Positions 1 to 64,000 of a stretch of DNA of 64,000 nt are shown piece by piece. Positions within the stretch are counted from its first letter, which is position 1, and every line of letters begins with the position of its first letter. The notes beneath the pieces are model-generated. The model was not told the origin of the DNA. It saw only the letters and a list, made by a program, of their open reading frames with translations, and searched no databases. The stretch is taken from positions 131,328,996 to 131,392,995 of the forward strand of contig NC_055990.1 of NCBI RefSeq assembly GCF_018446385.1. The letters are read 5' to 3'. Source of the DNA: Zingiber officinale (taxonomy: Eukaryota > Streptophyta > Magnoliopsida > Zingiberales > Zingiberaceae). A program made the translations under genes and the position numbers.

Positions 1-968
1 TAAGCCCTTGGAAAAAGATGCTTACCAAGATCTTTGTTGTGGTCGAAGGGAAATTGATGATCACTTGGTTGAACTTCTTAATATAAGCTCTGATAGATTC
101 TTTAGGCCCCTGTTTGATTGAAAAAAAAAAGACTCCAAGGGGTTTTCTGATATCTCCGATTGCTAGAGAAATGATGTAGGAATACCTTGCGAAAATCCTT
201 AAAGCGATGAATAGAATTTTTTAGTAGTCGTTTGAACCACCTCTGAGCTACTCCTCCAAATATAGTAAGGAACATCCGACATTTAACTCTATCGGTAAAT
301 TGTTGGAGGAGCACCGCATGTTCAAATTTAAGAAGATGATCCTCGGGATCAGTTGTTCCCGAGTATTCTCTGACATTTAAATTTTGATAATACTTCGACA
401 AAGGATCATCCAACACTCGTTGAGAAAATGGAGTGATAATCCTTTCAGGAGAACTATCATTGACTACAATCTTCCCTTTTCATTTTTCTCTTACGGGAGT
501 TTCTCCAAAAGACTCCTGAAGAATTACCTTTCGTCCTCCTTGTTCAAGAGGTGTTCGGAAATATGCTTTAGGGAGTTGAGTGGGAGAGAGAGGGGCAGAG
601 AGCAATTGAACCGGATCTCCCCCCTTGATCTCTCTCTCTCTATGATGAGAAGTTACCTACATCGTCAAAGGTGGTGCTACAGGTAGCATGCCAACAGTGT
701 TGACTTGTTGTTGTTGTTATAATATCTTTTACACCCTAGAGTTGATGAGCAACTCCGAATCCTCCTGTGATATAGTAATAGTGTTAGGTTTTCCAGCTTC
801 CTCCATCCTTGTAGCTTCAAATCCTAGTGAATACTTTCCCACAGACGACGCTAAATTTGATTTTATTTGAAATCTGCGAAGACATGCGCTGGATTCGGTA
901 AACGATGATCCTTGATGAAGGTAGCCTCCGGGAGCCCTAAAAGAACCTCTCCATAATGCTACGCACAG
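1..968 (-). mobile_element. Ty3/Gypsy element G, gag fragment (copy 1)
   Basis: This is the 5' internal part of a Gypsy retrotransposon read on the minus strand. The segment at 102-416 translates to a capsid-type retrotransposon gag domain, with the pieces REYSGTTDPEDHLLKFEH, VAQRWFKRL and FKDFRKVFLHHF. The gag N-terminus lies further right, around 690-870, and contains in-frame stops in its glutamine-rich stretch near 720. The reading frame also slips in a poly-A run near 120-130. The rest of the element lies left of the window. The whole segment is paralogous to 45313-46264, where the matching copy is better preserved. Family assignment rests on gag similarity and on the pol domains of the second copy. 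It is non-functional as it stands. Confidence 0.85.
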
Positions 969-1151
969 TGAGACAAACCAATAAAGCCTTAGTGACCTAA
1001 GACCGAGGTGGGGATCCCTGGCTAGGCCCTCCGACGCTCAAGTCAGTTTCTCTCTCAAGGTGGAAGGAAAAAGAAGAAGAACAGTAATTGAAGTAGTTTG
1101 AAATAGAGTTTAGATGCTAGAACTTGTGTACCTTGCCAACGGAGAAGATCC

Positions 1152-1163
1152 CCCTTTTTATAC
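1152..1163 (-). promoter_or_regulatory. TATA box of the G LTR
   Basis: On the minus strand the motif TATAAAAAGGGGG lies in the LTR leader. The same position in the plus-strand G LTR (40034) and in the derivative at 10406 reads TATAAAAGGGGG, so the core promoter is conserved across copies. Promoter activity is inferred only. Confidence 0.6.
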
Positions 1164-1655
1164 TACCTCATGTGGCCTCTGTAGTCGTGAAGTAGTCCCC
1201 AGTTCATTAGGGTTTGTTAGGAGATGAAGTCATCTTCTATACTTCGTGCAATAATCCTTTAAGGAATCTTCCTTGTACCCCAGATGTAGCTCTTTTGTCA
1301 TTTATGACTTATATTTATAATGGTGACACATCATCATAACTAAAGAAGGTTCTAAAAGATATTTCCCATCAAATATTCTGTTGGGCATGTCTCGATCGGT
1401 CGTTCAAGCCGGCTGCATATATTAATGATACCTTTTGCTGCACATGTCTTAACCAGTCGTTCAAGCTAGCTGTATATATTAAGAATACCTTCTATTGAGC
1501 ATATCTCGGCTGGTCGTATATGAGAAATACCTTTTATTGAGCATATCTCAGCCGGTCGTTCAAGCCGGTCGTATATGAGGAATACCTTTTGTTGAGCATG
1601 TTCCGTTCAAGAATGTACTATAAGGCTGAGTGACTTTACGTTCGGTCGGGCTTTG

Positions 1656-3341
1656 TGTTGGGAGATTGTTGGTGCAATATTCCCCAGGTCAAGTTTGACC
1701 TAGTTTGACTGAGCTTAAATTTGGTCAAGCTCGAGTCTTAATGTTTATGTTTTGATGGTTTGACAATACATGTTGACAATACATGTTTGACATTACATGT
1801 AGACTAACACATGAAGATTGCAGGTGCAATTGTTCATGTGTGGAGATTGTGATGGAGAGTCAAGTAGGTCAAGGTTGACCGGATACTTGATTGGAAAATC
1901 CTGGTGAGTGAAGGCAGGTGAAAGTCCTAACTTGGAGGTTAGGCAAAGGAAGTCCCGGTGAGTGAAGCCAGGCAGAAGAAAATCCTGGTGAGTGAAGGCA
2001 GGTGAAAGACCTAGTGAGTGAAGCTAGGTAGTGAGGAAATCCTAGTGAGTGAAGCTAGGTGAAAGTCCTGGTGAGTGAAGACAGGCAGAGGAAAATCCTG
2101 ATGAGTGAAGCCAGGTGAAAATCCTAGTGAGTGAAGCTAGGTGAAAGACCTGGTGAGTGAAGTCAGGCAGAAGAGAAGTCCTAGTGAGTGAAGCTAGGCA
2201 GAAGGGAAGTCCTGGTGAGTGAAGTCAGGCATGGGGAAATCCAGATGGGTCAAGGTTGACCAGACATTTGGTGAAAGTCCAAGTAGGTCAAAGGGATTGA
2301 CCGGATACTTGGCACAAGGAAGAAAAGTCCAAGTAGGTCAAAGGGATTGACCGGATACTTGGCAAAAAGGAAAAAGTTCAAGTGGGTCAAAGGAATTGAC
2401 CAGACACTTGGTGAGAGAGACCTAGCTGGTCAAGGGTGACTGGATGCTAGGTTTTATGAACCAACAGGTCATGGATTGACCGGATGTTGGTTTGGGGGCT
2501 TGGGACTTGATTTTGGGCAAAACCAATGTCTGGATCAATCAGCCGATCGATTGGATATGCCCAATCGATCGGTCAATCGATTGGGGAGGTCCCCGCGATA
2601 AGCCTCGAGTGGGAAAGTCGCAGAACACAGAACGCCTCCGGATCAATCGGTCGATCGATCCAGAGACCCAAATCGATCAGTGGATCGATTGGGGTGGCGC
2701 GTTTCTACGTGGTAAGCCCTGGATCGATCGACCAATTGATCCAGGCAATTCCTGAGAGCACAGAGGCGCTCTGGATCAATCAGTGGATCGATCCAAAGCC
2801 TCCCCGATCGATTGAGAGCAATCCAATCGATCGGGCTCCGACCGTTGACGTCGTATTTAGCTGCAGACGTTCGATTCCTTCAGCAGAACATCACGCATAC
2901 AGCTCCGATCTTCATAGGCGACTCCTTAGCTTCTCCACAGAGCTCTCCACGCCAGATCTTGAAGATTCTTGGAAGTTTTGTCCAAGTCAAGAGGCGAAGA
3001 AGAGAAGTTAGGGTTAGGGCTTTTATTGCACTTCTTGTAAGCTTTTGCTTGTTCTTTATTGCCCTTCTCTTCCTTCTTGTATTGAGAGTCTTGTAGGGGT
3101 TCTCCACCTTCGGTAGTTACCGAAAAGGAGTGTTTATTAGTGGAGGTGTGTGTGAGTGTGTGGATCCTTGGACTAGTCACCTCCTTTGGAGGTGGATACA
3201 AAGTAAATTTACTTGTTAGCGTTGTGTGTGTTGTTTCTTGTATATTTCCGCTTCACATCTTTGAAGAAACAAACAACGCCGACCACGAGCACGCGACGAG
3301 CTATTCATCCCCCGCCCTCTAGCTACATTTCGGTCCCAACA
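1656..3341 (+). mobile_element. Solo LTR of Copia family L1, with 5-bp target duplication
   Basis: A 1686-bp LTR starts TGTTGGGAGATTG and ends CGGTCCCAACA. The target duplication CTTTG is at 1651-1655 and 3342-3346. No internal region is present, which indicates LTR-LTR recombination. Identity comes from the L1 element at 19405-23966, whose LTR has the same body and is followed by a primer-binding site. Order of parts: a GTCAAG-rich head, an array of GTGAGTGAAG modules (about 1895-2230), GGTCAA/TTGACC hairpins (2241-2490), an ATCGATC palindrome block (2526-2840), and a conserved tail with the hairpin TTCGGTA/TACCGAA near 3111. The same solo LTR with the same CTTTG repeats occurs at 46953-56607, so it predates the large duplication. 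Confidence 0.9.
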
Positions 3342-3346
3342 CTTTG

Positions 3347-3930
3347 CTCGGACGGTAACATATTAAGAACCATATATAAGGCTAAGTGTCTTTATACTCG
3401 GGCGAGATTTGCCCGGCTGAGCGTATATGAGCACATGGATGCTCGCTCGGCCTTTGGTCGGCCGGTAACATCCTGAAACCATATATAAGGCTAAGTGCCT
3501 TTATGTTCGAGCGAGCTTTGCCCGACCGAGTGTGTATGAGCACGTAAGTACTCACTCGACCTTCGATCAACCAGTAATGCACTAGAAATCATATATTAGG
3601 CTAAGTGCTTTTATGCTCGGGCGGACTTTGCCCGGCCAAGTGTGTATGAGCATGTGGGTACTCGCTTGGCCTTCGATCAGCCGGTAATGTACTAGAAATC
3701 ATATATTAGGCTAAGTGCCTTTATGCTCGGGCGGGCTTTGCCCGGCCGAGTATGTATGAACATATGGATGTTCTCTCGGCCTCTACTCGGCCTGTAATAT
3801 ATTAAAACTATACAAAAGGCTAAGTGTCTCTACGCTCGGTCGGGCTCTACCCGGCCGAGCGTGTATGAGCATATGGATACTCACTCGGCCTTCACTCGAC
3901 CGGCTATATACCTTTTCTATCCTTCTCGAC
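3347..3930. repeat. Tandem array of about 118-bp units in the G LTR
   Basis: About five imperfect units each carry ATATAAGGCTAAGTG, GCTCGGGCG and a GGCCGAGYGTGTATGAGCA segment. Matching arrays are at 56613-57190 (duplicate) and, inverted, at 38750-39660 in the plus-strand G LTR. The array therefore belongs to the U3-like part of this LTR family. Confidence 0.75.
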
Positions 3931-3978
3931 CTTAACCCCTCCTTCATTCGCCAGACCGACCTATCATAACCCGTATCA

Positions 3979-5040
3979 CGTTGCAATATGAAATGTGATT
4001 ATTATTAGTAGTAGTAGTCGTTGTAGTAGTGTTTTATTTTTCTATTATAGCAAAAATTGATTATATTTATCTCAGTTATCTTTCACAACCCGTCACCAGG
4101 TTATATGAGGGGAGAAAAATCATGGGTCAGCTTATAGTCGACTGTCCAAGAGGATAAGGGATGGGAGGGTTTTTTTTCTGAGTGCATGTGTCCGATAAGA
4201 ATTGATCAATTACCCCCATTATAATAATTCTATCACCCTCTAATCAATTGGGCATTCCATGGAGATATTGTTTTGTTCCCTTATAAATTATCACTTATTT
4301 ATTTGTTTGCTTATGATTGAAAATTTATTTTAATGTCACCCATCTATCTTTCAAAAGACTGAATTTATCTTATATTTGCTCTAAAATATAAATTAAATAT
4401 AAAAAAATGAAAGGTACGAGAGTTGAAACACTTTTATTCATTCACCTATTGAAAAAATAATTGATGGACAGAGTTTAAATTCATCCACAAATAATTTTGA
4501 CACATTTTTCATCCATCCAAAACCAGGTAAAATAATCTTTTCATACTTGATCAAAAAAAAATAACTACAAGAATAATGAACTTTGATTGTGAATCTCAAT
4601 CTCAAACATAAAAAAAATGGCCATTGCGAGCTTGTAGCAGCGATACCAAGTGAGTCAAGGCCACACCACAAACTCACACTCATTCCGACTCACTGCAACC
4701 TCGCAATGACATTGTAGCTAACCTCTCCACGGTCTTTGCGAGCAGAAAGGCCATGCAAGTTCACAGTGACTCCACGAACTCATAGCAGTCACTGAGAGGT
4801 TACGAGCTAGTGGCTGTTGCGAGTTCACGACATCATGGCCGCAAGCTCGAGCTCGTCTAGTTGGTCCTGGCTGACCGGGGATTTCTTTCCTTTCACATTT
4901 CTTTCTCCAGGATCTTGCTATATTTCAGACCACCAAACAAGCATCCCCACAATGGATTATAAAAAAGATCCATCTCCTAGCAAAATCCATTAGCTAGAGA
5001 TATCAATGGAAACTTTGAGTGAAAAGAGATAGCCAACATC
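3979..5040. other. Non-coding stretch, no gene seen
   Basis: AT-rich DNA with a short GTA/GTC microsatellite near 4005-4030 and several poly-A and poly-T runs. No open frame has recognisable homology. It is repeated at 57245-58310 as part of the large duplication. Confidence 0.5.
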
Positions 5041-6054
5041 ACATTTGAAAGGAAAAGAGATGAACTTATTTTTGATTCTCTCTTCACACACGTACAACAA
5101 GACAGCTTAAATATGCACAATCCCGAATGCATGGATCTGCTTATTATTGTTCGAATGCCCAAGCCAGTAATTTTCATTTTGGGAAAGTAAATGAATCAAC
5201 AAACGGTTTGCCCCAAAGTCATAAAATGTTACAAGTGCAGATCTTGCTGCTAAATACAAACTCCCAAAGAAAATTCAAGCATGTTGGAAGTTTTGCCATC
5301 ATAAATGCATGACTCTGCTTAGTGTTCTTCAAGTCAAAAACCATGCACTGAATTGAAACATTCAAGAAGTCAAAAATCATGCACTGAACTGTCTTCATTC
5401 AAATGTATCTTCTTTTCAACATGCCCTGGTGGCTTCAAAACATTCAAGAAGTCAACCAACAATGAGCCTCATCTCAATGAGTGAACCAAAATTTGCAATG
5501 AATGGAAACAAGGCAGCCAAAATACTTGACCCATAAAGAATGAAGTTCATCATAAAGTATGAAGTTATAGTCATCAGCAGAGAAGGGTACTTGAGCATGA
5601 GTATGCAATTTTCATTTCCAAAAAACTTGAATAAGGACATGCCATCTCCTTCAACACACGACAAGCTATCTTGCTCGTAACACAGTTAAGTTCTTTAATT
5701 TGCCAACAGAAAAGGTGCTCTAGAGCCAGAGAGCAAAAGCATGATGCATTATACTTGATCTGGTAGAATGTATGAGTCATTTTTTCTTATATTAATGCTC
5801 ATATATACATATTGTTGGAGTATTATTCCCTGGAAAACAGTATTTTCATAACTCCTACTGAATGATATAGCCTAACTTCCGTAGATGCTATCCTCTCAAG
5901 CAAGTAAAAACTCCACCCATCATAACCATCTCTTGAGGTGATCATGTCAAATTCTTCTAAATGTGTAGACCACTTACCAAACAAAATTCAGTCTCGAGAG
6001 TGCCATATAAACATCTAACCATTTGAATTTTGTTGAAATCTCACTGTTCAACTT
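5041..6054 (-). other. Conserved 3' flank of the PPR pseudogene, unknown small ORFs
   Basis: This flank accompanies three of the five PPR copies (also 15138-16137 and 58311-59324). A minus-strand frame at 5452-5664 encodes 70 residues that are hydrophobic in the middle (SYFMMNFILYGSSILAALF). It is identical at 15549-15761 and nearly so at 58722-58934. An overlapping frame at 5574-5780 is also kept in all three copies. Conservation reflects recent duplication, so it is not evidence of selection. No family is recognised. It may be the 3' UTR or downstream region of the PPR gene. Confidence 0.4.
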
Positions 6055-7560
6055 CTAGCATTTTTTTTTGCTAGAAGCATGAAAGCATCTGAACATGGCA
6101 CCAACTCCATTTGAATCATCTCATAGAAAATAAGTGCTCTCTGTATACCGCCTCTGTTACGATATGCTATGATCAATGAATTATACATACAATTAGTAGG
6201 GGTCAAACCTTTCCGCCCCTAAATGCCAATAAATTTCTCAGCTTCACTCATTTGTCCACATTTGCAGAGGTTTTGAACCAAGGACTTATAGAACCTCACA
6301 TTGGGCTCAAGATCCATATGCCCCATCTCATAGTAAAGTGTGATGATTTTTTGATAATCTCCAGTTGTTCCATAGCCAACAATTAGAATCAAGTATATTT
6401 CTTGATCAGGGACAAGCCCCATGTTCAAAAAAGATGTCAAAGTTCTGATGGTTTCCACGATACTATGTAAAGTGTCTTTATCATCTCATTGCAAGTGTTA
6501 AGACTGGGCAAAAATCCACCTTCAAGCATCTTTTCACTATATCTCAAGCACTAATTTGTCCATCCATTTCTCGACAGACCAATTATCAGATGATTATATG
6601 TCTCGTCATATGGTTTCAGTCCTATTGACACCATCTCTTCCATCATTTGAACATCCTCTTCGATTCTTTCTTCCTCGGAATAAAATCCTATTAGACAAGT
6701 GTAAACATAAGAATTCAAGCTGCATCCCCTGTTGATCATTTCGTCCTTGGATTGAAGTGTCGAGTCTAGTTTGCACAACTTGCAATAGCTAGTTACAATC
6801 AAAGAGTATGCAATATCATCAAACATCATGTTTCTTTGCAGCATTCTCTTCAAAAGAGTGATTGTTTCTTCAGCCCTATCCTCCTCAATGATCCTAAAAG
6901 CCAATGTAGTGTTCACAATAATGCTAGGGGCACATCTACTTCCATGAATTCTATCCAAAACACTCACTAACTTTGGCAAAACCCCTTCCTTGAGCATTAC
7001 ATCAATCATAACTTCAGTCGTTGTTTGGTTTGAGTATATTCTTCTTACAAACATATATTCAAATATCTTCCAAGCCAAATTATTCTGATCAGATCTCTGT
7101 GAAACATGAAGCATTGTGTTAAAGCTAATTAAATTAACATCCAACCCATGATCTCCCAAGTATCCGCAAGCATCAAACGCTTCATTGACCATTCTCTTCT
7201 TCGAATACACCTGTAGCAAAAGATCAAAAACACGATGTCCGAGAAAAACTACTTTGTAAGTGCCGAGAAGCACCTCCACAATTGATGCATGTTTAGATGC
7301 AACTCTCTGTATACTTACTGACTGCCGACCAAGCACGCACATCGATAAAAAGGCCAGAACGAATAAGGACATGAACAATGAAGTAATAAGATCGCAAGTC
7401 ATGTTCGAAATGTTTAGTCTGGGAGCACCAGTGGAAGAAAGTTAGCGCCTTTTTTGCGTCAATGGGTTCCTTGAGGTAAAGTATCACTCGCTCCATCAGG
7501 AGTTCGGTGAGTTGTACTGATCTGGAACCAACGGTTAGGCTATCAAAGCTCTAACCTTTG
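6055..7560 (-). pseudogene. P-class PPR protein pseudogene, copy U
   Basis: PPR proteins bind organellar RNA through tandem 35-residue helical repeats. The minus strand carries a run of such repeats, including AWKIFEYMFVRRIYSNQTTT, AEETITLLKRMLQRNMMFDD, EEMVSIGLKPYDETYNHLI and TLYYEMGHMDLEPNVRFYKS. The N-terminal part (MERVILYLKEPIDAKKALTF) lies at 7293-7496. A frameshift joins it to the main block at 6551-7402. The frame then stops after GLSRNGWTN near 6551, shifts near 6460, and stops again near 6219. Upstream of the apparent start a TAG interrupts SNKG-SFDSL near 7552, and the same stop is in the copy at 16138-17650. The likely original role was mitochondrial or chloroplast RNA processing, but no transit peptide can be judged. 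Confidence 0.85.
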
Positions 7561-9211
7561 CTTCTCACATCATTGATTATAGTGGAGAGATTGCAAAAAT
7601 TTGATTCTTTTTGCGGTTGTCAGCAATGGACTGAGTCTGCGTGGGAATCATTAGCAAGGAGGTGGAGAGCTTGGCGATGAGCGAGTACAAATTCACCGCC
7701 GAAGTAGTGATTTAGATCATATTTCGAGACAAGAGTTAGAGAGCAATGGAGACAAGCGGAGAGGTATCGAACTACCGTGGCTCGCATAGAAATGAACCTG
7801 GATGAGATGGAGAAGGGTCGAGTTTCCGGACACCATATAAACCATAATCCACCAGCTCATTGTATCACCCTGACCAATTCTAAGGTAGTGTTTTTTTTCA
7901 AGGGATGGAAATAGAGAAACAAAAATTCAAAAGGGTAAAAATGAATACAATTTTCTTACACTTCTTAGTTTCATGTGAAATAATGTTTTTACAATTAACG
8001 GACCATTTTGTTTAAATTTGTGAATCGGAATAGTAATGAGATTGATTATGAGGTCAATAGGAATGAAAATCAAGATTACATTATCAGTGTTTGTTTCGAG
8101 TCAATATCAATAATGAGAATCAAATAAATTTTTAATTTTATCCTTAGTACTAATGAGTTCAAATTTATAATGAACAACAACAACTATTGTTGCTATTCAA
8201 AGGCAAAAAACCATTGGAGTAACCAGCACACTGTTCACGTTTCAAAAACGTGAATTGAATTTCATGATTACTGTTCACGTTTTGTTTCAAAACGTGAATG
8301 ACTTTCTACGGAGAGCAGGAGTTACCGACAGATTTCCTTGCATGAGCAACAGTACAAGAAGGAAGGAAGAGCCGGTGGCACATGTCACGGCACAAGAATT
8401 TGGCCGACGTAAATAGATCCGACGGAGGGCTGTTCGACCGACGCAGTCTCTATCAGTAGCAGCTTGGTCTTGGCACCTATTTGAGACAACAACTTTAGCC
8501 GACTTCGAAGCGGCTGGTGGCTGGCGGGAGGGCCGCTGACTGGTGTCAGACGTTGGCCGGTGGAGTTGGGTGGCGGCGGTGAAAAAGGCAAAGCTCCTTT
8601 TCCTTTTTGTCGGCGGCAGAACCCACTATAGTTATTTTTGGTATTAAGAGAATATTTGATTAATGAAAATAAAGTAATCGATTGATTGAGAGATTGATAT
8701 AGGAATGAGTGATTACCAAGTATAAGAATTCATTCCTTTATTTATATTTTTATTTATATAATTTAAATATTAACAATGATAATCATTTATTTTCATTCCT
8801 ATTTTTCATATTTATTTTCTTACCCCAAACGTCCCTTAATATTTTTTTTACTATTTAATTATTTTATTTATCGACAAACATATAATTTAAAATGATAAAA
8901 TTGACAATTTAATATTTCATTTACTTTTTCATCTTTACCTTTTATCTTTTACAACGAAATTTCTATTTTTTCCTTACAACTTATCTCTTATTCAAAATAT
9001 TTTTGTATGTAGGTTTTTTTTTAAGACAAATGGATGAAGGCAACTTCTTATGTTAGACCTGTTATTAAGGTATTCAGCAATGCTTGATCTCGCATGACAA
9101 ACTACATCAATTATCGATTGGCACAGATGAAATTTCTCATTTCACCATTGACACGGGTTGTCATTTCTCATTTCACCACTGATACAGGTTGTTATGAGCA
9201 AGTCTTTCAGG
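7561..9211. other. Non-coding spacer with AT-rich, MITE-like sequence
   Basis: 7561-7900 resembles the 5' flank of the PPR copies. 7980-8860 is AT-rich, ending in an ACGTCCC-type sequence typical of old small DNA transposons, but I could not define terminal repeats. GC-richer DNA at 8380-8620 contains no recognisable protein. Two short direct repeats of the form TTTCTCATTTCACCA occur near 9135 and 9166. The whole stretch is duplicated at 17651-19330. Confidence 0.45.
8234..8298. repeat. Two adjacent ACGTG hairpins
   Basis: The first inverted repeat has arms TTCACGTTT/AAACGTGAA with a 3-nt loop at 8234-8254. The second has arms TTCACGTTTTG/CAAAACGTGAA with a 3-nt loop at 8274-8298. The paralogous site near 18326-18392 keeps the second hairpin perfectly but has point changes in the first. 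Confidence 0.7.
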
Positions 9212-10597
9212 TGATGTGATAATTAAAGCCAAGAAGAGGGGGTGACGTCTAGACCCGATCGAGCATAAGGTTATGTATATATTCATACGGGAAGGATCAG
9301 TCGGACGCTAAGATACTTAGCCTTCTCTAAGATATAGCGTACGATTGGCCAGATGATAGCCAATCGAATATAAATTTCTCTGTATATGCCCAGGCGAAAA
9401 GTATCGGTCGGGCCTAGAGGAGCTTAAGTATATCAAGCTTTCAATATGTAAATGGTCAAGCAAAGGACGATCGAATGAAGACTTCCTTGCATATGCTCGG
9501 ACGAATATAAATTCGTCCGGGCCTAAAGGTATTTAATCTTGTTTAGTCTATGACATATGATCAGTAAAGCAAAGGCCGACTGAAGGCTTCCATGCGTATG
9601 CCAGGACAGATATAAATCCGGACGGGCCTAAAGGTGTTTAGCCTTTTCGAGCCTTCAATATATGAATGACCGCGTGAAGACTGACTGAATACAAGGTTCT
9701 ATGATTGTGCCCAGTCGGACTTAAAGGCGTCTAGTCTTATCAAGCCTGTATTATATGAATGGTCGGACAAAGACTGATCGAATAATGATATGCTAGGTCT
9801 AACGTATTCACTCGGTCAGGAAAGGCCAGATGGGCCTAAATAGGCTTAATCTGGTCAGGATTCCTGAATACGACTAGCGAGATAAAGGTTGGCTAAATAT
9901 AATGTTCTTTATATGTATATATTCAAGCAGGTAATAACCGGCCAGGCTATCTACCACAGAAGGTATTCCAAATATATGATCAGTCATATTCTAAATATAA
10001 GACCGACCAGGTTATTTACCATAGAAGGTATTCTAAATATATGACCGACCGGGTTATCTACCTGGCCGGGTTATCTGCAACAAAAGGTATCCCAAATATA
10101 TGATTGACTGAGATACATGTAACAAAAGACTGGTCGGGATATGTGACCGGTCAAGATATGTTCAGTAGACAAGTGGTAGACAACATTAAGACAGTCTCAC
10201 AAAGTTGTCGAGGAATATTCCCTCAAAGCCCCTTCATTGAGTAGTTACAATGACGTACTCTCGCAAGCACTTCATGAAGAACTCAACTCACAAACGTCAA
10301 AGAAGGTACATCTAGGCATGAAGTTCAGGTTGTACTTTTCTCATCTCCTAATAAACTCAAACAAATTGGGGACCAACTCATGACTACGAAGGTTAAATAA
10401 GATAGTATAAAAGGGGGAATCCTCTCCGTTGGTCAGGTACGCAAACAGACTCAACCCTAACTCTCTGCATTTAAAACTCTGTTTTCTGCTACTGTTATTC
10501 TTCCACCTGCAAGAGAGGAAACTAACTTAAGCGTCGGAGGGCCTAGTTAGGGATTCTCACCTCGGTCTTAGGTCACTAACGCTTTATTGACTCGTCT
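9212..10597 (+). repeat. LTR of the G-family derivative (approximate ends)
   Basis: It shares with the LTR at 38633-40226 the GATCGAGCATAA and GGGCCTAAAGG modules, the leader around the TATA box, and the end block leading to GGATCGTCGAGGAG. The start was placed at TGATGTGATAA near 9212 by analogy. Both ends are uncertain by tens of bases. Confidence 0.55.
10406..10413 (+). promoter_or_regulatory. TATA box of the G-family LTR
   Basis: TATAAAAG lies in the conserved block GTAGTATAAAAGGGGG of G LTRs. In the tandem copy the corresponding site near 24895 reads TGTAAAAG, a likely inactivating change. Confidence 0.55.
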
Positions 10598-10753
10598 AAG
10601 TATGCGCAGGATCGTCGAGGAGTTCTTCCAGATCTCTAGAGGTTCATCGTCCTTGGAGCAACCACCAACCAAAACTAGCATACCATCTTCCAACTTTCAG
10701 GCAGGATCAAATTTGGCGTTGTGGGAATCTTCGCCTGAATCTAAAACTTTAAG

Positions 10754-11140
10754 ATGGAAGAAGCTGGGAAACTTACTACTGTTACTTTAACACAAAAAGA
10801 TATGGATCTACTCATCGAGGCCCGATTTCAAAGGGCGTTGCAACAACAACAAGCAAACACTGGTGATACTCTACCACCGCCACAACCTGTAGCATCTGCA
10901 ACAGTACATCACCGAGAGAGGCAGGCTCAAGAGGAGGATCCAGCTCGAGTACTTCCTGCACCTCTCTCCCCTCTCCGTTGTCCTAGGGCGTCATTTCATA
11001 CACCGCTAGAACAAGTGGAGCCAGTGGATTTGCATCAGGGATCTTCTGGAGAAGGGCATGTTCATAATAGACACAGAGGAAAGGCCCAGTGAGTGATAGT
11101 TCGTTGGAGAAAACTGTCACCCTATTTTCTCAGGGAATAT
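10754..11140 (+). pseudogene. Gag N-terminus of the Gypsy derivative
   Basis: The frame begins MEEAGKLTTVTLTQKDMDLL, continues with a QQQQ stretch, and matches the start of gag in the minus-strand element at 46102 (MEEAGKPNTITISQEDSELL). The open frame ends near 11092 after a one-base slip. Past the slip, sequence resembling LEDPLPKHYKNL can still be read in the paralog near 25640. The central gag domain is absent because of the internal deletion. Confidence 0.65.
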
Positions 11141-11189
11141 TAGAAGACCCGTTACCAAAACATTACCAAAATCTGAGCATCAGGAAGTG

Positions 11190-11368
11190 ATCTGGCGTGG
11201 AAACATATCAAACCAGTAGGAGACATCAACAAGATAGAACCCCAATGGGGAGAACCTTTTAAAGTGATACAAAAACTCACCTCAAGCTTTTATTATCTTG
11301 AAGACGCTGAAGGTCGAAGACTAGATAGACCTTGGAATGCTAATCACTTACAATCTTACAGAACTTAA
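11190..11368 (+). pseudogene. Gypsy integrase C-terminal fragment
   Basis: The frame DLAWKHIKPVGDINKIEPQW followed by GEPFKVIQKL and RPWNANHLQSYRT is the chromatin-proximal tail of Gypsy integrase. It follows the gag fragment directly, so it is the right edge of a large deletion. The paralog at 25675-25845 carries the same fragment. Confidence 0.7.
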
Positions 11369-11399
11369 CAAGTAGGCCAGTAACTTATCCGTGTATTTT

Positions 11400-12300
11400 A
11401 TCCAACTTTTTCATACAATTAATGAAAAGTGCAGGTATAATGTTTATATACTCTCCCGAGCGAGTGAATTGATTCTCCCTCAGTAGTCGATCGGTGATCT
11501 TAAGGGGTGACTGGGCAGACTCCCTTAAGGGATGATCGGAGACATTTTAAGGCAATGCTAAATGGCCAGAATCTGGCCAGCTAGAATATACTTTTAAGAT
11601 CATTATCAAGGTATTTAAATAAAATTATCTCTCTCCATATTACTAATTAACTACAACTTAAGATTGCTATTATAATCCATTTTCTAACTGGCCATATTTT
11701 AGTCAGCAAGATTTACTATTTTTCTATAAACCTAGTCCTAAGATTTTGAGACAAGTTTATAAAAAAATTATAAATCTACCTATGTATTAAGAGAGGAGTT
11801 ATAATGAAAGATTTATAACATAAATCACATGTTATAAATTTTTCGTTGAAGATGCTCTTAAATGAGGTCGGACACTGAGATGACTCATGTCAAATCGAAA
11901 TTGAAGTTTTTTTTACACATTAAAATTTTATCGAATAAAAATTAAAAGACAGTCTTTTAACAAAAAAATAAAAAAATCTAATTATATATATATAAATTAT
12001 TTATTTCATTTAAATTAAAATTATTATATATAAAATTTTATTATATGAAAATAATATCTATCAACTTATCAAAAATACTTAAACTTCATTAAACTTAATT
12101 GAAATTAATTATAATCATTTTAAAACAGTTATAACTTATATTAGCTCTTAGTTAAACAACTAGCCATTATAATACTAAAAGTGAAAATATTTTCAGAATA
12201 ACAATATAACAAGACGTCGTTTAGCTCTTTTAACTTTTGCCCATTCTTATTTGGTTTGAGATGCTTAAAAAATAATAAAATTATAAATAAAGCATTTAAA
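11400..12300. other. AT-rich non-coding spacer
   Basis: No gene or defined element is seen. Long A and T runs and a short AT repeat occur near 11980-12000. The stretch is duplicated at about 25880-26790. Confidence 0.4.
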
Positions 12301-12645
12301 AAAACAAATTAATTTATACTTGCGATTTATTTTGATGGCACAATGAATTATTGTCAAAATTTTATATTGACACTTAAGATACAAGGATATATTTGATGCA
12401 AATTAGTTCAATAAAAATATGGAACCCGAATCCAATTGTACATCGCACTAACTCTTATTCCATGAAAAACATGCAAGAATACTGTAATTTCTTGAGGGCA
12501 TGAAAAGTTCACAAACAGTGCATATGAAAGAGATGAAAGCGTCTACATCAAACGACATCTCCCTTAAAATGCAAATGTATATTAGTATCACAAAAGTATA
12601 GATGATGATCATATTAAAAGTATAGAACAATTGTCTTGATCGATT

Positions 12646-13460
12646 TTAGAATTCCATACTGACCGCTACCCAGCTATTATCACTAAAGGGTAGAGCGATT
12701 CCACCTTCAGGTAAAACAATGAGGATAAACTTGGACTCTATTGCACAGCAGCGAGAGACTGCTTCCGTGCAAGGGAAGTTTGCTGTGTGCTTGTGAACTT
12801 ATGACAACTGGAGCAGTCAGGACTGTAGGAATGATGTTGAGCTGCCAGATTCAGGGAGATCTTGTAGAGGTTGTTTTCCATTCTTACTAGCACTGATACG
12901 CTCTGCTTCTCCACAGGATCATGCTCATCTGGCCATGATCAAATGCTAAAAAAAAAAGGCAAATTGAAATAGGATTTTAATTAATATTGAAAGCGAATGA
13001 TTCACCTTGCAAAATTTCTTCAATTGTAGTGACACTTGCAGGTTCTTGATTCTCGACATGGCCATTATCAGCTGCAGATCATTTAGCTAACTATAAACAA
13101 ACATGATGAGCACTTATGACCTGTAGCATGTATAATGGTTCGCCTTGATCCTGTGGGTCATACGGGTTGGTATGTGGCGGAACTTGCCACAATGAGGCGG
13201 CAGGGTCGATCCTCGGGGCAGCTGGGGAATAAATCCCCTATCCTCGTATTACACCATGTCCGCCACATGCCCGCTCGGATGCTGCGATTTAACTCCCCGT
13301 GATGGCCTTGGGTCGGGTACGGCGAAGGCGCTGGGGGCGAGCGTTTCGCCTTTTGCCACAATGTATAATGGTTCGCCTTGCAGGATTTCACCAATTCAAA
13401 TGACACTTCCAAGTTCTTGCTTCTGTGCATGGTCATGCTCATCCTATACACAATCAACTT
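12646..13460 (-). pseudogene. Duplicated 3' end of a DRB gene (copy W)
   Basis: This minus-strand segment matches the last exons and 3' flank of the full-length DRB gene at 31900-36940. The last-exon equivalent is 12646-12928. It is 13 bp shorter than its parent and shifted out of frame after DEHDPVEKQ, although the terminal residues SDNSWVAVSMEF are still readable. An equivalent of the small exon 6 is at 13006-13071 with an intact AG acceptor (ADNGHVENQEPASVTT). The exon-5 equivalent near 13380-13450 has a TGA stop and a GC in place of the GT donor. A 213-bp insertion interrupts it. No dsRNA-binding domain is included, so this is a fragment, not a gene. Confidence 0.75.
13128..13380. mobile_element. 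213-bp insertion with 20-bp target duplications
   Basis: A GC-rich insert at 13148-13360 is flanked by two perfect copies of ATGTATAATGGTTCGCCTTG (13128-13147 and 13361-13380). The full-length DRB gene carries the unduplicated target at 32395-32414 with a few substitutions, so this is a real insertion. Repeats this long fit target-primed insertion (SINE or LINE type) better than a DNA transposon. I see no poly-A tail and no convincing tRNA promoter boxes. The ends show only a short TGTGG/CCACA symmetry. A second copy is at 27605-27857. Confidence 0.7.
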
Positions 13461-13619
13461 CAAAATTTTAGCAATTATAATCAGAATTGATAAAAAAAAA
13501 CCTTAACCATAGTGTTTTAATCTAGTTGGGTTTGACCTTTCTGAATTACAATTGCTTGCTCTCATTCCTGTACGGGATCATGCACATCTAACCTATGATA
13601 AGCTGTAAATTTCAGTTAT

Positions 13620-15131
13620 TTACAACATTTTCTTTGCTAGAAGCATTAAAGCATCTGAACATGACACCAACTCCGTTTCAATCATCTTATCATAGGAAAT
13701 AAATGCTCTCTGTATACCACCTCTGTTATAGTATGCTGTGATCAATGAATTATACATGCAGCTAGTAGGGGTCAAACCTTTCCTCCCCAAAATGCCAATA
13801 AATTTCTTAGCTTCACTCATTTTTCAACATTTGCAGAGGTTTTGAATCAAGGACTTATAGACCCTCATACTTAGCTCAAGACCCATATGCACCATCTCAT
13901 AGTAAAGTGTAATGATTTTCTGAAAATCTCCCGTAGTTCCATAGCCATCAATTAGAATCAAATATATTTCCTGATCAGGGACAAACGCCATGTTTAACAA
14001 AGATGTTAGAGTTCTGTTGGCTTCCTCAATATTTCCTGCGATGTAGAGTGTCTTTATCATCTCATTGCAAGTGCCAAGACTGGGCAAAAATCTACCTTCA
14101 AGCATCTTTTCACTATATCTCAAGCACTGATTTGTCCACCCATTTCTCGACAGATCAACTATCAGATGATTATATGTCTCGTCATATGGTTTCAGTCCTA
14201 TTGACACCATCTCTTCCATCATTTGAACAACCTCTTCGATTCTTTCTTCCGCGGAATAAAATCCTATTAGACAAGTGTAAACATATGAATTCAAGCTGCA
14301 TCCCCTGTTGATCATTTCGTCCTTGGATTGAAGTGCCTAGTCCAGTTTGCACAACTTGCAATAGCTAGCTACAATCAAAGAGTATGCAATATCATCAAAC
14401 ATCATGTTTCTTTGCAGCATTCTCTTCAAAAGAGTGATTGCTTCTTCAGCCCTATCCTCCTCAATGATCCTAAAAGCCAGTGTAGTGTTCACAATAATGC
14501 CAGGGGCACATCTACTCCCACGAATTCTATCTAAAACACTCACTAACTTTGACAAAACCCCTTCCTTGAGCATCACATCAATCATAACTTCAGTCGTTGT
14601 TTGGTTTGGGTATATTCTTCTTGCAAACATATATTCAAAGATCTTCAAGCCAAATTATTCTGATAAGATCTCTGTGAAACATGAAGCATTGTATTAAAGC
14701 TAATTATATTAGCGTTCAACCCATGATCTCCCAAGTATCTGCAAGCATCAAACGCTTCATTGACCATTCTCTTCTTCGAATACACCTGCAGCAAAAGATC
14801 AAAAACACGATGTCCGGGAAAAACTGCTTCGTAAATGCTGAGAAGCACCTCCACAATCGATGCATGCTGAGATGCAACTCTCTCTGTATACTTGCTGACT
14901 GCCGACTCCAGCAAAGCACGCGCATCGATAAGAAGGCCAGAACGAACAAGGACATGAACAATGAAGCAATAAGATCGCAGACCGTGTTCGAAATGTTTGG
15001 TCTAGGAGCACCAGTGGAAGAAAGTTAGCGCCATTTTTGCATCAATGGGTTCCTTGAGGTAAAGTATCACTTGCTCCACCAGGGGTTCAGTGAGTTGCAT
15101 TGATCCGAAACCAGCAGTTAGGCTGTCCAAG
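13620..15131 (-). pseudogene. P-class PPR pseudogene, copy W
   Basis: Readable PPR repeats include EVMIDVMLKEGVLSKLVSVL, AEEAITLLKRMLQRNMMFDD, EEMVSIGLKPYDETYNHLIV and NRTLTSLLNMAFVPDQEIYL. Blocks lie at 14645-14914, 14337-14648, 13824-14315 and 13620-13820. One-base losses near 14650 (LA-KIFEYMF) and near 14900 break the frame. A TAG near 14337 interrupts CKLCKLD. TGA replaces a glycine codon after QNLCKC near 13821, and the same stop is at 28304 in the tandem copy. This copy lies directly upstream, on the minus strand, of the DRB 3' fragment rather than the flank found with copies U, U' and U''. Confidence 0.85.
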
Positions 15132-15137
15132 AGATGA

Positions 15138-16137
15138 ACATTTGAAAGGAAAAGAGATGAACTTACTTTTAATTCTCTCTTCACACACGTCCAACAAGGC
15201 AGCTTAAATATGCAAAATCCTGAATGCATGGATCTGCTTATTATTGTTCGAATGCCCAAGCCAGTAATTTTTATTTTGGGAAAGTAAATGAATCAACAAA
15301 CGGTTTGCCCCAAAGTCATAAAATGTTACAAGTGTAGATCTTGCTGCTAAATACAAACTCCCAAAGAAAATTCAAGCATGTTGGAAGTTTTGTCATCATA
15401 AATGCATGACTCTGCTTAGTGTTCTTCAAGTCAAAAACCATGCACTGAACTGAAACATTCAAGAAGTCAAAAACCATGCACTGAACTGTCTTCATTCAAA
15501 TGTATCTTCTTTTCAACATGCCCTGGTGGCTTCAAAACATTCAAGAAGTCAACCAACAATGAGCCTCATCTCAATGAGTGAACCAAAATTTGCAATGAAT
15601 GGAAACAAGGCAGCCAAAATACTTGACCCATAAAGAATGAAGTTCATCATAAAGTATGAAGTTATAGTCATCAGCAGAGAAGGGTACTTGAGCATGAGTA
15701 TGCAATTTTCATTTCCAAAAAACTTGAATAAGGACATGCCATCTCCTTCAACACACGACAAGCTATCTTGCTCGTAACACAGTTAAGTTCTTTAATTTGC
15801 CAACAGAAAAGGTGCTCTAGAGCCAGAGAGCAAAAGCATGATGCATTATACTTGATCTGGTAGAATGTATGAGTCATTTTTTCTTATATTAATGCTCATA
15901 TATACATATTGTTGGAGTATTATTCCCTGGAAAACAGTATTTTCATAACTCCTACTGAATGATATAGCCTAACTTCCGTAGATGCTATCCTCTCAAGCAA
16001 GTAAAAACTCCACCCATCATAACCATCTCTCGAGGTGATCATGTCAAATTCTTCTAAATGTGTAGACCACTTACCAAACAAAATTCAGTCTCGAGAGTGC
16101 AATATAAACATCTAACCATTTGAATTTTGTTGAAATC
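15138..16137 (-). other. Conserved 3' flank of PPR copy U'
   Basis: A near-identical copy of 5041-6054, including the unknown 70-codon frame at 15549-15761. No additional gene is seen. Confidence 0.45.
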
Positions 16138-17650
16138 TCACTGTTCAACTTCTAGCATTTTTTTGGCTAGAAGCATGAAAGCATCTGAACATGGCACCAA
16201 CTCCATTTGAATCATCTCATAGAAAATAAGTGCTCTCTGTATACCGCCTCTGTTACGATATGCTATGATCAATGAATTATACATACAATTAGTAGGGGTC
16301 AAACCTTTCCGCCCCAAAATGCCAATAAATTTCTCAGCTTCACTCATTTGTCCACATTTGCAGAGATTTTGAACCAAGGACTTGTAGAACCTCACATTGG
16401 GCTCAAGACCCATATGCACCATCTCATAGTAAAGTGTGATGATTTTCTGATAATCTCCAGTTGTTCCATAGCCATCAATTAGAATCAAGTATATTTCTTG
16501 ATCAGGGACAAGCCCCATGATCAACAAAGATGTCAGAGTTCTGTTGGTTTCCACGATACTATGTAGAGTGTCTTTATCATCTCATTGCAAGTGTCAAGAC
16601 TGGGCAAAAATCCACCTTCAAGCATCTTTTCACTATATCTCAAGCACTAATTTGTCCATCTCGATAGACCAATTATCAGATGATTATATTTCTCGTCATA
16701 TGGTTTCAGTCCTATTGAGCTCATCTCTTCCATCATTTAAACAACCTCTTCGATTCTTTCTTCCTGACAAAAAAATCCTATTAGACAAGTGTAAACATAT
16801 GAATTCAAGTTGCATCCCCTATTGATCATTTCGTCCTTGGATTGAAGTGTCGAGTCTAGTTTGCACAACTTGCAATAGCTAGTTACAATCAAAGAGTATG
16901 CAATATCATCAAACATCATGTTTCTTTGCAACATTCTCTTCAAAAGAGTGATTGTTTCTTCAGCCCTATCCTCCTCAATGATCCTAAAAGCCAATGTAGT
17001 GTTCACAATAATGCTAGGGGCACATCTACTCCCATGAATTCTATCCAAAACACTCACTAACTTTGGCAAAAGTCCTTCCTTGAGCATCACATCAATCATA
17101 ACTTCAGTCGTTGTTTGGTTTGGATATATTCTTCTTACAAACATATATTCTAATATCTTTCAAGCCAAATTATTCTGATCAGATCTCGGTGAAACATGAA
17201 GCATTGTGTTAAAGCTAATTATATTAGCATCCAACCCATGATCTCCCAAGTATCTGCAAGCATCAAACGCTTCATTGACCTTTCTCTTCTTCGAATACAC
17301 CTGCAACAAAAGATCAAAAACACGATGTCCGGGAAAAACTGCTTCGTAAGTGCCGAGAAGCACCTCCACAATTGATGCATGTTTAGATGCAACTCTCTCT
17401 GTATACTTACTGACTGCCGACCAAGCACGCACATCGATAAAAAGGCCAGAACGAATAAGGACATGAACAATGAAGTAATAAGATCGCAAGTCATGTTCGA
17501 AATGTTTAGTCTGGGAGCACCAGTGGAAGAAAGTTAGCGCCTTTTTTGCGTCGATGGGTTCCTTGAGGTAAAGTATCACTCGCTCCACCAGGAGTTCGGT
17601 GAGTTGTACTGATCTGAAACCAACGGTTAGGCTATCAAAGCTCTAACCTT
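16138..17650 (-). pseudogene. P-class PPR pseudogene, copy U'
   Basis: The N-terminal block (17160-17588) is open from MERVILYLKEPIDAKKALTF through ISFNTMLHVSPRSDQNNLA. It then meets a TGA where copy U has a tryptophan codon (LAWKIFEYMF). The next block (16737-17144) runs to a stop after ERIEEVV, and the last (16138-16554) contains TLYYEMVHMGLEPNVRFYKS and ALIFYEMIQMELVPCSDAFM. The TAG upstream of the start that interrupts SNKG-SFDSL is shared with copy U. The repeats are P-type, with no PLS, E or DYW tail. It lies head-to-tail with copy W. Confidence 0.85.
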
Positions 17651-19399
17651 TGCTTCTCACATCGTTGATTATAGTGGAAAGATTGCAAAAATTTGATTCT
17701 TTTTGCGGTTGTCAGCAATGGACTGAGTCTGCGTGGGAATCATTAGCAGGGAGGTGGAGAGCTTGGCGATGAGCGAGTACGAATTCACCGCCGAAGTAGT
17801 GATTTAGATCATATTTAGAGACAAGAGTTAGGGAGCAATGGAGACAAGCGGAGAGGTATCGAATTACCGTGGCTCGCATAGAAATGAACCTGGATGAGAT
17901 GGAGAAGGGTCGAGTTTCTGGACACCATATAAACCCTAATCCACCAGCTCATTGTATCACCATGACCAATTCTAAGGTAGTGTTTTTTTCAAGGGATGGA
18001 AATAGAGAAACAAAAATTCAAAAGGGTAAAAATGGAATACAATTTTCTTACACTTCTTAGTTTCATGTGAAATAATATTTTTACAATTAACGGACCATTT
18101 TGTTTAAATTTGTGAATCGGAATAGAAATGAGATTGATTATGAGGTCAATAGGAATGAAAATCAAGATTACATTATCAGTGTTTGTTTCGAGTCAATATC
18201 AATAATGAGAATCAAATAAATTTTTTATTTTACCCTTAGTACTAATGAGTTCAAATTTATAATGAACAACAGCAACTACTGTTGCTATTCAAAGGAAAAA
18301 AACCATTTGAGTAACCAGCACACTGCTCACGTTTCAAAAACATGAATTGAATTTCATGATTACTGTTCACGTTTTGTTTCAAAACGTGAATGACTTTCTA
18401 TGGAGAGCAGGAGTTACCGACAGATTTCCTTGCATGAGCAACAGTACAAGAAGGAAGGAAGAGCCGGTGGCACATGTCACGGCACAATAATTTGGCCGAC
18501 GTAAATAGATCCGACGTAGGGCTGTTCGGCCGGCGCAGTCTCCATCAGTAGCAGCTTGGTCTTGGCACCTATTTGAGACAACAACTTTAGCCGACTTCGA
18601 AGCGGCTGGTGGCTGGCGGGAGGGCCGTTGACTGGTGTCAGACGTTGGCCGGTGGAGTTGGGTGGCGGCAGTGAAAAAGGCAAAGCTCCTTTTCCTTTTT
18701 GTCGACGGTAGAACCCACTATAATTATTTTTGTTATTAAGAGAATATTTGATTAATGAAAATAAAGTAATCGATTGATTGAGAGATTGATATAGGAATGA
18801 GTGATTACCAAATATAAGAATTCATTCCTTTATTTATATTATTATTTATATAATTTAAATATTAACAATGATAATCATTTATTTTCATTCCTATTTTCCA
18901 CCTTTATTTTCTTACCCCAAACGTCCCTTAATATTTTTTTTACTATTTAATTATTTTCTTTATAGACAAATATATAATTTAAAATGATAAAATAGACAAT
19001 TTAATATTTCATTTACTTTTTCATCTTTACCTTTTATCTTTTACAACGAAATTTCTATTTTTTTCCTTACAACTTATCTCTTATTCAAAATATTTTTGTA
19101 CGTAGGTTTTTTTTTAAGACAAAAGGATGAAGGCAACTTCTTATGTTAGACTTGTTATTAAGGTATTCAGCAATGCTTGATCTCGCATGACAAACTACAT
19201 CAATTATCGATTGGCACAGATGAAATTTCTCATTTCACCACTGACACGGGTTGTCATTTCTCATTTCACCACTGATACGGGTTGTTATGAGCACGTCTTT
19301 CAGGTGATGTGATAATTAAAGCTAAGAAGAGGGGGTGACGTCTAAACCCGATCGAGCATAAGATTATGTATACGGGAAGGATCAGTCGGACGCTAAGAT
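17651..19399. other. Non-coding spacer (copy V'), with the start of the Gypsy derivative
   Basis: Paralogous to 7561-9310. The ACGTG hairpin with arms TTCACGTTTTG/CAAAACGTGAA persists near 18368-18392. From about 19310 the sequence is the beginning of the G-family LTR, which the L1 element interrupts at 19405. Confidence 0.45.
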
Positions 19400-19404
19400 A
19401 CTTA

Positions 19405-21251
19405 TGTTGGTGCAATATCCCTCAGGTCAAGGTTGACCTGATTGACCAAGCTTGAGTCTTGGTTTTGATTTCAATGTTTGACAATACAAGACTTCGATGA
19501 TATGGACAAGTGCAGGTGCAGTTGTACAGTTGCGGAGATTGTTTGGTGCAATTCCCCTCTGATCAAGGTCTGATCAGGTTGGTTGAAGAAGAGTTAAGTA
19601 GGTCAAGGTTGACCAGATACTTGACTGGGAAGTCCTAACTTGGAGGTTAGGCAAAGGAAAATCCTAGTGAGTGAAGCTAGGTGAAAGTCCTAGTGAGTGG
19701 AGCCAGGCAGAGAGAAAATCTTGGTGAGTGAAGCCAGGTGAAAGACCTAGTGAGTGAAGGTAGGCAAAAGGAAAACCCTAGTGAGTGAAGCTAGGTGAAA
19801 GTCCTGGTGAGTGAAGCCAGGTGAAAGACCTAGTGAGTGAAGCTAGGCAAAAGGAAAATTTTAGTGAGTGAAGCTAGGTGAAAGTCCTAGTGAGTGAAGC
19901 TAGGCAGAAGGAAAATCCTAGTGAGTGAAGCTAGGTGAAAATCCTAGTGAGTGAAGCTACGTGAAAGACCTGGTGAGTGAAGCCAGGTAGAAGACAAGTC
20001 CTAGTGAGTAAAGCTAGGCAGAAGGGAAGTCCTGGTGAGTGAAGCCAGGCACGGGGAAAACCAGATGGGTTAAGGTTGACCAGACATCTGGTGAAAGTCC
20101 AAGTAGGTCAAAGGGATTGACCGGATACTTAGCACGAGGAAGAAAAGTCCAAGTAGGTCAAAGGGATTGACCGGATACTTTGCAAGAAGGGAAAAGTCCA
20201 AGTAGGTCAAGGGAGTGACCAGATACTTGGCACGATGAGGAAAAGTCCAAGTGGGTCAAAGGGATTGACCGGACACTTGGTGAGGGAGTCCTAGCAGGTC
20301 AAGGGTGACCGGATGCTAGGTATGATGAACCAACAGGTCATGGATTGACCGGATGTTGGTTTGAGTGCTTGGGACTTGGTTTTGGGCAAAAACCAGCAGC
20401 TGGATCGATCAGCCGATCGATTGGCTGGAGCCCAATCGATCGCCCGATCGATTGGGGAGTCCCTGCGAGAAGCCTTTGTCCCAATCGATCAGTGGATCGA
20501 TTGGGAGGCAGTCGCGTGCGTACAGAAGCCTACTGGATTGATCAGTGGATCGATCCAGAGATCCCAATCGATCAGTGGATCGATTGGGAAGTTGCGATCT
20601 GTCTCGATAAGCCCTGGATCGATCAGCCGATCGATCCAGGCAAATTCCCATAGCACAGAGGCGCTCTGGATCGATCAGTGGATCGATCCAAAGCCTCCCC
20701 GATCGATTGGTAGCAATCCAATCGATCGGGATCCAACCGTTGGCGTCGTATTTATCTGTAGGCGCTCGATTCCTTCGGTAGAGACAACGCAGAACACCAC
20801 CGATTCATCTTAGATCTTCACTGTTCTCTCAGAGCTCTTCCACAAGGTTCAGATCGCCAGTTCTTGAAGGTTCTTGGAGGTTTTCCATGTCAAGATGCGG
20901 ATCTACAGCTGAGGAAGAAAGCTAGGGTTAGGGTTTTCTATACTCATTGTAAGTTTTTGCTTGTATTTGTGTATCCTTTCCCTTTCTTCTTGTAGTGTGA
21001 ACTTGTAGGGCTTCTCCGCCTTCGGTAGTTACCGAAAAGGAGTGTTTATTAGTGGAGGTGTGTGTGAGTGTGTGGATATTTGGACTAGTCACCTCCTTTG
21101 GAGGTGGATATCAAGTAAATCTATTTGTTAGCGTTGTTGTATTTGTTTCTTGTATATTTCCGCTGCACATCTTTGAAGAAACAAGCAACGCCAACCACGA
21201 GCACACGACGAGCTATTCACCCCCCCTCTAGCTACATATTCGGTCCCAACA
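19405..21251 (+). repeat. 5' LTR of element L1
   Basis: 1847 bp, starting TGTTGGTGCAATATCC and ending CGGTCCCAACA. Like the solo LTRs at 1656 and 46953 it holds the GTGAGTGAAG hairpin array (about 19660-20050), GGTCAA/TTGACC hairpins (20060-20362), ATCGATC palindromes (20400-20735) and the TTCGGTA/TACCGAA hairpin. It lacks the extra 11 bases at the 5' end of the solo copies, so it represents a separate subfamily. Confidence 0.9.
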
Positions 21252-21253
21252 AG

Positions 21254-21265
21254 TGGTATCAGAGC
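21254..21265 (+). other. tRNA-Met primer-binding site of L1
   Basis: TGGTATCAGAGC starts two bases after the LTR end. It is complementary to the 3' end of initiator tRNA-Met, the usual primer of plant Copia elements. Confidence 0.9.
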
Positions 21266-21387
21266 GAGGTTGCTCTTCACCGGAATCATCGTAGGAAGGG
21301 CAAACATAACAAGAAGAGCTAGAGGGTGAAGAAGTTGGAGCAAAATTATCAAAGTCAAAAAAAAAATTCAAGAAGCTCAACTTCAAG

Positions 21388-23037
21388 ATGCAATTCCAAG
21401 ATGGATTTGGATTTGACACAAGGGTGGCTCCACCGTACACATCTACAAGATTCGATCTTTGGAAATCAAGGATCGAAAACTTCTTAATGGTGGAGATAGA
21501 GCAATGGTTTGCTCTTATGGAAGGCTTCGAAGCTCCCAAGAATTCAAAGGGAAAAATTCTCAAGAGGAGCAAATGGAGTCAAGACCAAATCCAAAGATGT
21601 GATCGCCAATGACAAATTGACCAAGCTTTTGGTCAATCTACTGCCTAGCCACATTTTGGAGCAGATTGGAGAGTTCAAGGATGCCAAGGAGCTTTGGAGC
21701 AAATTGACATCAATTCATGAGATCCCCTCCACTGTACCGAATCAAGAAAAATCCAAAGAGGGCGACTCATTGGAGCAAGACCAAGAGGAGGACTCCGAAG
21801 TTGAGAGATGCTCAACTTCTGAAGAAGAGGTCCAAGAAGAAGCTTCATCTTCGATGGAATGCAATGAAGGGAACAAGGAGGGAGCATACTCCTTGTTCCA
21901 TGTACAAGATGATGAAGCCTCCACCTCTAGGATTGAGGGGGAGTGTAGATCATTAACACCGGAGCAAGAAGAAGTCTCCACATCCGGGTCAAAAGAAGAA
22001 GAGGATGAAGAAGCTTCCACCTCCACAAGTCATGTCAAATCTAATGGAGAGCATCACTATCGGATCAAGAGGAAGCCTCTACATCCACATCACATGGAGG
22101 ACCAAGTGCCATCCCTACACAAGAAGGTATAAATAGTTCAATGAACAATAAAAATCATATTATATGTTTTGAGTGTAGGGAGAATGGGCACTACAAAAGC
22201 AAGTGCCCTAAATTTGCCAAGAAGAAGGGTCAAGTGGCACCCAAAGGCAAGAAGAAGCCCAAGGAGACCATCCCCACAACAAAGAAGGGCAAGAAGCACA
22301 TTGTGTGCTTCGTGTGCCAACAAAGAGGGCATTACCGAAGTCAATGCCTTAAGGGGAAGAAGGTGGTCAAGGCTCAAGGAGGAAGCTCAACTCAAGGGGG
22401 AGCCTCCAAGGTAAAAAGAAAGGTAACTTTTATTGAGCCTACTCCTTTAAATTATGGTAAAAAGCATGCTAGTTCTAATTTATATCATTTCAATGCTATT
22501 TACCATGAAAATAGGAGGCATGATAAAGTTAAGGAAAATCATGTAGCTTATCATGCTAAAACCACTACACCTAGGGCTAGGAATGTAGGTAAAAATCTAG
22601 GCAAGAACACTAAGGTCAATAACTATAAGCCTAGAAATAAAAACGCTCAAGGATTAAATAGAAAACCTAAATCAAGGAATTTATGGGAAGAAAATCAAGT
22701 CTTGAGTTCAAGACTTGATAAAATGGAAAAGACCCTAAAAAGGATGGAAAATATCCTAATAGGGCAAAATGAGCAAAATCTAGGGTTAGGACAACAAAGG
22801 TCATCCAAGGGCCATAGAGGTTTTGGATACAAACCTAAGGCTAAAAAAGATGAAATCTCTTACCATAAGGTTCCATATAGCTATGGAACCAACCCTAAGT
22901 CTAGATGTCAAGTCAAGGATACAAGGGAAGTTATCCCTAGAAGTATCTTTGCAACAACAAACGTGACTAGACTTCTAAGAAGTCTAAGAAAGTCACTAAG
23001 AAGGTCACAAGGGAAGCAATCCCTAGAGTTAACCTAG
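21388..23037 (+). pseudogene. Copia gag (L1), two frameshifts
   Basis: Gag packages element RNA in virus-like particles. Part 1 (from 21388) begins MQFQDGFGFDTRVAPPYTST and has the FDLWKSRIENFLMVEIEQWF segment typical of Copia gag. A slip near 21590 moves the frame to the part ending at 22132 (LLPSHILEQIGEFKDAKELW, then an acidic, serine-rich linker). A second slip before 22141 leads into two zinc knuckles, CFECRENGHYKSKC and CFVCQQRGHYRSQC, both with CX2CX4HX4C spacing. A lysine-rich tail with a short coiled-coil-like stretch (SSRLDKMEKTLKRMENIL) runs to 23037. No protease follows. Start and boundaries follow the conserved N-terminus, and the frameshifts make it non-functional. Confidence 0.8.
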
Positions 23038-23157
23038 AAAAAGTGACCAAGGCTTCTAAGAAGCCAAACAAAGTCACTAGGAAGGTATCTAGGGAAGTTA
23101 TCCCTAGTGAATACCTAGAGCATCCAAGGAGCACCAATAGGTGTTGGGTTCCTAGGA

Positions 23158-23966
23158 GCCCGATCGATTGGGGAGTCCCTGCGAGAAGCCTTTGTCCCAA
23201 TCGATCAGTGGATCGATTGGGAGGCAGTCGCGAGCGCACAGAAGCCTGCTGGATCGATCAGTGGATCGATCCAGAGATCCCAATCGATCATTGGATCGAT
23301 TGGAAGTTGCGGTCTGTCGTGATAAGCCCTGGATCGATCAGCCGATCGATCCAGGCAAATTCCCATATCACAGAGGCGCTCTGGATCGATCAGTGGATTG
23401 ATCCAAAGCCTCCACGATCGATTGGGAGCAATCCTATCGATCGGGATCCGACCGTTGGCGTCGTATTTAGCTGCAGGCGCTCGATTCCTTCGGTAGAGAC
23501 AACGCAGAACATCACCGATTCATCTCAGATCTTCACTGTGCTCTCAAAGTTCCTCCACAAGGTTCAGATCGCCAGTTCTTGAAGGTACTTGGAGGTTTTC
23601 CAATTCAAGAGGTGGATCTACAACTGAGGAAGAAAGCTAGGGTTAGGGTTTTCTATACTCATTGTAAGCTTTTGCTTGTATTTGTGTATCCTTTCCCTTT
23701 CTTCTTGTAGTGTGAACTTGTAGGGCTTCTCCGCCTTCGGTAGTTACCGAAAAGAAGTGTTTATTAGTGGAGGTGTGTGTGAGTGTGTGGATCCTTGGAC
23801 TAGTCATCTCCTTTGGAGGTGAATACCAAGTAAATCTACTTGTTAGCATTGTTGTATTTGTTTCTTGTATACTTCCGCTGCACATCTTTGAAGAAACAAG
23901 CAACGCCAACCACGAGCACGCGACGAGCTATTCACCCCCCCTCTAGCTACATATTCGGTCCCAACA
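23158..23966 (+). repeat. Truncated 3' LTR of element L1
   Basis: This 809-bp segment matches the 5' LTR from about 20442 to its end. The junction with gag falls at GGAGCCC, a short sequence also present in the 5' LTR, which suggests a microhomology deletion. Confidence 0.85.
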
Positions 23967-26050
23967 ACTTAGCCTTATCTAAGATATAGCATACGATTGG
24001 CCAGATGATAGCCAATCGAATATAAATTTCTCTATATATGCCCAGGCGAAAAGTATCGGTCGGGCCTAGAGGAGCTTAAGTATATCAAGCTTTCAATATG
24101 TAAATGGTCAAGCAAAGGACGATCGAATGAAGGCTTCCATGCATATGCTCGGACGAATATAAATTCGTCCGGGCCTAAAGGCATTTAATCTTGTTTAGTC
24201 TATGACATATGATCAGTAAAGCAAAGGCCGACTGAAGGCTTCCATGCGTATGCCCGGACAGATATAAATACGGACGGGCCTAAAGGTGTTTAGCCTTTTC
24301 GAGCCTTCAATATATGAATGACCGCGTGAAGATCGACTGAATACAAGGTTCTATGTATGTTCCCGGTCGGACTTAAAGGCGTCTAGTCTTATCAAGACTG
24401 TCTTATATGAATGGTCAGACAAAGACTGACCGAATAATGATATGCTAGGTCTAACGTATTCACTCGGTCAGGAAAGGCCAGATGGGACTAAATAGGCTTA
24501 ATCTGGTCAGGATTCCTGAATACGACTAGCGAGATAAAGGTTGGCTAAATATAATGTTCTTTATATGTATATATTCAAGTAGGTAATAACCGGCCAGGCT
24601 ATCTACCACAGAAGGTATTCCAAATATATGACCAGTCATATTCTAAATATATGACCGACCAGGTTATTTACCATAGAAGAATATTCCCTCACAAAGTTGT
24701 CGAGGAATATTCCCTCAAAGCCCCTTCATTGAGTAGTTACAATAACGTACTCTCGCAAGCACTTCATGAAGAACTCAACTCACAAACGACAAAGAAGGTA
24801 CATCTAGGCACGAAGTTCAGGTTGTACTTTTCTCATCTCCTAATAAACTCTAACAAACTGGGGATCAACTCATGACTACGAAGGTTAAATAAGGTAGTGT
24901 AAAAGGGAGAATCCTCTCCGTTGGCCAGGTACGCAAACAGACTCAACCCTAACTCTCTGCATTTAAAACTCTATTTTCTGCTACTGTTATTCTTCCACCT
25001 GCAAGAGAGGAAACTAACTTAAGCGTCGGAGGGCCTAGTTAGGGATTCTCACCCCGGTCTTAGGTTACTAACGCTTTGTTGACTCGTCTAAGTATGCGCA
25101 GGATCGTCGAGGAGTTCTTCCAGATCGCTAGAGGTTCATCGTCCTTGGAGCAACCACCTACCAAAACTAGCATACCATCTTCCAACTTTCAGGCAAGATC
25201 AAATTTGGCGTCGTGGGAATCTTCGCCTGAATCTAAAACTTTAAGATGGAAGAAGCTGAGAAACTTACTACTGTTACTTTAACACAAGAAGATATGGATC
25301 TACTCATCGAGGCCCGATTTCAAAGGGCATTGCAACAATAACAAGCAAACACTGGTGATACTCTGCCACCGCCACAACCTGCAGCATCTGCAACAGTACA
25401 TCACCGAGAGAGGCGGGCTCAAGAGGAGGATCCATCTCGAGTACTTCCTGCACCTCTCTCTCCTCTCCGTTGTCCTAGGGCGTCATTTCATACACCGCTA
25501 GAACAAGTGGAGCCAGAGGATCTGCATCAGGGATCTTCTGGAGAAGGGCATGTTCGTAATAGGCACAGAGGAAAGACCCCAGTGAGTGATAGTTCACTGG
25601 AGAAAGTTGTCACCCTATTTTCTCAGTGAATATTAGAAGACCCGTTACCAAAACATTACAAAAATCTGAGCATCGGGAAGTGATCTGGTGTGGAAACATA
25701 TCAAACCGATTGGAGACGTCAACAAGATAGAACCCCAATGGGGAGAACCTTTTAAAGTGATACAAAAACTCACCTCGAGCTTTTATTATATTGAAGACGC
25801 TGAAGGTCGAAGACTAGATAGACCTTGGAATGCTAATCACTTATAATCTTACAAATCTTAACAAGTAGGTCTGTAACTTATCAGTGTATTTTATCCAACT
25901 TTTTCATACAATTAATGAAAAGTGCAGGTATAATGTTTATATACTCTCCCGAGCAAGTGAATTGATTCTTCCTCAGTAGTCGATCGGCGATCTTAAGGGG
26001 TGACTGGGCAGGCTCCGTTAAGGGACGATCGGAGACATTTTAGGGCAATG
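23967..26050 (+). mobile_element. Gypsy G-family deletion derivative (copy V'), right part
   Basis: Continuation of the element interrupted by L1. It includes the rest of the LTR (to about 25085), the gag N-terminus (MEEAEKLTTVTLTQEDMDLL from 25246, with a TAA in the glutamine stretch) and the integrase tail near 25675-25845. The gag-integrase join is the same as in unit 1, so the internal deletion happened before the tandem duplication. The LTR has lost about 160 bp near 24680 relative to unit 1. Confidence 0.75.
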
Positions 26051-27120
26051 CTAAATGGCCAGCTAGAATATACTTTTAAGATCATTATCAAGGGTATTTA
26101 AATTAAATTATCTCTCTCCATATTACTAATTAAGTACAACTTAAGATTGCTATTACAATCCATTTTCTAACTGGCCATATTTTAGTCAGCAAGATTTACT
26201 ATTTCTCTATAAACCTAGTCCTAACATTTTGAGACAAGTTTATAAAAAAATTATAAATCTACCTATGTATTAAGAGAGGAGTTATAATGAAATATTTATA
26301 ACATAAATCACATGTTATAAATTTTTCGTTGAAGATGCTCTTAAATGAGGTCGGATACTGAGATGACTCATTTCAAATCGAAATTAAAGTTTTTTTTTAC
26401 CTATTAAAATTTTATCGAATAAAAATTAAAAGACCGTCTTTTAACAAAAAAATAAAAAAAATCTGATTATATATATATAAATTATTTATTTCATTTAAAT
26501 TAAAATTATTATATATAAAATTTTATTATATGAAAATAGTATCTATCAACTTATCAAAATTACTTAAACTTAATTGAAATTAATTATAATCATTTTAAAA
26601 CAGCTATAACTTATATTAGCTACTTAGTTAAACAACTAGCCATTATAATACTAAAAGTGAAAATATTTTAAGAATAACAATATAACAAGACACCGTTTTA
26701 GCTCTTTTAACTTTTGCCCATTCTTATTTGGTTTGAGAAACTTAAAAAATAATAAAATTATAAATCAAGCATTTAAAAAAAAAATTAATTTATACTTGCG
26801 ATTTATTTTGATGGCACAATGAATTATTGTCAAAATTTTATATTGACACTTAAGATACTAAGATATATTTGATGCAAATTAGTTCAATAAAAATATGGAA
26901 CCCGAATCCAATTGTACATCGCACTAACTCTTATTCCATGAAAAACCTGCAAGAATACTGTAATTTCTTGAGGGCATGAAAAGTTCACAAACAATGCATA
27001 TGAAAGAGATGAAAGCGCTACATCAAACGGCGTCTCCCTTAAAATGCAAATGTATATTAGTATCACAAAAGTATAGATGATGATCATATTAAAAGTATAG
27101 AACAATTGTCTTGATCGATT
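26051..27120. other. AT-rich non-coding spacer (tandem copy)
   Basis: Paralogous to about 11560-12645. No gene is seen. Its right part corresponds to the 3' flank of the DRB gene near 31260-31350. Confidence 0.4.
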
Positions 27121-27960
27121 TTAGAATTCCATACTGACCGCTACCCAGCTATTATCACTAAAGGGTAGAGCGATTCCACCTTCAGGTAAAACCATGAGGA
27201 TAAACTTAGACTCTATTGCACAGTAGCGAGAGACTGCTTCCGCGCAAGGGAAGTTCGCTGTGTGCTTGTGAACTTATGACAACTGGAGCAGTCAGGACTG
27301 TAGGAATGATGTTGAGCTGCCAGATTCAAGGGAGATCTTGTAGAGGTTGTTTTCCATTCTTACTAGCACTGATACGCTCTGCTTCTCCACAGGATCATGC
27401 TCATCTGGCCATGATCAAATGCTAAAAAAAAAAAGGCAAATTGAAATAGGATTTTAATTAATATTGAAAGCGAATGATTCACCTTGCAGAATTTCTTCAA
27501 TTGTAGTGACACTTGCAGGTTCTTGATTCTCGACATGGCCATGATCAGCTGTAGATCATTTAGCTAACTATAGACAAACATGATGAACACCTATGACCTG
27601 TAGCATGTATAATGGTTCGCCTTGATCCTGTGGGCCATCCGGGTTGGTATGTGGTGGAACTTGCCACAATGAGGCGGCAGGGTCGATCCTCGGGGCAGCT
27701 GGGGAATAAATCCCCTATCCTCGTATTACACCATGTCCACCACATGTCCGCTCGGATGCTGCGATTTACCTACCCATCATGGCCTTGAGTCTGGTACGGC
27801 AAGGGCGCTGGGGGCGAGCGTTTCGCCTTTTGCCACAATGTATAATTGTTCGCCTTGTAGGATTTCACCAATTTAAATGGCACTCCTAGGTTCTTGCTTC
27901 TGTGCATGGTCATGCTCATCCTATACACAATCAGCTTCAAAATTTTAGCAATTATAATCA
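27121..27960 (-). pseudogene. Duplicated 3' end of a DRB gene (copy W')
   Basis: Tandem counterpart of 12646-13460. The last-exon equivalent (27121-27404) has the same frame-disrupting difference after the EKQ residues as copy W. The exon-6 equivalent near 27486-27551 keeps its AG acceptor (ADHGHVENQEPASVTT). The 213-bp insertion sits at 27625-27837. It encodes no dsRNA-binding domain. Copies W and W' agree with each other against the parent gene, so they descend from one captured fragment. Confidence 0.75.
27605..27857. mobile_element. 213-bp insertion with 20-bp target duplications (tandem copy)
   Basis: The insert at 27625-27837 has the same length as at 13148-13360. The left flank is ATGTATAATGGTTCGCCTTG and the right flank differs by one base (ATTG for ATGG). 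The insertion therefore predates the tandem duplication. Confidence 0.7.
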
Positions 27961-28102
27961 GAATTGATAAAAAAAAAAAAAAACCTTAACCATAGTGTTT
28001 TAATCTAGTTGGGTTTGACCTTTCTAAATTGCAATTGCTGGCTCTCATTCCTATACGGGATCATGCACATCTAACCTATGATAAGCTGTAAATTTCAGCT
28101 AT

Positions 28103-29640
28103 TTACAGCATTTTCTTTGCTAGAAGCATTAAAGCATCTGAACATGGCACCAACTCCTTTTCAATCATCTTATCATAGAAAATAAGTGCTCTCTGTATAC
28201 CACCTCTGTTACAGTATGCTGTGATCAATGAATTATACATGCAGCTAGTAAGGGTCAAAACTTTCCTCCCCAAAATGCCAATAAATTTCTCAGCTTCACT
28301 CATTTTTCAACATTTGCAGAGGTTTTGAACCAAGGACTTATGGACCCTCATACTGAGCTCAAGACCCATATGCACCATCTCATAGTAAAGTGTAATGATT
28401 TTCTGAGAATCTCCCGTAGTTCCATAGCCATCAATTAGAATCAAATATATTTCCTGATCAGGGACAAGCCCCATGTTTAACAAAGATGTCAGAGTTCTGT
28501 TGGCTTCCTCCATATTTCCTGCTATGCAGAGTGTCTTTATCATCTCATTGCAAGTGCCAAGACTAGGCAAAAATCTACCTTCAAGCATCTTTTCACTACA
28601 TCTCAAGCACTGATTTGTCCACCCATTTCTCGATAGACCAACTATCAGATGATTATATGTCTCGTCATATGGTTTCAACCCTATTGACACCATCTCTTCC
28701 ATCATTTGAACTGCCTCTTCGATTCTTTCTTCCTCGGAATAAAATCCTATTAGACAAGTGTAAACATATGAATTCAAGCTGCATCCCCTGTTGATCAATT
28801 TGTCCTTGGATTGAAGTGTCGAGTCCAGTTTGCACAACTTGCAATAGCTAGCTACAATCAAAGAGTATGCAATATCATCAAACATCATGTTTCTTTGCAG
28901 CATTCTCTTCAAAAGAGTGATTGCTTCTTTAGCCCTATCCTCCTCAATGATCCTAAAAGCCAGTGTAGTGTTCACAATAATGCCAGGGGCACATCTACTC
29001 CCACGAATTCTATCTAAAACACTCACTAACTTTGGCAAAATCTCTTCCTTGAGCATCACATCAATCAAAACTTCAGTCGTTGTTTGGTTTGGGTATATTC
29101 TTCTTGCAAACATATATTCAAAGATCTTCCAAGCCAAATTATTCTGATCAGATCTCTATGAAACATAAAGCATTGTGTTAAAGCTAATTATATTAGCGTC
29201 CAACCCATGATCTCCCAAGTATCTGCAAGCATCAAACGCTTCATTGACCATTCTCTTCTTCGAATACACCTGCAGCAAAAGATCAAAAACACGATGTCCG
29301 GGAAAAACTGCTTCGTAAGTGCTGAGAAGCACTCCACAATCGATGCATGCTGAGATGCAACTCTCTTTGTATACTTGCTGACTGCCGACTCCAGCAAAGA
29401 ACACACATCGATAAGAAGGCCAGAACGAACAAGCACATGAACAATGAAGCAATAAGATCGCAGACCGTGTTCGAAATGTTTGGTCTCGGAGCCCAGTGGA
29501 AGAAAGTTAGCGCCTTTTTTGCGTCAATGGGTTCCTTGAGGTAAAGTATCACTTGCTCCACCAGGGGTTCAGTGAGTTGTACTGATCCGAAACCAGCAGT
29601 TAGGCTGTCTAAGCTCCAACCTTTGTTGCTCACATCGTTG
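28103..29640 (-). pseudogene. P-class PPR pseudogene, copy W' (best preserved)
   Basis: The longest intact stretch is 28307-29137, about 276 codons of PPR repeats: WKIFEYMFARRIYPNQTTTE, AITLLKRMLQRNMMFDD, CLIGFYSEEERIEEAVQ, MLEGRFLPSLGTCNEMIKTL, LLNMGLVPDQEIYLILIDGY. Upstream, near 29500-29633, the frame SLDSLTAGFGSVQLTEPLVE followed by QVILYLKEPIDAKKALTFF extends the N-terminus beyond the other copies, with tryptophan where copies U and U' have a stop. Lesions are one-base losses near 29495 and 29330, a TAG before RSDQNN near 29154, and TGA for glycine at 28304, shared with copy W. The original protein would have had roughly 500 residues. The target RNA is unknown. Confidence 0.85.
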
Positions 29641-30067
29641 ATTATAGAGGAAAGATTGCAAAAATTTGGTTCTTTTTACGGTTGTCGGCAATGACCTGAG
29701 TCTGCTTGGGAATTATTAGCAGGGAGGTGGAGAGATTGGCGACGAACAAGTATCAATTCATTGCCGAAGTAGCTGCTTGGATCATATTTTTAGACGAACA
29801 TCAATTTTGCCCTATTGATCCAAAAAATATTTAACTTGGAAAGAAAAAAAAATGTTAAGCAATTCAATTTGAATTCACAGGCGAAAATAAAGAAACAGTT
29901 TAAAAAGAAGAATGAGAGTGCAGATTCAAAGTAACAAAGAACATAGAGTAAAGAGTCTGAAGTTATTGCTTTGCAAACTCTAGGGATTAGTAGCAATATG
30001 CAATCCAGACACAAAATTTACTGAAATATTCTAACAAGAAACTTATAGAGTTTTAGGATAAGCTAAC
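29641..30067. other. PPR 5' flank and spacer
   Basis: 29641-29795 resembles the 5' flank of copy U (7561-7740). The rest is AT-rich. The missing last exon of the RPS18 fragment would be expected here on the minus strand, but no RPS18 C-terminal sequence can be read. Confidence 0.45.
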
Positions 30068-30616
30068 CTTCTCTTCTTCAGCCTCTCAAGGTTATCCCTC
30101 AGCTTCATGTCCAAGGCATTTGAAACAACCTGAGAATACATGCAATCTTTGTAATCTTTCTTCCTGTTCAAGAACCAATCAGGAATCTTGAACTGGCGTG
30201 GGCTCGCAACAACTGTCATCATATTCTGAAGTCCAGCAGCAGAAAGCTTGCCAGTCCTACAGAAAAGTAAAACTTACTAGCGCAATTAAATAAATTAAGA
30301 AGATTACTCTGCAACAGCTGAATCAAAGAATATTTAGAAAGAAAAAACTTTTAGATCCTTTCACTGCAACAAAAAGATGAACTTGCAAAGATATTTAAAG
30401 GAACACTAGGGTCAACAACTTCCAAGGATAGCAATCCATAGGAGAAAAAGAACAACCTTTTGTTAATGTAGATGTCGGCCTTCTTGCAAACGATATTGGC
30501 GAAGCGGCGGCCAATACCTTTGATAGAGGTAAAGGTGAACATGCTCTTCTGCTTCCCATCAACGTTCGTGTTCAGAACACGAAAATATGCTGGAAATCCT
30601 CGTTGGCGTTCAGCGA
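30068..30616 (-). pseudogene. RPS18: 40S ribosomal protein S18 fragment with intron
   Basis: RPS18 (bacterial uS13 family) is a head protein of the small ribosomal subunit. Two minus-strand exons are clear. 30457-30616 reads [18 protein letters not shown], then [20 protein letters not shown], between an AG acceptor and an AAAG/GTTG donor. 30068-30256 reads [35 protein letters not shown] and [20 protein letters not shown]. The phase across the 200-bp intron is correct and there are no stops. The initiator methionine would be in a preceding exon that I cannot place, and the conserved C-terminal exon (after LERLKK) is absent. It is therefore a truncated genomic fragment, with introns kept, so not a retro-copy. 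Confidence 0.8.
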
Positions 30617-30650
30617 CTACCGAAAACAAAAAAAAAAAAAAAATCAACTA

Positions 30651-30870
<220 letters not shown>

Positions 30871-31899
30871 AACAATAAAAATAAAAAATCCACCAAATAC
30901 TCGAAAGTAGGAAAAGGTTGTTCAAGATCGAAACAACTGATAGATCCATCGTATAACTCACCATGGTGTCAGCTAGGGTTCTATGCTCTTCTTCTCGCTC
31001 TAAGCGGCGGCAAAACAAAGAGCGAAAAACTAGGAACCAACGATCTATTCATTAGGGTAAGAAGAGTTTGATTTCTTAATTTTGTTTTTCATTGGCTAAG
31101 AGTTGATTTAACAAGTAGGTCCCACGCTTTCCCATTTAAGGCACCAACCTTACACAATTCTTAATTGATTTAAGTTAATTAGAAAACAAAATTCGAATTT
31201 TAATTTCCTAAAAATAGCAAAATTTCAAAAAACGAATTTATTTATGCTAAAAAATTTATTTTGAGGGCACAATGAATTCATTCACAACATAGTAAAAAAG
31301 AAACTCAAGAGATTAGGATATTTGATACAAATTAGTTCAATAAATATAGTTTGAAGGCAAAGGAATAAATCAGAAAATCAAAACAAAATCATCATGTCAA
31401 AGAGTATTTATACTGGCTTCACCAGTACTAAACGGTTCAATTTTGCAAATCTACCAGTGGTGACAGACTCTGCTATACTCTGAACTTTGAAGGTAAGAAA
31501 ATTTAATAAATTATGACAAAAAAAAACGAATATATGCGTCCCAGCGCCCCCGCCAACCCGTCCTAGGATTCATAGCATAAAATAGTTCATATGAAAGGGT
31601 TCATAGCATATGCATTAAAAGGCAACTCCAAAATGCAAACGCATAGTAGTATTCGTGGGCACAAAAGCATAGATGATAATATTAAAAGAAAAAGGAAAAC
31701 AATACTCATCAAAATCAATTCAAGCCACAAACCATGTGTAATAAGATGTCTTTCTAAGAACCAAGGAATCTGTCTCTGCACATACTGATATGGAAAGAAA
31801 GAGCATACGTAGCAATGACCCAGGAAGCTGTCTGTGCACTATCGCATTGTTATAACATGACAAGGTCTGCTGCCTAAAGAACAATTGCCTTGATGGATT
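30871..31899. other. Non-coding stretch between RPS18 fragments and DRB gene
   Basis: 31260-31899 is the 3' flank of the DRB gene, recognisable because it is copied near 12340-12645. No other gene is seen. Confidence 0.4.
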
Positions 31900-34800
31900 T
31901 TAGAAGTCCAAACTGACGGCGACCCAGCTATCATCGCTGAAGGGTAGAGCGATTCCACCTTCAGGCAAAACCACGTCAGCTTTGCGAGGATAAACTTGGA
32001 CCCTATTGCACAGAATTGAGCGACTGCTTCCCGGCATGGGAAGTTCACTGTGAGCGCTTGTGAAGTTATGACGAGTGGAGCAGTCAGGACTGTAGGATGA
32101 TCCTGAGCTGCCAGATTCAGGGAGATCTTGAAGGGGTTGTTTTCCATTCTTACTAGCACTGGTATGCCCTTGCTTCTCCATAGGATCATGCTCATCTACC
32201 CATGATCAGATGCAAAAAAAAAAAAATAAAGGCAAATTGAAATTGGAATTTGATTAATATTGCAAGTGCAATGATTCACCTTGCAGAATTTCTTTAATTG
32301 TAATGGCACTTGCAGATTCTTGATTCTTGACATGGCCAAGATCAGTTGCAAATCAATTAGCTAACTATAAACAAACATGATGAACAACTAGAGAATGTAA
32401 AATGGTCCACCTTGCAGGATTTCACTAATTTTAATTTCACTTCCAGGTTCTTGCTTCTGTACATGGTCATGGTCATGTTCATCTTCTGCACCACCAACTT
32501 CAAAATTTTAGCAATTATAATCAGACTTGATAAAAATCCATACCATAGCGTTTAAGACTTCATTATGTATGCCAAAAGCAAAATTGTTATAGCTACTCAT
32601 GAGTTGGATGAAAGATGGAGTATATGAATGACGCTCAATTTATAAGCATTATATGTGGTTTTTATACATTATATAGTGCTCAGACCATGCATAGACAAGT
32701 ATACTTAAGTTGAAGAATAAGCTAAACAAGAAAATCATCTACACACCAATACAACCTGTCTTTGAAGAGTTTGTGTTGATTATTGGCACTAATGTTGAAG
32801 CAGCAGGTTCAGATTCCATATGCTCTTCCAATATTGAAGATAAATGGGAAGAAAATCTGCTTGACCACCTGAAAGGTATTAAATAAAACTGATTTTTTTA
32901 ATTCCATATAGAATAGCTAGATAAAGAATCAAAATAACTTCAAAATCACTTGAGCTGATTGTCTAAACAATATATACAATTCTCCATGAGTTAAACAAAT
33001 TTCTAAAGTAAATTATAAAACAAAAAAAATTATTAAATAATCTCACACAACCCTTACCATCATATTTTGACAGGGGGTAATACTATTAAAGTTTATAACA
33101 AGACAGGAAAAAAGTAGTTTTAGGACAGTATGGGTGGGGATGACTACCATCCATACTACCCCTACTGAGAAACCATAAAATGACATATTTGAGGGGGAAA
33201 ACCGTAACTTACCTTGGTAAAGATAAGAATATGCGATCTTTGCAGCATTCGTTTCTGCCTGTCTCTTGGTTTTCGCTGCATCTCCCTGAAATAATTTGCC
33301 TTTGATTTCAACAGTGACAGAGAAAGTAGGAACATGACGTTCACCATATCTCGTTGTGTTATACTCTGGCATAGGCAACCCTTCTTTTTGTACTAATTCC
33401 TGCAATAGATTCTTGTACATAATGCCATCATCCTGCAAAAGAAAAAAAAACAAATTAATGAATCAGAGCCAATTGTTGATTGTAAAAAAAATAATGCTTA
33501 AAAAGCTGAACCCTTGCACCTGCTGATCACCAAACAATGACATCAAAGCAACTTTTGCAGCAGAATGTTAAGCTTCCTTAACAGTATAACAATATGATGT
33601 GCTCTCAAATGTTTGCTCATCAACTTTAACAGTAACTTTGAATTGAAGAGCATGACAAACATAGGTATATGTTGGTAGACATTTAGCTTGCTTCTGAAGA
33701 TATATCTGAAGTTGGTTCTTGTATGAAACTTGATTGCCTTTCAACAAATTCAACAAAATGTCATTATTATAGCAGCTTGTGGAAATACATGATAGAGTTA
33801 CAAACAGAACTAACTTTAGATTATACTAATTCACAAACCATATTTATTTGAAATTTAGGATTCTTTAAAGCACCTGAATTTCACATCTGTACACTGGGAA
33901 AAAATATTTTCCACTGAAGTAACAATATTAATTTCAATAAATAGTTAATTAATCATCTTCCATGTTCCTATTTGGCATTAAGAAATATTTTGCTAATTAT
34001 ATATATATCTTAAAAGAGTCCATAATATTTGGAACAACCACTGCTCGGTGGCAATGATAATATATTGCAAAAAGATGTAAAGTTAAACCATATATAAGAA
34101 ACTTGATGGAAAACTTTTGAGCAAACTTCCATCAGCTCTGAAAATTTCCAGCTCATAACAGTAAGATAAATCTCTTGCATGAGGAGGGCATAAATACCCC
34201 AACAAAAATACAAACTAAAAAAACACATTTTGTAAAATTTGTTTTATCCAATAAACAAAAGCAAAAAAATTAAAATAGAAATAACATGCCCAAAGTAGTC
34301 CAAGGCTAAGTTCTATTTGTGATTGTCCAGTCCAATTTCAAGAACGAAAACATGCCTGATGCAACAAGAATATCGTAACACAGAAAAGCTCAGACTTTAG
34401 ACTCACCTTAGAGGGAAAATATTATTAAACTAAAAGATTAACAAATTCATGGGATCCTAATCCCATTTATAGACTTGGAATAAGATCAAATCGTCAAAGA
34501 AAAAGTCTGCTTTACCTCTAATATTTAAAAAGAACTTTTAAAGGCTTTATGTTTTTTTTTGAAAAAAACTAAAACGAACTTTTACCGCTCTTGAATATCA
34601 AAGAACATATAAAAATTTTTAATTCAACAATATCAAATTGAAAATAAAAATCTAAATTGATCTCCAAATTGAGTCCATGATTATATACTTCTCACCCAAC
34701 TATTCAAAAAAAAGTCATATATCATAACTGGAATTGCTTGAAGGCATAAAAACTTTTCACATAGTTCTCAATGATAACTTGAAAGAATTTGAATAAAATA

Positions 34801-36940
34801 GCAGATCCAATAGAGTGTCAAAGAAAAGAGGTACCTAAGACACAAAAACTAATGATTTCATTGATCCAAACCAAGGTGAAGGGAAAAAATGAGATGGTAA
34901 CACACTCAAACATATAGCATCTTCTTCCCAAGTAAATTAGCATTCAAAATATTCCACCGAAAATAAAATTATCTAACTAGTTTAAAAACTATTTATCATA
35001 GAAATTTTGTCATCTAAGTTTTATGGTACAATTATATGGAATAGTTTCCTATGGAGACTTTCAAATGTTTAAATTTATAGGACAAATTGTCAATATTATA
35101 CTAGCATAAGTAAATTATTAGAATATCACATGTAAATCACTGCATGACCATATACTTAGCATGCTTAATATGAACAGGTCTTACAAGTGCAGAGAACATT
35201 CTGAAGTCGGAATGTACAAGGAACAACCAGGCACACATCACAAAATTTCTCATCTCCATCTAGCAAGCAGGAATTTTATTTGTATGAAAATAAAGTTGCT
35301 CTTATTTACTTTGGTATATCAATTATCAAAATTTATCTGAAAAAGGATATAAATTGATAATAACATGGGCTACTAAAATTGTTTCCAAAAGCAGCATGTG
35401 CTATGCAAGGCTTTGCAGTATGCATATGTGATATGCACCATCATTATTTGATCAAAATAAAAGCAAAATTAATCTACCAATTATGTAGATATATAGCAAT
35501 ATGTGACCACATGTAGATCACATCTTAGATTGGATCAAGTAAATTCTTATCAAGCATAATCATCTTACAAGTTACAAGCAATGGAATATGTTGGACAGGA
35601 AAAAAATAAATGATAAATGGTTGACTTTATGTAGCATCCCTGCAAATTTGAGTGAACAACAAAAAATCAAAAGAAACCTTGAGTACAAAAGGCCAAACAA
35701 GATCCATAATCCATTGGCTACAAAAAAGCGGAAGAAAGTGCAAATAACTAGTTGATTGATAATTTTAAGAAAATGTAACACCAAAAGGGGCAGATTATTC
35801 TATTGAGAAAACAACAAATAATGTTTTTTAAGCATAGAGGAATTAAAATCTTATTTTTCTGGTATTATTCATTAAGTTCTTGTATCTATTGTGTGATTGT
35901 TTAGATTAATTAAGTTCTTAAACATTGTTTAAATTATAAAAACTCCAAAAAAAATTGTCCATACAATTTTCAGCGACACCCTATTCTGTATCGAGGTTAT
36001 GATTATGTTGTGCTTGCGAGCAACCTACACACTATGTGTTGACCCTACTGCACACATCCAGATGTCTTTTCAAAATCTTGGCTATACAGTAAATTTATAT
36101 CATGTCTCACTTAACAAGATCAATAAAAAAAAAACTTTAGAGGATGTTTTGATATTATAAAGTTTATTTATTTATTTTCGAATTGCATTAGAAAAATCTG
36201 CTGGGGCAACTAGAGCAACAATCCAAAGCTAGTAATCCACCATAAAAAGAGATATATGCATATGAAGATAAGCAGAGTACTAAATGGTGATTTGAAAAAC
36301 TTGAATTAAGCAAATTATCGATAAAATGAAAGCAAACATGATGCCTGAAATTATAACTAATTTACATACTCAGTCAATTTTAAGCCACTAAACTAGAAGA
36401 TGCCTCTCTATGCTACGCTAGCTATACACAACGGAAACCTACACAAAACAAGAAAAAACAAGAGAAAAAAATGTTAGCAAAACTTAAAAAATGGAAAAAC
36501 TTCGATTTCAAATACAAAGATCAAATAGAAGAAATTTGATTTAAAATTCCGCCTCAAGCAATGCGCATATTCCATAGAACCATTAATCAACCGAGCTTCC
36601 CCGTCGAAAAAGCACTCCCAGACGCAAAATACAAGATACAAGAATAGAAAAGCTCACCAAGATCTATAGGAAGGGCCGGTGCAGGGGTTGGAGGCGGTGG
36701 TAAGTCCACGGGCGGCGACTGCGGGACCACGTCAGAGAGCTGCTCGAAAGCGACCAGCGCGGCCTTGTTCTGAGCTTCCTTGGATGTCCGGGAGAGATCG
36801 GGGGAGTGGAACGAGGAGCCGTTGACGGTGACGGTAGCGCTAAAGCGGAAATTGTGGGCAGGGCCGTCATGTGAGGTGGCGTACTCCGGAAGCGACCATT
36901 GCTGGCGCTGGCAGAGCTCCTGGAGCCGGCTCTTGTGCAT
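31900..36940 (-). pseudogene. Double-stranded-RNA-binding (DRB) protein gene, probably inactivated
   Basis: DRB proteins bind dsRNA and assist Dicer-like enzymes in small-RNA pathways. Exons inferred from splice sites and phase: 1, 36658-36940; 2, 33520-33737; 3, 33213-33432; 4, 32756-32868; 5, 32411-32485; 6, 32280-32345; 7, 31900-32195. Exon 1 starts MHKSRLQELCQRQQWSLPEY and holds dsRBD1, ending in a proline-rich linker. Exon 2 holds dsRBD2 (SYKNQLQIYLQKQAKCL). Exon 3 holds dsRBD3 (MYKNLLQELVQKEGLPMPEY, then AAKTKRQAETNAAKIAY). Exon 7 ends [15 protein letters not shown]. Lesions: TAA at 33568-33570 inside dsRBD2, where HSAAKVALMSL follows in frame; the exon 6 acceptor reads AA; and exon 4 is open only in a frame one base off from exon 3. 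The first intron is about 2.9 kb. A sequencing error at the stop cannot be excluded. Confidence 0.8.
33738..36657 (-). other. First intron of the DRB gene
   Basis: AT-rich intron of about 2.9 kb between dsRBD1 and dsRBD2 exons, with donor G/GTGAGC at 36657 and acceptor GAAAG/GC at 33738. No embedded gene or clear transposon is seen. Confidence 0.6.
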
Positions 36941-37268
36941 ATCCGGGACGATTCCCGATTGCGATCGGCGACGAGGAGAGGAAAATGGGTGGGGGAAGTG
37001 AATCGAAAGTCAAAGTAGCGGTGGAATGGAAAGGGTAAAGGGAGGGTTTTGGTGGAGTGCAACCGGCAGTGTAGGCCGCGCGACCCGAGGAGACTGATGG
37101 GACGGTTACATTTACTAAATAAACCCGATAATAAAATGTCTTCACGAGTTCATATTATTTCCGTGTTTAGAGAATAAAAAACTTCGACGTTCCAAGTTGT
37201 CAATTCCATTTTCGTCTCGTGAATAGATGTCATGTTGTACAGAAGTTTATACACTAGTTTAATAATAT

Positions 37269-37325
<57 letters not shown>

Positions 37326-37859
37326 AATAAAAATTAAGACTGAGATATATTTTATCATAATATTTTTAATGATAAAAGCTCTAAATAAATTTTGTTAGGA
37401 TCCTATTATATCACATTAATAATATGAAAATTTATTAAAAATATTTTCAATGATTAAAATTCTAAATGAGCTTTTTTATGATCTAATTCATAACATGAGC
37501 ATGACTTCATGAATATTATATCAAATTCAAGACAAAAGAACATATTTATATTTTCACTACTACTTTTAAACTAAAATCTCAAACCTCATCACTACAATGG
37601 TTGAACATTTTTTATTCAGCTTTTTAGATTTTACAAACCTCTTATAAAACTTACATTGAAGATGTTTTCAGAATCATACTAATTTTTTTTAATAAAAAAA
37701 TGTCTCATCCATTTGTCTATATAAAATGATAAAATTATGTAACTAGTCTCTAGTTATTGCATAAATAGAGGAAACAACATTTCTCAACCTCTAATGTGAA
37801 AGAAGATAAAGAGAATAATATTGGAAGGGTGGAAGAAGATGTGGAGGAATATATAGATA
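36941..37859. other. DRB 5' flank and AT-rich spacer
   Basis: The first 200 bp upstream of the DRB start codon would hold its promoter and 5' UTR, but I see no decisive TATA box. The rest has no recognisable gene. Confidence 0.4.
37273..37322. repeat. (AT)n microsatellite
   Basis: About 25 uninterrupted AT dinucleotides, self-complementary and likely length-variable. Confidence 0.95.
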
Positions 37860-38154
37860 TAGATATCGAAAAGCATTCGGAGCAAATTGTTATAAAAGAA
37901 TACCGAAATATTGTCTTATCTCCGATAAGAATGGAGGAATAGGGAAGCATAAACCTGCCACCAATTGATCTTTGAAGAAGGTAACATAGTCATCAAGAGG
38001 AAGATGGGGATAAGCCTCAGGGTGCGGTACCTTGATATGATATTCTTGAAGGATTTCGTACTGAGAGCGAATGGAAATTCGATCGACAGTACTAAAGGAA
38101 GAATGGGTTTGAGCATACCAAGGAGCTAGTAATTCCTCATCGTAGAAAGTCGAA
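37860..38154 (-). pseudogene. Gypsy-type putative transposase domain fragment
   Basis: A minus-strand frame reads VDRISIRSQYEILQEYHIKV, then PHPEAYPHLPLDDYVTFFKD and GLCFPIPPFLSEIRQYF. This pattern (PHLPLDDYVTFF..QL.AGL.FPIPPFL) is that of the plant putative gypsy-type transposase domain found at the N-terminus of some retroelement ORFs. A TAA follows after about 90 residues, and the continuation QFAPNAFRYL is readable behind it. No neighbouring retroelement domain is present, so it is an isolated remnant. Confidence 0.6.
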
Positions 38155-38632
38155 AGAGAGAATCACCAGAAAGTGAGTTGAGGAAGATAAAGAGTAAAGA
38201 AATAAGAAAGATTTAGGGTTTTAGGGGGATATAAGGATCGTCATTAAATTGAAACAGCTCGTGAAAGGAGGAGCGTTGATTTGCTAATAAGAATGTTATG
38301 GGACATTGATAAAAAAGCATATTAAAGGTAGCTTCAAGAAATAGGAAAAAATGTTACGTGACACTCATCTATAAAGAGACATTTATGATAGACAGAACAG
38401 ACCAAATCATATGTTGAGATGTCATATCTTCGAACATTCTCTTTCCATTGAAAGACCAATCACCGATGAGATAATTTTGAAAAACTGCATGACTCTCAAG
38501 ATACGGTTAAAAGAAAAGGAAAAAGAAAGCATAGGGTAATGAGTTATACGAGTAGAGCAAACAAACAAAATTGAAACTCATATCTAGTCAGTCGATCATA
38601 CCTCCTTCGACTATACTTGAAGGGGAGACTAG
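38155..38632. other. Spacer with no recognisable gene
   Basis: No conserved coding sequence is seen. The G-family LTR starts at its right edge. Confidence 0.35.
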
Positions 38633-38749
38633 TGATATGAGTTATGATGAAGTGGTCTGGCAAGCGAAGTAGAGGTCATGGTCGAGAAAGAAAGGATGAT
38701 GAACGACCAAATAAAAGGCCGAGGGAGCACTAATGTGCTTACAGGCACT

Positions 38750-39660
38750 CGGCCAGGCAAAGCACGATCGAGCGTAAAGATATTTAGCCTTATATATAGT
38801 TTTTAATATATTACCGGCCGACTAAAGGTCGAGCAAGTACTATTGTATGTATATGCGCTCAGTCGGACAAAGCCCGATCGAGCATAAAGATATTTAGCAT
38901 TATATATAGTTTTTAGTATATTATCGACCGACTAAAGGCCGAGCGAGTACTATTATATGTATATACGCTCTGTCGGGCAAAGCCCAATCGAGTATAAAGA
39001 CACTTAGCCTTATATATAGTTTTTTGTATATTACCGGCCGACTAAAGGTCAAGCGAGTACTATTGTACGTATATGCACTCGGCCGGGCAAAGCCCGATCG
39101 AGCATAAAGGCACTTAGCCTTATATATAGTTTTTAGTATATTACTAGTCGATTAAAGGCCGAGCGAGTACTATTGTACGTATATGCGCTCGGCCGGGCAA
39201 AGCCCGATCGTGCGTAAACGCACTTAGCCTTATATATAAATTTTAGTATATTACCGACTGTCTAAAGGCCGAGCAAGTACTATTGTACATATATGCGCTC
39301 GGTCGGGCAATGCTCGATTGAGTGCAAAGCTACTTAACTTTATATATAGAAGCTTTTAGTATATTACCGGTCCACTAAAGGTCGAACGAGTACTATCGTA
39401 CATATACGCGTTCGGCTGGGTAAAGCTCGATTGAGTGTAAAGGTACTTAACCTTATATATAGAAGCTTTTAGTATGTTACTAGTCGAGTGAAGGTTGAGC
39501 GAGCGCTCATGTGCTTATACGCACCCGGTCAGACAGAGTCCGACCGAGCATAAAAGTATTTAGTCTTATAAAAGCTTTTAATATATCATCGATTGAATAA
39601 AGGCCGAGCGAGCACAGTGAGTGTATAGGGGCACGGCCGGGCAAAACTTGGCCGAGCGTA
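38750..39660. repeat. Tandem array of about 115-bp units in a G LTR
   Basis: Nine or so imperfect units have the recurring core GGGCAAAGCCCGATCGAGC, then TTAGCCTTATATATAG and TATATTACCGGCCGACTAAA. Each core is itself an inverted repeat (GGGC AAA GCCC within a longer GCTCG/CGAGC context). Confidence 0.8.
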
Positions 39661-40033
39661 AAGGCGCTCAGCCTTATAAAGCTCATAAATATTCTCGACC
39701 GAAACATGCTTAGAAGGTATTCTCAAGGTATTCTTAATATATACATAACCGACTTGAATGATCGGTCGAGACATGCTTAACAGAAGTATATAAATATGAT
39801 AGCCTAATAAATTTGGCCGGAAATATCTTCTAGAAGCTTCTTCAGTTATAGTAACGTGTTCCTATGCATATTTCATCATAAATATGAGTCGCAAACAATA
39901 AAAGAAGTATATCTGGGGTAAAAAAAAGATTCCTTAAAGGATTATTACACGAAACTTAGAAGGTGACTTCATCTCCTAACAAACTTTAACAAATCGGGGA
40001 CCACTTCATGACTATGGAGGTTACATGAGGTAG

Positions 40034-40041
40034 TATAAAAG
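40034..40041 (+). promoter_or_regulatory. TATA box of the plus-strand G LTR
   Basis: TATAAAAG followed by GGGG at the position conserved in other G LTRs. Transcription would be rightward. Confidence 0.55.
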
Positions 40042-40226
40042 GGGGATCCTCTCCGTTGGCAAGGTAAGCAAATTCTAGTATCTAAACTCTATTTTAAAGT
40101 ACTTCAGTTACTGTACTTCTTCTTCTTCTTCCACCCTTGAGAGAGGAACTGCCTTGAGCATCGAAGAGCCTAGCCAGGGATCCTCACCCTGGTCTTAGGT
40201 CACTAACACTTTGTTGGCTCGTCTCA

Positions 40227-40814
40227 TTGTGTGTAGGATCGTCGAGGAGCTCTTCCAGATCTTCAAAAGTTCATCTTCATCAGAAACTGCCATTCACCGG
40301 AGCTAGCACACCACCTCGCAGATTTTAGACATGATCACTACCCCTTACGGATCCTAACTAGTTAGACCAAGATTTTGTACTAAGTTCAGTGGATAGGCCT
40401 ATTTGAAAAATCTCAAAAGCATGACTACTCTAATGATGTCTAGGTGACTCACCATATTCCAGAAGTTTATCCAAAAAATGTTTATTTGTTGAATCCAAAA
40501 CTAAACTTGAATATAACACAAAGTTAAACTAAACCCTGAAATTGAACTTAATTCATCTCATAAAATCATAGGTTTATCTGATTGAAAATATAGATCAGGT
40601 GAGATGATTAAGACAAAATATTTAAAATTAAATTAAATTAAATTAAATTTGAATTAAATTAAATTTGAATTAAATTAAAATTAAATTTAGGTAAAATAAA
40701 TTGATAAAGTTAAATTAAATTAAGTTAACTTAAACAATAAGTTAAAACTTAAAATTAAATCTAAACCTTAAAATTTGAATTCAACTAAATCTATCCAATT
40801 AATAAAGAAATTCC
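40227..40814. repeat. Spacer with TTAAA simple repeat
   Basis: The first 100 bp resemble the leader of family G. 40625-40700 is a degenerate (TTAAA)n/(TTTGAATTAAA)n repeat. No gene is seen. Confidence 0.55.
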
Positions 40815-42184
40815 TGTTAGTGCAGGAAGCACCATACCATCAAACCAGTGTTTTGATAATGGCAAAGGATTCAAAAGTTAAGATATCTTGTTATCTAATA
40901 AGGTTGATTGAGCTTGCAAGAAAGCCCTAAGTTATTTTAGACAAAAGTTCTAGTGGATTCTAGGCAGGTGGAAAACCCTAGGGGGAGCTAACCCTAAATT
41001 CTAGGAGGGGTAACCCTAGGTGATGAAAAGTCCTAACTGCGGTTAGGCAAGTGGAAAATCTTAGGGAGTGGTAACCCTAGGTCCTAGGAGGTGGTAACCC
41101 TTGGCGGAAAGTCTTGATGGGTCGAGTGCTTCGGGCAAAATCCTAAAGTCAGGGACTCTAAGTTGATCCTGGTGGTTGCAGACCGGGTGGAAGTCTAGAC
41201 GGGTCATGGAGCAGACGTCCAACATGAAGACCAAAAGCCTTGGGTGCTGAGAAAAAGTCCAGTCGATCAGAAGGAGTAGTCTGGCATCACGTAAACTCGC
41301 CTGAGAGGAGTAGGTGAGGGCACGTTCCCCGGTGAGGGAACAGTAGGCGTTAGTTCGACCTAGAGTTTCCAGAGGTGAAATCCGAAGTCAGAACCGGACA
41401 GTCTGGAAACTATAACTTATTATTTCATATTTTATTGTGCTAACTCTATTTTATAGGATATATTTTGTATTTTGGACTAACGTATCTTACAGAGAGAGAA
41501 AAAGACTTAAAAGCCTCGGATGAACAGTTCCCGAGGCACCCTCCATGGAGCTTGGAGGCGCCTCGGGTGCCTTGGTTGAAAGCCTCACACAGCAAGGCGT
41601 GAAGGTGCCTTCCAAGGAGATGGAAGGCGCCTTGAACGCAAGATGGAGGGTGCCCTCCATGGAGCTTGGAGGCACCTTCAGTGGATAAGCGGCGCAGGCA
41701 GCAGAGCTTATCGGCACCGTGGAAATGGGGATAGAACCTTGGCTGAAGGCACTCTCAATGGAGGTTGGAGGCACCCTTAATGGCTTACTTAAGCCTAGTT
41801 CGAGCATAGGCAAATTAACAATTAGAAATTTGTAAATCTTCTTCTGTGTGCTGCTCAAAAGACATTCCGGCAAAGTCATAACACTGTTCCGACAACCTAA
41901 AACTCAAATTCCAGATTTATTAGTTGTTGGTATATTTTTACTACACTTAATTAACTATACTTTAATTTGTAATATTTCAGATTGATAATGAATTACCAAA
42001 TGTAAACACTCAACGAATGTGGGCCTTGGAGTAGCAGTCGTCACAGGGTTCGAACTAAGTAAAACCAACTTGTGTCATTATTTTCTTTAATTGTTCTTAT
42101 TCCGCTGCAATTTACTCGATTCTTTTAAAACGAACGAATTAGCCAAGAGTAATATTCACCCCCCCTTCACTTTTCGATCCTACA
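40815..42184 (+). mobile_element. Solo LTR with 5-bp target duplication
   Basis: A 1370-bp LTR starting TGTTAGTGCAGG and ending TTTTCGATCCTACA is flanked by ATTCC at 40810-40814 and 42185-42189. It has no primer-binding site or internal domain beside it. It contains GGTAACCCTAGG-type repeats, the small hairpin CCTAAC/GTTAGG near 41032, and a block of GGAGGCGCC motifs (41540-41770). The family is distinct from L1, E and G. Orientation follows the TGTTAG start. Confidence 0.85.
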
Positions 42185-42189
42185 ATTCC

Positions 42190-42408
42190 TACTTTTTTTG
42201 TAGGAAACAAAGTGAATATTGGACAGTGGACATTCTAGGCACATGACTAGACATCACACCAAATTCACTTAACTAATATACAAAAGCTTAGGAACAGTTG
42301 CCTTTGGGAACAACGATAAACTCAAGGTAATTGACATAGGTAATATCAAACTCAAAATTGACTTTATTGTTTAAAAAAGTGTTATTAGGTAATAACTTCA
42401 AATATAAT
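42190..42408. other. Left edge of the Gypsy element, no clear domain
   Basis: The region where integrase of the minus-strand Gypsy element would be expected. No integrase motif is found, so the element is truncated here. Confidence 0.4.
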
Positions 42409-42915
42409 CTACTTAGCATTAGTCAACTGTGCTCCCACATGCTTAGCAGCTTGTAAGCTTGCTATCAATGCTTCATATTCGGCCTCATTGTTGGTGGCTC
42501 TATAATTCAATCTAACAGATAGTTGTATTCGATTTTCTCTAGGAGATATAAGAAGAATCCCAATTCTACTATCTTGTCGAGTAGAAGATCCATCCACATA
42601 GATGATCTAGATTTTCTCTGTTTCTGGACTTGGTATTTCTGTTATGAAATCTATCAAAGCTTGAGCTTTGATTGCCACCCGAGGCTGATACTGTATATCA
42701 TATTCACTAAGTTCGGTCACCCACTTGATCAATCTTCTGGACACTTTTGGGTTAATGAGTACCCGACCAAGAGTGTTGTTAGTCAATACTATAATTGGGT
42801 GTGACAGAAAATAAGGACGTAATCTCCGAGCTGCTAAAACCAATCCATAAACTAACTTCTCGAGTGTCGTATATCGGCACTCTGCTCCTTTTAATAAATG
42901 ACTCAAAAAATACAC
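42409..42915 (-). pseudogene. Gypsy RNase H domain
   Basis: Two minus-strand blocks. 42607-42915 has CRYTTLEKLVYGLVLAARRL and VTELSEYDIQYQPR, the connection and tether region. 42409-42597 starts MDGSSTRQDSRIGILLISP and contains YRATNNEAEYEALIASLQAA, with the first Asp and the Glu of the RNase H active site. A stop separates the blocks near 42600. The enzyme would remove the RNA strand of the cDNA hybrid. It is followed by no integrase. Confidence 0.85.
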
Positions 42916-43100
42916 AGGTAACTATTCTTTCTCTTCCTGCCTCACTAATATAGAACCAACAGCATGATTGTTGGCTGATAAGTACACCTACAAAGTCTCT
43001 CCTACTATTGGTTTAGCTAATACAGGGAGAGTAGACAAATATTCTTTAGCTCCTCAAATGCCTTATTGTAATCCTCATCCTATTGAAATTTAGTTTCTAG

Positions 43101-44366
43101 TTAAAGTACTTTGAAGAAGGGGAGACTCCGATCGGCCGACCGAGAGATGAAGTGAAACAGGACGGTAATCCTCCCTGTCAATCTTTGTGCTTCCTTTAGG
43201 GTCCGTGGAGGCGTCATGTCTTGTAGTGCTTTTACTTTGCTGGGATTGGCTTCTATTCCCCGCTCGGTCACCATGTATCCTAGGAACTTCCCACTCTTGG
43301 CCCTAAATAAATATTTGTTGGGATTGAGATTGAGTCCATACCTCCTCAGAGTCCTACAAGTTTCTTCAATATCAGCACATAAACTAGAAGCCTGTGTAGA
43401 TTTAATAAGAATATCATCCACGTAAACTTCCATATTTCTTCCAATCTGCTTTTGAAAAACCTTGTTCATGAGCCTCTAAAAAGTAGCTCCTACATTCTTT
43501 AAACCAAAAGGCATAACATTCTAACAATAAGTACCTTCAGTAGTTATAAAGCTAATATTTTCCTGATCCGCCTTAGCAAGTGGAATTTGGTGATACTCCT
43601 AATAGGCGTCCAACATACTAATGAATTCACATCCAGCCGTAGAGTCCATCACTTGATCTATATGAGGTAGAGGATAATAATCCTTTGGGCAAGCTTTGTT
43701 GAGATCCCTGAAATCAATACATACTCGCCACTTATTACCTACCTTAGAAACCAAGACAACGTTAGCCAACCAGCTTGGAAATTGTACTTCTCGAAAATAT
43801 GCAGCCTCCAACAATTTATCCACTTCCTTCTTGATAATTTTATTCTGATAATCTCCGAAGTCCCTTTTCTTTTGTTTGACCAGCCAGACATCTGGGTATA
43901 CATGAAGAGCATGCTCCATAACCGTTGATGCCACACCTTTCACCTCCTTAGGTGTCCAGGTGAACACATCACTATTTTTCATAAGACATTTTATCAAGCC
44001 CTCCTTGAGATCAAGAGCAAAGTCGAACGCGATGTGGATAGTGGCTTCCGATCGATCGACTTGTATCTGCACCTCTTCCTTCTCCTCATATACAAGGGTG
44101 GGCAGTTTTTCATGGATGACATTGATATCCATCCTCTGAGCCTTTCGGGCGGTATTAGCTTCTGCCCTCACAACCTTCACATAGCACTTGTGTGCTACTA
44201 TTTGATCTCCTTTGACTTCGCCCACTTGGTGATCAACAGGGAATTTAATCTTCTGACAGAAAGTAGAAATGACCGCCCTGAATTCATTCAAGGCCGGCCG
44301 ACCCAGGATAACATTATACGCTGATGGGGCGTCCACCACCATGAAGATCGATCGGTGTGTCCGCAT
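43101..44366 (-). pseudogene. Gypsy reverse transcriptase
   Basis: The minus strand reads KWRVCIDFRDLNKACPKDYY, then the LPHIDQVMD region (43599-44366). Next is VMPFGLKNVGATF near 43490, and the catalytic YVDDILIKST in 43101-43469. Stops occur near 43520 (before NVMPFGL) and after GATF, and the frame is split near 43600. The block 43599-44366 also includes the linker from protease (NVILGRPALNEFRAVISTF). The active-site YVDD is intact, but the interruptions make the gene inactive. Confidence 0.9.
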
Positions 44367-44393
44367 AAGGGGCTCCTCCCCTAAAGATATGGC

Positions 44394-44753
44394 TCATTTT
44401 ATTTGACCTAGTGGTTGTACATCATTGCATGTGAACCCGTATAATGGAGTAATCATAGGCTGAAGCTCACTCGGATCGATCCACAACTGATCAAAAGCTT
44501 GTTTAAAGATAATATTAACAGAGGTACCAATATCAATAAAAGTACATGAAATGTTGTAATTGGTTATAACAACCTTAATTATTAATGCATCATCATGGGG
44601 TACTTCCACCCCTACTAAATCTTTGGGCCCAAAATTGATTTCCGGCCCTACCGCCTTCTCAGTACTACATCCAACGGCATGAATCATTAATTTCTGAGCA
44701 TGCGACTTTCTTGCCCGGTTAGAATCACCATCAGTGGGTCCTCCCGCTATCAT
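44394..44753 (-). pseudogene. Gypsy protease
   Basis: The retropepsin motif appears as FIDIGTSVNIIF, where the family usually has D-S/T-G. The catalytic Asp is present, but the next residue is Ile. Flanking residues LVGVEVPHDDALIIKVVITN and YGFTCNDVQPLGQIK fit this position between gag and reverse transcriptase. Confidence 0.75.
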
Positions 44754-46252
44754 ATTGATACTACCCCTAGCAGCTTTATTACAATTTTCTTCCTGTCGAG
44801 TCGATGGTGGCTCTGATTGTACTTGGTCATGTCTTTGTACTTGTACAACAGAGAGAGGTAATATTCCCTCTTGTATCCTCTTGATTGATATTCAATTTTG
44901 AGAGGACTATTCTGTCGTGGATATCGCCGACGATTTGGGATTGGAGAACGCCAATGATAGCGAGTGTTACCCACCTGCTGATTCTTTAGAGTAAAATAAT
45001 TTTCTGTGTTGTGGGTGCTGGTCAGATGATACATGCACCACCTTTGAGAAAAATGTGGAGGAGCATCTACATGCTGTATTGCTTAAGGTCGAGGCTCTGG
45101 ATGACGATGATGTGGATCTGCCTAAGGTCCTTTAGGGGGTTGGACAGGTTCCACCGGACGTGCTACAGCAGGAATCAGCATAGAAGTAATAATATCCTTC
45201 TTCCGAGTGGCTTGAGCTTCCTCCACATTGATGAACTCTAAAGCTCGTTCAATCAATATGTCAAAATTGGTGGGAGGGTTCCTGACTAAGTCTTTAAAGA
45301 AATCATTATCGTTAAGCCCCTAGAAAAAGACGCTTACCAAGATCTTTATTGTGGTCGAAGGGAAATTGATGATCACTTGGTTGAACCTCTTAATATAAGC
45401 TCTGATAGATTGTTTAGGCCCCTGTTTGATTGAAAAAAAAGACACCAAGGGGTTTTCTGATATCTCCGATTGTTAGAGAAATGATGTAGGAATACCTTGC
45501 GGAAATCCTTAAAGCGATGAATAGAATTTTTCGGTAGTCGTTTGAACCACCTCTGAGCTACTCCTCCAAATATAGTAAGGAACATCCGACATTTAACTCC
45601 ATCGGTAAATTGTTGGAGGAGCGCCGCATGTTCAAATTTAAGAAGATGATCCTCGGGATCAGTTATTCCGGAGTATTCTCTGACATTTAAATTTTGATAA
45701 TACTTCAGCAAAGGATCATCCAACACTCGTTGAGAAAATGGAGTGATAATCCTTTCAGGAGAGCTATCATTGACTACAATCTTCCCTTTTCATTTTTCTC
45801 TTACGGGAGTTTCTCCAAAAGACTCCTGAAGAATTACCTTTCGTCCTCCTTGTTCAAGAGGTGTTCGGAAATATGTTTTAGGGCATTGAGTGGGAGAGAG
45901 AGGGGCAGAGAGCAACTAAACCGGATCTCCCCCCTTGATCTCTCTCTGTATGATGAGTCGTCAAAGGTGGTGCTACAGGTAGCATGCCAACAGTGTTGAC
46001 TTGTTGTTGTTGTTGTAATATCTTTTGCACCCTAGAGTTGATGAGCAACTCCGAATCCTCCTGTGATATAGTAATAGTGTTAGGTTTTCCAGCTTCCTCC
46101 ATCCTTGTAGCTTCAGATCCAAGTGAATACTTTCCCACAGACGACGCCAAATTTGATTTTATTTGAAATCTGCGAAGACATGCGCTGGATTCGGTAAACG
46201 ATGATCCTTGATGAAGGTAGCCTCCGGGAGCCCTAAAAGAACCTCTCCACAA
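44750..46252 (-). pseudogene. Gypsy gag (copy 2)
   Basis: The N-terminus is MEEAGKPNTITISQEDSELL at 46102, with a possible upstream extension to 46252, followed by a QQQQQ stretch. The capsid-type gag domain (45373-45726) contains REYSGITDPEDHLLKFEH, VAQRWFKRLPKNSIHRFKDF and HHFSNNRRYQKT. A frame slip in a poly-A run near 45435 follows. The remainder reads GPKQSIRAYIKRFNQVIINF, then ALEFINVEEAQATRKK and a zinc-finger-like CMYHLTSTHNTENYF near 45030. Several stops interrupt the tail. It is paralogous to the gag at 1-968. Confidence 0.85.
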
Positions 46253-48095
46253 TCCTACGCACAGTGAGACAAACCAACAAAGCCTTAGTGACCTAAGACT
46301 GAGGTGGGGATCCTTGGCTAGGCCCTCCGACGCTCAAGTCAGTTTCTCTCTCAAGGGTGGAAGGAAAAAGAAGAAGAACAATAACTGAAGTAGTTTGAAA
46401 CAGAGTTTAGATGCTAGAACTTGTGAATCTTGCCAACGGAGAAGATCCCCCTTTTTATACTATCTCATGTGGCCTCTGTAGTCGTGAAGTAGTCCCCAGT
46501 TCGTTAGGGTTTGTTAGGAGATGAAGTCATCTTCTATACTTCGTGCAATAATCCTTTAAGGAATCTTCCTAGTACCCCAGATGTACCTCTTTTGTCATTT
46601 ATGACTTATATTTATAATGGTGACACATCATCATAACTAAAGAAGGTTCTAAAAGATATTTCCCATCAAATATTCTGTTGGGCATATCTCGATTGGTCGT
46701 TCAAGCCGGCTGCATATATTAAGGATACTTTTTGCTGCACATGTCTTAACCAGTCATTCAAGCCAGCTGTATATATTAAGAATACCTTCTATTGAGCATA
46801 TCCCGGCTGGTCGTATACGAGGAATACCTTTTATTGAGCATATCTCAGCCGGTCGTTCAAGCCGGTCGTATATGAGGAATACCTTTTGTTGAGCATGTTC
46901 CGTTCAAGAATGTACTATAAGGCTGAGTGACTTTATGTTCGGTCAGGCTTTGTGTTGGGAGATTGTTGGTGCAATATTCCCCAGGTCAAGTTTGACCTAA
47001 TTTGACTGAGCTTGAATTGGGTCAATCTCGAGTCTTAATGTTTATGTTTTGATGGTTTGACAATACATGTTGACAATACATGTTTGACATTACATGTAGA
47101 CAACACATGGAGATTGCAGGTGCAATTATTCATGTGTGGAGATTGTGATGGAGAGTCAAGTAGGTCAAGATTGACCGGATACTTGACTGGAAAATCCTGG
47201 TGAGTGAAGTCAGGTGAAAGTCCTAATTTGGAGGTTAGGCAAAGGAAGTTCTGGTGAGTGAAGTCAGGTAGAAGAAAATCCTGGTGAGTGAAGCCAGGTG
47301 AAAGACCTAGTGAGTGAAGCTAGGCAGTGAGGAAATCCTAGTGAGTGAAGCTAGGTGAAAGTCCTGGTGAGTGAAGACAGGCAGAGGAAAATCCTGGTGA
47401 GTGAAGCCAGGTGAAAATCCTAGTGAGTGAAGCCAGGTGAAAATCCTAGTGAGTGAAGCCAGGCAGAAGAGAAGTCCTAGTGAGTGAAGCTAGGCAGAAG
47501 GGAAGTCCTGGTGAGTGAAGCCAGGCACGGGGAAATCCAGATGGGTCAAGGTTGACCAGACATCTGGTGAAAGTCCAAGTAGGTCAAAGGGATTGACCGG
47601 ATACTTGGCACGAGGAAGAAAAGTTCAAGTAGGTCAAAGGGATTGACCGGATACTTGGCAAAAAGGGAAAAGTCCAAGTGGGTCAAAGGAATTGACCAGA
47701 CACTTGGTGAGAGAGACTTAGCTGGTCAAGGGTGACCGGATGCTAGGTTTTATGAACCAACAGGTCATGGATTGACCGGATGTTGGTTTGGGGGCTTGGG
47801 ACTTGGTTTTGGGCAAAACCAATGTCTGGATCGATCAGCCGATCGATTGGATGATGCCCAATCGATCGGTCGATCGATTGGGAAGGTCTTCGCGACAAGC
47901 CTCGAGTGGGCAAGTCGCAAAACTCACAGAACGTCTCCGGATCAATCGGTCGATCGATCCAGAGACCCAAATCGATTAGTGGATCGATTGGGGTGGCGCG
48001 TTTCTGCATGATAAGCCCTAGATCGATCGACCGATCGATCCAGGCAATTCCTGAGAGCACAGAGGCTCTCTGGATCGATCAGTGGATCAATCCAA

Positions 48096-48291
48096 TGTAG
48101 GATCAAAAAGAATTTAGATATCTCCACAATGGCATGATATTGTCCACTTTGGGCCTAAGCCCTCATGGTTTTGCTCTTGGGCTCTCCCCAAAAGGCCTTA
48201 AGCCAATGGAGATATCTTTCTCTTATAAACCCATGATCTTTTCCATGTGTTTTCAATGTGGGACTATGTTTGCAACCTTGCAACCCCAACA
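48096..48291 (-). repeat. 196-bp outer LTR, left (3' LTR)
   Basis: Starts TGTAGGATC and ends CCCCAACA. It differs from the right copy at only a few positions (for example CTTAAGCC against CTCAAGCC), so insertion was recent. Confidence 0.9.
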
Positions 48292-48598
48292 ATCCCCCCC
48301 TCAAACAAAGGACCACGGGCTTTCCATGTCCGATCCTCGACCCACCAGGTCTTCCTGCCCCTCGGTCTACCTGACCTACTAGGACTTCCTGCCCCTCGGT
48401 CCACCCGACCTACTAGGACTTCCTTGCCTAGCCGCAACTAGGACTTCCTGCGTGGTGTCTGGTCCTCTTGATCCGAACATAGGAGCCCCCACTTTCTTTG
48501 TTCGAGGTTAATATTGTACTCACATGGTTTAATCAGACCATAGCTCTTGTGCACAGTCGGTGGTTAAACCTTCTGGCAGTCCGGGCTCTGATACCAAT
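48292..48598 (-). other. TRIM-like internal region with polypurine tract and primer site
   Basis: On the minus strand it begins with the tRNA-Met primer site (complement at 48585-48596, two bases from the LTR to its right) and ends with a GAGGGGGGG purine tract next to the 196-bp LTR. In between, 34-bp units with GGACTTCCTGCCCCTCGGT repeat about three times (48335-48430). There is no coding capacity. This is the anatomy of a terminal-repeat retrotransposon in miniature. Confidence 0.75.
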
Positions 48599-51206
48599 TG
48601 TTGGTTGTTACTCGGAAAACCTAATGGTTCCACTGTACAAAAATTTTGTACAAAGGTCTGAACCTTTTCCTAGCTACCATGTGCATTTTAAATTAAACTT
48701 GGATCACCTGCGGAACTTAACACGTTTGATCCAAAGTTTAATTTATTTGTTCTTTTAGGTTTTGACTTGGATCTCCTACGGAACTTAACACGTTCGATCC
48801 AAATCACCTAAGTTATTAATTCCATTAAATATTAATTTCCATAATTGGTTCCCAGTACTGACGTGGAGAGGCACATGACCTTCTTGGATATGGGAACAAC
48901 CACCACCGACTAGACAAAACCTTTTAAGGAAAGCTAATATTTAATTTCCTAAAATAACTTTAGGTTAACCGAAAGGAACAATCAAATCACAAGGAAAAGA
49001 AGAAAACATAAGAACACTACATCGAAAATAAATTCGAAATACTAGAATCGTAAGCCTCTTGTATTTGGTATTATTTCCAAAAATAACTAGTATGATGCGG
49101 AAAGAAAAAATACTAGTTATACCTTTTAGAAAGACCTCTTGATCTTCTACCGTATTCCTCTTCTAATCTCGGACGTTGTGTGGGCAATGATCTTCCGAGA
49201 TGAGAATCCACCAAAGCACCTTCTTCTCCTTTCTTCAAGTTTCGGCCAAGCACAAAGCTTCCAAAAGATGAAGATCTTTTTCCACCAACCAAGCTCTAAG
49301 GGATGCAAGAAACAAGACTCCTTTCTCTCCTTTTCTCCAAGCTAGATCCGGCCACTTCTATACCTCCAAGAGATGATGAAGTCTCGACCACAAGAAGGAG
49401 AAGAGAGAAGGAGAAGGGGAACCTCTAGGGGCCGGCCACACCAAGGAAGAAAAGAGAGGAAGAAAAAGAATAGAGGTTGTACCCATGAAGGCTCCTCTAC
49501 CTCCTCTTTTATAATCCTTGGTTTTGGCAAATAAGGAAATTTTAATAAAAACTTCCTTAATTCTTTTGCCATGAAAAGGAAAATTTTATTTAATTAAAAA
49601 TAATTTTTCTTCTCCAATTTATTTGGTCGGCCACCTCTTTCCCCAAAACAAGGAGAGTTTTAATTAAAACAAAAATTAAAACTTCCTAATTTGTTTCTAG
49701 AAATTTATAAAAATTTCTCTAATAATTTAATCCCCTCATGATTGGTTAATAAAAAGAAATTTTATAAATTAAAATATTTCTTTTAAACATGTGGATAATT
49801 TCCAAAAGGAAAGTTATCTCTAAAAATTAAAATCTCCTTTCAATCTACAAATAAGGAAAGATATTAAATCTTTTCTTAATCTTTTGTAGAAACTAATTTA
49901 AGAGAATTATTAATTTTTAAACTTTCTTTTAAATCATGAACATGGTTAAAAAGGAAATTTTTTATCAAAATTAAAATCAACCTTTTAATCTACAAATAAG
50001 GAAAGAGATTTAACTCTTCTCTTAATCTTTTGTAGAATCTTATAAAAAGAAAGATTTAAATTTTTAAACTCTCTTTTAAATCATGTTATCCACATAAGAA
50101 AAATTTTAAAAAAATAAAAATCCTTTTATTTTAATTTGGGCCGGCCACACTAAGCTTGAACCCAAGCTAGAGCCGGCCACCTTGAAGCACCCATGAACCA
50201 AACTTTGGCCGGACCTAGCTTGGTCTCCAAGCTAGCTTGGCCGGCCCCTATGGGATGGGTAAGAAGGTGGGTATAGGTGGGTATAGTACTCTATAATTAA
50301 GAGGCTATGATAGGGACCGAGAGGAGGAATTGGTTTTGGTCTCCCGATAAAATTAAGCATCCCGTGTTCGCCCCAAACACACAACTTAATTTTATCAATA
50401 ATAATTCATTCTACTAGAGAACTATTATCGAACTATCGCACCAATCCCAAATTACATTTTGGGCTCCTTCTTATTATGAGTGTGTTAGTCTCCCTGTGTT
50501 TAAGATAACAAATGTCCACTAATTAAGTAAGTTACTGACAACTCACTTAATTAATATCTAGCTCCAAGAGTAGTACCACTCAACTTCATCGTCATGTCGG
50601 ACTAAGTCCACTTGCAGGGTTTAACATGATAATCCTTATGAGCTCCTCTTGGGGACATTCTCAACCTAGATCACTAGGACACAGTTTCCTTCTATAATCA
50701 ACAACACACACTATAAGTGATATCATTTCTCAACTTATCGGGCTTATTGATTTATCGAACTAAATCTCACCCATTGATAAATTAAAGAAATAAATATCAA
50801 ATATATGTGCTTGTTATTATATTAGGATTAAGAGCACACACTTCCATAATAACTGAGGTCTTTGTTCCTTTATAAAGTCAGTATAAAAGAAACGACCTCT
50901 AATGGTCCTACTCAATACACTCTAAGTGTACTAGTGTAATTATATAGTTAAGATAAACTACTACCTAATTACACTACGACCTTCCAATGGTTTGTTCCTT
51001 TCCATCTTGGTCGTGAGCTACTGTTTATAATTTATAAGGAACCGATAACATAATCTTCTGTGTGTGACACCACACACCATGTTATCTATAATATAAATTA
51101 ATTGAGCAACTACATTTATCATAAATGTAGACATTTTACCAATGTGATTCTTATTTCTAGATAAATGTTTATACCAAAAGTTAGGCTTTTAGTATACATC
51201 CTAACA
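48599..51206 (-). repeat. 2608-bp LTR of Copia family B inside the composite element
   Basis: On the minus strand it begins TGTTAGGATGTATACTAAAA at 51206, directly after the purine tract AAGTGGGAGAT, and ends AACAACCAACA at 48599, directly before a tRNA-Met primer site. It is therefore a genuine LTR lying between a 3' end and a 5' start. Only one copy is present. Confidence 0.8.
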
Positions 51207-51220
51207 ATCTCCCACTTATA
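51207..51220 (-). other. Polypurine tract of Copia family B
   Basis: The minus strand reads AAGTGGGAGAT immediately before the LTR start, the priming site for plus-strand DNA. Confidence 0.75.
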
Positions 51221-51576
51221 CTAAAAGACTAAGCTGCCATATCTGCTACCATACATCTGATTCCCAACCCTTCAACATGCCCATCAAAAGCTCTTGCCTT
51301 TAGGACCTTAGTGAAAAGATCTATAGGTCATCATCTGATGTAATCTAGGCAGCAACAACTTCTCCTCGTTTATACGATTTCTCGTATTGGGTGGTACTTG
51401 CGCTCTATTGTATTTACTTGCCTTATAGACTTATGGTTTCTTCGAGTTTGCTACTGCACCAATATTATTACAATAAATTGTAATAATCTTTGGACAAACT
51501 AGAAATCATATCTAAGTCTATCTTGAGGTTATTGAGTCATTCAACTTTTATGGCTACCTCAGAGGCTTGCCATATA

Positions 51577-52041
51577 CTAAGCTTCTATGGTGGAGTCCAG
51601 AAAAACACCTATGCTTATCACTCTTCCATAGTTATGACTTTTTCTCCTAAAGTAAACACAAAACCCCGAGGTTGACTTATTATTGTTCTTATCCGATTGG
51701 AAGTCAAAATCCATGCAACCCACAGGGACCAAAATAGCTGCCTTGTAAACTAGCATATAAACTCTAGTGCCTCTAAGGTACTTCAATATATGCTTTACTG
51801 CAGACTAATGTCCTTGTCTAGGGTAACTTTGATATCTGCTAACCATGCCCACGGCAAAACAGATATTCTGTCTTGTACACAGCATTGCATACATTAGGCT
51901 TCCCTGAGCCGAAGCATAAGGAACTGCCTTCATGTCCTTTATCTCCTTTAATGTCTTCGGAGGCATCTCTTTAGATAAAACTACTCCATGCCTAAAAGGT
52001 AAGAAACCATTCTTAGAGTTTTGCATGCTTAAAACGAGCAA
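51577..52041 (-). pseudogene. Copia RNase H and end of reverse transcriptase (family B)
   Basis: 51805-52041 has SKEMPPKTLKEIKDMKAVPY, then AQGSLMYAMLCTRQNICFAV, the end of the Copia reverse transcriptase. 51577-51786 has MKYLRGTRVYMLVYK, DFDFQSDKNNNKSTSGFCVY, the start of RNase H with its Asp. Stops and a frame change separate the two blocks near 51790. Inactive. Confidence 0.85.
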
Positions 52042-52079
52042 GGATTTTTCTGATATATGAAGCTTGGGATAAGTAAAAT

Positions 52080-52911
52080 ATTCTTTTCTTGCGATCCCTT
52101 ATTACTTTGATCTCAAGAATATATACATTCTCCCAAGTCCTTTATATCGAATTGTTTGGACAACCATACCCTTACTTCTGACAACATTTTGATATTGTTT
52201 CCAACTACCAAAAATGTTATCTATGTATAGTACAAGAAATACCACCACGTTTCCATCACACCTTTTGTAAACACAAGACTTATCCGGTTACTAAATAAGT
52301 CCATAGGTTTGGATTACTTTGATAAACCGGATGTTCCAAGACCTTGAAGCTTTGCCTCAGTCCATAGACTGATTGAGCTTGCACACAAGATGCTCTTAGC
52401 CCTTTGTAATGAACCCTTCTAGTTGCTTTATATGGATGCTTTCTTTAAGACTTTCATTAAGGAATGCTGTCTTGACATCCACTTGCCAAATAGATAAAAG
52501 AATCCGGATAGACTTAAGCATGGTTGCCAGTGAAAAAGTTTCCTTTTTCATCAAGCCTTGCTTTGAAAGTTTCTACCTTCCTGTCTATCCCTCTTTTCCT
52601 ATTATAGACCTTTTTACATCCAAAGGCTTTTACACCATTTGGTGGTTCTACAAGCTTCCAGATTTTATTAGAATACATATATTCTAATTCTTTTTATTCA
52701 TTACTCTTTGCCAAGATGCTGCATCTTTATCTTGGAGTGCTTCGTCATATGTCCGGAGATCAGGTTCATGTCCTCCAGGGATCGAGTCCAAAAACTCTCC
52801 CAAAACATGAATCTTTTTAGGTTGCCTAACAACCCTCCTACTACGACGAGCCACTTTCTGCAATTGTGTATCATTTGTGATACGTGTTGCAGTTTCCTTG
52901 TGGTATCTCAT
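52080..52911 (-). pseudogene. Copia reverse transcriptase (family B)
   Basis: The N-terminal flank at 52684-52911 contains RVVRQPKKIHVLGEFLDSIP and YDEALQDKDAASWQRVMNKK. The catalytic region near 52190-52290 reads SCVYKRCDGNVVVFLVLYID, then NIF. The usual YVDD box is YIDN (52216-52227), with the second catalytic Asp replaced. Several stops are present between 52290 and 52420. The polymerase cannot be active. Confidence 0.8.
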
Positions 52912-53246
52912 CTTGTACAGTTGGTACTAGATTAGACATGTCTTTTATTATTTCCTTAAGAACAAATTTTCTTATGGGCACGAGGTTTATTACATAGTCC
53001 TTTTCTAAAAATCGATCATTGATGCTAACAATAGCCTTCTAATTTTAAAGACTATAAACCTACTTTCATTTCTCTAGGATAACCCACAAATAAGTGAATT
53101 CCTATCCAACTTATCATTGTCTCTCTTCAGCATATGTGCTGGACTACCCGAATCCGAATATGCTTCAAAATTGGCTTACGTCTATTCAGCAATTCTATAT
53201 GAGTAGAGAGTTCTGACTTTGGAAGGTATTATATACACTTTTGTTT

Positions 53247-53504
53247 CTAGTGTATATCCTTAAAACGAATTTGGTAATTCATCATCAATCTACTTATTTC
53301 TATAAGAGTTTTATACCTTCTTTCTACTACACCATTCTGTTGGGGTATACCAGGTGTAGTTAGTTGGGATTGAATCCCTACTTCTGATAAGTGACTCCTA
53401 AATTCTCCCAAAAAGGTACTTGCCACTACGATCTCACCGTAGTGTCTTGATACTTTTACTTTGATGTTTCTCCACATCAGCCTCGTACTCTTTGAACTAA
53501 TCAA
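53247..53504 (-). pseudogene. Copia integrase core fragment (family B)
   Basis: The minus strand contains FRSHLSEVGIQSQLTTPGIP and QQNGVVERRYKTLIEISRLM, the end of the integrase catalytic core with its Glu. Sequence on both sides is interrupted by stops. The gene order integrase before reverse transcriptase identifies a Copia element. Confidence 0.85.
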
Positions 53505-54150
53505 AGCACTTAGACTTGCGGCATATCAAGTAAATGTATCCGTATCTCAAATAGTTGTCTATAAAATAGATGAAATATTTGAAAATACCTCTTGTCTGGA
53601 TAGTCATAGGATCACACAAATCAGAATGAACCAATTCCTATATATCTTTAGCTCCAAACCCCTTAGACTTAAAAGCTTCTTGGTTATTTTCCTTCCAAGT
53701 AAGACTCGCAGGTTGGAAAGATTTCCACTACTAATGAACCCAAAAGTTCATCAGCTACCAATGAATCCTACTTAAGTTAATATAACCTAGCCTTAGATGT
53801 CAAAGATATAATTGGTTCATTTCCGAAGGTTGCTTTCTCTTAAAGTTAGAAGATGTGTTACTAATTTCCATTTATTGCATCGTGGGAGTTATTGGATTAT
53901 AAATTGTCAATCATCATACCAGAATAGATAACTTCCCTATTTTTCTTGATAACAACTTTGTTATCAAAATAGACACAATATCTATTCTATAATAGTTTAG
54001 AAACTGAAATCAGGTTCTTTCTAAACTTAGTATGTAAAGACAATTCTAATAATCCAAATTTTATTCCTATTAGAGAATAAACCTCTCCCACTGCAACAGC
54101 TGCTACTTTTACAGTAGTGCCCATGTGGATGGTGTTTTTTATTTTCATTT

Positions 54151-54235
54151 AGTTATCGGGTTTCCTGAAACCCTGCAATGAATTACAGACATGATTAATG
54201 GTATCTGTATCTACACTCCAGGTTCTGGTAGATAA
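54151..54235 (-). pseudogene. Copia protease motif (family B), degenerate
   Basis: The minus strand reads TRTWSVDTDTINHVCNSLQG. The family pattern is W-x-x-D-S/T-G-A/C then NHVCNSL, so the Asp is kept but the following Ser-Gly is replaced by Thr-Asp. Gag, expected to its right, is not recognisable. Confidence 0.6.
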
Positions 54236-54239
54236 CACC

Positions 54240-55851
54240 ACTAGACATGTTCCAACTAACGAATTAAATACACCTAAATTGTTCTTAGTTCTAAGAAGAC
54301 AGTCTACCTTAATGTCCAAGTCCTATTACCAATAATTACTATTGGGACTACTAAGTCTTTTCTATAGTATAACAACTAGGGAATTGACAAACATTTTAAA
54401 TCCTAAGAATCACAAAAATATTTGGTCAAGATCAATTCCTTAGAATCCCCATGAATTTTATATGCCACGATAGTGTGGATGTATACAAAATCAAAGAGGA
54501 GATTTTATCCATTAATTTTATTATCTCGTCAACTTTACTTTATGACAAATAAAATTAATAATTGATCTATCTTTGATCAAATATTTGGTCAAAACTTTTG
54601 AATTTAAAATAACATTGATTCCTCAAACAATATTATTTAAATTCACCAACACCTCAAACACCGTGAATTTTGCATGCCACGATAGTGTGGACGTATACAA
54701 AATTAAACATTTGTAAGAGCAGGGGTTTACCCATTAATTATCTTGTCAATAAATCTTTATGACAAATAAAATTACCTCAAACACCGTGAATTTTGTATGC
54801 CACGATAGTGTGGACGTATACAAAATCAAACATTTATAAGAGGGGTTTTTAATTTTATTATCTTGTCAACCTATTTATTTGACAAATTAATAGTTGGTTT
54901 TCTTTGGTCACACAAATAATAGCAGTGACTCCGATGGGGAGGATATTATTAGACGTGCCTAAGTGTATACCATTACTTGACACTAAGTCCATTAATAAGA
55001 TTATGCCCCTTCCGATGGAAAAGATCGCACGCTCTTAATTAGCTTCCTATAGTCATCCAAAATGGAAGTTTAATCTAGTGATCCGCAAACAAGCTCATCC
55101 GATATGGAGGAAGGCACTCAGAGCCAACGCACAAGCTTGTTGCATCACTTATAAACCAGTAATGGAGACCGTGGAATTTATTTAAAATAAATCCCTCTCC
55201 CACTTAGTTATTTAAAGTGAGGAATTTTGCCTATGCTAGTCTACCTAACATGCATACTAACAAGCACACACAACACAGCATAAAAAGCAATAAATAGAAA
55301 AACTAATTTTCAACTATTATGGCTTTTATCTATTGTTGTCCTCCGTGTGTCGTCAACCCTAGCTGCTGCCATCTTTGGCCACCGCCACCGGGTCTAGTTG
55401 TCACATCCATCTTGCTCCTTGTTCCGCTGCACCTCTGGTCCTCAAAAGGTTCCACGCCTTACAAGATTCGATCCGCAACATAAATAGAATTTTACATTTT
55501 TCGATCCTATATTCCTCGAAGGAATGTACATGTAAACTAGATCGAACATAAAATAAAATTTACATCCATCGATCCTATATTTCATAAAAGGAATGTACAT
55601 GTAACTAGATCAAAAAATAAAATCCTAATAAAACTAAATACAGCTCCTGCTGTATTTTATAATACAATCATCCACACACAATAAAATGCCCTTGACATGT
55701 CCAAGGGTCCAATCACACACATAATAACTATAAGCCATAATAGTTGGATCCTACATCCACAAAGTTAGCACATCCTACTATTAACCTGCCTAAATTATGT
55801 ATGACATGTGTATAATTAAACTAATACCAAATACACAGAGGCAAAACCCTA
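54240..55851. other. Degenerate 5' internal region of the composite element
   Basis: A gag region with no readable domain. A unit containing TGCCACGATAGTGTGGA within about 42 bp recurs near 54452, 54664 and 54785. No other gene is seen. Confidence 0.45.
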
Positions 55852-55863
55852 GCTCTGATATCA
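55852..55863 (-). other. tRNA-Met primer-binding site at the right LTR of the composite element
   Basis: The complement reads GCTCTGATATCA, two bases from the LTR at 55866. The other primer site at 48585-48596 has the same spacing and one base difference. Confidence 0.8.
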
Positions 55864-55865
55864 AT

Positions 55866-56061
55866 TGTAGGATCGAAAAGAATTTAGATATCTCCACAAT
55901 GGCATGATATTGTCCACTTTGGGCCTAAGCCCTCATGGTTTTGCTCTTGGGCTCTCCCCAAAAGGCCTCAAGCCAATGGAGATATCTTTCTCTTATAAAC
56001 CCATGATCTTTTCCATGTGTTTTCAATGTGGGACTATGTTTGCAACCATGCAACCCCAACA
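55866..56061 (-). repeat. 196-bp outer LTR, right (5' LTR)
   Basis: Same length and ends as the left copy. The 5-bp TCCAA repeat follows directly at 56062. Confidence 0.9.
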
Positions 56062-56612
56062 TCCAAAGTCTCTCCGATCGATTGGGAGCAATCCAATCGA
56101 TCGGGATCCGACCGTTGGCATCGTATTTAGTTGCAGACGTTCGATTCCTTCAGCAGAACTTCACGCATACAGCTCCGATATTCACAGGCGACTCCATAGC
56201 TTCTCCACAGAGCTCACCACGCCAGATCTTGAAGATACTTGGAAGTTTTGTCCAAGTCAAGAGGCGAAGAAGAGAAGTTAGGGTTAGGGCTTTTATTGCA
56301 CTTCTTGTAAGCTTTTGCTTGTTCTTTACTGCCCTTCTCTTCCTTCTTGTATTGAGAGTCTTGTAGGGGTTCTCCGCCTTCGGTAGTTACCGAAAAGGAG
56401 TGTTTATTAGTGGAAGTGTGTGTGAGTGTGTGGATCCTTGGACTAGTCACCTCCTTTGGAGGTGGATATCAAGTAAATCTACTTGTTAGCGTTGTGTGTG
56501 TTGTTTCTTGTATATTTTCACTGCACATCTTTGAAGAAACAAGCAACGCCGACCACGAGTACGCGACAAGCTATTCACCCCCCTCTAGCTACATTTCGGT
56601 CCCAACACTTTG

Positions 56613-57190
56613 CTCGGCCGGTAACATATTAAGAACCATATATAAGGCTAAGTGTCTTTATGCTCGGGCGAGATTTGCCCGGCTGAGCGTATATGAGTAC
56701 ATGGATGCTCGCTCGGCCTTTGGTCGGTCAGTAACATCTTGAAACCATATATAAGTCTAAGTTCCTTTATGCTCGAGCGGGCTTTGCCCGACCGAGTGTG
56801 TATGAGCACGTGAGTACTCACTCGGCCTTCGATCAGCCGGTAATGCACTAGAAATCATATATTAGGCTAAGTGCTTTTATGTTCGGGCGGACTTTGCCCG
56901 GCCAAGTGTGTATGAGCACGTGGGTACTCGCTTGGCTTTCGATCAGCCGGTAATGTACTAGAAATCATATATTTGGCTAAGTGCCTTTATGCTCGGGCGG
57001 GCATTGCCCGGCCGAGTATGTATGAACATATGGATGTTCTCTCGGCCTCTACTCGGCCTGTAATATATTAAAACTATACAAAAGGCAAAGTGCCTCTACG
57101 TTCGGTCGGGCTCTACCCGGCCGAGCGTGTATGAGCATATGGATACTCACTCGGCCTTCACTCGACCGGCTATATACCTTTTCTATCCTT
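56613..57190. repeat. Tandem array of about 118-bp units (copy 2)
   Basis: Paralog of 3347-3930 with the same unit order. Confidence 0.7.
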
Positions 57191-57244
57191 CTCGACCTTG
57201 ACCCCTCCTTCATTCGCCAGACCGACCTATGATAACCCGTATCA

Positions 57245-59324
57245 CGTTGCAATATGAAATGTGATTATTATTAGTAGTAGTAGTCGTTGTAGTAGTGTTT
57301 TATTTTTCTATTATAGCAAAAAGTGATTATATTTATCTCAGTTATCTTTCACAACCCGTCACCAGGTTATATGAGGGGAGAAAAATCATGGGTCAGTTTA
57401 TAGTCGACTGTCCAAGTGGATAAGGGATGGGAGGGTTTTTTCTCTGAGTGCATGTGTCCGATAAGAATTGATCTCTTACCCCATTATAAGAATTCTATCA
57501 CCCTCTAATCAATTGGGCATTCCATGGAGATATTGTTTTGTTCCCTTATAAATTATCACTTATTTATTTGTTTGCTTATGATTGAAAATTTATTTTAATG
57601 TCACCCATCTATCTTTCAAAAGACTAAATTTATCTTATATTTGCTCTAAAATATAAATTAAATATAAAAAAAATGAATGGTACGAGAGTTGAAACACTTT
57701 TATTCATTCACCTATTGAAAAAATAATTGATGGACAGAGTTTAAATTCATCCACAAACAATTTTGACACATTTTCATCCATCCAAAACCAAGTAAAATAA
57801 TCTTTTCATACTTGATCAAAAAAAAAAAAATGACTACAAGAATAATGAACTTTGATTGTGAATCTCAATCTCAAACATCAAAAAAATGGCCATTGCGAGC
57901 TTGTAGCAGCGATACCAAGTGAGTCAAGGCCACACCACAAACTCACAATCATTCTGACTCACTGCAAACTCGCGATGACATTGTAGCTAACCTCTCCACG
58001 GTCTTTGCGAGCAGAAAGGCCATGCAAGTTCACAGTGACTCCATGAACTCATAGCAGTTGCTGAGAGGTTACGAGCTAGTGGTTGTTGTGAGTTCACGAC
58101 ATCATGGCCGCAAGCTCGAGCTCGTCTAGTTGGTCCCGACTGACCGGGGATTTCTTTCCTTTCATATTTCTTTCTCCAAGATCTTGCTATATTTCAGACC
58201 ACCAAACAAGCATCCCCATAATGAATTATAAAAAAGATCCATCTCCTAGCACAATTCCATTAGCTAGAGATATCCATGGAAACTTTGAGTGAAAAGAGAT
58301 AGCTAACATCACATTTGAAAGGAAAAGAGATGAACTTACTTTTGATTCTCTCTTCACACACGTCCAACAAGGCAGCTTAAATGTGCACAATCCTGAATGC
58401 ATGGATCTGCTTATTATTGTTCGAATGCCCAAGCCAGTAATTTTCATTTTGGGAAAGTAAATGAATCAACAAACGGTTTGCCCCAAAGTCATAAAATGTT
58501 ACAAGTGTAGATCTTGCTGCTAAATACAAACTCCCAAAGAAAATTCAAGCATGTTGGAAGTTTTGCCATCATAAATGCATGACTCTGCTTAGTGTTCTTC
58601 AAGTCAAAAACCATGCACTGAACTGAAACATTCAAGAAGTCAAAAACCATGCACTGAACTGTCTTCATTCAAATGTATCTTCTTTTCAACATGCCCCGGT
58701 GGCTTCAAAACATTCAAGAAGTCAACCAACAATGAGCCTCATCTCAATGAGTGAACCAAAATTTGCAATGAATGGAAATAAGGCAGCCAAAATACTTGAC
58801 CCATAAAGAATGAAGTTCATCATAAAGTATGAAGTTATAGTCATCAGTAGAGAAAGGTACTTGAGCATGAGTATGCAATTTTCATTTCCAAAAAACTTGA
58901 ATAAGGACATGCCATCTCCTTCAACACACGGCAAGCTATCTTGCTCGTAACACAGTTAAGTTCTTTAATTTGCCAACAGAAAAGGTGTGCTAGAGCCTGA
59001 GAGCAAAAGCATGATGCATTATACTTGATCTGGTAGAATGTATGAGTCATTTTTTCTTATATTAATGCTCATATATACATGTTGTTGGAGTATTATTCCT
59101 TGGAAAACAGTATTTTCATAACTCCTACTGAATGATATAGCCTAACTTCCGTAGATGCTATCCTCTCAAGCAAGTAAAAACTCCACCCATCATAATCATC
59201 TCTCGAGGTGATCATGTCAAATTCTTCTAAATGTGTAGACCACTTACCAAACAAAATTCAGTCTCGAGAGTGCAATATAAACATCTAACCATTTGAATTT
59301 TGTTGAAATCTCACTATTCAACTT
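57245..59324. other. Spacer and PPR 3' flank (copy U'')
   Basis: 57245-58310 matches 3979-5040 and 58311-59324 matches 5041-6054, including the unknown 70-codon frame at 58722-58934. No additional gene is seen. Confidence 0.5.
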
Positions 59325-60263
59325 CTAGCATTTTTTTTTGGCTAGAAGCATGAAAGCATCTGAACATGGCACCAACTCCATTTGAATCATCTTATAGAAA
59401 ATAAGTGCTCTCTGTATACCGCCTCTGTTACAATATGCTATGATAAATGAATTATACATACAATTAGTAGGGGTCAAACCTTTTCGCCCCAAAATGCCAA
59501 TAAATTTCTCAGCTTCACTCATTTGTCCACATTTGCAGAGGTTTTGAACCAAGGACTTATAGAACCTCACATTGGGCTCAAGACCCATATGCACCATCTC
59601 ATAGTAAAGTGTGATGATTTTCTGATAATCTCCAGTTGTTCCATAGCCATAAATTAGAATCAAGTATATTTCTTGATCAGGGACAAGCCCCATGATCAAC
59701 AAAGATGTCAGAGTTCTATTGGTTTCCATGATACTATGTAGAGTATCTTTATCGTCTCATTGCAAGTGTCAAGACTGGGCAAAAATCCACCTTCAAGCAT
59801 CTTTTCACTATATCTCAAGCACTAATTTGTCCATCCAATTCTCGACAGACCAATTATCAGATGATTATATGTCTCGTCATATGGTTTCAATCCTATTGAG
59901 CTCATCTCTTCCATCATTTGAACACCCTCTTCGATTCTTTCTTCCTGAGAATAAAATCCAATTAGACAAGTGTAAACATATGAATTCAAGCTGCATCCCC
60001 TGTTGATCATTTCGTCCTTGGATTGAAGTGTCGAGTCTAGTTTGCACAACTTGCAATAGCTAGTTACAATCAAAGAGTATGCAATATCATCAAACATCAT
60101 GTTTCTTTGCAACATTCTCTTCAAAAGAGTGATTGTTTCTTCAGCCCTATCCTCCTCAATGATCCTAAAAGCCAGTGTAGTGTTCACAATAATGTCAGGG
60201 GCACATCTACTCCCATGATTTCTATCCAAAACACTCACTAACTTTGGCAAAACCCCTTCCTTG
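59325..60263 (-). pseudogene. P-class PPR pseudogene, copy U'', cut by element E
   Basis: 59325-59729 contains NRTLTSLLIMGLVPDQEIYL and TLYYEMVHMGLEPNVRFYKS. 59822-60250 contains AEETITLLKRMLQRNMMFDD, CLIGFYSQEERIEEGVQMME and LKPYDETYNHLIIGLSR. A frame break lies between them near 59730-59820. The N-terminal half is missing because the LTR of element E begins at 60264, inside the codons for MLKEGVLPK as read in copy U. The missing part may continue beyond the window. Confidence 0.85.
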
Positions 60264-62152
60264 TGTTAGTTAGAGCCCTAGAGCCAATCATTTGATGATT
60301 GTATGGACTCATGTATATCATATTCTTATATTAATAAAGGCAATAGTTTGGTTATTATGCTTATTTTTTTTAGTGCCAAATAAACTAAATATAGTAACGT
60401 CCTTGAGTAGATCGTTCTTACCTATATCAATCGATTGGTTGAATCGATAGTGAGATGATATAGGGAACACTACTCTTAATCATTCCTAGTCGAGTATTAA
60501 CATTCAGGGACGATGTTAATGCAATAAGACTAGCATGTAGGTCAACTCGATGAGTTGATCTCACAAGTCATGGATATGGAGATATCAAGTTGACACATGG
60601 GTATATATTGGAGAATGTATACTGAATGACCCGCCATGAGAAAGTATCATGGATCGTTATATGAGTGTCATATACTTTCTCATGTGGCTATTAGTATGAC
60701 TATTAGTCCTTAGACCTGAAGTCACCATGGATCCCTACATAAGGAGTTAGGTACTTTAGTTTCGTCAAAGGTCACCCGTAATTGGGTGGACTATAAAGGC
60801 GATTACTGGGTATGTAACGAATTATGCAGAGGGATGTGAGTGATGTAGATGGGATCTATCCCTCCCATATGACGGGAGCGACATCGCTATTCTTGATAGA
60901 GTGAGACCACTAAGCGATGGTTATGCCCAAATGAGTCAACATTAGATGTTGAGCTCATTTGATCGAGTGAGTCTAACTTGGAGTTCAAGATTTAGATTGA
61001 TTAGAGGATGACACGGTCTATGCCTCATATTGATCAATCTAGATGTCTAGGATAGAAGGACACTTGTCATTATTTTGTGAGTAGTCACAATTGGTAGTCA
61101 CAAGGCGATGTCGGATCTCGACATTCTTGTAACTTGGGTAGTAATGATGTGTTGCTAGATACCGCTCATTACTTATGCTCCTAAATGAGTTTAGGGCATT
61201 GCCAACGTTACAAGAACCTATAGGGTCACACACTTAGGACAATTAGGTGGAGATTAGGTTCATATGATGAACCAAGAGGATTAGATTCATTTGATGAATC
61301 AAATTGGATTAAGAGTAATCCTAATTGGGCTAACTTGAGTTTGACTCAAGTTGATTCATGTGTTAAATGAATCTAATTTAGATTTTGACTCATTGAATCA
61401 ATTTAATTTAATGAATTAGATTCATTATATTAAGTTGGCTCGAATCAAATGGTTGGATTAGATCCACCATGGTAGAGATTGAGTCAAGTTTGACTTGACT
61501 TGAGAAGGAAGACCAAAGGTCAATTTTGACTTGACCTTTTGCCACCTCATTGGTGAGTTGGCATTAGGTGGACCAATAATGATGTTCCATATCATCATGG
61601 GTGCCACCTCATGGAAGTGACAAAGCCACTCTCTTAATGGTTTCATATTAATTGCAATTAATGCAATTAATGTGATTTTATGGTTTCATATTAATTGCAA
61701 TTAATGCAATTAATGTGAATTTTGAAAAGTGGCCGGCCACTTGGTTTTTGGGTGAAGAAATTCATTTTTCATTCACTTGTGTGCATCTTCCTCCCTCTCC
61801 CTCTCAAGCTCTCCCTCTCCCTCTCCTCCCTTGGCCGAACCACATAGGTGCTAGCACACCTTGGTTTTTGGTCATCTCCATCTAGTGTGTCCGTGTGGAT
61901 ACTTCTAGAGGATCGGCGCTTGACGGTCTTGAGATCCGGCATCATTTGGACGAGCGGGAACGCGAAGGGCATCGCATCAAAGGTATAAATGGTTTTTCTT
62001 CGTAGATCTAAGTAGTAGATCAGTTTTTGAACTCGTACAAGAAATAGTTTTTCGAATTTTGTATACGAATCTTTGCACGGATCTACGGCTTTGGGTCCTT
62101 CGGGGTTTCCGCGACGCGAAAAAGTGGTTTTCGCGGCTCGAAGAACCCATCA
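60264..62152 (+). repeat. 5' LTR of element E
   Basis: Begins TGTTAGTTAGAGCCC and ends GAACCCATCA, 1889 bp. It contains serial hairpins at 61257-61351 and a 43-bp direct duplication at 61637-61722 built from TTAATTGCAATTAATG. No gene is seen within it. Confidence 0.8.
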
Positions 62153-62153
62153 G

Positions 62154-62166
62154 TGGTATCAGAGCC
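62154..62166 (+). other. tRNA-Met primer-binding site of element E
   Basis: TGGTATCAGAGCC lies one base after the LTR end, complementary to initiator tRNA-Met. Confidence 0.88.
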
Positions 62167-62317
62167 ACGTGCAAAGACTTGTACGAGTTAGTTTTTGGGT
62201 TTTGGAAAAAAAAAACTTCTGTGATTTTCTGTAAAAAATTCAATTTTTATGTTTTTATGGGTAATTTTTCCTTGTAGGCGAAGCACAAGTGTCTCGGCAC
62301 TTGTAGGCTTCGGCTAT

Positions 62318-62690
62318 CGGGAAGAATTTTCCCAAACGGCTTCGTTTCGACCCAAAATCTTTTGGAACAGCGGACTCGGGTGCCTTTAGATCGCAAAGGA
62401 GTAACTCACGATGGTTAGATCGTGGGTAGGGGTACTGCCCCTAACCCCGCAAGGGTATTTGCTCCGCGATTGCACCCGAAATCGCTAAAAACGAACCCGC
62501 CGGGAAGATTTTTCCAAAACGGCAATGTCTCGGCCCAAATCGTTTTGGGACAGCGGTTTTAGGCGCTGTAGGATCGCAATGGAACCCTCGCGATGGTTAG
62601 ATCGCGGGTAGGGGCGAAGCTCCTGGCCCCGCAAGGGGATCCGTTCCGCGATTGCGCCCGAAACCGCTAAACGGGTCTGCCGGGAAATTT
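62318..62690. repeat. Tandem 183-bp repeat in the leader of element E
   Basis: Unit 1 is 62318-62500 and unit 2 is 62501-62680, with a third start (CGGGAAA) at 62681. Both units carry GATGGTTAGATCG, GGGTAGGGG and CCCCGCAAGGG. The DNA is GC-rich compared with its surroundings. Confidence 0.8.
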
Positions 62691-63198
62691 TACTCGTAAA
62701 AATTGTAAAATTAATTTTAAAATTACAGAAAATTATGAAAAGTATATAATTTTGAATTATATATTAATTTGTGATAGTCATGGCCCAAAGCCCAATATGA
62801 TTGGTTGTGTTGTAATTCATAATACGGCCTGCGTGCCGTGATGTGTTTTCGCGTGTTGTATTTATTTTATTATTCGCGACCTGCGCGTCGTGCCTCGTCT
62901 TTTATTCTTGTTGTAAATTAGATTTAGACTCGAATGTAACTCGAGTTTCAAATTGTAATGTACAAATTGGAGCGGTGGAGGGTCCACACGAGACGGAGTT
63001 CCGAGGTGGGCACGAGCAACACAAGGTGGTCAAAGGGAGGCGCTTGGAGAAGCTGTTGACCCTAGGTTGACCAATCGATCTTCTCATTGGCTTGAGAAGA
63101 TCGTAGTAGGGCCATGACTAAATCACAAATAGATTAATTAATTAATTATTATGTATTTGATGCATGTTTAATAATTAATTAATTAATTAGTGCCTTAA

Positions 63199-63300
63199 CG
63201 ATTAGATTAGATCTAAGTCGTGCACATGATGCACCCTTGCGATTAGATTAGATCTAAGTCGTGCACAAGATGCATTCTTCTCGATTAGATTAGATCTAGA
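63199..63300. repeat. Short tandem repeats in the leader of element E
   Basis: Three units of about 41 bp start CGATTAGATTAGATCTA at 63199, 63240 and 63282. Confidence 0.8.
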
Positions 63301-63839
63301 TCGAACCAACTCTAAAATGCCTAACCGTGCCGTGATATCTATCACTACCTCGATCATATGTATTGTTGAATCTGCCAAAGCAGAGCAATACATATTATCT
63401 TGGTAGGGTACGGAGGGACAATCTTGGTCCCGTCTATCAACGCATGGGTGAATAAAAACTCAATTAGATTGAGTCTTCATAGTTACTCGGTTGGATCGAG
63501 TCAACTATAGGCATTATTCCAACGGTTGGAATAGATAGGTCAAAATCACATCTATATTAACTCTCGGGCGTATTAGCCAAAGCTAACTCGAGTTTTAATA
63601 TAAATACGAATATTGATTCTATAAACAAGAGTTGCATAGAGATGTAATTGGTAATCGTTACCTACCGATCATACTAAGCCTTGGGCGTATTAGCCAAAGC
63701 TAACTCAAGGGTTAGTATGATGTGGATCTTGTCCCACAAGAATTATAGAATTCGGGGAGCATCATTTAATTAAAGGCCTAATTAAATGATTTTAAAGAAT
63801 ATGATACTTATTTCGCATTTATTTCGTTGTAGAATTGCC

Positions 63840-64000
63840 ATGACGTCGAATACGAACATTTTATCTGTCCTCAAGAAGGACAAGCTCAACGAGCAAATTT
63901 CCTGGACTGGACAGGAATCGAGAATAGTTCTCACCCAAGAACGTAAAGCGTACGTTGAGCAGCCCATTCCGGAGGCCCCTCCCGCCACTGCCACGCGAGC
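63840..64000 (+). CDS. Copia gag, N-terminus (element E), runs off the window
   Basis: It starts MTSNTNILSVLKKDKLNEQI and continues through SRIVLTQERKAYVEQPIPEA to the window end without a stop. The opening MTSN..ILSVL and the RIVL.QERK..V..PIP pattern are those of plant Copia gag proteins. The middle (EQISWTGQE) does not fit the usual NFLDW-type sequence, although NFLDW can be read in another frame there. Small compensating deletions are likely. Gag forms the particle that packages element RNA. The start codon choice follows the conserved N-terminus. Confidence 0.7.
   Translation, partial: MTSNTNILSVLKKDKLNEQISWTGQESRIVLTQERKAYVEQPIPEAPPATATR

Follow-up and report, generated by a model that had tools for sequence, protein, structure and literature searches.

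A TRIM and a long-dead Copia element joined at the primer-binding site in Zingiber officinale

The stretch of Zingiber officinale DNA analysed here, referred to as the window, is 64,000 nucleotides long and holds a composite retroelement at 48096-56061. Read on the minus strand, its parts are LTR-A, a primer-binding site (PBS), the internal region of a Copia element (B), a polypurine tract (PPT-B), a 2608-bp LTR-B, a second PBS, a 0.3-kb A internal region, PPT-A and LTR-A, with TCCAA on both flanks (Table 1). A first-pass annotation had listed the 196-bp LTRs with their TCCAA repeats, the two PBSs, the two PPTs and the one foreign LTR, and all of these were found where it had placed them. The locus is occupied by a tiny TRIM and a long-dead Copia, joined at the site where copying into DNA begins.

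Table 1. Features of the composite element and of the closest empty site in the window
Feature	Position	Strand	Basis or remark
Paralogous empty site, TCCAA ends at 2796	2304..3434	+	94.5% to joined flanks 47600-48095 + 56067-56700
Target-site duplication TCCAA, left copy	48091..48095	+	Sequence; single in three paralogous empty sites
LTR-A, 3' copy in element orientation	48096..48291	-	193/196 identical to other copy; TRIM-like LTR family
PPT-A, GAGGGGGGGAT	48292..48302	-	Sequence
A (TRIM) internal region, taken as non-coding	48292..48583	-	LTR-A/PPT/A-internal linkage recurs in P0121
Second PBS, TGGTATCAGAGC exact, LTR-B/A-internal junction	48585..48596	-	Sequence
LTR-B, single 2608-bp LTR-like unit of Copia, TGTTAG...CAACA	48599..51206	-	Between PPT-B and PBS; no second copy in window
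PPT-B, AAGTGGGAGAT	51207..51217	-	Sequence
Decayed Copia RT/RNase H remnant	51232..52145	-	10 frameshifts + 5 stops vs P0001
Decayed Copia reverse transcriptase pieces, two frames	52399..52693	-	PF07727 RVT_2, E 2.1e-4 and 9.5e-5, both under curated cut-off
Decayed Copia integrase pieces	53250..53637	-	PF13683 rve_3 E 0.0011, under cut-off, on 53250-53525; 53500-53637 without Pfam match, read by eye
B 5' internal region, approximate boundary	54330..55851	-	No gag domain found; diverged repeats at 54449-54910
First PBS, TGATATCAGAGC, one mismatch, LTR-A/B-internal junction	55852..55863	-	Sequence
LTR-A, 5' copy in element orientation, ends CGATCCTACA	55866..56061	-	Comparison of two LTR-A copies
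Target-site duplication TCCAA, right copy	56062..56066	+	Sequence

TRIMs have short LTRs, a short non-coding internal region, a PBS, a PPT and a 5-bp target repeat. Element A has this anatomy, with a 292-bp internal region between LTRs that differ from each other at three sites. The 5' copy ends in CGATCCTACA, which by published numbers is the LTR end of a rice TRIM too, and the 3' copy in TGATCCTACA. The A family is dispersed beyond the composite, as antisense LTR-A-like stretches were found in 36 proteins at E <= 1, a comparison made at the protein level only, and the earlier description of A as a TRIM is borne out to this extent. By our own reading, 14 of these 36 proteins run from the LTR into the PPT and A internal region; a pattern match had flagged 16, from which P0126 (a chance word) and P0151 (doubtful) were removed, and the number scored as showing both sides fell from three to two (P0124 and P0131). 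The linkage of LTR-A, PPT and A internal region is carried by P0121 at 90% over 73% of the query, and P0156 is counted among the relatives at E = 0.1 only. The LTR-A motif had no match in the viral contig or genome contig collections searched, nor had the LTR-A/A-internal region in the plasmid collection.

Three paralogous empty sites lie in the same window (2304-3434, 20174-21251 and 23237-23966), in each of which the joined flanks are continuous across a single TCCAA. The first is 94.5% identical to the joined flanks over 1134 bp, the other two about 81-82%. Together with the TCCAA flanks of the composite, this shows that one target site was used, by LTR-A ends. The single target site is silent on whether B came with A.

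Judged by its anatomy in the single copy at hand, 48599-51206 is a putative LTR. No 5-bp repeat encloses it (CCAAT on the left and ATCTC on the right, in plus orientation), and B has this one LTR-B instead of the two of a Ty1-copia element. The first-pass annotation had named a second B LTR or a B target repeat inside the unit as what would count against its account; neither is present in the window. The coding remnants follow the Ty1-copia gene order, with integrase (rve_3) 5' of the RVT_2 pieces on the minus strand. Three of ten pieces matched Pfam, all under curated cut-offs, and four weak matches to unrelated families were set aside. Gag had no Pfam match in the three raw minus-strand frames of the B 5' part, a search that frameshifts could defeat. 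Autonomy takes gag and an intact pol, and B, with no gag match and a broken pol, shows neither. In further searches the LTR-B end had no match in the viral contig or genome contig collections, the reverse transcriptase piece gave seven stretches in viral contigs of which none was confirmed, the integrase piece had no match among PDB sequences, and no relative of a 91-aa ORF across LTR-B, PBS and A was found in a low-power search.

Aligned with P0001, a 914-nt stretch of B shows 15 disabling lesions, 10 of them frameshifts and 5 stops. Raising the frameshift penalty from 15 to 20 or 25 left this count unchanged, and no lesions appeared in four control alignments. Against P0017 there are 8 frameshifts and 4 stops over a shorter stretch, and against P0026 3 frameshifts and 3 stops in a poor alignment with an irregular gene model. 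With indels set at 0.1-0.2 per substitution, 85% of these taken to shift the frame, and a P0001-like ancestor assumed to be intact, 0.9-1.5 lesions are expected since arrival from the LTR-A point estimate, 2.6-4.3 at the upper 95% limit for LTR-A, and 2.9-4.9 under the host-LTR limit (K/2 = 0.025, ~2.5% per lineage). The Poisson probability of 15 lesions is about 6e-14 to 2e-4 across the LTR-A and host-LTR limits; with the whole host divergence (0.05) placed on one lineage, 5.9-9.8 lesions are expected (P 1e-3 to 0.07). Decay of B in place is disfavoured, as 15 lesions stand against 0.9-4.9 expected. Given this load, set against LTR-A copies that differ at 3 of 196 sites and against the host-LTR limit, B was very probably dead before it reached the locus, an argument that loses force if gene conversion occurred or if rates were very unequal. 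P0004 contains the out-of-frame stretch of B in an alignment without a frameshift, and is unique in this among the 120 proteins listed; dead B sequence thus exists elsewhere.

Both junctions between A and B lie in one 17-bp LTR-end/PBS stretch, ACAATTG(A/G)TATCAGAGC, of which the two copies are identical at 16 of 17 positions. The first-pass annotation had proposed the shared PBS as the homology and an alignment of both PBS junctions as the check; in that alignment both crossovers fall within the shared stretch. The end before the second PBS is B-type, not A-type, and the outer 5' LTR-A end is TRIM-type. If the native B LTR end were AACAACCAACA and the native leader TAGGGTTTTGCC, both crossovers would lie in the PBS itself.

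The explanation we find best supported, and to which we give about an even chance, is that a composite cDNA of a TRIM and a dead Copia was made in trans by PBS-guided strand transfer and integrated by the LTR-A ends. Two RNAs, one from the TRIM and one from an already dead Copia relic, would have been co-packaged, with reverse transcriptase supplied in trans by a helper. Plus-strand strong-stop DNA of LTR-A would move at the PBS to the minus strand of B, where extension would run through the B internal region, PPT-B and LTR-B as far as the PBS copied from the tRNA; another transfer at the PBS, this time to the minus strand of A, would add the A internal region, PPT-A and LTR-A. Integration of this linear molecule, which carries LTR-A at either end, would then create the TCCAA repeat. 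The order of parts, the single target site, the position of both junctions and the TRIM-like character of A are established, and prior death of B is strongly indicated; co-packaging, both transfers, the helper and the joint arrival of B and A are proposed steps of this route, and the composite may have been made in this round or may have moved earlier. The route is favoured because both junctions lie in 17 columns that hold the PBS, the normal site of second transfer; the single target site, the 193/196 identity of the LTR-A copies, the lesion load of B and the dead B sequence in P0004 also speak for it. Passages of a review describe alt-EJ as using PBS microhomology for second-strand transfer, and an excerpt on Onsen traces just 5 of 32 newly inserted, sequenced copies to one parent. 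The Onsen recombinants described there stay within one family, whereas the transfer proposed here crosses families, for which no direct precedent was found in the literature consulted. Points that count against the cDNA route are the mismatch in the first PBS, the absence of a relative for the junction-spanning ORF in the low-power search, the two successive transfers and two tRNA copyings that it requires, and that nuclear exchange would leave identical sequence.

A single crossover between an extrachromosomal B circle with one LTR and the PBS of a TRIM that occupied the site beforehand, the mechanism first put forward for this locus, yields exactly the order and junctions seen. Available passages of a review lend it parallels: in fission yeast, Tf1 with a defective integrase goes into PBS, PPT and full-length Tf elements, and PBS-guided circularisation gives 1-LTR circles in fly and mouse systems. 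Order, junctions and a TRIM-like A hold up in that proposal, while its active B circle is weakened by the mismatch between decay and insertion age, from which B was very probably dead on arrival; a circle would need a dead B copied in trans or excised, and the homology is just 16/17 bases. We regard this origin as possible but rather unlikely. Template switching during reverse transcription had been named as its main alternative, and PBS strand transfer indeed gives the same product.

Switching from R to R between two RNAs (Sabot and Schulman 2007) fits the target repeat and the near-identical outer LTRs, but by our own derivation it predicts an outer LTR of U3(A)-R-U5(B) and an inner one of U3(B)-R-U5(A), and the TRIM-type outer 5' end disfavours it; we consider it very improbable, and an A-type end on the native B LTR would revive it. 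Under the reading of Gao et al. (2016) for OsajLTRA10, LTR-A would be the native boundary of a Copia whose LTR-end/PBS is duplicated, and the TRIM would have arisen from it by deletion. The sections of that paper available to us describe rice elements that have TRIM sequence at both ends and whose breakpoint carries a 25-bp duplication of LTR-end+PBS (PMC4717578), as this reading expects. Here, however, pol is separated from the second PBS by PPT-B and an LTR-like unit, and the LTR end ahead of that PBS is not of A type. This marks the pol as part of another element, and native ownership appears improbable. The order of parts is incompatible with plain nested insertion, as the first-pass annotation had argued: insertion of B into the TRIM is rejected by the single LTR-B and the lack of a 5-bp repeat around it, and insertion of a solo LTR-B by the same lack and by PPT-B and a PBS abutting it. 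We give a small chance, taken together, to an assembly misjoin at the PBS, a short repeat, and to a nested insertion that later lost precisely one LTR; the former needs two coordinated misjoins, and the latter a deletion whose ends coincide with the two LTR edges, again with no 5-bp repeat flanking LTR-B.

Known elements resemble the composite in part. In the portions of Gao et al. 2016 at hand (PMC4717578), OsajLTRA10 / OsajRetroS10 of rice is a large Ty1-copia bounded by TRIM LTRs, with TRIM sequence at both ends, a second LTR-end+PBS copy at the breakpoint and, by that paper's numbers, an LTR end CGATCCTA(C/T)A as in the 5' LTR-A here. It differs in having been published as a putative autonomous TRIM source with a pol of 1,577 aa and all domains, and in its A-type LTR end at both places of the duplication, where the inner end here is B-type. 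The rice element and the composite may belong to one kind. The template-switching complexes described from Triticeae, rice and maize (Sabot and Schulman 2007, PMC1950507) match the composite in combining three LTRs and two internal parts with a single target repeat and outer LTRs that are nearly identical. Their parents are closely related and their switch is proposed at R, whereas here two LTR families meet at the PBS, and chimeric LTRs from an R switch are not seen, the outer LTR end being TRIM-type and the inner not. Tandem LTR retrotransposons and TRIMs, as portrayed in parts of two sources (PMC11899658, PMC4717578), share an LTR common to two internal regions and flanking target repeats; they repeat the LTRs and internal regions of a single element, whereas the composite alternates two families. 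The listings of a literature search contained no account of a TRIM that meets a Copia at the PBS and encloses a foreign LTR. Nucleotide words of the element occurred, at least one per paper, in 53 papers, and none of the 30 listed was relevant by title.

How TRIMs move, and which elements are their autonomous partners, is called an unsettled question in the portions consulted of PMC4717578, and large elements with TRIM LTRs at their borders are read there as such partners. The composite shows an alternative, a TRIM holding a foreign Copia joined at the PBS, with the Copia's own PPT and LTR retained inside. Each published TRIM partner can accordingly be put to a sequence test, namely whether an inner PPT and LTR stand ahead of the second PBS. 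We suggest tentatively that PBS-joined composites of TRIM and Copia recur in monocots, that Copia units with a single LTR, even dead ones, are captured by TRIM LTRs and moved to new sites, and that partners of the OsajLTRA10 type might be composites instead of TRIM ancestors. Tiny TRIMs may thereby offer dead elements a route to new sites.

On the minus strand, from 56061 to 48096, the composite reads LTR-A, PBS, B internal region, PPT-B, LTR-B, PBS, A internal region, PPT-A and LTR-A, where A is a TRIM-like element and B a decayed Copia element. All the parts claimed in the first-pass annotation (196-bp LTRs, TCCAA repeats, two PBSs, two PPTs and one 2608-bp LTR-like unit), and their order, were found in the sequence. 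The LTR-A copies differ from each other at 3 of 196 sites, and TCCAA flanks the whole composite on both sides. The insertion lies inside a host repeat with at least three further copies in the window; all three paralogs examined read across the insertion point with TCCAA present once, and thus a single target site was used. The joined flanks match the closest paralog at 94.5% over 1134 bp and the other two at about 81-82%. A single target site is by itself compatible with B arriving together with A or later. The host repeat resembles the LTR of another retrotransposon, and in one paralog the match stops at 21251, immediately before an exact PBS at 21254. CpG is nearly absent from the LTR-A copies (observed/expected 0.0 and 0.11; window 0.65).

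Features of the composite and of the surrounding window
Feature	Position	Strand	Remarks
LTR-A, two copies	48096-48291 and 55866-56061	-	196 bp each
First PBS (LTR-A side)		-	one mismatch
B internal region		-	4.6 kb, Copia-like
LTR-B		-	2608-bp LTR-like unit, between PPT-B and second PBS
Second PBS		-	exact
A internal region		-	0.3 kb, taken as non-coding
Diverged repeats in 5' part of B	54449-54910		three, ~120 bp each
Host repeat	47600-48095, 56067-56700; 2304-3434; 20174-21251; 23237-23966		
Tandem repeat	56629-57176		110 bp; related stretches at 3452-3869 and 38748-39256
PPR-like ORF fragments, repeated	6551-7402, 13824-14315, 16138-17588, 28307-29137, 59325-60250	-	PPR by eye; apparently a multi-copy gene region
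Gypsy-type pol-like ORFs	43101-44366	-	by eye
Further exact PBS 12-mer	62154-62165	+	perhaps of another LTR element

Weak Copia-type domain matches, all under the curated cut-offs, were obtained in three of ten stop-free B pieces (RVT_2 twice, rve_3 once) and give the order integrase, then reverse transcriptase; four further weak matches are to unrelated families. Three raw frames of the 5' part of B gave no match to a gag domain, although frameshifts could mask one. A piece of the B RT/RNase H has 1488 relatives at E<=0.001; the organisms named among the 120 listed are plants, one being Zingiber officinale, through P0026, which matches at 71% across 68% of the query.

In alignment with P0001, an intact relative, the 914 nt of RT/RNase H contain 10 frameshifts and 5 stops. 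This count was unchanged at three frameshift penalties, and four control alignments of P0001 with back-translations of two other relatives, P0017 and P0082, gave no lesions. Against P0017 we counted 8 frameshifts and 4 stops over a shorter stretch, and against P0026, an irregular gene model that aligns poorly, 3 and 3. The host repeat copy that carries the composite lies at K = 0.0505 from the closest paralog within the window, which limits the age of the composite at this site to about 0.025 per lineage. With assumed indel rates, 0.9-1.5 lesions are expected from the LTR-A difference, 2.6-4.3 from its upper 95% limit and 2.9-4.9 at the host-repeat limit, which is independent of LTR-A. As 15 lesions were counted, B was very probably already broken before it reached its present site; the argument would be weakened chiefly if host copies had undergone gene conversion or if rates were very unequal. 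P0004, a 108-aa protein from an ENA record, can be aligned to this stretch without any frameshift (90 of 106 residues identical, two stops in B), and no other protein among the 120 listed contains the out-of-frame segment; dead B sequence with the same lesions thus exists elsewhere.

Relatives of A were compared at the protein level, using a 93-aa antisense ORF running from LTR-A into the A internal region, and 36 of 60 candidates had E<=1. By our reading, 14 of the 36 run from LTR into PPT/A-internal-like sequence, four have PBS-like residues ahead of the LTR, and two (P0124, P0131) have both, the pattern expected where an inner LTR lies within a tandem TRIM; regular-expression flags numbered 16, 4 and 3, with two rows removed by eye. 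The closest relative, P0121, covers 73% of the query at 90% identity, including the join of LTR-A and A internal region, and P0156 (E = 0.1) reads LTR, internal, PBS, LTR. Outside the window, P0132 has, by eye, LTR-A-like residues, a PPT-like and PBS-like word, then non-LTR-A residues, possibly another junction of a TRIM with a different LTR.

The LTR-A/B and LTR-B/A junctions have 17 columns in common, ACAATTG(A/G)TATCAGAGC, 16 of them identical, and are dissimilar beyond these on both sides. LTR-A ends in CGATCCTACA in the 5' copy and TGATCCTACA in the 3' copy, and LTR-B in AACAACCAACA. For the rice TRIM OsajRetroS10, the published sequence is CGATCCTA(C/T)AA(G/T)TGGTATCAGAGCC, with an LTR of 115 bp and a breakpoint near nucleotide 130 (PMC4717578); by our arithmetic from these lengths, its LTR end is the first ten bases of that string. 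Compared with this end, the 5' LTR-A end indicates an outer LTR of TRIM type down to its last base, and the LTR-B end places both exchanges inside the LTR-end/PBS stretch, in agreement with the proposal that the shared PBS served as homology at the crossover.

The first-pass annotation had a one-LTR B circle recombining with the PBS of a resident TRIM by a single crossover. This yields the observed order, and a review describes integrase-independent insertion of Tf1 at PBS and PPT. Reverse transcription yields the same order. LTR-A strong-stop DNA would pair via its PBS with the B minus strand and be extended through LTR-B and the tRNA-copied PBS, after which the extended strand would anneal to the A minus strand. 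We prefer this reverse-transcription route, with moderate confidence, because the junctions lie at the normal transfer site, the integrated ends belong to A, and recombination in reverse transcription can be frequent: for Onsen, 27 of 32 sequenced new insertions are reported as not single-parent, all within one family. Use of PBS microhomology by alt-EJ in second-strand transfer is noted in a review. Both routes thus have general support from the literature. The complexes of Sabot and Schulman likewise have a single target repeat and outer LTRs that are nearly identical, and switching at R between two RNAs was proposed for them (PMC1950507); worked through here, however, such switching predicts chimeric LTRs, which the composite does not have, and we disfavour it.

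For 11 TRIM subfamilies, Gao et al. describe larger related elements, together with a 25-bp LTR-end and PBS duplication in three Nipponbare copies and the 93-11 element, and infer that the TRIM arose from a larger element by deletion (PMC4717578). By subtraction of the TRIM (408 bp) and coding parts (pol, 1,577 aa) given there for the 8,504-bp OsajLTRA10, about 3.3 kb would be left, room for an inner LTR. A TRIM-bounded Copia element with two PBSs can alternatively arise as a fusion, as the composite described here illustrates.
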